A stretch of DNA of 36,232 nucleotides, taken from NCBI GenBank assembly GCA_947259795.1, contig CAMYNJ010000162.1:1-36232 (forward strand). The letters run 5' to 3'. The notes under the pieces are model-generated. The model was not told the origin of the DNA. It saw nothing but the letters and a program-made list of their open reading frames with translations, and did not search any database. Source of the stretch: an uncultured Alphaproteobacteria bacterium (GTDB lineage Bacteria; Pseudomonadota; Alphaproteobacteria; UBA8366; JADFVY01). Position 1 is the stretch's first letter. Every line of letters starts with the position of its first letter. The position numbers and the translations under genes are program-made. Below are positions 1-36,232 of the stretch, one piece after another.

Positions 1-51
1 CAGCAGAATCAGAACCAGCGCCAGCGGCAGGATCGACAATCCGGCCTGCAT
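1..51 (-). CDS. N-terminal fragment of a possible membrane/exported protein (MQAGLSILPLALVLILL...), truncated by window start
   Basis: ATG on the minus strand at 51 preceded by a purine-rich GGAGGGAGGGAC Shine-Dalgarno-like sequence; hydrophobic N-terminus; runs off the window. Confidence 0.45.
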   Translation of the reverse strand, partial: MQAGLSILPLALVLILL

Positions 52-121
52 GTCCCTCCCTCCACTGTATATGTGCGCCGGTCCGGCGCGCTGCGCATCT
101 AAGCGGGCAGGGGGTTGGTCG

Positions 122-592
122 TCAACCGGGAGCCACAGGCAGAGGGCCCATCGCCTTTACCGCCTCCAGCACGATCGCCGAGCGGATCGAGGCGACGCCG
201 GGCAGTTTCATCAGCCGGTCGAGCACGAAGCGGGAAAAATCGGCGAGGCTGGGCGCAACGACCCGAAGCTGGTAATCCGCATCGCCCGTCACCAGCAGGC
301 ATTCCAGCACCTCGGGCAGTGCGAGGACGGCCTCGTGGAAAATGGCCGCCGGATTTTCGCCGTGCCGTTCCAGCGTCACGCTGACCAGCGCCGTCATATC
401 GAGGCCGAGCGCGGCCTGGTCGAGAAGGACCCGATAGCCCGCGATGGCGCCGCTCTGCTCCAGCCGCGCGAGCCGCCTGGAGCATTGCGAGGGCGACAGG
501 TTCACATGTTCCGACAGGGCGACATTGGACAGCCTGGCGTCCTCCTGCAGCGCCCGGAGGATACCGATGTCGAATGAGTCCAGATCAATCAT
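122..592 (-). CDS. Lrp/AsnC family transcriptional regulator
   Basis: 156 aa; N-terminal HTH (LDSFDIGILRALQEDARLSNVALSEHVNLSPSQCSRRLARLEQSGAIAGYRVLLD) plus C-terminal RAM-like domain. Confidence 0.93.
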   Translation of the reverse strand: MIDLDSFDIGILRALQEDARLSNVALSEHVNLSPSQCSRRLARLEQSGAIAGYRVLLDQAALGLDMTALVSVTLERHGENPAAIFHEAVLALPEVLECLLVTGDADYQLRVVAPSLADFSRFVLDRLMKLPGVASIRSAIVLEAVKAMGPLPVAPG

Positions 593-619
593 TACACGAT
601 AATCGCATATTTAAGGGAA

Positions 620-642
620 AATGTACATGTATCATGCATATT
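620..642. promoter_or_regulatory. Imperfect dyad AATGTACATG-TAT-CATGCATATT between the divergent lrp-like and HPPD genes; candidate operator
   Basis: 10-bp arms match at 8/10 positions around a 3-nt centre in the divergent intergenic region. Confidence 0.4.
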
Positions 643-725
643 GAGCTGGAATCATTACGGACAATGCAAGAAAACGCCATTCGATTCGGCCTATCCTGTC
701 ACCGTAAATGGTGGGAGATTGAGAG

Positions 726-1814
726 ATGGGTTCCGCACATCGTGGCGCGGCTGCGCCGGCTATCGACAGTGTCAATCCAATGGGGACCGACGGCTTCGAG
801 TTCGTCGAGTATACCGCGCCGGACCCCGCCCTGCTGGACAGGCTGTTCAAGCAGATGGGCTTCGTCCGCGCCGCGCGACACCGGTCGAAGGATGTCACGC
901 TGTACCGCCAGGGCGATATCAACTTCATCGTCAATGCGGAGCCCGACAGTTTCGGCCAGCGCTTTGCCGCGGCGCATGGGCCGTCGGCCTGCGCCATGGC
1001 CTTCCGGGTCGCCGACGCCGGCCAAGCCTTCCGCCGCGCGGTGGAACTGGGCGCGACGCCGGTCGAGGGCCGGGTCGGGCCGATGGAGGTCAACATCCCG
1101 GCGGTCGAGGGCATCGGCGGCAGCCTGCTCTATTTCGTCGACCGCTACGGCGAAGGGGGTTCGATCTACGACATCGATTTCGTGCCGCTGGATGACGCGG
1201 CGGACAGCGCCGGCCTGACCTATATCGACCATCTGACCCACAATGTGCGGCGCGGCAACATGGATGAGTGGGCTGGCTTCTACGAGCGGTTGTTCAATTT
1301 CCGCGAGCTCAGATATTTCGACATCGAGGGCAAGCTGACCGGGCTGAAATCGCGCGCCATGGTCAGCCCCTGCGGCAAGATCCGTATCCCGATCAACGAA
1401 TCCGCGGACGACAAATCGCAGATCGAGGAGTTCCTCAGCGACTACCGCGGCGAGGGAATCCAGCATGTGGCGCTGGGGTCGGCCGACATCGCGGCCAGCG
1501 TCGAGGCGTTCGCGGCGCGCGGACTGCGCTTCATGGCCCCGCCGCCCGACACCTATTACGAGGGCGTGGATGCCCGTGTCCCCGGTCATGGCGAGAACCT
1601 GGACGCACTTAAGCGCTACGGCATCCTGATCGACGGCGCCCCGACCCCGGATGGCGGGCGGCTGCTGCAGATCTTCACCGAGACGGTGATCGGCCCGATC
1701 TTCTTCGAGTTGATCCAGCGCAAGGGCGACGAGGGCTTCGGCGAGGGGAATTTCCGCGCGCTCTTCGAATCGATGGAGCAGGACCAGGTGAGGCGCGGCG
1801 TTCTGAAAAGCTGA
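726..1814 (+). CDS. hppD: 4-hydroxyphenylpyruvate dioxygenase
   Basis: 362 aa; VOC-fold dioxygenase with typical HPPD segments ([53 protein letters not shown]-terminal [32 protein letters not shown]). Confidence 0.96.
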
Positions 1815-1818
1815 GCCG

Positions 1819-2250
1819 TTACCCGGCAGGGGCGGGTTGGGCTTCCGCCTGGCGGCGGATCAGGATGTATTCGCGCAGCGTGAACCAGCCGATCAGCAGG
1901 GCGCCGGCGGCCGCGACGTAGATGCGGACGGGCTCGAAATAGGTCATCAGCAGTTCCCCGCCGAAGAGCAGCAGCAGGATCTTGTTGCAGACCGGGCAGG
2001 CGACGCCCAGGAAGGCGAGGATACCGCCCGCGCCCGCGCCCTTGACCGAACAGAAAGGCCGCCGGATGGCGATATAGACGCCGGAGATCGCGGACATCGC
2101 CCCCAGCATGGCGATCTCCCAGCCACCGGCCGGCGTCATGCGCACGAAGAACGGGTTGCCCCACAGCGCCGCCACCGTGCCGAGCAGGACGAAGCTGAGC
2201 AGGGCCACGCCGACCCCGGCGGCAATGCGTTTTGGCGTTACATGCTGCAT
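1819..2250 (-). CDS. Small multi-pass membrane protein with intramembrane-type CPVCNK motif, unknown function
   Basis: 143 aa from ATG at 2250 (MQHVTPKRIAAGVG...); several hydrophobic helices; GVACPVCNKILLLLFGG; the longer ORF start at 2475 adds an arginine-rich non-protein-like extension. Confidence 0.7.
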   Translation of the reverse strand: MQHVTPKRIAAGVGVALLSFVLLGTVAALWGNPFFVRMTPAGGWEIAMLGAMSAISGVYIAIRRPFCSVKGAGAGGILAFLGVACPVCNKILLLLFGGELLMTYFEPVRIYVAAAGALLIGWFTLREYILIRRQAEAQPAPAG

Positions 2251-2582
2251 CCGTTCACTCTCAACCCTTCCACCCGGAAAATCTAGCCGCTCTCGGCCTC
2301 GGCGGCAATCCTCGCGCCGACGTCGCCGATTTCGACGGCTTTCCCGCCCTTGGCCACGCGTTCCTCCTCCACGGTTCCGGCAGCATGCCATCGATCCTGG
2401 CCGACGGACCAAACCATCAACGGAATTTGATCGACTGAATTTGGCCGGATCGCTGGCCGACCGAAAACTCCCCAATTTCGGCGGATTTAACGCCTCTGTG
2501 GGGGTGCATAACAGAAAGATACCATCCCTGAAACACCCTAACTTATTGAAAAAACGCGATTATCTTTATTTCGATCCGCTGA

Positions 2583-2605
2583 GATGTACATAATTTATGT
2601 ACATC
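2583..2605. promoter_or_regulatory. Perfect dyad GATGTACATA-ATT-TATGTACATC; candidate upstream activator site for a sigma-54 activator
   Basis: 10-bp perfect inverted repeat with 3-nt centre, about 107 bp upstream of a sigma-54 -24 element. Confidence 0.65.
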
Positions 2606-2658
2606 GGGGGGAGTCCGGAGGGCCCCGAACATGCGTCCGCCTCGCGACCGCCAAGCCA

Positions 2659-2671
2659 TAATTAATTGAAA
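2659..2671 (-). promoter_or_regulatory. Possible IHF site (minus strand TTTCAATTAATTA)
   Basis: 12/13 match to WATCAANNNNTTR, located between the dyad and the sigma-54 promoter; AT-rich sites match by chance easily. Confidence 0.35.
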
Positions 2672-2711
2672 ACACAAGATTTTTTTTGCGAACTTCGATC
2701 TCGGCAGCCGC

Positions 2712-2728
2712 TGGCACGGAAGTTGCGC
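2712..2728 (+). promoter_or_regulatory. Sigma-54 (RpoN) -24/-12 promoter
   Basis: TGGCACG-GAAG-TTGCG(C) matches TGGCACG-N4-TTGCW with correct spacing, about 40 bp upstream of the ATG at 2769. Confidence 0.8.
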
Positions 2729-2768
2729 ATACTGGTCTTGAGAGCGCATACGCGAACGAGGTGGCGAG

Positions 2769-3176
2769 ATGAACGATACAGCCAACATCCTCATAGTAGA
2801 TGACGAAGAAGTGGTGCGCCTTAGCCAACTTAGAATCCTGGCGGACGCTCATTGCAACGCGGCGGTGGCCTGGAACGGTACCGAAGCGCTGCAGGTGATG
2901 GAGCAGCACCCATTCGACGTCGTGCTGCTCGATCTTCGCATGCCAGGTCTCGACGGCATGTCGGTTCTCAAGACGATCAAGGAGAGATGGCCCGAGAGCG
3001 AGGTGGTCATCATTACCGGTTACCCGTCAATCGAGACCGCCAAGGAAGCGGTCAGGCTCGGCGCCTACAACTATCTGGCCAAGCCTGTCAGCCCGGATGA
3101 CGTTGTCAAAGTCGCCAACGATGCAATGATGAAAAAAAAGTGGGGCCTGCAAAGGGAACGAACGAGCCCGAATTGA
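2769..3176 (+). CDS. Single-domain response regulator (receiver)
   Basis: 135 aa; ILIVDDEEVV, DVVLLDLRMPGLDGM phosphoacceptor region, ITGYPS, LAKPVSPDD; no output domain. Confidence 0.93.
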   Translation: MNDTANILIVDDEEVVRLSQLRILADAHCNAAVAWNGTEALQVMEQHPFDVVLLDLRMPGLDGMSVLKTIKERWPESEVVIITGYPSIETAKEAVRLGAYNYLAKPVSPDDVVKVANDAMMKKKWGLQRERTSPN

Positions 3177-3246
3177 CCCGTTCGGTTCCGGTGCCGGTTT
3201 TCGTCGAAAGACGAATGGCTCCACCCCTCCAGGAAGGAGAATAGTT

Positions 3247-3999
3247 ATGAAAACCTTACACAAAGTTCTGGTGGTTGACGACGATGCGATCGTCGGTCGG
3301 AGTTTCGATAGGGTCCTCGCGGACAAGGGCTATGACGTAAGCACCGCCCTCGATGGCGAGGAGGCCCTGAACAAGTTCAGCGGAGAGGCGTATGACGTCG
3401 TCTTCACCGACATCAAGATGCCGGGCATGGACGGTCTCGAGGTTGCCAGACGGATCAAGGCGAAGTGCCCCTGGACTCCGGTGGTCATCATCACCGGCTA
3501 TGGCACCGAAGAGAACGAGGCCGAGGCCAAGGTACTGGGGGTCAACGGCTTTGTCCGCAAGCCCCTGACGCCGGCGATGATCGAAGGCGTCACGCTGAAG
3601 GCCCTCAAGGAAAATGAGGCTGCCCCCGTTGCCCAGCCGGAAGCGGCGGTGATCGCCGCGCCACAGACCGAAACGGTCATCATGGAGACCGCGGACGTCG
3701 CGGCGGAGCCGGGGGCGCTGAGGAACATCCTGACCTTCGCAGGAAAGGTCAGTCTGTTCGTAGCGGCACCCGTCATCGGGCTGGCCTATGCCCTTCTCCT
3801 GCCCTTCTTCGGGCTCGGCGTGCTGGCTTGGATGGGCGTCCGTGCATTAGCCCGTCACACCATGCTGAAGAACATCGCCCTCTTCGCCGCGGCGCCCTTC
3901 ATCGGGCTGGCCTACGCCCTTCTCCTGCCCTTCGTCGGGCTCGGCCTGCTGGCCTGGATGGGCACCCGGATGCTGATCAAGCAACCCGAGCCGAAGTAG
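3247..3999 (+). CDS. Response regulator with C-terminal duplicated transmembrane hairpin
   Basis: 250 aa; receiver (VLVVDDDAIVG, DVVFTDIKMPGMDGL, VRKPLTP) then a linker and two copies, 42 aa apart, of LFxAAPxIGLAYALLLPFxGLGxLAWMGxRxL; AAGGAG Shine-Dalgarno. Confidence 0.88.
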   Translation: MKTLHKVLVVDDDAIVGRSFDRVLADKGYDVSTALDGEEALNKFSGEAYDVVFTDIKMPGMDGLEVARRIKAKCPWTPVVIITGYGTEENEAEAKVLGVNGFVRKPLTPAMIEGVTLKALKENEAAPVAQPEAAVIAAPQTETVIMETADVAAEPGALRNILTFAGKVSLFVAAPVIGLAYALLLPFFGLGVLAWMGVRALARHTMLKNIALFAAAPFIGLAYALLLPFVGLGLLAWMGTRMLIKQPEPK

Positions 4000-4023
4000 C
4001 CGCGAAGCTCGCATACACCGGCA

Positions 4024-4050
4024 GGCCGCCGCCCCGCGATGGCGGCGGCC
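4024..4050. other. Strong GC hairpin GGCCGCCGCC-ccgcgat-GGCGGCGGCC in an intercistronic region
   Basis: 10-bp perfect inverted repeat with 7-nt loop between the membrane response regulator and the multiheme cytochrome; no T-tract. Confidence 0.6.
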
Positions 4051-4110
4051 GCCTCCAGGGTGGAAGGGACATCCCGGAACGATCTGGTGATTAGGAAGGG
4101 AGCAGGACAA

Positions 4111-5826
4111 ATGGCACGCTCCAGGATCGAAGGCCAAGCCGCAAGCGGCCCATCACACGCAAGCCTTGTCACGGCCGCCGTTGCGGTATTTCTGACACTA
4201 CTCGTCGCGGCATTTCTAACGGCCTCTAGCGCTGTCGGCGCTGATTCCGTAGACGACGAGACATGTCTCGCATGCCACGATTCAGAGGGAATGGAAAAAG
4301 ATCTCGCGAACGGGGAAACCCTCTCGCTGCATATTCGCGGCGACGCCTTCGCAGACTCGTTGCACGGCTGGGTCGGGTGCGCGGGATGCCACGCAAGTGT
4401 CGACCTCGAGACCCATCCCGAAGACAAGACCATAGAGACCCGGCACGCCTATTCCGCTGAATTGTCGCAAGTCTGCTCGGAATGCCATTCGGGCGAAAGC
4501 CTGAAGGACGGCCCGGCACACCACGCGCGTGTGTCGACGGCCGCCGGTGGCCCGGCATGCGCCGAATGTCATGACGTGCATGCCATCACGCCGATGTCGG
4601 AATGGCGGGCGGGTATCGGGGAAACGGCCTACTGCCTTACTTGCCACGGACAGGCCCTCGATATCCGGTTCGAGAGCGGCGAATCCTTCGAGCTGTCCGT
4701 CGATGAGGCGGTGCTCCGCAACTCGGTGCATCTCGACCATGAATGCGCGGACTGCCATAGCGGTTTCTCGAAGGAAGCCCACGAGACGGGGGCCTTTGCG
4801 AGCACGCGTGAACATGTCATTGCGCGGGCCGAGGTCTGCCGCGAATGCCACGAGGAGAAATTCGAGCAGTACGAGGGAAGCATCCATGCCGCTCTGCTTG
4901 ACGGCGGCAACCTTGCGGCCCCGGTCTGCTCGGACTGCCACGGTTCTCATTCGGTCAGCCCCAAGGCCGTTTACGAGACGGTAACCGGCGTGCCCTGCAA
5001 GAAATGCCATGTCAACATCTTCGACGCCTATCTGGGCAGCATGCACGGCCAGGCCCGGAGCGTAGTGGGCCACTTCGAAGCGCCGATCTGCGCGGACTGC
5101 CACCGCGCCCACGAAGTCGGCGCGGCCGCGGCGGGCAACCAGCTGCGGGATGCATGTCTCGGATGCCATGCCGGTGCCATGGATGCCCACCAGGAATGGC
5201 TCCCGAACGCGGCCCTGCATCTCGAGGCAGTTTCGTGCCCGTCCTGCCATGCGCCGCTGGCGCAGCGGCGGGTCGAGCTCAGGCTTTTCGACACCAAGGC
5301 ACAGATGCCGTTTTCGGAGCCGGGCGACGCGCGGCAGTTCGAAAACCAGATCCGTTCCGCCGACGCGGAAGGCGACGGTCTGGATGCGTTCGAGTTGTGG
5401 ACCCTGGTCAGGGATATCAACCGCGAAGGAAAGACGCCCGAAATGACGTTACAGGGGCGTATGGGGGTTCGCACCGGTGCAGATGCCCACCGACTGTCCG
5501 ACAAGGCCGGCGCGGTCAGGGACTGCAGCAGTTGCCATCAGCAGGGCGCCGACCCATTCCAGAGCGTCACGGTGTCCATCGTCGGCCGCGACGGCAGGCC
5601 GGTGCGCTACGACGCCGACAAGGAGGTGCTGAGTTCCCTGATGTCCGTGAATTCGGTGAGCGGGTTCTACGCCATCGGCGGAACGCGCATCAAGCTGCTG
5701 GACGTGTTGCTCGTCTTCGCGTTCCTCGGCGGGATATCCGTGCCGATCGGGCATCTGACATTGAAATGGCTGTTCGGGAAATATCGGAAGAGAGCGCAGG
5801 GGGACGGCGCGTCCCCGGAATCATGA
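4111..5826 (+). CDS. Multiheme cytochrome c (13 CXXCH motifs) with N-terminal signal/anchor and C-terminal TM helix
   Basis: 571 aa from ATG 4111 (MARSRIEG...); CXXCH counted directly: CLACH, CAGCH, CSECH, CAECH, CLTCH, CADCH, CRECH, CSDCH, CKKCH, CADCH, CLGCH, CPSCH, CSSCH; C-terminal LLDVLLVFAFLGGISVPIGHLTL. Confidence 0.95.
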   Translation: MARSRIEGQAASGPSHASLVTAAVAVFLTLLVAAFLTASSAVGADSVDDETCLACHDSEGMEKDLANGETLSLHIRGDAFADSLHGWVGCAGCHASVDLETHPEDKTIETRHAYSAELSQVCSECHSGESLKDGPAHHARVSTAAGGPACAECHDVHAITPMSEWRAGIGETAYCLTCHGQALDIRFESGESFELSVDEAVLRNSVHLDHECADCHSGFSKEAHETGAFASTREHVIARAEVCRECHEEKFEQYEGSIHAALLDGGNLAAPVCSDCHGSHSVSPKAVYETVTGVPCKKCHVNIFDAYLGSMHGQARSVVGHFEAPICADCHRAHEVGAAAAGNQLRDACLGCHAGAMDAHQEWLPNAALHLEAVSCPSCHAPLAQRRVELRLFDTKAQMPFSEPGDARQFENQIRSADAEGDGLDAFELWTLVRDINREGKTPEMTLQGRMGVRTGADAHRLSDKAGAVRDCSSCHQQGADPFQSVTVSIVGRDGRPVRYDADKEVLSSLMSVNSVSGFYAIGGTRIKLLDVLLVFAFLGGISVPIGHLTLKWLFGKYRKRAQGDGASPES

Positions 5827-5874
5827 TGGTCTCGGCCGCGATGGCGGCGCTCTCAAGTGGTAAGGAGAAATAAA

Positions 5875-6424
5875 ATGCAGAAGCTCTATATCCACCCGCT
5901 GCCGGTCAGAATCTGGCATTGGACCAATGCTTCCGGATTCGTTGCGCTGATCCTGACCGGGCTGCAGATCAGGTATATCGGGATGGTCGACCTGATTTCC
6001 TTCGAAGTCGCCGTCAACCTGCACAACTGGATCGGCTTCGTCCTTATCGGAAACTTCTTCGTCTGGCTTCTGTTCTATCTGTTTTCGGACAAGATCAGGG
6101 TCTATCACCCGGAACTCAGCCCGGCGAATCAATGCGCTGCAGAGCATGTCGTACCAGATCATCATGATGCTCATCGTTCCGGTTCAGTTCTACACCGGGC
6201 TGCTGCTGTGGGACGTGACTCGCTTCGCCGGGTCGGTCGCGTTCTTCGGCGGGGTGCGGGTGGTGGACACGGTGCATGTGGTGATCTTCACCTTCTTCGT
6301 GTCGTTCATCATCATCCATGTCTATCTGGCAACGCTAGGCCACACCCGCACGGCGCATATCAAGGCGATGTTCACCGGATATGAGGAAGTCGAGGACGAA
6401 GCGGCGCACCGTCCGCAGTCTTAA
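5875..6424 (+). pseudogene. Cytochrome b (b561/thiosulfate-reductase-type membrane subunit), apparently disrupted by a frameshift or small deletion near 6115-6145
   Basis: N-terminal half MQKLYIHPLPVRIWHWTNASGFVALILTG...NLHNWIGF...KIRVYHPELSPA in one frame; C-terminal half INALQSMSYQIIMMLIVPVQFYTGLLLWDVTRF...VDTVHVVIFTFFVSFIIIHVYLATLGHTRTAHIKAMFTGYEEVEDEAA in the +1 frame. Confidence 0.75.
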
Positions 6425-6442
6425 GTCAGGGCGTCCGACTGT

Positions 6443-6477
6443 TCGCCGGGCCACGCCATGCTGGCTCGGCGATTTTT
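6443..6477 (+). terminator. Rho-independent terminator after the cytochrome operon
   Basis: TCGCCGGGCC-acgccatgct-GGCTCGGCGA stem (one G.U) followed by TTTTT, in the convergent intergenic gap. Confidence 0.82.
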
Positions 6478-6487
6478 CTGCCCCGCA

Positions 6488-7912
6488 TCAAGAGGCTTCG
6501 GATACGTCGTGGCCCGCTTCGTTGCCGCGGATACGGATGTTGTATTTCTTCATGAGCGCCTGGAAATTGGCGCGCTGCATGCCGGTTTCCTCGGCGCTCT
6601 TGGTGACGTTCCAGGCGTTCCTCTTGAGCGCCTCGATGACGAACAGCTTTTCGATATTCTCCACCGATTTCTCGCGGGCGACTTTCTTTATGCGCTTGAG
6701 TTCGTCCCCGGTTCGCGGCACCTCGATATCGAGCCGCGGCATCATATCGATGATGCTTACCAGATGCGCCTGCCGGATGGTCTTGTCGGTGGCCAGGATC
6801 ACCGCGCGTTGAATGGTATTTTCAAGCTCCCGCACATTCCCGGGCCAGTCGTAATTCGTCAGCAGGTTCATGGCGTCCGCAGAAATATCGGTCATTTTCT
6901 TGTCCAGATCCGCGGCGAAAACGTTCAGGAAGTGGAAGGCGAGAGGCGGGATGTCGTCCCTGCGTTCCCGCAGCGGCGGTATCTGGATCGGGAAGATATT
7001 GATGCGGTAAAACAGATCTTCACGGAATGATCCGTCGGCCACCATTGCCTTGAGATCCTTGTTGGTGGCTGTTATCAGCCGGAAATTGGCGCCCTGGGTC
7101 CGGGTATCGCCCACCGCCTTGAATTCCCGTTCCTGGATCACCCGCAGGAGCTTGGCCTGGATCGACAGCGAGATGTTGCCGATCTCGTCCAGGAACAGCG
7201 TCCCGTTGTTCGCGACTTCGAACAGTCCCTTCTTGTTGGCCATCGCACCGGTGAACGCACCCTTGACGTGCCCGAACATCTCGCTCTCCAGCAGGCTCTC
7301 GTTCAGCGAGTTGCAGTCGACGGGGACAAAGGGATTGTCTTTCCGCAGGCTGTTGTAATGTATGGCGCGGGCGATCAATTCCTTGCCGGTTCCGCTTTCG
7401 CCCTGCAGCAGGACGGTGCTGTTGGTGGGCGCGCATTTCGCGATCAGGCGGAAGACGCTCTGCATCTGCGGGCTGGAGCCGATGATATTCTCGAAGCGGT
7501 ATTTGGAGCTGACCTCTGTCTTCAGGTTGAGGTTTTCCTGCAGCAATCGCCGTCGTTCCAGCGCCCGCTCCACGACCAACTCCAGTTCGTCGGGATCGAA
7601 GGGCTTCGGCAGGTAGTCGAAGGCGCCAAGCTTCATGGAGCGCACGGCGGTCTCGATCTGGGAATGCCCCGTCACCATGATGACGTCGACGTCCGGATGC
7701 GTCTCCTTCACCCTCTGAAGCACTTCCATGCCATCGATCTCCGGCATCATGATATCCAGGATCAGGACGTCGTAATCGTTCTCGTCGATCTTCCTGAGGG
7801 CCTCCCAGCCGTCCTGCACGGCCTCCACGTCGTAGTCCCCGCTGCCGAGGATGCGAAGGCAGCTCTGGACGACGATCTCCTCGTCGTCGACGACCAGTAT
7901 CCGGGCGCTCAT
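6488..7912 (-). CDS. Sigma-54-dependent response regulator (NtrC family)
   Basis: Receiver ILVVDDEEIVV/DVLILDIMMPEIDGM; AAA+ GESGTGKE, GAFTGA, GTLFLDEIGN, DWPGNVRELEN; C-terminal Fis-type HTH. ATG at 7912 overlaps the kinase stop (ATGA). Confidence 0.96.
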   Translation of the reverse strand: MSARILVVDDEEIVVQSCLRILGSGDYDVEAVQDGWEALRKIDENDYDVLILDIMMPEIDGMEVLQRVKETHPDVDVIMVTGHSQIETAVRSMKLGAFDYLPKPFDPDELELVVERALERRRLLQENLNLKTEVSSKYRFENIIGSSPQMQSVFRLIAKCAPTNSTVLLQGESGTGKELIARAIHYNSLRKDNPFVPVDCNSLNESLLESEMFGHVKGAFTGAMANKKGLFEVANNGTLFLDEIGNISLSIQAKLLRVIQEREFKAVGDTRTQGANFRLITATNKDLKAMVADGSFREDLFYRINIFPIQIPPLRERRDDIPPLAFHFLNVFAADLDKKMTDISADAMNLLTNYDWPGNVRELENTIQRAVILATDKTIRQAHLVSIIDMMPRLDIEVPRTGDELKRIKKVAREKSVENIEKLFVIEALKRNAWNVTKSAEETGMQRANFQALMKKYNIRIRGNEAGHDVSEAS

Positions 7913-9555
7913 GGGCCGTCTCCGCTGCCATCGCTTTCGGGTTCGCCGGTGGGCAATAGCAGTGGAAGGCAGATGCGGAACGTGGTGCCCTGTCCAACCG
8001 TGCTGTCCACCTCGATACACCCGCCGTGAGCCCTGACGATGCCGTGGCTGACGGACAGGCCCAGCCCGGTTCCCTTGCCCACCTCCTTGGACGAGAAGAA
8101 CGGGTCGAAGATTCGCTGAAGGTCTTCTTCCGGGATTCCGCAGCCGGTATCGATGATCGAGATTTCGACCATGGGCACGGGCTCCATACCGAGATCGCAA
8201 ATCCGGGGCTCCGCCGACTGACGGCACCGGATGGTGATGCTGCCGTCATCCTCGATGGCATGCTGGGCATTGACGACCATGTTCATGATGACCTGTTCGA
8301 TCAGGTCGGGCTCGACCCAGACCAGCGGCAGATTACGGTCGACATCCAGTGTGATTTCTATGTTGTGAAGGTGCGCCGGCCGTTCGACGATGCGCACCGT
8401 GTTCTCGATGATCTGATTGAGGTCGGCGAATTTCTTCTCCGGCGCCTTTTCGCGAGAAAAATCAAGAAGCCGCCGGATGATCGCGGCACAGCGTTTGGTT
8501 TCGCGAATCACCAGATCCAGGTCTTCCGCCTCCGGGCTGCCGTCCGGCACCTTTTTGCGCATCAGATGCGAGAAGGTCAGGATCCCGGTCAACGGATTGT
8601 TGAGTTCATGCGCGATGCCGGCCGCGAGCAGGCCGATTGAGGCAAGTTTTTCGCCGCGGGCGGCCTCGGCCTCGGCAATGCGGAGTTCCCGAGTTCGCTT
8701 TTCCACCTTCTGCTCGAGCGTGTGGCCCCACTCGCGCAACTTGGACTCGGACGTCCTGAGCGCCGATGTCATGGTATTGAACGAGGTCGCCAGTTGCCCG
8801 AACTCGTCCCCGCTGCGGACCGGAATCAACTGTTCCAGGTCTCCCGACGAGAGCCGCTTGGCGCCGCTTTCCAGGTCGCGCAGGGGCACGTACACCATGC
8901 GGTGCACGAGGAAGCTCAAGAACAGAGAGGCGACCACGATGAAGCCCAGCGAGATGCCTGCGACTGTAACCGTGTTGGACTGAATTGTCTGGTCGATTTC
9001 ATCGAGGGAATAGACAATATCCAAGACGCCGAGGATCGACTGGGACTCGTCGTGCTGGTGGCAGGCCGCCGTGTAGCATGACGGCTCGTTGCGGATCACC
9101 TCCATGCTGCCGAGCAGCCGTCGCCCATCCGACGTCGGAAAGATCCGCGGCCTCTTGCATGCGGGAATCTGTTCCAGGGGCTGGCGCGTCCGGTGACACT
9201 GGCCACACTCTTCAGCCTTTTCAAGGATCGCAGAGCCGATTTCGGGCCGGTAGGTCGAGTGGATGATCGTCCCGTCCTTGCTCAGTATCCGGACCTTTTC
9301 GATGTTCTCCTGGTTCCCGACATCCTGGATTATCTGGCCTACGTAAGCGGGCTGATTCTGCAGCATGGCAAACCGCGTGCTTCGCACGATCACCTCGGAG
9401 AGCTGATTGACGTGGCCCGTCGCCTCCTGGAGGAGTTCCTGCCGGCTATGCCGCACCACAAGCACGGTGAACAGGAGCATCGCCACCGTCAGGGCGATCG
9501 CCAGGAACAAACCGATCTTGAGCTTGAGGGATACCGGGCGCATTCGCTCCTGCAC
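7909..9555 (-). CDS. Sensor histidine kinase with predicted periplasmic c-heme-type motifs, HAMP, HisKA and HATPase
   Basis: 548 aa; N-terminal TM, periplasmic segment with CGQCH and CYTAACH, second TM, HAMP, H-box AAGIAHELNNPLTGI, N/G boxes NMVVNAQHAIEDD, DTGCGIPEE, GTGLGLSVSHGI. Confidence 0.94.
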   Translation of the reverse strand: MQERMRPVSLKLKIGLFLAIALTVAMLLFTVLVVRHSRQELLQEATGHVNQLSEVIVRSTRFAMLQNQPAYVGQIIQDVGNQENIEKVRILSKDGTIIHSTYRPEIGSAILEKAEECGQCHRTRQPLEQIPACKRPRIFPTSDGRRLLGSMEVIRNEPSCYTAACHQHDESQSILGVLDIVYSLDEIDQTIQSNTVTVAGISLGFIVVASLFLSFLVHRMVYVPLRDLESGAKRLSSGDLEQLIPVRSGDEFGQLATSFNTMTSALRTSESKLREWGHTLEQKVEKRTRELRIAEAEAARGEKLASIGLLAAGIAHELNNPLTGILTFSHLMRKKVPDGSPEAEDLDLVIRETKRCAAIIRRLLDFSREKAPEKKFADLNQIIENTVRIVERPAHLHNIEITLDVDRNLPLVWVEPDLIEQVIMNMVVNAQHAIEDDGSITIRCRQSAEPRICDLGMEPVPMVEISIIDTGCGIPEEDLQRIFDPFFSSKEVGKGTGLGLSVSHGIVRAHGGCIEVDSTVGQGTTFRICLPLLLPTGEPESDGSGDGP

Positions 9556-9661
9556 CTCTCTTCAGGTTCCGGAAGCGAGATGAGTTTGCTTTCGTGTCAG
9601 GCGAAGCCGGGACACGGGTCGTGGCAAGACATAAATTACCCAATACTCCATGTAAATTAGC

Positions 9662-9703
9662 AATCTAGCAGCGCGGCGGTAGCGAAGAATTGATCCGAAT
9701 CAA
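9662..9703 (-). promoter_or_regulatory. FNR/FixK/Anr-type box TTGAT-CCGA-ATCAA (9690-9703) with -10-like TAGATT (9667-9662) upstream of the sensor kinase
   Basis: Perfect 5-4-5 palindrome matching the FNR consensus; spacing to TAGATT would fit a centre near -41.5 with a start near 9655. Confidence 0.65.
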
Positions 9704-9837
9704 TCTGCGTGCGACCGATTGCCTCGCCGCGCCCGTGTGGCACCGCCGGGTTGCGAGATGCCCGTTTGCGCGGCGGCGGGACCGTCGTCGAAGTTGCGTC
9801 GGCACGCCGCCGCTTCCATAGTTCATACCTTGGGCCG

Positions 9838-9871
9838 TTGCCCGGCGAGCCGGCGGGCCAGCGCCGGGCAA
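9838..9871 (-). terminator. Terminator-like hairpin downstream of the DUF1641 gene
   Basis: Perfect 10-bp inverted repeat TTGCCCGGCG/CGCCGGGCAA with 14-nt spacer, about 18 nt past the stop codon at 9889; lacks a T-tract. Confidence 0.4.
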
Positions 9872-9888
9872 CCCTGCCCCACATTGCT

Positions 9889-10425
9889 CTAATCGCAGCA
9901 GTGCTTCTGCAGTTTGTCCCCGATGCTCAACAGGAACATCAGGCTTTTCTGCGATTCCGGTTTCGTCAGCAGCGAGAGGGTCGACAGCAGGCCGCCGGGT
10001 GGCTTGGCGTCGGCGGTTTCCCTGACCGCCTCCTCCATGGCGCCGGTGGCGCCCGCCGCGAGTCGCGCGAGGTTATCGCTGCCCAGCGTATTGACCATCT
10101 GCTCCCCGAACGAGAACAGCCGCTCGACCATGGGATCGGTCAGGGACGATCTCGTGGCGTGGATGATCGCCACCAGATCGAACAGCGTGTCCAGCGCGCC
10201 GATCCGGTGCAGTTCGGTCAGCCGGTCCAGCGCGGTCTGGATCGCGTCGCGCGTGGTCTCGTCGTTCAGCCGGTCCACCACTTCCAGCGCGTTGCAGGCG
10301 GTCACCGACAGGCGCTCAACCATCGAATCGGTCAGCGCATCGCGGGCCGCCAGGATAAGCCTTGCGGTCTCATCCTCGGGCATGTTTGCCAGAACCGTTG
10401 GTTTGGCCTTTGCTTGTTCTGCCAT
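9889..10425 (-). CDS. DUF1641 domain-containing protein
   Basis: 178 aa from ATG 10425; repeated helical segments (LTDSMVERLS, RLTELHRIGALDTLFDLVAIIHA...) typical of DUF1641 proteins next to SQR-like oxidoreductases. Confidence 0.75.
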   Translation of the reverse strand: MAEQAKAKPTVLANMPEDETARLILAARDALTDSMVERLSVTACNALEVVDRLNDETTRDAIQTALDRLTELHRIGALDTLFDLVAIIHATRSSLTDPMVERLFSFGEQMVNTLGSDNLARLAAGATGAMEEAVRETADAKPPGGLLSTLSLLTKPESQKSLMFLLSIGDKLQKHCCD

Positions 10426-10438
10426 GATTCCGGCCCCC

Positions 10439-11578
10439 TTACAGAAGGCCGCGGGCTGACAGCCAGTACAGCCGGTTATAGGCCAGCTTGAACCAGTGCA
10501 GCATCTGCGACGGCGGCCCCGGATTCGGCGGGGTCGTGTAATTGAACCAGACATAGGTACCGGTGCTGAGCCCCGTCTCGACGAAGCAGAACACCTTGCC
10601 GTCGTAATGGCGGGCCCATTGCCCTTCCGATATCAGCGAGGCCAGGTTGTCGATGATGGTGTCGGCCTCGAAATGGGCGGTGGAGCCGGCCTTCGAGATC
10701 GGGATGTTGGTGGTGTCGCCGACCACGAAGACGTTGGTCGAGCCCTCGCGCAGCAGCTTTTCCCTGTCGGTCGGCACCCAGCCGCCGGCGCCGAGATCGG
10801 AATCCAGGATCACCTGTGAGCCGGTATGGGGCGGGATGGTGATCAGCAGGTCGTAGGGCAGGGTTGAGCCTTCCTCCGACGTGATGGTCTTGGCCGCCGG
10901 GTCGATTTCCTTGGTGTTGAAGAAAGTTTCCGACTTGATGCCGTATTTGTCGAATTCCGGCACCGCCCAATGGGCCACCGGCTCCAGCGAATGCAGCCGG
11001 CCGATCGGGTAGGTGTAGGTGATCTCGCTCTTGTCCATGACGCCCTTTTCCTTCAGGTAATCATAGAGCATGAAGGTGATTTCCAGAGGCGCCACCGGAC
11101 ATTTGTGCGGCACGTTGACGTTGACGACGATCTTGCCGCCTTCGAAATTGCGCAGGCTCTCGCGCATCTTGCGGGCGCCGTCCAGGTCATAGAACCAGTG
11201 CGCGCCTTCCTCCATGCCCGGAACGGTGTCGGGGCGGATGCGCGAGCCGGTGGCGATCACGACATAGTCATAGTCGTAGCTCTTGCCGGATTCGCATGTC
11301 ACGCGGTTGTTTTCGACGTCTATGTTCGTCGCCGCGTCGATATTGAAGGTCACTCGATTGTCCAGCACCTTGCGCTGGTTGCGGAACAGTTCAGCCTCGC
11401 GGATCTTGCCGAAGGGCACGTAGAGCAGGCCCGGCTGATACAAATGCGTGTCGGTATTGCCGATCATTGTGATGCGGGCCTCGCCCGAGCGAAGCTGCTC
11501 GCCAAGCTGCCGGCACAGACCGTTCGCTACGATGGTGCCGGCGAGTCCCCCGCCGACGATTACGATGTGCGTTGCCAT
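10439..11578 (-). CDS. FAD/NAD-dependent oxidoreductase, sulfide:quinone oxidoreductase-like
   Basis: 379 aa; GGGLAGTIVANGL dinucleotide motif, YVVIATGSRIRPD, HKCPVAPLEITFMLYDYL (conserved Cys region), FVVGDTTNIPISKAGSTAHFEAD, VFCFVETG. Confidence 0.85.
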   Translation of the reverse strand: MATHIVIVGGGLAGTIVANGLCRQLGEQLRSGEARITMIGNTDTHLYQPGLLYVPFGKIREAELFRNQRKVLDNRVTFNIDAATNIDVENNRVTCESGKSYDYDYVVIATGSRIRPDTVPGMEEGAHWFYDLDGARKMRESLRNFEGGKIVVNVNVPHKCPVAPLEITFMLYDYLKEKGVMDKSEITYTYPIGRLHSLEPVAHWAVPEFDKYGIKSETFFNTKEIDPAAKTITSEEGSTLPYDLLITIPPHTGSQVILDSDLGAGGWVPTDREKLLREGSTNVFVVGDTTNIPISKAGSTAHFEADTIIDNLASLISEGQWARHYDGKVFCFVETGLSTGTYVWFNYTTPPNPGPPSQMLHWFKLAYNRLYWLSARGLL

Positions 11579-11648
11579 TCCTATTTCCTCCCTGGCATTG
11601 CGGGCGTTTCAAAACTGCGCCCTCTCGGCCTCACCTTATTGTCTTTTT

Positions 11649-11879
11649 TTATTTGGCCTTGCGCACGACGATGCTGTCATAGCCCTCCATGTTCTCGACG
11701 CCGACCATTTCGTGCCCGACCTTGGCCACCCATTCCGGGATGTCCTTGGCCGAACCCTTGTCCGACGACCAGATTTCGACCTCGTCGCCAACCTCGATCA
11801 GCTTCAGGGCGGCGATCAGTTCCATCAGCGGTCCCGGGCAGAAGGCCCCGCGGGCATCGATTTTCGTGCGTTCGGCCAT
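11649..11879 (-). CDS. TusA-family sulfurtransferase/sulfur carrier
   Basis: 76 aa; IDARGAFCPGPLMELIAALKLIEVGDEVEIWSSDKGSAKDIPEW, CPxP motif. Confidence 0.93.
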   Translation of the reverse strand: MAERTKIDARGAFCPGPLMELIAALKLIEVGDEVEIWSSDKGSAKDIPEWVAKVGHEMVGVENMEGYDSIVVRKAK

Positions 11880-11906
11880 AATCCGGTCTTCTCCCTTTGC
11901 TCCCGT

Positions 11907-12305
11907 TCAGAGCGTTACGAACTGCCCGCCCTCGGCGTCGGACAGGAATTTCGTCAGGCCCATCGCCTCATCGAACAGGCCGTCCACCAGCCGGTTCTCG
12001 TCCCAGCCGGAGACGTCGAGCGCCATCGAGCAGACATACATTTTCAGGTCGCCGAGCATCTTTCCCTGCTCGAACAGATTGATCGCATCCGGCACGCCCT
12101 TTTCCTTCAAGAGGCCGGAAAAGGTGCCGCCCCTGTATCGCTCGGCAGGCGGCGCATCCTTGTCGAAGGCAAACATGGCATTCATGCTGACGAAAACATG
12201 CACCGCCCGGTCCGACACGGCGCCGACCGAGGCCATCATGGCCGCCATCTGGATCTTTTCATGCTCTCCGGAACACAGGAGAATATACAAAGGTTGCGAG
12301 GTCAT
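11907..12305 (-). CDS. DsrE/DsrF-like family protein
   Basis: 132 aa from ATG 12305 (MTSQPLYILLCSGEHEKIQMAAMMASVGAVSDRAVHVFVSMNAMFAF...MYVCSMALDV). Confidence 0.85.
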   Translation of the reverse strand: MTSQPLYILLCSGEHEKIQMAAMMASVGAVSDRAVHVFVSMNAMFAFDKDAPPAERYRGGTFSGLLKEKGVPDAINLFEQGKMLGDLKMYVCSMALDVSGWDENRLVDGLFDEAMGLTKFLSDAEGGQFVTL

Positions 12306-12402
12306 GGGCTTCCTGCGAGTTCGCAATCGCCCATTCTACGCAAAACATTGGGTGGAATAGAGCTACAAAATGTCGCAGCCCGTTCGGCAGTAACTGCCGT
12401 GG

Positions 12403-13293
12403 TTATTTCTTGTTTTTTTTGCCTTTGCCCGACGCCTTCCCGGTTGCCCTTGCGGCGATGTCGTTCATGCCGTCGATCAGCGTCGGGCGTTCCTCGCGGT
12501 AGAACAGGCCCAGTGCCGGGGCCTCCGCCCTTGTCGCCTGTTCCATCGCCACCAAGCGGTCGGACGGGTCATGGTCCGCCGGCAGGTCGCGCACCCGGAC
12601 ATCCAGGTTAGCGTAGGTCATCTCGGTCTTGTCGAAGGTGACGCAGGGCGACAGGATATGCAGATAGGAAAAGCCGCGATGGGCGACCGCCTCGGCGATC
12701 ATGTCGGTCAGATGGTGGGGCCGGCCGGCATAGGCCTGGCCGACCCAGCTTGCCCCATACGACAACAGCATCATCAGCGGATTGAGCGGCCGGTCATGGC
12801 TTTCGTACGGCGTCGAGGGCGTGACGAAGCCTTCGACCGAGGTCGGCGAGGTCTGCCCCTTGGTCAGCCCGTAGATGCCGTTGTCGAACACCATGTAGGT
12901 GATGTCGGCATTGCGCCGCGCCGCGTGCGGGATATGGCCGCCGCCGATCGCGAAGGCGTCGCCGTCGCCGCCCACCGCCAGCACGGTCAGCGCGTCGTTG
13001 GCCACCTTCACCCCCGTGGCCACGGGCAGCGTGCGGCCATGCAGGGTATGGAAGCCGTATGTCTCCATGAAGAAGGGGAAGCGCGAGGCGCAGCCGATGC
13101 CGGAGACGATCACTGCATCCTTGAGCGGCACCTTCAGCCGGTTGAGCGCGGTGGCGACGCCTTCGGCCACGCTGAAATAGCCGCAGCCCGGGCACCATGT
13201 GGGCAGCGACGAGGAGCGGTAGCGCAGATGCCCGTCGCCACGGACCTCGTTCAGCTTGTCTTCCAGATAGACGGGTTTCAGCGGTTCGGTCAT
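12403..13293 (-). CDS. 2-oxoacid:ferredoxin oxidoreductase, beta subunit
   Basis: 296 aa from ATG 13293; TPP-binding features WCPGCGYFSV, SGIGCASRFPFFMETYGFHTLHGRTLPVATGVKVAN, VGGDGDAFAIGGGH, DNGIYGLTKGQTSPTS. Confidence 0.94.
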   Translation of the reverse strand: MTEPLKPVYLEDKLNEVRGDGHLRYRSSSLPTWCPGCGYFSVAEGVATALNRLKVPLKDAVIVSGIGCASRFPFFMETYGFHTLHGRTLPVATGVKVANDALTVLAVGGDGDAFAIGGGHIPHAARRNADITYMVFDNGIYGLTKGQTSPTSVEGFVTPSTPYESHDRPLNPLMMLLSYGASWVGQAYAGRPHHLTDMIAEAVAHRGFSYLHILSPCVTFDKTEMTYANLDVRVRDLPADHDPSDRLVAMEQATRAEAPALGLFYREERPTLIDGMNDIAARATGKASGKGKKNKK

Positions 13294-13306
13294 TGCTCTC
13301 CTCCCG

Positions 13307-15094
13307 TCAGGCCGCTTTCGCCTGTGCCAGCCGGCGGATTTCGGCGAGAATCTCCTCCACCTGCATCGGCGCACCGGTCGAGCGGGTCAGTTTCGTCACC
13401 GGCCGGCCCAGCGCGCCGGAGATCAGGTTCGCGAACTGCCCCTCGTAATTCAATTCGGGAACCAGCACCGTGCCGCAATCGTCCATGAAGGCCACAATCC
13501 GCTCCTTCGGCAGCGGTGACAGCATCACCACCTTCATCGCCGAGCAGCGGATGCCTTCGTCCTGCGCAGCGAACATGGCTTCCAGGATTTCGCCGAAGGT
13601 CGAGCCCCAGCCCAGAATGCCGACATCCACCGGCCCCTCGTCGCCGAAGCGCTTGCAGATGGTAAAGTCGGGATGGCTCAGCGCACCGTCCAGCTTCCGG
13701 TGACGTTTGGCGTTCATCGCCAGGTGGTTCTCGGGCGCATCGCTGGGTTTGCCGAGCTGGTTGTGCTCCAGGCCGGTCACGGTATGCATGCCGCCTTCCT
13801 CGCCCGGAAGGGCGCGCGGACTGATATGATCGTCCGTATCGGCGAAGCGCGGATACTCGCCGTCGCCGCGCCAGGCATCCAGCCCCTTGTTCAGGTTCGG
13901 CGCGAAGGGATTGGCGTCCGGCGGGATCACGGTCTCGTAGCGGTTCGACAGATAGAGGTCGAGCAGCACGACCACCGGCGTCTGATATTTCTCGGCCATC
14001 TCGAAGGCCTTGCCGGCGGTGCGGTAGCAGCCTTCGACATTGGTCGGCGCCAGCACGATTCGCTGGGCGTCGCCGGCACCGCCGAATACCGCGAGGTTGA
14101 GATCCGATTGTTCCGTCTTGGTCGGCATACCGGTTGACGGCCCGCCGCGCTGGCTGACGAAAACCACCGACGGCACCTCGCCCATCACGCCCAGCCCCAG
14201 CATCTCGGTCATCAGCGCGAGGCCCGGGCCGGAAGTTGCGGTCGCCGCGCGGGCTCCGGTATAGCCCGCACCAATGGTGGCCGCGATGGCGGAAATCTCG
14301 TCCTCGGTCTGCAGCACCCTGCCGCCATGCTTCGGCAGCTCCGCCGCCAGCCGCTCCAGGATCGTGGTCGCCGGCGTAATCGGATAGCCGAAAAAGGTAT
14401 CCAGCCCCGCGTCGATGCAGCCGCGCACCACGGCCCCGTTGCCGGTCATCATGGTCACTTTGCCGCTATCGCCTTTGCGGACCGGCGGGCCAAGCTGGAC
14501 GTCGTCCAGCTTGAAGACGCTTTGGCCGACCTCGTAGCCAGCATCGAAGGCGGCCGTATTCTGCACGGTAACGGCCTGGGCCTTGGTGCGGAACTTGTCG
14601 GCGATAATCTCGCGAAAGGCCTGGGGATCGATACCGTAGAGACCGGCCAGGTAACCCAGCACCACGATATTTCGCGACCGGGCCGAGGCCGTAACACGCT
14701 CGGAGATGCTGCGCACCTGCATCCCGTAGGGCAGCTGGCTGGGTTTGACATGGGCGGTCATGTGACCGCCCTCCGGCAGCCTCGCGATCGGCGAGGACTC
14801 ATAGATGACGGCGCCGTAATCGCGGACCTCGCCGACATGGGGAATGGCGTAGCTGTCGTCCAGCGAGATCAGCACGTCGGAATGGCGCTTCAGGGAATAG
14901 GCCTGTTCCGTGGTGATGCGCACCCGCGAAATGCATTTGCCGAAACCGCGGATTTCCGCCGGGTAGATGTCGAAGGCGATGACCTTGTAGCCCAGCCCCG
15001 CCATGGCGCGCTTCAGGATATCGCCGGCGGCGATCGTCCCGTCGCCGGCCGAGCCGATGACCGCAAACTGAATATCCGTGCCGTTCTTGTTCAT
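13307..15094 (-). CDS. 2-oxoacid:acceptor oxidoreductase, fused gamma-alpha subunit
   Basis: 595 aa; N-terminal gamma domain (GSAGDGTIAAGDILKRAMAGLGYKVIAFDIYPAEIRG) and alpha domain (GYPITPATTILERLA, TEDEISAIAATIGAGYTGARAATATSGPGLALMTEMLGLGVMGEVPSVVF). Confidence 0.94.
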   Translation of the reverse strand: MNKNGTDIQFAVIGSAGDGTIAAGDILKRAMAGLGYKVIAFDIYPAEIRGFGKCISRVRITTEQAYSLKRHSDVLISLDDSYAIPHVGEVRDYGAVIYESSPIARLPEGGHMTAHVKPSQLPYGMQVRSISERVTASARSRNIVVLGYLAGLYGIDPQAFREIIADKFRTKAQAVTVQNTAAFDAGYEVGQSVFKLDDVQLGPPVRKGDSGKVTMMTGNGAVVRGCIDAGLDTFFGYPITPATTILERLAAELPKHGGRVLQTEDEISAIAATIGAGYTGARAATATSGPGLALMTEMLGLGVMGEVPSVVFVSQRGGPSTGMPTKTEQSDLNLAVFGGAGDAQRIVLAPTNVEGCYRTAGKAFEMAEKYQTPVVVLLDLYLSNRYETVIPPDANPFAPNLNKGLDAWRGDGEYPRFADTDDHISPRALPGEEGGMHTVTGLEHNQLGKPSDAPENHLAMNAKRHRKLDGALSHPDFTICKRFGDEGPVDVGILGWGSTFGEILEAMFAAQDEGIRCSAMKVVMLSPLPKERIVAFMDDCGTVLVPELNYEGQFANLISGALGRPVTKLTRSTGAPMQVEEILAEIRRLAQAKAA

Positions 15095-15098
15095 GGGC

Positions 15099-16127
15099 CT
15101 AATGCTCCCAGAAGGGCGAGGCGATATGCCCTTTCTTGTCGATGCGCAGGCGCTCGTCCTCCAGCCCCTCGAAGGCCTCGTTGGCGCCGGTAACGTTTCG
15201 CGCCGCCATCTCGCCCATCAGCCGGACATTGTTCCAGCCGTAATAGAACCTGTAGGCGTTGTCCTCCGCAGACCAGATCTGACAGACGTCGCCGGCGGCC
15301 CAGATATTCTTGTCGGTGGTGTGCAGCATGGGATCGACCAGCAGGCCGCGTTCGATATCGACGCCGGAACCCAGCATGAATTCGGCGGTCGGCACCAGGC
15401 CGTAGGACGGCATCACGACGTCGCCTTGGACGTCGCCGCCATCGTCGAAGATCACGCGGCGGGCGGGTTTGCCCGCTTCGCCTTCCTCCACCGCGACAGG
15501 GTGTACGCCATCCACGACCTCAATGCCCATATGCCCCAGCGCCTGGATGAATCCGTCGCGCTCGTCCTCCGCGATCCTGTGGGGCCAGAAGGTATATTCG
15601 TTGGTCAGCAGGACGACCCGGTATCCGGTATCGATCAGGGTGCGGGCAAGGTCCAGCCCGATCATGTCGCCGCCCAGCATGACCAGCGTGCCGCCGGCGG
15701 GTAACGCCTTATAGGTGGTCATGGCGGCCTCGAACGAACCGAAGCCGCTCATCAGGCCGCGATAGTCGCTGAGTTCCTCCGGCAGATATCCCTGCCCGCC
15801 GGCGCAGACCAGCAGGCGATCGTAATGCATGACCTCGTTATGGGCGAAGGTGATGGTGCGACTGCGGGCGTCGACGTCGGTCACCCGGCTATTGCGGCGA
15901 AGCGTGATGCTGTGATCGTCGTAATAGGACAGGGGATGTACCAGGATCTCCCGCCAGTCGTAACAGCCGCGGAACACGCGGGGCAGGTCGTAGCGGTTAT
16001 AGAAGGGCAGGCTGCCCATGGTGATGATGGTGATGCGGCAGTCCGGGTCGCGCTCGCGCAGCGTTATCGCGGCGCCGTTGCCCGCGCTGCCGTTGCCGAT
16101 GATGACGTTGTGGATTGCCTCGCCCAT
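15099..16127 (-). CDS. NAD(P)/FAD-dependent oxidoreductase (nitrite/rubredoxin-reductase-like fold)
   Basis: 342 aa; VIIGNGSAGNGAAITLRERDPDCRITIITMGSLPFYNR, LLVCAGGQGYLP, LVMLGGDMIGLDLARTLIDTGYRVVLL, IWAAGDVCQIW. Confidence 0.88.
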   Translation of the reverse strand: MGEAIHNVIIGNGSAGNGAAITLRERDPDCRITIITMGSLPFYNRYDLPRVFRGCYDWREILVHPLSYYDDHSITLRRNSRVTDVDARSRTITFAHNEVMHYDRLLVCAGGQGYLPEELSDYRGLMSGFGSFEAAMTTYKALPAGGTLVMLGGDMIGLDLARTLIDTGYRVVLLTNEYTFWPHRIAEDERDGFIQALGHMGIEVVDGVHPVAVEEGEAGKPARRVIFDDGGDVQGDVVMPSYGLVPTAEFMLGSGVDIERGLLVDPMLHTTDKNIWAAGDVCQIWSAEDNAYRFYYGWNNVRLMGEMAARNVTGANEAFEGLEDERLRIDKKGHIASPFWEH

Positions 16128-16130
16128 GGC

Positions 16131-17948
16131 TCATATGTCCTGCGTGACGAACTCGTTGCGGGTAATCGTGATGCATTTGGTCGGACAGACCATGAAGCAG
16201 GCGCCGCAGCGGATGCATTCGTTATTGTCGATCCAGATCGCGCCGACCTCGTCCCACTGCCGCGTTTCCTTCAACTCGCCATAGGTGCCGTCCTTGCGGA
16301 TTTCCACACCTTCCACCAGCTTGATGCAATTCTTCGGCGCGACCTCGATGCAGGCGCGGCAATAGATGCAGTTGTCGATGTCGATCTGGTATTTCAGATT
16401 GCACAGATAGCAGCGTTTCGACTCGGTCCCGGCCACCTCTTCGCCGTAACCGGTTTCCACTTCGCAGGTCAGCGCTCCGGCCCGCTTGGTCAGGGTGGCC
16501 GTCGGCATGTGCTGGCTTTCGATAAAATCGAAGGACCGTTCGCGTAGCGGCCCTGCCACCGGCTCGATACGAACCACCTGGCGACGGCGCTGATGGCCCA
16601 TCAGCCACTGGTCAATGCCGTTGGCAATACGGCGGCCGTTGCCGATAGCCTCGATGATGGTGGTGGGGCCGGAGACGAAATCGCCGGCGGCGAATATGCC
16701 CTTGACCGATGTCTTGCCGCCTTCGCCGGCCTTGACGCTGCCCCAGCGGTCCAGCGCCAGCTTCACATCCAGATAATCATTGACCGTGCGCTGGCCGATG
16801 GCGATCAGCAGCGTGTCGCAGGGTTCGGTGAATTCGGAACCCTCTATCGCAATGGCCTGGCGGCGGCCGTTATCGCGCCAGCCGCCCAGCCGGTTCTGCG
16901 CGAACTCGACGCCATGCAACGCGCCGTTTTCGTCGACCAGCAGTTCCACCGGCGTGCGCAGGCCCTTGAGGCGGACACCCTCGCGCTTGGTCTCGAATAT
17001 CTCATCCTTGGTGACCGGGATATATTCTTCGGCCGTGCGGATATGGATGGTAACCTCTTCCGCGCCCAGCCGTTTCGCAACACGCGCGCAATCCAGCGCG
17101 GTGAAACCGGCGCCGACCACGGCAACGCGCTTGCCGACCTTCTTCTTCTCGCCCCGATGCATCTCCATCAGGAAATCGAGGCCGTATTCGACGCCTTCGA
17201 TCGAGGTCGGGTCGTCCCTGCCCACGCCTCCCTTCAGGGGCAGTTTCACCGCCGCCATGCTGCCGGTAGTCAGCAAGACAGCATCGTAATCCTTGCGCAG
17301 CCGCGCCAGGGGCGTCTGGCCGGTCCCCTTCCCGATCTCCGCGCCGGTGCGCAGTTCCACGCCCAGCCGCAGCGCGTTGTGCAGCTCTACATGCAGGATG
17401 TCGCGCGGCAGGCGGAAGGCGGGTATGCCGTAACGCAGCATGCCGCCGGGGTCGCGCTCGCGCTCGAAGATGGTGACGTCGTGGCCCAGCAGCGACAAAT
17501 CGTGCGCCGCGGCCACGCCCGCCGGCCCGGCGCCGACGATGGCGACGCGCTTGCCCGACGGTGTGTAGAGGCTTTCGGTAATGCGGTGGCCGACATGCTT
17601 CAGGTCGCTGGCCGATCGCTTCAGATGGCAGATATTCACCGGGTCGCCATTGCCCGGTTGGCCATGCCGGCAGACATCCTCGCAGGGGCGCGAGCAGATG
17701 CGCCCCAGCACGCCGGGCAGCACATTGGCCTCGCGGTTGATCTCGTAAGCCCGGCCGTAATCCTTTTCCATGATCGCCTGGATATAGGCGGGGATGTTGG
17801 TCAAGGCGGGGCAGGCGGTCTGACAGGGGATATTCTCGCGTACCCAGCCGATATCGCGGGGATCGTCGGAATACCAGACCTGGTCTTCACCGGGCGCCGG
17901 CCCGGGGCGCACCGCGCGGCTATTCTTGGCCTTGCGCGGCTCAGACAT
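16131..17948 (-). CDS. GltD-like FAD/NAD(P) oxidoreductase with N-terminal Fe-S region and C-terminal 2x[4Fe-4S] ferredoxin domain
   Basis: 605 aa from ATG 17948; CQTACPALTNIPAYIQ...CSRPCEDVC, VAIVGAGPAGVAAAHDL, GFTALDCARVAKRLGAEEVTI, FAAGDFVSGPTTIIEAIGNGRRIANGID, NCIYCRACIEVAPKNC and ECIRCGACFMVCPTKC. Confidence 0.94.
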   Translation of the reverse strand: MSEPRKAKNSRAVRPGPAPGEDQVWYSDDPRDIGWVRENIPCQTACPALTNIPAYIQAIMEKDYGRAYEINREANVLPGVLGRICSRPCEDVCRHGQPGNGDPVNICHLKRSASDLKHVGHRITESLYTPSGKRVAIVGAGPAGVAAAHDLSLLGHDVTIFERERDPGGMLRYGIPAFRLPRDILHVELHNALRLGVELRTGAEIGKGTGQTPLARLRKDYDAVLLTTGSMAAVKLPLKGGVGRDDPTSIEGVEYGLDFLMEMHRGEKKKVGKRVAVVGAGFTALDCARVAKRLGAEEVTIHIRTAEEYIPVTKDEIFETKREGVRLKGLRTPVELLVDENGALHGVEFAQNRLGGWRDNGRRQAIAIEGSEFTEPCDTLLIAIGQRTVNDYLDVKLALDRWGSVKAGEGGKTSVKGIFAAGDFVSGPTTIIEAIGNGRRIANGIDQWLMGHQRRRQVVRIEPVAGPLRERSFDFIESQHMPTATLTKRAGALTCEVETGYGEEVAGTESKRCYLCNLKYQIDIDNCIYCRACIEVAPKNCIKLVEGVEIRKDGTYGELKETRQWDEVGAIWIDNNECIRCGACFMVCPTKCITITRNEFVTQDI

Positions 17949-17983
17949 CGCCCCCTCCAATTTCCGGTCGCGCACCCGTCATG

Positions 17984-18547
17984 TCAGTCTCCCTGCGCCA
18001 GCGCGGCCAGATTGTCGATATCGTCACGCAGGGCACGAAAATAATCGGCGACGGCATCGCCGAACAGCGGATCGTCCTCGCCGTCCAGCTGGCCGTCGAT
18101 TTCGGCCCAGTCCCGATCGGAAAGCACCCGCCGGGCAGCCGGGAACATATGCGATTCCTCGCGCGCGATGTGGTGGCGGTAGCGGCGGATGAAATCGTGG
18201 GTCAGTTTCTGCACATGGTCGCGGTCGACCGGTTCTTCCGCCAGGGCGCGTTCGATCAGCTCGGCCAGTTCGCGGGTCGCCTCGGCCAGGCTGCGATGTT
18301 CCTCCTCGAGGTCGCCGACCTCGGCTGCAAGGACAGGGTCCCGGCTTCGCAGGATGTCATAAATCAGGTCTTCCTTGGGATGATGAACCGCATCGGGATA
18401 TTCCAGGCAATATCGCAGGATGGCGCCGATCGTGTCATAATCAGCCGCTCCACCGGCCGTGAACAGAGCAAGTTGCCGGTCGAGAAGATCCAGCAGCCGC
18501 GAGAGATCGGCATGCTCCTTATGAAGTCTATTCAGCACTTCCGGCAT
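17984..18547 (-). CDS. Hemerythrin HHE cation-binding domain protein
   Basis: 187 aa; LHKEHADLSRLLDLLDRQL, HHPKEDLIYDIL, LEEEHRSL, RYRHHIAREESHMFPAARRVL. Confidence 0.93.
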   Translation of the reverse strand: MPEVLNRLHKEHADLSRLLDLLDRQLALFTAGGAADYDTIGAILRYCLEYPDAVHHPKEDLIYDILRSRDPVLAAEVGDLEEEHRSLAEATRELAELIERALAEEPVDRDHVQKLTHDFIRRYRHHIAREESHMFPAARRVLSDRDWAEIDGQLDGEDDPLFGDAVADYFRALRDDIDNLAALAQGD

Positions 18548-18583
18548 TGGGCCCGCCTTTCCGCCCGTGGAAATCTGCGCGGG

Positions 18584-18625
18584 AGTATAGGCGATTGAAG
18601 TCCACTACAAATTGACCTGCGTCAA
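18584..18625 (-). promoter_or_regulatory. FNR/Dnr/CRP-type palindrome TTGAC-CTGC-GTCAA (18612-18625) with -10 TATACT (18589-18584)
   Basis: Perfect 5-4-5 palindrome about 65 bp upstream of the hemerythrin ATG; -10 matches TATAAT at 5/6; spacing fits a class II CRP/FNR promoter. Confidence 0.68.
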
Positions 18626-18696
18626 CGAAAGCCTTGCGAACAGATCGGCCAAAGGGCGGAAGAGGCAATCCGTGATTTGCCCGGCTAGAGGCGCGG

Positions 18697-19728
18697 CTAG
18701 AGTTTCTCCCGCACCAAACCGGACAGCGTCGCCCTTGCATTTTCCGGTAGCCGCCGCGCGCCTGTGCGGAGCGCCCGAAACCAGACGGGCCCCCGTCCGA
18801 CCGCTTCGGACCAGGCATCCTCAAGCGCGTTGGGCATGATTTCGGCCAGCGCCTCGACCAGTTCGCCCGCCTGTCGGATGTCCTTTTGCGCCTTCGCCTC
18901 CAGCCCCGCCCGCCGGCGGGTTGCCACGATGAGCTTGTGCAGGGCATAGCGCGCTGGCCGGGGTATGCTAACCAGGACACCATAGCGGTAAAGCAACGCG
19001 GCGGGTGCCGGGTCGTGGATCAGGAAATCCAGGAACCGGAGCGGTTGGGCATGAACACCGAGCGCCGGAAGCTCCACCGGTTCGTCGCTGTCCGGTCCCT
19101 GGTTCGGCGTAAGAAGCTCCAGGCTCATGCCGCTCGACGCCTCGCGCCAAGCTGTCGGCTGCCCCGGGTAAAGTGACGCCCGTTCCTCGAATCGGCCCAC
19201 CGCGCAGAGGGCATCCTGGATTTTCGGACTAACGTGATCGTCGATAGCGACGCTCACCGGCCGGAACTGGGCGATGTCGATGTCGTCGGTTGTGGCTGTT
19301 GCCTCAGCGAGATCGGTGCCCAGCATTGCAGGATAACAGCGATAGGCATGCGTCCCCACAAGCACCGTCCGCAGCCTGAACAGCCCGGCCCGCGACAAGG
19401 CCGACAGTGTCTTGCCCGTAAGCAGGTCGGGGGCCGGCAAGCCCGCCTCACGCAGAATTCGAACCAGCTTGCCACGCTCTTTCTCGCGCTCCTTCAAATC
19501 CTGTTTTTGCTGCTTGAGCCGGTCCACGCGCGAGCGCATTTCCTCGCTGTCGGGACCCAGATAGCGTTCGACCTGTTTCCGACCGACATGGGTGATCGCA
19601 TACCAATAGTCGCGGCCCTTGATTGTACGTCTGACGGGATTTCCACCGACATAGTGGATCTCGTCGTCCTGCAGCCGCTGCAGCAATTCCGAGTAAGTAG
19701 CCAGGATATTCGTGGCGTAGGCGTGCAT
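18697..19728 (-). CDS. Nucleotidyltransferase-fold protein resembling the GSU2403 family
   Basis: 343 aa from MHAYATNILATYSELLQRLQ at 19728 (alternative ATG 19743); LVGTHAYRCYPAMLGTDLAEATATTDDIDIAQ, LLTPNQG, ALHKLIVATRR; family assignment from memory. Confidence 0.72.
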   Translation of the reverse strand: MHAYATNILATYSELLQRLQDDEIHYVGGNPVRRTIKGRDYWYAITHVGRKQVERYLGPDSEEMRSRVDRLKQQKQDLKEREKERGKLVRILREAGLPAPDLLTGKTLSALSRAGLFRLRTVLVGTHAYRCYPAMLGTDLAEATATTDDIDIAQFRPVSVAIDDHVSPKIQDALCAVGRFEERASLYPGQPTAWREASSGMSLELLTPNQGPDSDEPVELPALGVHAQPLRFLDFLIHDPAPAALLYRYGVLVSIPRPARYALHKLIVATRRRAGLEAKAQKDIRQAGELVEALAEIMPNALEDAWSEAVGRGPVWFRALRTGARRLPENARATLSGLVREKL

Positions 19729-19733
19729 CACCA

Positions 19734-19833
19734 AATTACCCATGCAAAAATATTTGTTGGATGGGTAATTTAGCCATTTTGGAGAGAAATGCAATAATTA
19801 CCCATGCAAAAATATTTGTTGGATGGGTAATTT
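19734..19833. repeat. Two identical 38-bp direct repeats (19734-19771 and 19796-19833), each containing the 10-bp dyad AATTACCCAT...ATGGGTAATT
   Basis: aattacccatgcaaaaatatttgttggatgggtaattt occurs twice with 62-bp periodicity immediately upstream of and overlapping the possible starts of the nucleotidyltransferase gene. Confidence 0.96.
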
Positions 19834-19846
19834 TGGCTACGTCAGC

Positions 19847-20452
19847 CTACGCCCCCCAATATTCCGCCTCACCCACCTCACCGCCCCATTGGGCCGCGGT
19901 TTCGGTGAGGAAGTCCCAGATTGTCACGGCGAAGCCGCGGGGGACATAGAGGTCGTAGCCGCCGCCGCGGTGGTGCAGGTTTGCGCCGACCAGATGGATC
20001 GCGCCGCCGGCGAAGGCACCTTCGGGGAAGCTGTCGGGGCGCAGGTCGGTGGGCAGGCCGCGGTTTAACAGGTCACGCGCGCGGGGGCCCTCGATGCGAA
20101 TCACCGTGCGGCTGTGCGACAAGTCGAGTGAGGTTCCCTGTTCCGCGTCGATTCCCATCGCCTGTTGCGCGGTGGCCTCGCCGGCGCGGGTCAGCCACCA
20201 GACGAAGGGCTGGACACGCAGCAACGTGCCCTTCGGACCGGCCGCCGATTGCAGCGGGCCGGGCGCGGCGTCGACGCCGACGATGCCAGCCAGCGTCGCA
20301 CCGACCTCGTCCATCGTTCCCGGCCAGCCTGAGACCTGCCACAGGCCGGCATCGCGGATCTCGCGCAGGGTGACGCCGGGGCCGTCCGTGCCGATATCGC
20401 CAGCCGGGCCGGGCTGGTAGTGCGTTGCCAGGGCCGATGTTCGCTCAAGCAT
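19847..20452 (-). CDS. soxG: Sarcosine oxidase subunit gamma
   Basis: 201 aa from ATG 20452, overlaps soxA end; LSHSRTVIRIEGPRARDLLNRGLPTDLRPDSFPEGAFAGGAIHLVGANLHHRGGGYDLYVPRGFAVTIWDFL. Confidence 0.92.
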   Translation of the reverse strand: MLERTSALATHYQPGPAGDIGTDGPGVTLREIRDAGLWQVSGWPGTMDEVGATLAGIVGVDAAPGPLQSAAGPKGTLLRVQPFVWWLTRAGEATAQQAMGIDAEQGTSLDLSHSRTVIRIEGPRARDLLNRGLPTDLRPDSFPEGAFAGGAIHLVGANLHHRGGGYDLYVPRGFAVTIWDFLTETAAQWGGEVGEAEYWGA

Positions 20453-23438
20453 GCATCCTGCTCCCGTCCGGATCGATGAAATGGGTGGCGGTGATCTCGA
20501 CCTCGGTATTGCCGCTGCGCACCGGATCGGCATGGATCGCTGTCTTGCCGCTCCAGGCCTCCACCCCGCCGCGGATCAGGCCGAGGCCGATCCAGTGGCC
20601 GAGTTCGGGGCTGTAGGTGACCGAGGTCACCCAGCCCTCGCCATGGCCGCTGAGCCTGTCCGGCGCATGCAGCAGCGCGCCGGCGTAGAGCCGCCGGGTG
20701 CGGTCCTTCGGCACGATGCCGACCAGTTGCGGGCGGTCGTCGGTCATCAGCCCGGGCCGCTTGCGCAGCACATTGCCGATGAAGGGCTTCTTCGTGGACG
20801 CCATGCGGTCGAGATGGAGATCCTCCAGCGTCGTGCGGCCGTCCAGTTCCGGGCCGGCGACATGGCCCTTCTCGATACGAAGCGCGCCCAGCGCCTCGGT
20901 CCCGTAGAGGATACCGCCCAGCGGTTCGGCCGCCTGCCAGACGGCGTCGCACATCGCCGCGCCGTAATCCGACGGCACATAGGCCTCCCAGGCCATCTCG
21001 CCCGAGAAGCTGATGCGCGCGACGCGGCATGGTGCGCCGCCGATATGGCCCTCGCGCACGCCCATGAAGGGGAAGGCCTCGCTGGACATGTCGATATCCT
21101 CGACCGCCGCCTCCAGCACCTGGCGCGCCTTCGGCCCCGCCACCGCCAGCCCGGCCCATTGCTCGGACACCGTGGTGACCCGCACGCGCAAATCCGGCCA
21201 GCGGGTTTCCAGCAGTTCTTCGAGGAAGCCCATCACCTTGGCCGCGTTGGCGGTGGTGGTGGTCATGAAGAAATCGCTATCGCTCAGCCGCCATGTGGTG
21301 CCGTCATCCATGACGATGCCGTCGTCGCGCAACATGATGCCGTAGCGCGCCCGGCCCACCGGCAGCTTGCCGAAACCGTTGACATAGACGCGGTTCAGGA
21401 ATTCCGCCGCGTCCGGCCCCTGCACCGCGATCTTGCCCAGGCTGGTGACGTCGCAGAGGCCGACCGTTTCGCGGACCTTCGCGGTCTCACGCTCGTAGGC
21501 CGCCGTCAGATCCTCGCCTGGCGCAGGGAAATACCAGGGGCGCTTCCACAGGCCGGCGTCGATCATCACCGCGCCGTGTTCCATATTCCAGTCATGCATC
21601 GGCGTGTAGCGCGTGGCCCGGAAATGCTCGTCGCAGCCGCGCCCGGCCAGCGCACCCAGCGACACCGGCGTATAGGGCGGGCGGAACATCGTCGTGCCGG
21701 TTTCTGCGATCGTCTTGCCGGTGGCCTTGGCCATCAGGGCGAGGCCGATGACGTTGCCGACTTTGCCCTGGTCGGACGCCATGCCCAGCGTGGTGTAACG
21801 CTTCAGATGCTCGACCGAGACATAGCCTTCCTGGTGGGCGAGGCGGATATCATCGGTCTTCACGTCATGCTGGGGGTCAACGAAGCTCCTCAGCTTGCGG
21901 CCCTTGACGCGGACCTCCCACAGGGGATGGATCGGCCGGTCCCAGCCGCCCGGCGCCGGAGCCTGCTCGTCTAGTGCGGATTTACCGAGGTCGCGCGCGG
22001 CGGCCGCTCCCGCGGCCCGGCCCGATTGCGCGCAGTCTTCGCTACGCCAGACGCCCGCGGCGGAGCCCGCCACCCGGATCGGCTCGGCGCATTCGCCGGG
22101 CAGGAAGGTCGCGAGACTTTCGTCATAGACCGGCCGCGCGCCGCGGTGGGACAGCAGGTTCACGACCGGCGTCCAGCCGCCCGACACGGCGACCAGGTCG
22201 CAGTCGAGCCATTCATCGGCGCGAATCGTGGCGCCGGAGCGGCGGCCGATCTGCAACTTGCCGATGGTCCCGCGCGCTGCCGCCTCGACGGGAACGCAGT
22301 TCGTCATGATCTCGATGCCGGCAGCCCTGGCCCTGGCGGCGAAATCGTCCGAGGCGCGCTCGCGCACATCCAGGATCCGGGCCACATCGACCCCGGCGGC
22401 GGCCATGTCCAGCGCCGAATGATAGCCGCTGTCATTGTTGGTGGCTACGATCGCGCGCCGGCCGGCGGCAACACCGAAGCGGTTCGCGTAAATGCGCGCG
22501 GCGTTGGCCAGCATGATTCCGGGCCGGTCGTTGTTGCCGAAGGCGACGCTGCGTTCCAGCGCGCCCGTGGCGACGATGGTTCGCCGCGTCCGCAGGATCC
22601 AGAATCGCTCGCGCGGCAGGTGGGGAGACGGATCGGCCAGATGATCGGTGACCCTCTCGGCCAAGCCGGCCACGCCACCATCGTACAGGCCAAAGACGGT
22701 GGTGCGCGGCATGATCTGCACATTGCCGGCGGCCTGCAGCGCTTTGAGCCGCGCGGCGCGCCAGTCGGCGGGGGCCTCGTCGCCGATGCCCTCGGTCTCC
22801 GACAGCAGCGACGGGGCAACCGCGAAGTCCTGCTCCGCCAGGATCACGTGCAGCCCAGCCTCTGCGGCGACGCGTGCGGCTTCCAGTCCGGCCGGGCCGG
22901 ACCCCACCACCAGTACGTCGCAATGGGCATGCGCGATTTCGTAGGAATCGGGGTCGGGCTCGCGTGAGGCCTCGCCCATGCCGGCAGCGCGGCGGATGAT
23001 CTTCTCATATTGCATCCAGGCCCAGGTGCCTCGCCCCGGACCCATGAAAGTCTTGTAATAGAACCCGGCGGAGAAGAAGCGCGCCAGCAGGCCATTGAGG
23101 GCGTTGAGGTCGAAGCGCACCGACGGCCAGGCGTTCTGGCCGTACGTGTCCAGCCCGTCGAACAGTTCCAGCGTGGTCGCCCGTACGTTCGGCGTGCGCC
23201 GCGCGCCGGAACCAGTGGTGATCAGCGCGCCGCCTTCCTCGACCCCCGCCGACATCACGCCGCGCGGGCGGTGATATTTGAAGCTGCGGCCGACGATGCG
23301 TACGTCGTTGGCCAGCAGGGCGGAGGCCAGCGTGTCGCCGGGATGGCCTTCGTAGCGCGCACCGTCGAAGCTGAAGGAAAGGGTCCGCGAGCGGTCGATG
23401 GCGCCGCCTTGCCCCAGGCGATTGATCTGCCTGCTCAC
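20445..23438 (-). CDS. soxA: Sarcosine oxidase subunit alpha
   Basis: 997 aa; N-terminal RSFKYHRPRGVMSAGVEEGGALI, FAD motif VVGSGPAGLEAARVAAEAG, C-terminal aminomethyltransferase-like domain. Confidence 0.96.
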   Translation of the reverse strand: MSRQINRLGQGGAIDRSRTLSFSFDGARYEGHPGDTLASALLANDVRIVGRSFKYHRPRGVMSAGVEEGGALITTGSGARRTPNVRATTLELFDGLDTYGQNAWPSVRFDLNALNGLLARFFSAGFYYKTFMGPGRGTWAWMQYEKIIRRAAGMGEASREPDPDSYEIAHAHCDVLVVGSGPAGLEAARVAAEAGLHVILAEQDFAVAPSLLSETEGIGDEAPADWRAARLKALQAAGNVQIMPRTTVFGLYDGGVAGLAERVTDHLADPSPHLPRERFWILRTRRTIVATGALERSVAFGNNDRPGIMLANAARIYANRFGVAAGRRAIVATNNDSGYHSALDMAAAGVDVARILDVRERASDDFAARARAAGIEIMTNCVPVEAAARGTIGKLQIGRRSGATIRADEWLDCDLVAVSGGWTPVVNLLSHRGARPVYDESLATFLPGECAEPIRVAGSAAGVWRSEDCAQSGRAAGAAAARDLGKSALDEQAPAPGGWDRPIHPLWEVRVKGRKLRSFVDPQHDVKTDDIRLAHQEGYVSVEHLKRYTTLGMASDQGKVGNVIGLALMAKATGKTIAETGTTMFRPPYTPVSLGALAGRGCDEHFRATRYTPMHDWNMEHGAVMIDAGLWKRPWYFPAPGEDLTAAYERETAKVRETVGLCDVTSLGKIAVQGPDAAEFLNRVYVNGFGKLPVGRARYGIMLRDDGIVMDDGTTWRLSDSDFFMTTTTANAAKVMGFLEELLETRWPDLRVRVTTVSEQWAGLAVAGPKARQVLEAAVEDIDMSSEAFPFMGVREGHIGGAPCRVARISFSGEMAWEAYVPSDYGAAMCDAVWQAAEPLGGILYGTEALGALRIEKGHVAGPELDGRTTLEDLHLDRMASTKKPFIGNVLRKRPGLMTDDRPQLVGIVPKDRTRRLYAGALLHAPDRLSGHGEGWVTSVTYSPELGHWIGLGLIRGGVEAWSGKTAIHADPVRSGNTEVEITATHFIDPDGSRMHA

Positions 23439-23728
23439 TTCGCGGCCTCCTTCTCCAACTGAGCCTTGACGCCCGGATGGGCGGGCTCGGCGGAGAAGAT
23501 TTCATGGGTCATGGTATCGCGCTCAACGACGATCCACATGCGGCAGCCGTAATTATGCTGCCAGAGTTCCTTGTGCGGCCCACGCGGGTTTTCGCGCAGG
23601 AAGACGGCCTCGTACCATGCTTTCTCGTCGGTCGAGTCGATCTGCGGATAGTCGACGCCGGCGTCGCCACCATAGGAAAATTCGGTATGGTCCCGCTCGC
23701 CGCAGAAGGGACAGGGTATGCGCAGCAT
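23435..23728 (-). CDS. soxD: Sarcosine oxidase subunit delta
   Basis: 97 aa; MLRIPCPFCGERDHTEFSYGGDA...HNYGCRMWIVVERDTMTHEI; overlaps soxA start. Confidence 0.96.
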   Translation of the reverse strand: MLRIPCPFCGERDHTEFSYGGDAGVDYPQIDSTDEKAWYEAVFLRENPRGPHKELWQHNYGCRMWIVVERDTMTHEIFSAEPAHPGVKAQLEKEAAK

Positions 23729-23742
23729 CTATCCGGCCCCTT

Positions 23743-25008
23743 TCAATGCAGTTTCGGCACCGGCCCGGCGCCCTTTTCGTCGATCTGCAAGCCGCGTTCG
23801 AAGCGGTCCAGCGTGAAGGCCGCGTTCAATTCATGCGGCGCGTCGTTGGCGATGGTCGAGGCAAAACACCAGCCCGAGGCCGGGGTCGCCTTGAAGCCGC
23901 CGTAACACCAGCCGCCGTTCAAATAGAGCCCGTCTATGGATGTCTTCGAAATGATAGGCGTGCCGTCCATCGACATGTCCATGACGCCGGCCCACTGGCG
24001 CAGCAGCCTTATGCGCTTGAGGCAGGGCATCAGCGCCACCGCGCAGCCCGCGACGTCTTCGTAGATCGGCAGGTTCCCGCGCTGGGCATAGGAATTGTAC
24101 ATGTCCAGGTCGCCGCCGAAGACCATGCCGCCCTTGTCGGACTGGCTGATATAGAAATGCCCGCCCGGCAGCGCATAGGCGACGACGTAGTCCAGCAGCG
24201 GTTTCAGCGGCTCGGAAACGAAGGCCTGCAGCTTGTGGCTTTCGATCGGCAGCCGCCCCATCCCCGCCATGGCGGCCAGCCGGCTGGTATTGCCGGCCAC
24301 CGCGAGGCCGACCTTGCCGGCCTTGATAACGCCGCGCGTGGTCTCGGCGCCGCTAACCCGGCCGCCCTCTCGCAGGACGCCCGTGACCTCGCAGTTCTGG
24401 ATGATATCCACACCCAGGCTGTCGGCGGCCCGCGCATAGCCCCAGGCAACCGCATCGTGGCGCGCGGTGCCGGCGCGCTTCTGCAGGATGGCGCCTTGAA
24501 TCGGGAAGCGGGCGGTATCGGAGAAATCCAGATGCGGCACGCGCTGGCGCACCTGGTCGCGGGTCAGCATCTCGGCATCGATGCCATTCATGCGCATGGT
24601 GTTGGCGCGCCTGGCCGCCGCGTCGCGCGCCGGCGGCGAATGGAACAGCACGATCTGGCCGCGCTGGCTGAACATGACGTTGTAGTTCAGCTCGTGGGAA
24701 AGTTGCTCCCAAAGCCGAAGCGAGAACTCATAAAATTCCGTATTGCCCGGCATCATGTAGTTTGAGCGCACGATGGTGGTGTTGCGCCCGACACTGCCGC
24801 CGCCGAGATAGCCCTTCTCCAGGATCGCGACGTTGCGGATGCCGTGTTCCCTGGCGAGATAATAGGCGGTCGCCAGGCCGTGCCCGCCGGCGCCCACGAT
24901 GATGACGTCATAGCTATCCTTCGGCTCCGGGTCGCGCCAGGCGCGGTCCCAGCCCTTCTGGCCGGTCAATCCGTTCCTGATCACACTCCACGCGGAATAG
25001 CGCGTCAT
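23743..25008 (-). CDS. soxB: Sarcosine oxidase subunit beta
   Basis: 421 aa from MTRYSAWSVIRNGLTGQKGWDRAWRDPEPKDSYDVIIVGAGGHGLATAYYLA; SVGRNTTIVRSNYM, YLNGGWCYGGFKATPASG. Confidence 0.96.
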   Translation of the reverse strand: MTRYSAWSVIRNGLTGQKGWDRAWRDPEPKDSYDVIIVGAGGHGLATAYYLAREHGIRNVAILEKGYLGGGSVGRNTTIVRSNYMMPGNTEFYEFSLRLWEQLSHELNYNVMFSQRGQIVLFHSPPARDAAARRANTMRMNGIDAEMLTRDQVRQRVPHLDFSDTARFPIQGAILQKRAGTARHDAVAWGYARAADSLGVDIIQNCEVTGVLREGGRVSGAETTRGVIKAGKVGLAVAGNTSRLAAMAGMGRLPIESHKLQAFVSEPLKPLLDYVVAYALPGGHFYISQSDKGGMVFGGDLDMYNSYAQRGNLPIYEDVAGCAVALMPCLKRIRLLRQWAGVMDMSMDGTPIISKTSIDGLYLNGGWCYGGFKATPASGWCFASTIANDAPHELNAAFTLDRFERGLQIDEKGAGPVPKLH

Positions 25009-25122
25009 GGGGGCACTCCCTGCTTCATCAACCGGCAAACCGAAGCCGGTAAACCCGACTAGGCGCGCATGCCGATTCCCATTTGTCCGCCAACGCCATA
25101 AATGCGCCGGATACCGCCAAGC

Positions 25123-25752
25123 CTATTTCCAGGCGAAGGCGGGGTCGTCGTAATGGGCGACGCGGGTATCGCGGCCCAGCAGCGCGACCTCGCGGAACTG
25201 GTAGAGCATCGCCGCGGTCGGGGCGAAGACGCGATGGCCGAGCGTCGCTAGCGGTGCGGAGAGGATGGGATGATCGTCGGGGCCGGTTTCGAAATGAGGG
25301 ATGTCGGGGCTGAGAAGGTCGGCGAGCGGAATATGGTAGACCTGATCGACTTCGTGGCGGTCGGGATGGATCGCGCCGACCGCGCTGCCCCAGACCACGA
25401 CCGGCGTGATACGGAAACCGGATCGGGTCGGGTAATCGTCAAGCGTCCCGACGATCCGATCCTCGCCCACTGACAGGCCAAGCTCTTCCTCCAGTTCGCG
25501 CAGCGCCGCCGCGTGCGCCGTCTCGCCCTTGTCCAGCCGGCCGCCCGGCAGGGCGTATTGCCCGCCATGGCGCCGCAGCCCGGCGGGGCGCGTCGTCAGC
25601 AGCAGCGCCGCCTGGCCGCTATCGCCTTCGACAATCACGATGGCCACCGCCGCCCGCCGCAGCGATTCGTCGCCGATGGGCCGCCGTTCGAAGACGGAAA
25701 GCTTCCGCTCGATGTCCGCGCGCAGGTGGGCATTGAAGAAAAGATCGACCAT
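25123..25752 (-). CDS. NUDIX hydrolase (CoA pyrophosphatase-like)
   Basis: 209 aa; NUDIX box GGRLDKGETAHAAALRELEEELGL. Confidence 0.92.
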   Translation of the reverse strand: MVDLFFNAHLRADIERKLSVFERRPIGDESLRRAAVAIVIVEGDSGQAALLLTTRPAGLRRHGGQYALPGGRLDKGETAHAAALRELEEELGLSVGEDRIVGTLDDYPTRSGFRITPVVVWGSAVGAIHPDRHEVDQVYHIPLADLLSPDIPHFETGPDDHPILSAPLATLGHRVFAPTAAMLYQFREVALLGRDTRVAHYDDPAFAWK

Positions 25753-25900
25753 GGTTCCCCGGTTCTCTTCGCCTGTCCTAATGGACCTGCCCCGGCCGAG
25801 CGGGTCAAGCGCCGCCTTCGCGATAATTCCCTTCCCGTGTGGCCGCGCCTGATGTTCAATGGGTCGTGCGGGAACCAGTCACGGGGGAAACAGCCTGTCC

Positions 25901-26956
25901 ATGTCCTATGCCGGAATGACAGATATCGACGCAGCGGCGTTCAACCGAATCGTCGATCTGCGCAGCGATACCGTGACCCGGCCCGGCGAAGGCATGCGCC
26001 GAGCGATGGCGGAGGCGGAGGTCGGCGACGACGTCTATGGCGAGGACCAAACCGTCAATGCGCTGGAAGAGAAAGTCGCCGCGTTGCTGGGCAAGGAAGC
26101 CGGGCTGTTCGTGGCCAGCGGCACCCAGAGCAACCTGACCGCCCTGTTGAGCCACTGCCAGCGCGGCGAGGAATATATCGCCGGCGAGACCTATCACGTC
26201 TTTGCGGAGGAGGCCGGCGGGGCCAGCGCGCTGGGCGGCATAGCGGCGCATCCGCTGCCGATCGATGCGCACGGCGCAATCACGCCGGACCAGGTCGAGT
26301 CTGCGATCAGGCCGGACGATTTTCATTACCCGGTCACGCGGCTCGTCTGCCTGGAAAACACCATGTACGGCCATGTCCAGCCGATCGCCGATCAGCAGGC
26401 CATCGCGTCGGTGGCGCGGCGGCACGGGCTGTCGGTCCATCTGGACGGCGCGCGGCTGATGAATGCGGCGGTGGCGCTGGGCCAGCCGCCGGCGGCCGTG
26501 GCGGCTTGTGCGGATTCGGTATCGCTCTGCCTGTCGAAAGGGCTGGGCGCGCCGGTGGGATCGGTGCTTTCCGGGACGAAGGACTTCATTGCCCGCGCCC
26601 GGCGCATTCGCAAGATGCTGGGCGGCGGCATGCGACAGGCCGGCGTTCTGGCGGCCGCCGACCTTTATGCGCTGGAAAACCATATCGACCGCCTGGCCGA
26701 CGATCACGCCAACGCGAAACGACTGGCCGATGGGCTGGCGAGGTGCAAGGGCCTGGAGATCGAGGCGACCGAAACCAATATGGTCTTCATCGCCCCTCGC
26801 GAAGAAGACCTGGAACCCCTGCGCGCCCACCTGGCCGCCCGCGGCATAATCATCGCCGCCCAGCGGCCCAGCACCCGGCTCGTTACCCATCTCGACATCA
26901 CGGCTGAGGATATCGAACGCACGATCGAGGCGTTCGGGGCTTTCTACAAGGGATGA
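25901..26956 (+). CDS. ltaE: Low-specificity L-threonine aldolase
   Basis: LRSDTVTRPGEGMRRAMAEAEVGDDVYGEDQTVNALE, LVCLENTMYGHVQPI, LSKGLGAPVGSVLSGTKDFI; start codon uncertain among 25859, 25901 and 25916. Confidence 0.94.
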   Translation: MSYAGMTDIDAAAFNRIVDLRSDTVTRPGEGMRRAMAEAEVGDDVYGEDQTVNALEEKVAALLGKEAGLFVASGTQSNLTALLSHCQRGEEYIAGETYHVFAEEAGGASALGGIAAHPLPIDAHGAITPDQVESAIRPDDFHYPVTRLVCLENTMYGHVQPIADQQAIASVARRHGLSVHLDGARLMNAAVALGQPPAAVAACADSVSLCLSKGLGAPVGSVLSGTKDFIARARRIRKMLGGGMRQAGVLAAADLYALENHIDRLADDHANAKRLADGLARCKGLEIEATETNMVFIAPREEDLEPLRAHLAARGIIIAAQRPSTRLVTHLDITAEDIERTIEAFGAFYKG

Positions 26957-26978
26957 CGGTGGGGTCTCAGGCGACCTG

Positions 26979-27548
26979 CTAGAGATACCCGCGGAGGATT
27001 TTCGCGATCCGCTGGGGCGGCAGGGTGGCGGGCAGCAGGGACAGGGGCTCGCCGCCGTGGCCCATCAGATAGATCAGCGTCGTGTGCTCGAAAAGGCGCT
27101 CGAATGCGCCGGGATCGGCGACGCGCTGCGCGGCGATTCGGAAATCGGCGCGGACCTTCGCGATGTCGGCATCCTTACCGGTCAGCCCGACGAAGGAGGG
27201 GTGGAAATTGGCGAGATGGGCGGCCATGCGGGCAGGTGTGTCGTGCTCCGGGTCCACGGTAACGAACAGCGGGACGACCGATTCCGCCTGCGAAGCCAGT
27301 TCGTCCAGCGCGGCCGAGATCGTCCCCAGTGCCATCGGGCAGGCATGCGGGCATTCGGTATAGCCGAACCAGACCAGTTTGAGCCTGCCGTCGAACTCGT
27401 TGCTGCTTCGGGTCTCGCCGCGCTGGTCAACCAGCGTGAAATTCCCGCCGATAGCCAGCGGAAGCGGTTCCGTGGCGGGCGCCGGGCCCGCCACGGCAAC
27501 CAGGAACGCCATGCCGGCGACGCTCCGTACAACAAAACTTCCAATCAC
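26979..27548 (-). CDS. SCO1/SenC-family protein
   Basis: GTG 27548 overlapping the upstream stop; GYTECPHACPMALGTISAAL (CX3C), TVDPEHDTPARMAAHLANFHPSFVGLTG, later conserved-type His (EHTTLIYLM). Confidence 0.93.
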   Translation of the reverse strand: MIGSFVVRSVAGMAFLVAVAGPAPATEPLPLAIGGNFTLVDQRGETRSSNEFDGRLKLVWFGYTECPHACPMALGTISAALDELASQAESVVPLFVTVDPEHDTPARMAAHLANFHPSFVGLTGKDADIAKVRADFRIAAQRVADPGAFERLFEHTTLIYLMGHGGEPLSLLPATLPPQRIAKILRGYL

Positions 27549-28060
27549 TTGCCGGTACCCAGCTTGCCGTCGCGTTCGATGACCTTCATCACGGCGGGAT
27601 CGTTGCGGAACCATTGCTGGGTGGTCTTGCTTTTGGCGTCGACGCCGTTGGCCTCGGCCCACTGGCCGGCGAAGCGGTTGGCGCGTTGCCATTTGCCGTC
27701 CGGCGCTTCGCGCACGAACTGCAACGCGAAGACCTTGATGCCACGGTTGGTCGAGAACAGCCCGTCGGCGGTCACCTGTTTGCCGCAGAATTCCAGCAAT
27801 TCGACGGTCGCGCCGGCGAAAGGCACGACATTCTTCAGCGGCAGGATCAGTTCGCCCTCGCCGGTCAGGAGGCCAAGCTGGCGCTTGCCGCCGCCGCATC
27901 GATCCGGGCAATCGCCGGTCAGTTCGCACAGCGCATCGACGACCTTCGCCTCGAAACGGGTCTTTTCCTCTTCCGGCAGGCCCCAGGATTCGGCGGCGAG
28001 CGCGCCGGCCGTCCATGCGGCGGACAGAACCAGGGTAAGAATCGCTATTATCGCTTTCAT
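27545..28060 (-). CDS. Exported protein of unknown function with CX3C (CPDRC)
   Basis: 171 aa; signal peptide MKAIIAILTLVLSAAWTAGALAAES; CELTGDCPDRCGGGKRQLGLL; translationally coupled to SCO. Confidence 0.85.
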   Translation of the reverse strand: MKAIIAILTLVLSAAWTAGALAAESWGLPEEEKTRFEAKVVDALCELTGDCPDRCGGGKRQLGLLTGEGELILPLKNVVPFAGATVELLEFCGKQVTADGLFSTNRGIKVFALQFVREAPDGKWQRANRFAGQWAEANGVDAKSKTTQQWFRNDPAVMKVIERDGKLGTGK

Positions 28061-28062
28061 GA

Positions 28063-28512
28063 CTACTCCCCGAACGGCTGGATGCCGTAGTCTTCATCGG
28101 TCATGTTGACGATGCCGTGGTCCTCGACCAGGCGGTCGGCGACAAGGTAGTGCATGCCGTCGCGCTCGAACGCCTTGCCCTCCAGCACCACGTGATGGGT
28201 CTGCAGGTCCAGCAGCGCCGGATCGGCCACCGACTGGCCGTTGCCCTGGAAGGAAAGCAGGATATAGGGCGTGCCGTCGTCCGAGAGGATGCCGACGGGA
28301 ATGCCGCCGGCCGCGCACCAGACCGCGCATTGATGATGGGCGGTGCCCAGCGGGTACATGATCTCGGTGAGGTAGCACCAGCTGTCGATGATCTCGCCGG
28401 TGACCTTTACGGTATCCGCGGCCGCGTGCCGCTTGTCGGCGTACGCGCCGGACAGGGGGGCCGCGCAGAGCGTCGCCGCCAGCAGGGCCGCGAACAGATT
28501 TCGCTGTTTCAT
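28063..28512 (-). CDS. Exported protein of unknown function with HXXCX3C-type motif (HHQCAVWC)
   Basis: 149 aa from ATG 28512; signal peptide MKQRNLFAALLAATLCAAPLSGAYA; GEIIDSWCYLTEIM...HHQCAVWCAAGGIPVGIL. Confidence 0.83.
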   Translation of the reverse strand: MKQRNLFAALLAATLCAAPLSGAYADKRHAAADTVKVTGEIIDSWCYLTEIMYPLGTAHHQCAVWCAAGGIPVGILSDDGTPYILLSFQGNGQSVADPALLDLQTHHVVLEGKAFERDGMHYLVADRLVEDHGIVNMTDEDYGIQPFGE

Positions 28513-28525
28513 TCGATCTTCCCTG

Positions 28526-28576
28526 AAAAAAATGCGCCGGCGGGGTTGATGCCCGAAGGGCGGCCGCCGGCGCATT
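28526..28576 (-). terminator. Strong Rho-independent terminator downstream of the Cys-rich gene
   Basis: 13-bp perfect stem AATGCGCCGGCGG/CCGCCGGCGCATT with inner GCCC-GAA-GGGC hairpin; minus-strand T-run from plus-strand gaaaaaaa. Confidence 0.88.
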
Positions 28577-28605
28577 CGTGGACAGTCTGGTCCGCTATCC
28601 CTGGC

Positions 28606-28911
28606 TCAGTTCGCCGCGCAGGGGTTGCAGGGATTCTTGGCTGCGCAGGGGTTGCACGGGTTGGCGGCCGCACAGGGGTTGGCGGCCGCGCACGGGTTGC
28701 ACGGATTCGCCGCCGCGCAAGGGTTGCACGGTTTGGCTGCCAGGCAGGGATTGGCGCAACAGGGGCTGCAGGGGTTCTGCGCGCAGGCCGAGCAAGGGTT
28801 GCACGGGTTGGCGCCGGCCGCGATCGACGCGCCGGGCGCGGCCATGGCCATGGCGGCGGCGGCGACACCGGCGGCGAGGGCGGTCTTGAACTTGCTGTCG
28901 TTGATCGGCAT
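28606..28911 (-). CDS. Small exported Cys-rich NPC-repeat protein
   Basis: 101 aa; N-terminal signal-like helix then [41 protein letters not shown]... with 16 Cys; DNA is correspondingly repetitive. Confidence 0.85.
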
Positions 28912-29107
28912 TGGTTTTCTCTCTTCCCAGTATGTTGAAACGGACAGGGTCGTCTCCCTGTGGAAAGAACAATAGCCTTGCCACCGTCACGGGATCATCC
29001 CGCAAATATCACGAAACCGTCCCGGCGGGGCCGAATCCGTTCACATTCGCGCGAGCGAGTTGTCCAACTGTGTGGAATCGGCTCCGGCCCGGCGCAAGCG
29101 GGGACAA

Positions 29108-30576
29108 TCAGGACGCGAGTGGGAGACGGAAGGAGAAAGCGGCGCCGTGGCCGGGCGCGCTTTCGACCTCGATGCGGCTGTCATGGAGCTGCAGGATGCG
29201 CCGGGTAATCGCCAGGCCCAGACCGGCGCCCTCGGGCGCGTCGGCGCGGGATTTCTCGACCCGGTAGAAGCGCTCGAAGATGCGGTCCCGGTCGGCCTCG
29301 GGGATGCCGGGACCGGTGTCGGCGACGCGCGCCTCGATGCCGTCGGCGCCGGCAACGAGCGAGAGCGAGATCTTGCCGCCCTCGGGCGTGTATTTGATGG
29401 CGTTTTCGATGAGGTTTTCAAGCACCCGTTCGATCAGCCCGATATCGGCCTGCACGAAGGGCGCATTGGCGGGCATGTCAAGCTCCAGCGTCATGTTGCG
29501 GCGCTCGGCCTGGAGCTGGAATTTCTGGGTCACGTCCTGCACCAGTTCGGGCAGCGAGAAGGGCTCGAAATTCAGCCGCGTGCCGGTCGAATCCAGCATG
29601 GTCAGTTCGAACAGCTCGGTCACCAGGCGGCCGAGCCGGTCGCCCTGGCGCGCCGCGAGGTCGAGATATTTGCGCTTTTCCTCTGCGCTGAAACTGTCTT
29701 CCTTCATCAACAGGGTTTCCAGATAGCCCTGCAGCGAGGCCAGCGGCGTACGCAGATCATGCGAGATGTTGGCGACCATGTCGCGGCGCGCCGCATCCGC
29801 CTGGCGCAGCTGTTCGATCTGGTCGGCAATGCGCTGCGACATTTCCTCGACGGTCACGCCCAGCCGGTCGATCTCGTCGCCGCCGCGGCGCCAGCCGGCC
29901 AGCTTCATCGGCGATTCGAAACCATCGTCGCGGAACCGGTCGACCGCTTGCGTTAGGCGGCGCAGGCGTCGGGTCAGCCAGGCGAAGGAGAACATGCCCG
30001 CCGCCAGCGCCGCCAGCAGCCCCAGCCCGCCCGCGAACAGCGCCAGCCGCACGATCAGGCTTTCCGAAACCATGCCCGCGACGGAATCGTATTTTTCGCC
30101 ACCCAGCACGACATAGAGATAACCCGCCAGCACGTCCCCGTCCTTCACCGGGGCTGCCGTAAAGGGTTTCTGCGCTTCGGCGTTACGCGGATCGTCGCCA
30201 CGCAGCGGCAGCATGTCGGGCCCCGCGAGCCAGGCCCGCACCGGCGCCAGATCCACCCTGTCGCGCTTCACGCGGCCGGACTCGGCCGAAAAAGCCAGGA
30301 TCGCGCCCTCGCCGTCGAGCAGATAGACCTCGATCCGCGGGTTGATGACCATCAGCTTGTCGAACAGGTCTTTCAGGGCCGGCCGGTTGACCTCGCCGCC
30401 CTCGATCAGCGGGTAGGCGTCGGCGATATACTGCGCCAGCGGCGCGTTGAGGCTCTGGTCCACCTCTTCCTGATAGAGCCGGGTCGAGGCCAGGGTCAGC
30501 GCAACCCAGGCGGCGCCGGTGACGGCGAGGATCGCGATCAGGGCCAGGGTCAGCTTGGCCGACAATGTCCGGGGCA

Positions 30577-30580
<4 letters not shown>
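29108..30580 (-). CDS. Sensor histidine kinase (OmpR-partner type)
   Basis: 490 aa; two TMs, HAMP-like region, ANISHDLRTPLASLQGYLETLL, NLIENAIKYTPEGG, DTGPGIPEADRDRIFERFYRVEKSR. Confidence 0.95.
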
Positions 30581-31317
<737 letters not shown>

Positions 31318-31387
31318 GGGCGATTCACTCTCACGGTTCGGGCCAGTATATGGTGGCGCAGCATAACGTGAGGTTATCACGAATTCG

Positions 31388-32260
31388 TCACGAGCGCGCG
31401 GCGGCCTCCGCCGGGGTCTCGGCTTCGCCCGCCTTCGCGGTCAGCGCCTCTTCGACCGGCTTAAACTTCAGGCTGAGATCGGGGTCCACGCCGTATACGG
31501 TACCGTTCGGCACCTCGACCCAGGGCTCATCGGTGATCGGCTCGGACGCGATCTCGATGCAGCGATAGCGGACGTCATGGGCATGATGCACATGCGGCTC
31601 ATTGCAGATCGGGCAGAGATGCACGCCGTCGCGCTCCACATACCAGAGCGTCCGGCCCAGCCGCGAGCCGGCCAGATGGCCGCCGTTGGTCCACAGCACG
31701 TTGATCCCGACCGGCTTGCCCGGCGCCGCCTCACGGCACCAGTCGACGAGCTGGTTCAGCCCGTCATGGAGAATATCCATCAACCGCCTTTCCGGATTCC
31801 GGCCCCACTGGCTGAGGAGATAGCGGAAGATATGCTCGCTGTCGGTGCGGCCGCCGATTTCGTTGCGGTGCTCAGGCGTGATTTCCGGCAGCATCAGTTC
31901 GCGAACCTCGGCGAAGTTCGGCAGGGTGCCGTTATGGGCGAAGGCCCAGTGCCCGTGAATGAAGGGGTGGGTGTTCTCCAGCCCCGGCGGGCCGACGGTG
32001 GCGCGCCGTACATGGGCGATCACCGCATGGGAATAGACCAGGGCCGCGGCCTTCCTGAAATGCTCGCCCTTCCAGGCGGCCCAGGCCTGCTTTTCCAGAT
32101 AGGGCACGCCGTCGGGATAAGCCGCAATGCCCCAGCCATGGTCGTTGGGCAGGCCAGCCAAGTCTTCCCGGCTCTGGGCCATCAAGGCGTTCTGGGCATG
32201 GACAAGGCTGCACTCGACCCGGGTCGGTTCGTTCGCACAGAAACCGTATAGTCGGCACAT
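31388..32260 (-). CDS. Class II glutamine amidotransferase (YafJ/EgtC-like)
   Basis: 290 aa; MCRLYGF N-terminal Cys, HGWGIAAY, AHVRRATVG, HPFIHGHWAFAHNGTL, TDSEHIF. Confidence 0.92.
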   Translation of the reverse strand: MCRLYGFCANEPTRVECSLVHAQNALMAQSREDLAGLPNDHGWGIAAYPDGVPYLEKQAWAAWKGEHFRKAAALVYSHAVIAHVRRATVGPPGLENTHPFIHGHWAFAHNGTLPNFAEVRELMLPEITPEHRNEIGGRTDSEHIFRYLLSQWGRNPERRLMDILHDGLNQLVDWCREAAPGKPVGINVLWTNGGHLAGSRLGRTLWYVERDGVHLCPICNEPHVHHAHDVRYRCIEIASEPITDEPWVEVPNGTVYGVDPDLSLKFKPVEEALTAKAGEAETPAEAAARS

Positions 32261-32467
32261 TGTTCGTTTCGCATCCGGTTCCGATTCCGTTCACCCTACT
32301 CCTTTTTGCAGGCCGCCACGATGATCGAGGTCAAAACCGGATCGCCTCGCCTCCTGCTCCGATATCGATAAAGTATGATTGTTTTTACCCGCGTTACTGG
32401 TATAAACAAGGGACGCGAAAACAGCGGAACGACGAGCCGAAAACGAGGCCGGGGCGAGAGGGGAAAA

Positions 32468-33421
32468 ATGCTGGCGCTGATCGATATCATTCTGCCGGTC
32501 TTCGGCATCACGGTCTGCGGCTATGTGGCAGGCCGCATGGGTCTGCTGGGCAAGGACGGGATCGATGCGCTTAACCGTTTCGTCTATTATTTCGCCCTGC
32601 CGGCGCTGCTGTTCATCCTGGTGGCGCAGGCCCCGCGCGAGCGACTCTTCTATGCCAATTTCCTTTACGTCTGGATCGGCGCGCTGGTCATCACCTATGG
32701 GGTGACAGCGCTGATCAGCCGCTACATATACCGCGACAGTCTGTCGATCATGTCGATGCGCTGCATCAATGTGACCTTCGCCAATTGCGGTTATATCGGC
32801 ATTCCGCTGGCGATCAGCGCCTTTGGCGATGACGGAGCGCTGCCGGCGGTACTGGGCGTCACCATCCTGGCGGTTTTCGTGATGAGCACGACGATCTTCC
32901 TGATCGAGACCGACCGGAGTCGCCTGGCGGCGGGACAGGCCGTGTCGAAGGCGAAGATCCTGCGTCAGATCGCCATGGCGCTGCTGAAGAACCCGATCAC
33001 CATTCCGGTCGCCATCGGCGTGATGGTTCCGGCATTCCGGGTCACCCTGCCCGAGGTGGTGGTGGATTTCTGCAAACTGCTGGGCGGCGGCGCGATCCCG
33101 GTGACGCTGTTCTCGCTGGGGGTGTTCATCTCGCAGCAATCGTTGAAGCATGTCGGCCGGCAGGCCGGCCTGCTGACCTTCCTGACGCTGGCGGTGCATC
33201 CCTTCGCCGCCTGGGTGCTGATCGAAACCCTGTTCCCGCTGGAGCCCATCTGGGCGGCCTCCACCGTGATGTCTGCGGCCATGCCGGCCGGCGCTACCGC
33301 CTTCGTCATCGCCCAGCGCTACCAGGTGTTCGTGGCCGAGACATCGGCCAATATCCTGCTGTCCACGGTCCTCTCGGTCGGCTCGGTATCGGTGCTGCTG
33401 CTGTTGCTGGGCGCGGCCTGA
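32468..33421 (+). CDS. AEC-family (auxin efflux carrier-type) transporter
   Basis: 317 aa from ATG 32468; PVFGITVCGYVAGRMGLLGKDGIDALNRFVYYFALPALLF, multi-pass, GYIGIPLA, AAMPAGATAFVIAQRY. Confidence 0.92.
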   Translation: MLALIDIILPVFGITVCGYVAGRMGLLGKDGIDALNRFVYYFALPALLFILVAQAPRERLFYANFLYVWIGALVITYGVTALISRYIYRDSLSIMSMRCINVTFANCGYIGIPLAISAFGDDGALPAVLGVTILAVFVMSTTIFLIETDRSRLAAGQAVSKAKILRQIAMALLKNPITIPVAIGVMVPAFRVTLPEVVVDFCKLLGGGAIPVTLFSLGVFISQQSLKHVGRQAGLLTFLTLAVHPFAAWVLIETLFPLEPIWAASTVMSAAMPAGATAFVIAQRYQVFVAETSANILLSTVLSVGSVSVLLLLLGAA

Positions 33422-33526
33422 CTTCGCCGGCCGCGGGCAGCAGAGACACTTGCCGTTATATTCGCGGTATGGTAGTATTTTACTTACAATAAAACTATCT
33501 TTGAGTTCTTGTCCGGAGAAGGCGGA

Positions 33527-34600
33527 ATGAGCGAAAGAATGGCGGTTACCCGCCGCGTGCGGGACTTTCTGGCGGATGATTTCGCCGCGATCGATCCGGA
33601 ACTGCCGCCGCTGCTGGCGGTGCTGAACCGGCGGCGCATGGCCGACTGCTGGCACAAGCATGGCAGCTTCCGCGACCATCTTATCGGCGTCTACCGTATC
33701 CTCGCCCTGTGGGGCCAGCCGCGCGAGGCGCAGTTGCTGGGCCTGCTGCACAGCGTCTATTCCAACGAGTATGTCGACCTGTCCCTGTTCGACGCCGAAG
33801 GCGGGCGCGGCGAGCTGGTGTCGCTGGTCGGCGAGGAAGTGGAATCGCTGATCCATTCCTTCTGCACGATCCCGCGCAACGAATTCGCCATCGCGCTTTT
33901 GCAGCGCGACGATATTCCCGCCGACGGGCTGGTGCTGACCGACACCGATGGCGAATATTTTCCGCTCGACCGACGCCAGGTCGCCATCTTCCTGGCCGTC
34001 ACGCTGGCCGACCTTGCCGAGCAATGGTTCGCCTGGCAGGACCATGTCATGGCCGGCTATCCGCATGTAACCTCCGGCCGGCCGGCCGGCGGCGACTGGA
34101 GCATGGTGGTGTGGCCCGGCCCGATGCGCCCCAGCATGACGAACTGGAGCCTGCTGTCGCGGCTGGCCCGTCACATGCCGGCGCTCGGCCTGCCCGTCCC
34201 GCCGATCTTCAACCTTTGCACCGCCGAATTGTCGCCCGAGGACGAGGCAAGGGCGGTCGCGCTATATTGGGAAGCTGCGAGTAGCCAGACTCGACCGGCA
34301 TCGCGCGACCTGGTCGCCAAGCTGCTGGAAGCCGCGATCGAACATAACCCATGGGCCGCCGAACCGCGCCTGACGCTGGCCCAGCTCTGCCTGATGGACA
34401 GGCAGTTCCAGCGCGCCGAGGATCAGGCAAAAAGGGGGCTGGAACTGCTGTGCCAATGGGGCACGCCCTGGGACAAGCGCATCCCTTGGGCCGGCTGGAT
34501 CGCCTGGGCACGCGTGCTGTTGCAGAATGCATGTAACCGAACCTGGCCCGAAACGATCCGCCAGCACAACAATCTGGGGATGGTCGACGCGGCGGGCTGA
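33527..34600 (+). CDS. Uncharacterised protein; HD-like N-terminal region (HGSFRDHLIGVYRIL) and helical-repeat-like C-terminus
   Basis: 357 aa from ATG 33527 with GGAGAAGG upstream; conserved-looking LLGLLHSVYSNEY; no confident family. Confidence 0.75.
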   Translation: MSERMAVTRRVRDFLADDFAAIDPELPPLLAVLNRRRMADCWHKHGSFRDHLIGVYRILALWGQPREAQLLGLLHSVYSNEYVDLSLFDAEGGRGELVSLVGEEVESLIHSFCTIPRNEFAIALLQRDDIPADGLVLTDTDGEYFPLDRRQVAIFLAVTLADLAEQWFAWQDHVMAGYPHVTSGRPAGGDWSMVVWPGPMRPSMTNWSLLSRLARHMPALGLPVPPIFNLCTAELSPEDEARAVALYWEAASSQTRPASRDLVAKLLEAAIEHNPWAAEPRLTLAQLCLMDRQFQRAEDQAKRGLELLCQWGTPWDKRIPWAGWIAWARVLLQNACNRTWPETIRQHNNLGMVDAAG

Positions 34601-34676
34601 GACGAGCTGCGCCGGCTTGCCCTGGCCGGCATCCCTTCTAGTTTTCTTCACAGGACCACGTTGCAGGGGGAGTCGC

Positions 34677-35486
34677 ATGAGACGGCTGCTTTCGGCGGCG
34701 ACGCCGTTTCTGGCATGGGCGATAGTGGCAACCGGGTCGTTGGCCGACGAACCGGTCGATCTGGAGCTCGTGCTGGCGGTCGATGTTTCGCGCAGCATCG
34801 ACGAGGGCGAGGCCACGCTCCAGCGCGGGGGCTATATCCGCGCCTTCCGCGAACCCGAGGTCATCCGCGCCATACAGCATGGCATCCTGGGTCGCATCGC
34901 GGTGACCTATGTCGAATGGGCCGGGGTCGGGCATTGGCGGCGGCGCGCCGAATGGACCCTCATCGACGGGCCGGAAAGCGCCGGGGCCTTCCTCGCGAAG
35001 CTGGAGGAAAACCCGCCGACCGTGGCCTTGCGCACATCGATCAGCGGCGCCATCGAATTCGGGCTACGCCAGTTCGGCGATAATGGTTTCGAGGGCACGC
35101 GCCGGACTATCGACGTTTCCGGCGACGGGCCGAACAATGACGGCGTCCTGGTGACGACGGCGCGCGACCTGGCGGTCGCCGCGGGGGTGACGATCAACGG
35201 CCTGCCGATTATGGACGCGGGCGGCGGTGCCTATTCCTGGTACAACATCCCGGATCTCGACCTTTACTACGAGAACTGCGTGATCGGCGGCCCCGGCGCT
35301 TTCATCGTCACGGCGGACGGTTTTGCCAATTTCGCCGAGGCAGTGCGGCGCAAGCTGATTTTGGAAATCGCCGGCCGCGGCCCGCCGGACCCGCCGCGCC
35401 TGGTCATGGCGCAGGCCCGAACCGAAACACGCATCCCCCCGCCCTGCGACATCGGCGAACAACTGCGCGGCCAACAGGAGGATTGA
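34677..35486 (+). CDS. DUF1194 (von Willebrand A-like) exported protein
   Basis: 269 aa from ATG 34677; signal peptide, VDLELVLAVDVSRSIDEGEATLQRGGYIRAF, RRTIDVSGDGPNN, GLPIMD...YYENCVIGGPGAF. Confidence 0.9.
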   Translation: MRRLLSAATPFLAWAIVATGSLADEPVDLELVLAVDVSRSIDEGEATLQRGGYIRAFREPEVIRAIQHGILGRIAVTYVEWAGVGHWRRRAEWTLIDGPESAGAFLAKLEENPPTVALRTSISGAIEFGLRQFGDNGFEGTRRTIDVSGDGPNNDGVLVTTARDLAVAAGVTINGLPIMDAGGGAYSWYNIPDLDLYYENCVIGGPGAFIVTADGFANFAEAVRRKLILEIAGRGPPDPPRLVMAQARTETRIPPPCDIGEQLRGQQED

Positions 35487-35493
35487 GGGCGGG

Positions 35494-35919
35494 CTAGTGC
35501 ATCACCGCCACCGTCGCCAGCGCGGTCGCCACCAGCCTTTCCCTGTCTCCCTTTGCAGCGAAGACGTCGGCGCGGGCGATGACGAAGCGGCGGCCGGGCT
35601 GGATGATTTCGCCGCGGCCGATGAGGACATCGCCGACGCCCGGGGCCAGCAAATGCAACTTGTATTCCGACGTCACCACGTCACCGGCGACCGAGGCCGC
35701 GGCCCAGGCGCAGGCGCTGTCGGCGATGCAGCCGATCACCGCGCCATGGGCGAATCCGTGATGCTGGGTCAGGTCAGGGCGCAGCTTTACCCGCAGCTCC
35801 GCGAATCCGCCGTCGCAGCGCGTGACTTCCGGCTGCAGATGCCGGGCGAAAGGTGTCTTGGCCAGCAACGACTGGATGTTTTGCAGCGTCAAGCCGTCCT
35901 TGAAATCAGCGATTGGCAT
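35494..35919 (-). CDS. PaaI-family hotdog thioesterase
   Basis: 141 aa from ATG 35919; HHGFAHGAVIGCIADSACAWAA, SEYKLHLLAPGVGDVLIGRGEIIQPGRRFVIARADVFA. Confidence 0.9.
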   Translation of the reverse strand: MPIADFKDGLTLQNIQSLLAKTPFARHLQPEVTRCDGGFAELRVKLRPDLTQHHGFAHGAVIGCIADSACAWAAASVAGDVVTSEYKLHLLAPGVGDVLIGRGEIIQPGRRFVIARADVFAAKGDRERLVATALATVAVMH

Positions 35920-36232
35920 TATGCCATAACCCCCTCGCCCCAGACTTCCAGCTCGCCGTCCAGCCATAGCTGGCGGGTGCGGCGGCGCTGGACCTTGCCG
36001 CTGGAGGTTTTGGGGAGCGATCCGGTGCGGATGAAGGTGACGCGGTGTGCCATCAGTTCGTGCTCGGCGACCACGGCCGCGCGGACGAGGCCCTCCAGTT
36101 CGCGATAATCGGCGCGGTTGCGCCAGACACGTTCCACCTCCTGCACGATCACCAGTTTCTCCGCACCTGCCTCACCCACAGTAAAGGCCGCCGTATGGTT
36201 GGGGCGCAGCGCCGGGTGGCAGGCGGTGGCCG
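35919..36232 (-). CDS. C-terminal part of a fatty-acyl-AMP ligase/acyl-CoA synthetase, truncated by window end
   Basis: ...ACHPALRPNHTAAFTVGEAGAEKLVIVQEVER...FIRTGSLPKTSSGKVQRRRTRQLWLDGELEVW; stop overlaps the thioesterase start (TAATG). Confidence 0.85.
   Translation of the reverse strand, partial: ATACHPALRPNHTAAFTVGEAGAEKLVIVQEVERVWRNRADYRELEGLVRAAVVAEHELMAHRVTFIRTGSLPKTSSGKVQRRRTRQLWLDGELEVWGEGVMA

Follow-up and report, generated by a model that had tools for sequence, protein, structure and literature searches.

A response regulator with a repeated hydrophobic unit in a predicted sigma-54 regulon of multihaem cytochrome genes

The operon and its receiver-hairpin protein

The window is the whole stretch of alphaproteobacterial DNA that was analysed, 36,232 nucleotides in length. 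On its forward strand lies an operon that begins with a stand-alone CheY-like receiver of 135 amino acids (2769–3176, +; PF00072, E 3e-29). The second gene (3247–3999, +) is the main finding reported here, it encodes a receiver, a linker and two membrane units in a single protein, which we call REC-hairpin. The next genes encode a multihaem cytochrome c with 13 CXXCH motifs and a C-terminal hydrophobic anchor (4111–5826, +; PF14522/PF14537) and a cytochrome b561-type membrane subunit (5875–6424, +) whose reading frame is broken, PF01292 being matched on both halves. A predicted intrinsic terminator consisting of an 11-bp stem and a T-run (6443–6472, +) closes the operon. The 13 CXXCH motifs of the cytochrome c are also found in the homologues at loci L012 and L013, most homologues have nine. 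DNA alignment of the cytochrome b gene with those of loci L013 and L014 reveals a 95-nt internal deletion, with the gap near position 6128 and the frame shifted; the deletion is either real or an assembly error. A membrane protein with a CPVCNK motif and no Pfam or NCBIfam match is encoded beside the operon (1822–2475, −), and adjoins it at loci L013 and L014 too.

The REC-hairpin reading frame encodes 250 amino acids from an ATG start with an RBS-like sequence, GGAAGGAGAA, 5' of it. The intact CheY-like receiver domain occupies residues 1–122 (3247–3612, +) and includes a PF00072 match at residues 7–111 (E 1e-27); its Foldseek matches are the receivers of CheY and NtrX. Residues D12/D13, D55, T83 and K105 are invariant in all 41 aligned REC-hairpin homologues. 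By the Pfam match and these conserved catalytic residues the protein is a response regulator, with a receiver that appears active and is predicted to be phosphorylated. The receiver is followed by a disordered linker rich in alanine, proline and glutamate at residues ~123–158 (3613–3720, +), for which the AlphaFold2 model gives pLDDT values below 50 at residues 132–135 and 137–156. Membrane unit 1 (residues 166–204; 3742–3858, +) and membrane unit 2 (residues 208–246; 3868–3984, +) match a profile of the unit with 71 and 78 bits. In the first-pass annotation this gene had been described as a receiver with a linker rich in Ala, Pro and Glu behind it, then two near-identical hydrophobic stretches 42 residues apart, a layout that the reading frame and the PF00072 match bear out. 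For the pair formed by the window and L012, dN/dS is 0.13 in the receiver, 0.81 in the linker and 0.34 in the hairpins, which argues that the tail is under purifying selection and that the linker is loose.

The operon is not confined to the window. In tblastn searches with the window genes the order receiver, REC-hairpin, multihaem cytochrome c and cytochrome b recurs among the loci, and in many Beta- and Alphaproteobacterial loci the operon faces genes for an NtrC-type activator and a histidine kinase. The stand-alone receiver directly 5' of REC-hairpin is conserved across homologous loci, and an ORF finder calls a multihaem gene directly 3' of REC-hairpin in 23 loci including the window. In Rhodoferax-like genomes many of the REC-hairpin genes sit apart from the cytochromes.

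The repeated unit and its topology

The C-terminal region of REC-hairpin matches no Pfam model, and the NCBIfam matches of the protein are confined to the receiver with none for the tail. A PDB sequence search with the tail gave no match below E 0.08, and a plasmid collection held no match either. The region had been flagged as a possible uncharacterised output, and this description stands in so far as Pfam, NCBIfam and the PDB sequences hold no described output family that matches it. By sequence comparison, the unit forms a family that is missing from Pfam.

A search with the tail only, against one genome per species, identified 129 relatives, of which the best 80 were kept. The tail relatives are mostly from Betaproteobacterial MAGs (Rhodoferax, Polaromonas, Rhodocyclaceae and other Burkholderiales), with some from Alphaproteobacteria. 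A class-wide tail search in the window's own class returned only its own genome and two marginal matches, the family is therefore patchy in this class. Scanning with a profile of the unit yields 171 copies, spread over 83 proteins at one to four apiece. The units occur either as one to four copies behind a receiver or as two (rarely three) in small receiver-less proteins, a few of which are fragments at a contig edge. The consensus of the unit is [KR]N-x-A-L-F-x-A-A-P-F-I-G-L-A-[YF]-x4-P-[FL]-V-G-L-x-M-L-A-W-x-[GA]-x-[KR]-A-L, within which PF[IV]GL is repeated. P10 is conserved in 100% of the copies, P21 and L14 in 99% and G13 in 98%.

At five loci, mostly labelled Hyphomicrobiales (L063, L066, L070, L074 and L088), the cytochromes have beside them both a REC-hairpin and a stand-alone hairpin protein, each with two units. 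The hairpin genes at L025, L044 and L082 come from MAGs that bear the labels Patescibacteria and Chitinophaga pinensis; of these, L044 holds a whole module of betaproteobacterial type, so mis-binning is likely.

The cores of the units are nearly devoid of charge (29 charged among 5301 residues), and their end positions are lysine or arginine (or histidine) in 89% of cases for the first and 82% for the last. The loops between units have an average net charge of +3.3 to +3.7 and are positive with one, two or three units. The C-terminal tails average +1.6 to +2.8 in the well-populated classes, again whether there are one, two or three units. Under the positive-inside rule these loops and tails would be cytoplasmic, and each unit would enter and exit the membrane on the same side. 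In the AlphaFold2 model of REC-hairpin (41 sequences, mean pLDDT 83.6) each unit is one continuous helix without a turn (residues 158–203 and 208–244, block-mean pLDDT about 71–93). The earlier description of each unit as a transmembrane hairpin is supported by the charge pattern and not by the predicted structure.

The model would suit a different topology, that of an ordinary two-pass anchor: each unit would cross the membrane once as one long helix with a kink, and the duplicated hairpin would be a misreading. This reading concerns topology only and is compatible with the role that we favour below; we give it a real, though minority, chance. The loops average a net +3.6 and the C-tails are positive for one, two or three units, so that the positive-inside rule would be violated if the parity of crossings alternated with unit number. 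The stretch of ~32 uncharged residues is also long for a single pass. The hairpin topology that the charges suggest is more likely, although not proven. An amphipathic surface helix was considered as well and rejected, the hydrophobic moment is low along the core of the unit.

The haem kinase, the activator and the predicted regulon

Facing the operon, the reverse strand encodes a 474-residue protein (6488–7912, −) with a receiver, an AAA+ domain containing the GAFTGA motif and a Fis-type helix-turn-helix (PF00158, E 2e-69). On the strength of these domains, the GAFTGA motif and the sigma-54 promoter statistics given below, this protein is an NtrC-family sigma-54 activator as far as sequence can tell. 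Beside it is a membrane histidine kinase with a periplasmic Cache-like sensor (7909–9555, −), which contains a CXXCH motif at residue 117 and a CX4CH motif at residue 160. Among 26 kinase homologues in the cluster, CXXCH is present in 24 and CX4CH in all, and the cysteines of both motifs are invariant in 28 aligned kinase sensors; from these motifs haem attachment is predicted. The kinase model has a pLDDT of 79 and its best Foldseek matches are the sensor domains of WalK, CitA and DctB, the modelled sensor thus has a Cache fold. The kinase does not match the DUF3365/Tll0287 profile (PF11845) at E≤0.1.

A predicted sigma-54 (−24/−12) promoter, TGGCACGGAAGTTGCG (2712–2727, +), starts 57 nt 5' of the first gene of the operon. 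Further upstream is a predicted enhancer (upstream activator) site, the palindrome ATGTACATAATTTATGTACAT (2584–2604, +), which belongs to a motif found de novo, TGYAYR-N7-TGTACTT. With at least 9 of 11 consensus positions required for a call, 27 of 33 loci have a sigma-54 promoter at a near-fixed distance 5' of the first receiver gene, where 1.0 would be expected. Such promoters also precede 21 of 23 REC-hairpin genes at loci where no first receiver was mapped (0.4 expected), and 28 of the 29 hairpin genes that stand alone (1.2 expected). Of the six loci among the 33 that lack the promoter at the first receiver, five (L046, L047, L053, L058 and L064) have a stand-alone hairpin gene with such a promoter just 5'.

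A blind search for gapped palindromes 5' of 70 promoters found GTACA-N7-TGTAC in 15 sequences, as against at most 2 in shuffles. The refined motif TGYAYR-N7-TGTACTT, at a threshold of at least 11 of 13 positions, is present at 62 of the 70 promoters (0.7 in shuffles) with clustered distances. Because the motif was refined and counted on the same 70 sequences, a genome-wide test is the stronger one. A search of 20 whole genomes for a palindrome half-site together with a sigma-54 promoter retrieved 30 readable loci; in 25 of these (26 with L136, a module contig) the gene that follows codes for a hairpin protein or for a receiver at the head of an operon. The window's genome contains exactly one palindrome with a sigma-54 site, that of the REC-hairpin operon, and it encodes rpoN. 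Helical phasing of the palindrome positions at the 70 promoters showed no clear-cut pattern. The predicted regulon is confined almost wholly to the module operons and the hairpin genes, with binding by the activator inferred from these sites. The lone REC-hairpin genes were also considered as unrelated orphans, a possibility that was rejected since they have the same promoter signature and their genomes usually encode the kinase.

The profile of the haem-kinase sensor is matched in 28 of 34 genomes picked for their hairpin genes, 32 of which were picked at loci without a kinase nearby, and in 2 of 299 genomes of the same order. This gives a Fisher p of about 1e-31 (26 of 32 versus 1 of 298). 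MtrB/PioB (PF11854), the porin of electron conduits in the outer membrane, is found in 24 of 27 genomes with the module and in 17 of 20, the window's genome included, as against 28 of the 299. Both comparisons are uncorrected for kinship and MAG incompleteness. The background of 299 genomes represents one order with no Alphaproteobacterial members and is unmatched by genus or completeness, the p-values therefore overstate independence. In L017 an MtrB gene and two decahaem MtrA-like genes lie just 5' of the module. MtrB/PioB serves both metal reduction and Fe(II) oxidation, so both processes fit the module-bearing genomes. The functional link between the REC-hairpin gene, the adjoining cytochromes and the kinase, which had been suggested from the window alone, is thus supported by a conserved module, a common predicted regulon and co-occurrence.

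Within the order sample, only genome G557 has a convincing hairpin while lacking the kinase. In its hairpin-bearing receiver (L099) VDGD replaces VDDD and a glutamate replaces the phospho-acceptor aspartate, an observation on a single genome.

A proposed role for REC-hairpin and its alternatives

On balance we favour the explanation that REC-hairpin acts as a receiver resident in the membrane, within a redox-sensing regulon that serves electron transfer from quinone to the periplasm, and probably to the outside of the cell, in organisms equipped to exchange electrons with their surroundings. The kinase would read a redox state or a haem ligand; its motifs and fold are seen, whereas haem binding and the ligand are presumed. 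It would phosphorylate the NtrC-type activator, which would bind the palindrome and drive the sigma-54 promoter, both of these sites being known from comparison. The promoter would transcribe the genes for the receiver, REC-hairpin, the multihaem cytochrome c and the cytochrome b. To judge by their architecture, the two cytochromes may act as a split quinol:periplasm bc module like CbcL and CbcBA of Geobacter. The steps from the kinase through the activator to the bc operon, taken as a regulon, we hold with good confidence.

The weakest step is the last, and we propose it tentatively. The repeated hydrophobic units would hold REC-hairpin in the inner membrane and leave its receiver in the cytoplasm, where the same kinase would phosphorylate it. 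It could then serve the bc module as an anchor or partner that phosphorylation switches, tuning electron flow faster than transcription can. The hairpins may touch the cytochromes; since many Rhodoferax-like REC-hairpin genes lie away from cytochromes, the target need not be the bc module. The broken cytochrome b of the window itself is evidence against the favoured explanation.

REC-hairpin might instead be a membrane-held phosphate sink or feedback buffer that drains the haem kinase and so limits activation of the NtrC-type protein, with the hairpins a mere anchor. Such a buffer would be made from a promoter predicted to be under the control of the kinase pathway, as REC-hairpin is, and two receivers without DNA-binding domains are co-transcribed in the operon. 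Some genomes also have extra REC-hairpin copies with the same promoter signature. However, receiver-less stand-alone hairpin proteins belong to the same regulon, and the conservation of the prolines, glycine and leucine in the unit is far above what a plain anchor needs. We consider a phosphate sink unlikely, though worth weighing.

The units may also be wedges that impose order or curvature on the inner membrane around respiratory complexes, with the receiver adding phospho-control in some members. The hydrophobic hairpins of caveolins and reticulons are about as long as the unit and are likely to have both their ends in the cytoplasm. We know of no sequence similarity between them and the units, which differ in being bacterial, repeated and fused to receivers. 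A wedge would be consistent with ~32 uncharged residues between positive ends, with one to four units per protein and with stand-alone members in the same regulon; however, AlphaFold2 draws no wedge. In Geobacter grown on low-potential anodes intracytoplasmic membranes form by a mechanism that is unknown (PMC10082016), a link that is one of analogy. This wedge function seems to us distinctly unlikely. It would be a long shot to go further and regard the units as a new bacterial membrane-shaping or scaffolding domain, present in one to four copies, that builds or marks respiratory domains of the inner membrane for extracellular electron transfer. The receiver versions would in that case place membrane architecture under phosphorylation by a haem redox kinase.

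The two units, ~33 residues each with starts 42 residues (126 nt) apart, are 88% identical in DNA over 89 nt, which the first-pass annotation had taken to suggest recent duplication or gene conversion. Both units are retained in each of three orthologues (87, 85 and 77% identical) that come from the same genome family. Unit 2 of the window has 88–91% nucleotide identity to unit 2 of the two closest orthologues and 79% to that of the most distant, against 80% to its own unit 1. Unit 2 is thus nearer to the orthologous unit 2 than to its own unit 1, and the duplication is old. The unit-wise orthology and the presence of both units in every orthologue led us to reject a recent duplication or gene conversion. 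A tail that is hydrophobic by chance, or a functionless recent tandem duplication, would fit the DNA identity of the two copies but is already refuted, as a matter of sequence, by the same orthologue comparisons, with the dN/dS of 0.34 and the spread of the unit across 83 proteobacterial proteins also against it, and we give it practically no chance.

Response regulators act in nearly all cases through outputs that bind DNA or are enzymes. A repeated membrane element as output, together with a c-haem kinase and quinol-to-periplasm cytochromes, points to phospho-dependent post-translational control, and suggests that the point of control is the inner-membrane gate of electron-exporting respiration. 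Searches of the open-access literature on membrane-bound response regulators and on this operon yielded no description of the system, nor of the repeated unit, the stand-alone paralogues or the regulon. Membrane-anchored response regulators are known as a kind, MetOD3 of methanogenic archaea having already been noted (PMC5847659). MetOD3, which is described as membrane-anchored, and REC-hairpin share a receiver and a non-DNA-binding output. REC-hairpin differs in being bacterial, in its repeated proline/glycine hydrophobic unit, in its ties to a haem kinase and a cytochrome operon, and in having stand-alone paralogues in the regulon.

CbcL of Geobacter sulfurreducens combines nine c haems and a di-haem b domain in the inner membrane (PMC9129911), and CbcBA is an inner-membrane quinone:cytochrome protein (PMC12307469). 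The module resembles both in pairing a multihaem periplasmic c-type part with a b-type membrane part, and by sequence it likely passes electrons from quinol to the periplasm. In the module c and b are separate genes, whereas CbcL has both in one protein; we therefore say that the module may work like CbcL, not that it is a CbcL. It also differs from CbcL and CbcBA in the 13 CXXCH motifs of the window's c-subunit and in the two receivers of the operon. Cache sensors with c-type haem are known as sCache_heme (DUF3365/Tll0287; PMC12889525). The sensor of the kinase is like these in its modelled periplasmic Cache-type fold and in signalling to a histidine kinase, and may be like them in its CXXCH, a motif for covalent haem attachment. 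It differs in its second conserved motif, CX4CH, and in lacking a DUF3365 Pfam match. The activator has the domain order, enhancer and −24/−12 promoter of other NtrC-family members, from which it is set apart by a distinct palindrome and by a regulon limited to module operons and hairpin genes. The palindrome with its sigma-54 promoter is a marker for redox-controlled electron-transfer modules in Proteobacteria outside Geobacter and Shewanella, and with the stand-alone paralogues it opens the question to direct test in a relative that can be cultured.

At L017 and L058 the module is a variant, in which genes for a membrane protein combining REC with a glycine-cleavage-H-like part, a cytochrome c7, a 4Fe-4S protein and NrfD lie between the hairpin genes and the kinase. 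Loci L032, L069 and L090 have similar genes. After the kinase, at positions 9889–18000, the window encodes a type III sulfide:quinone reductase-like protein (SQR), subunits of a 2-oxoacid:ferredoxin oxidoreductase and FAD/4Fe-4S oxidoreductases. A sarcosine-oxidase-type cluster with alpha, beta, gamma and delta-like subunits is present at 19850–25038.
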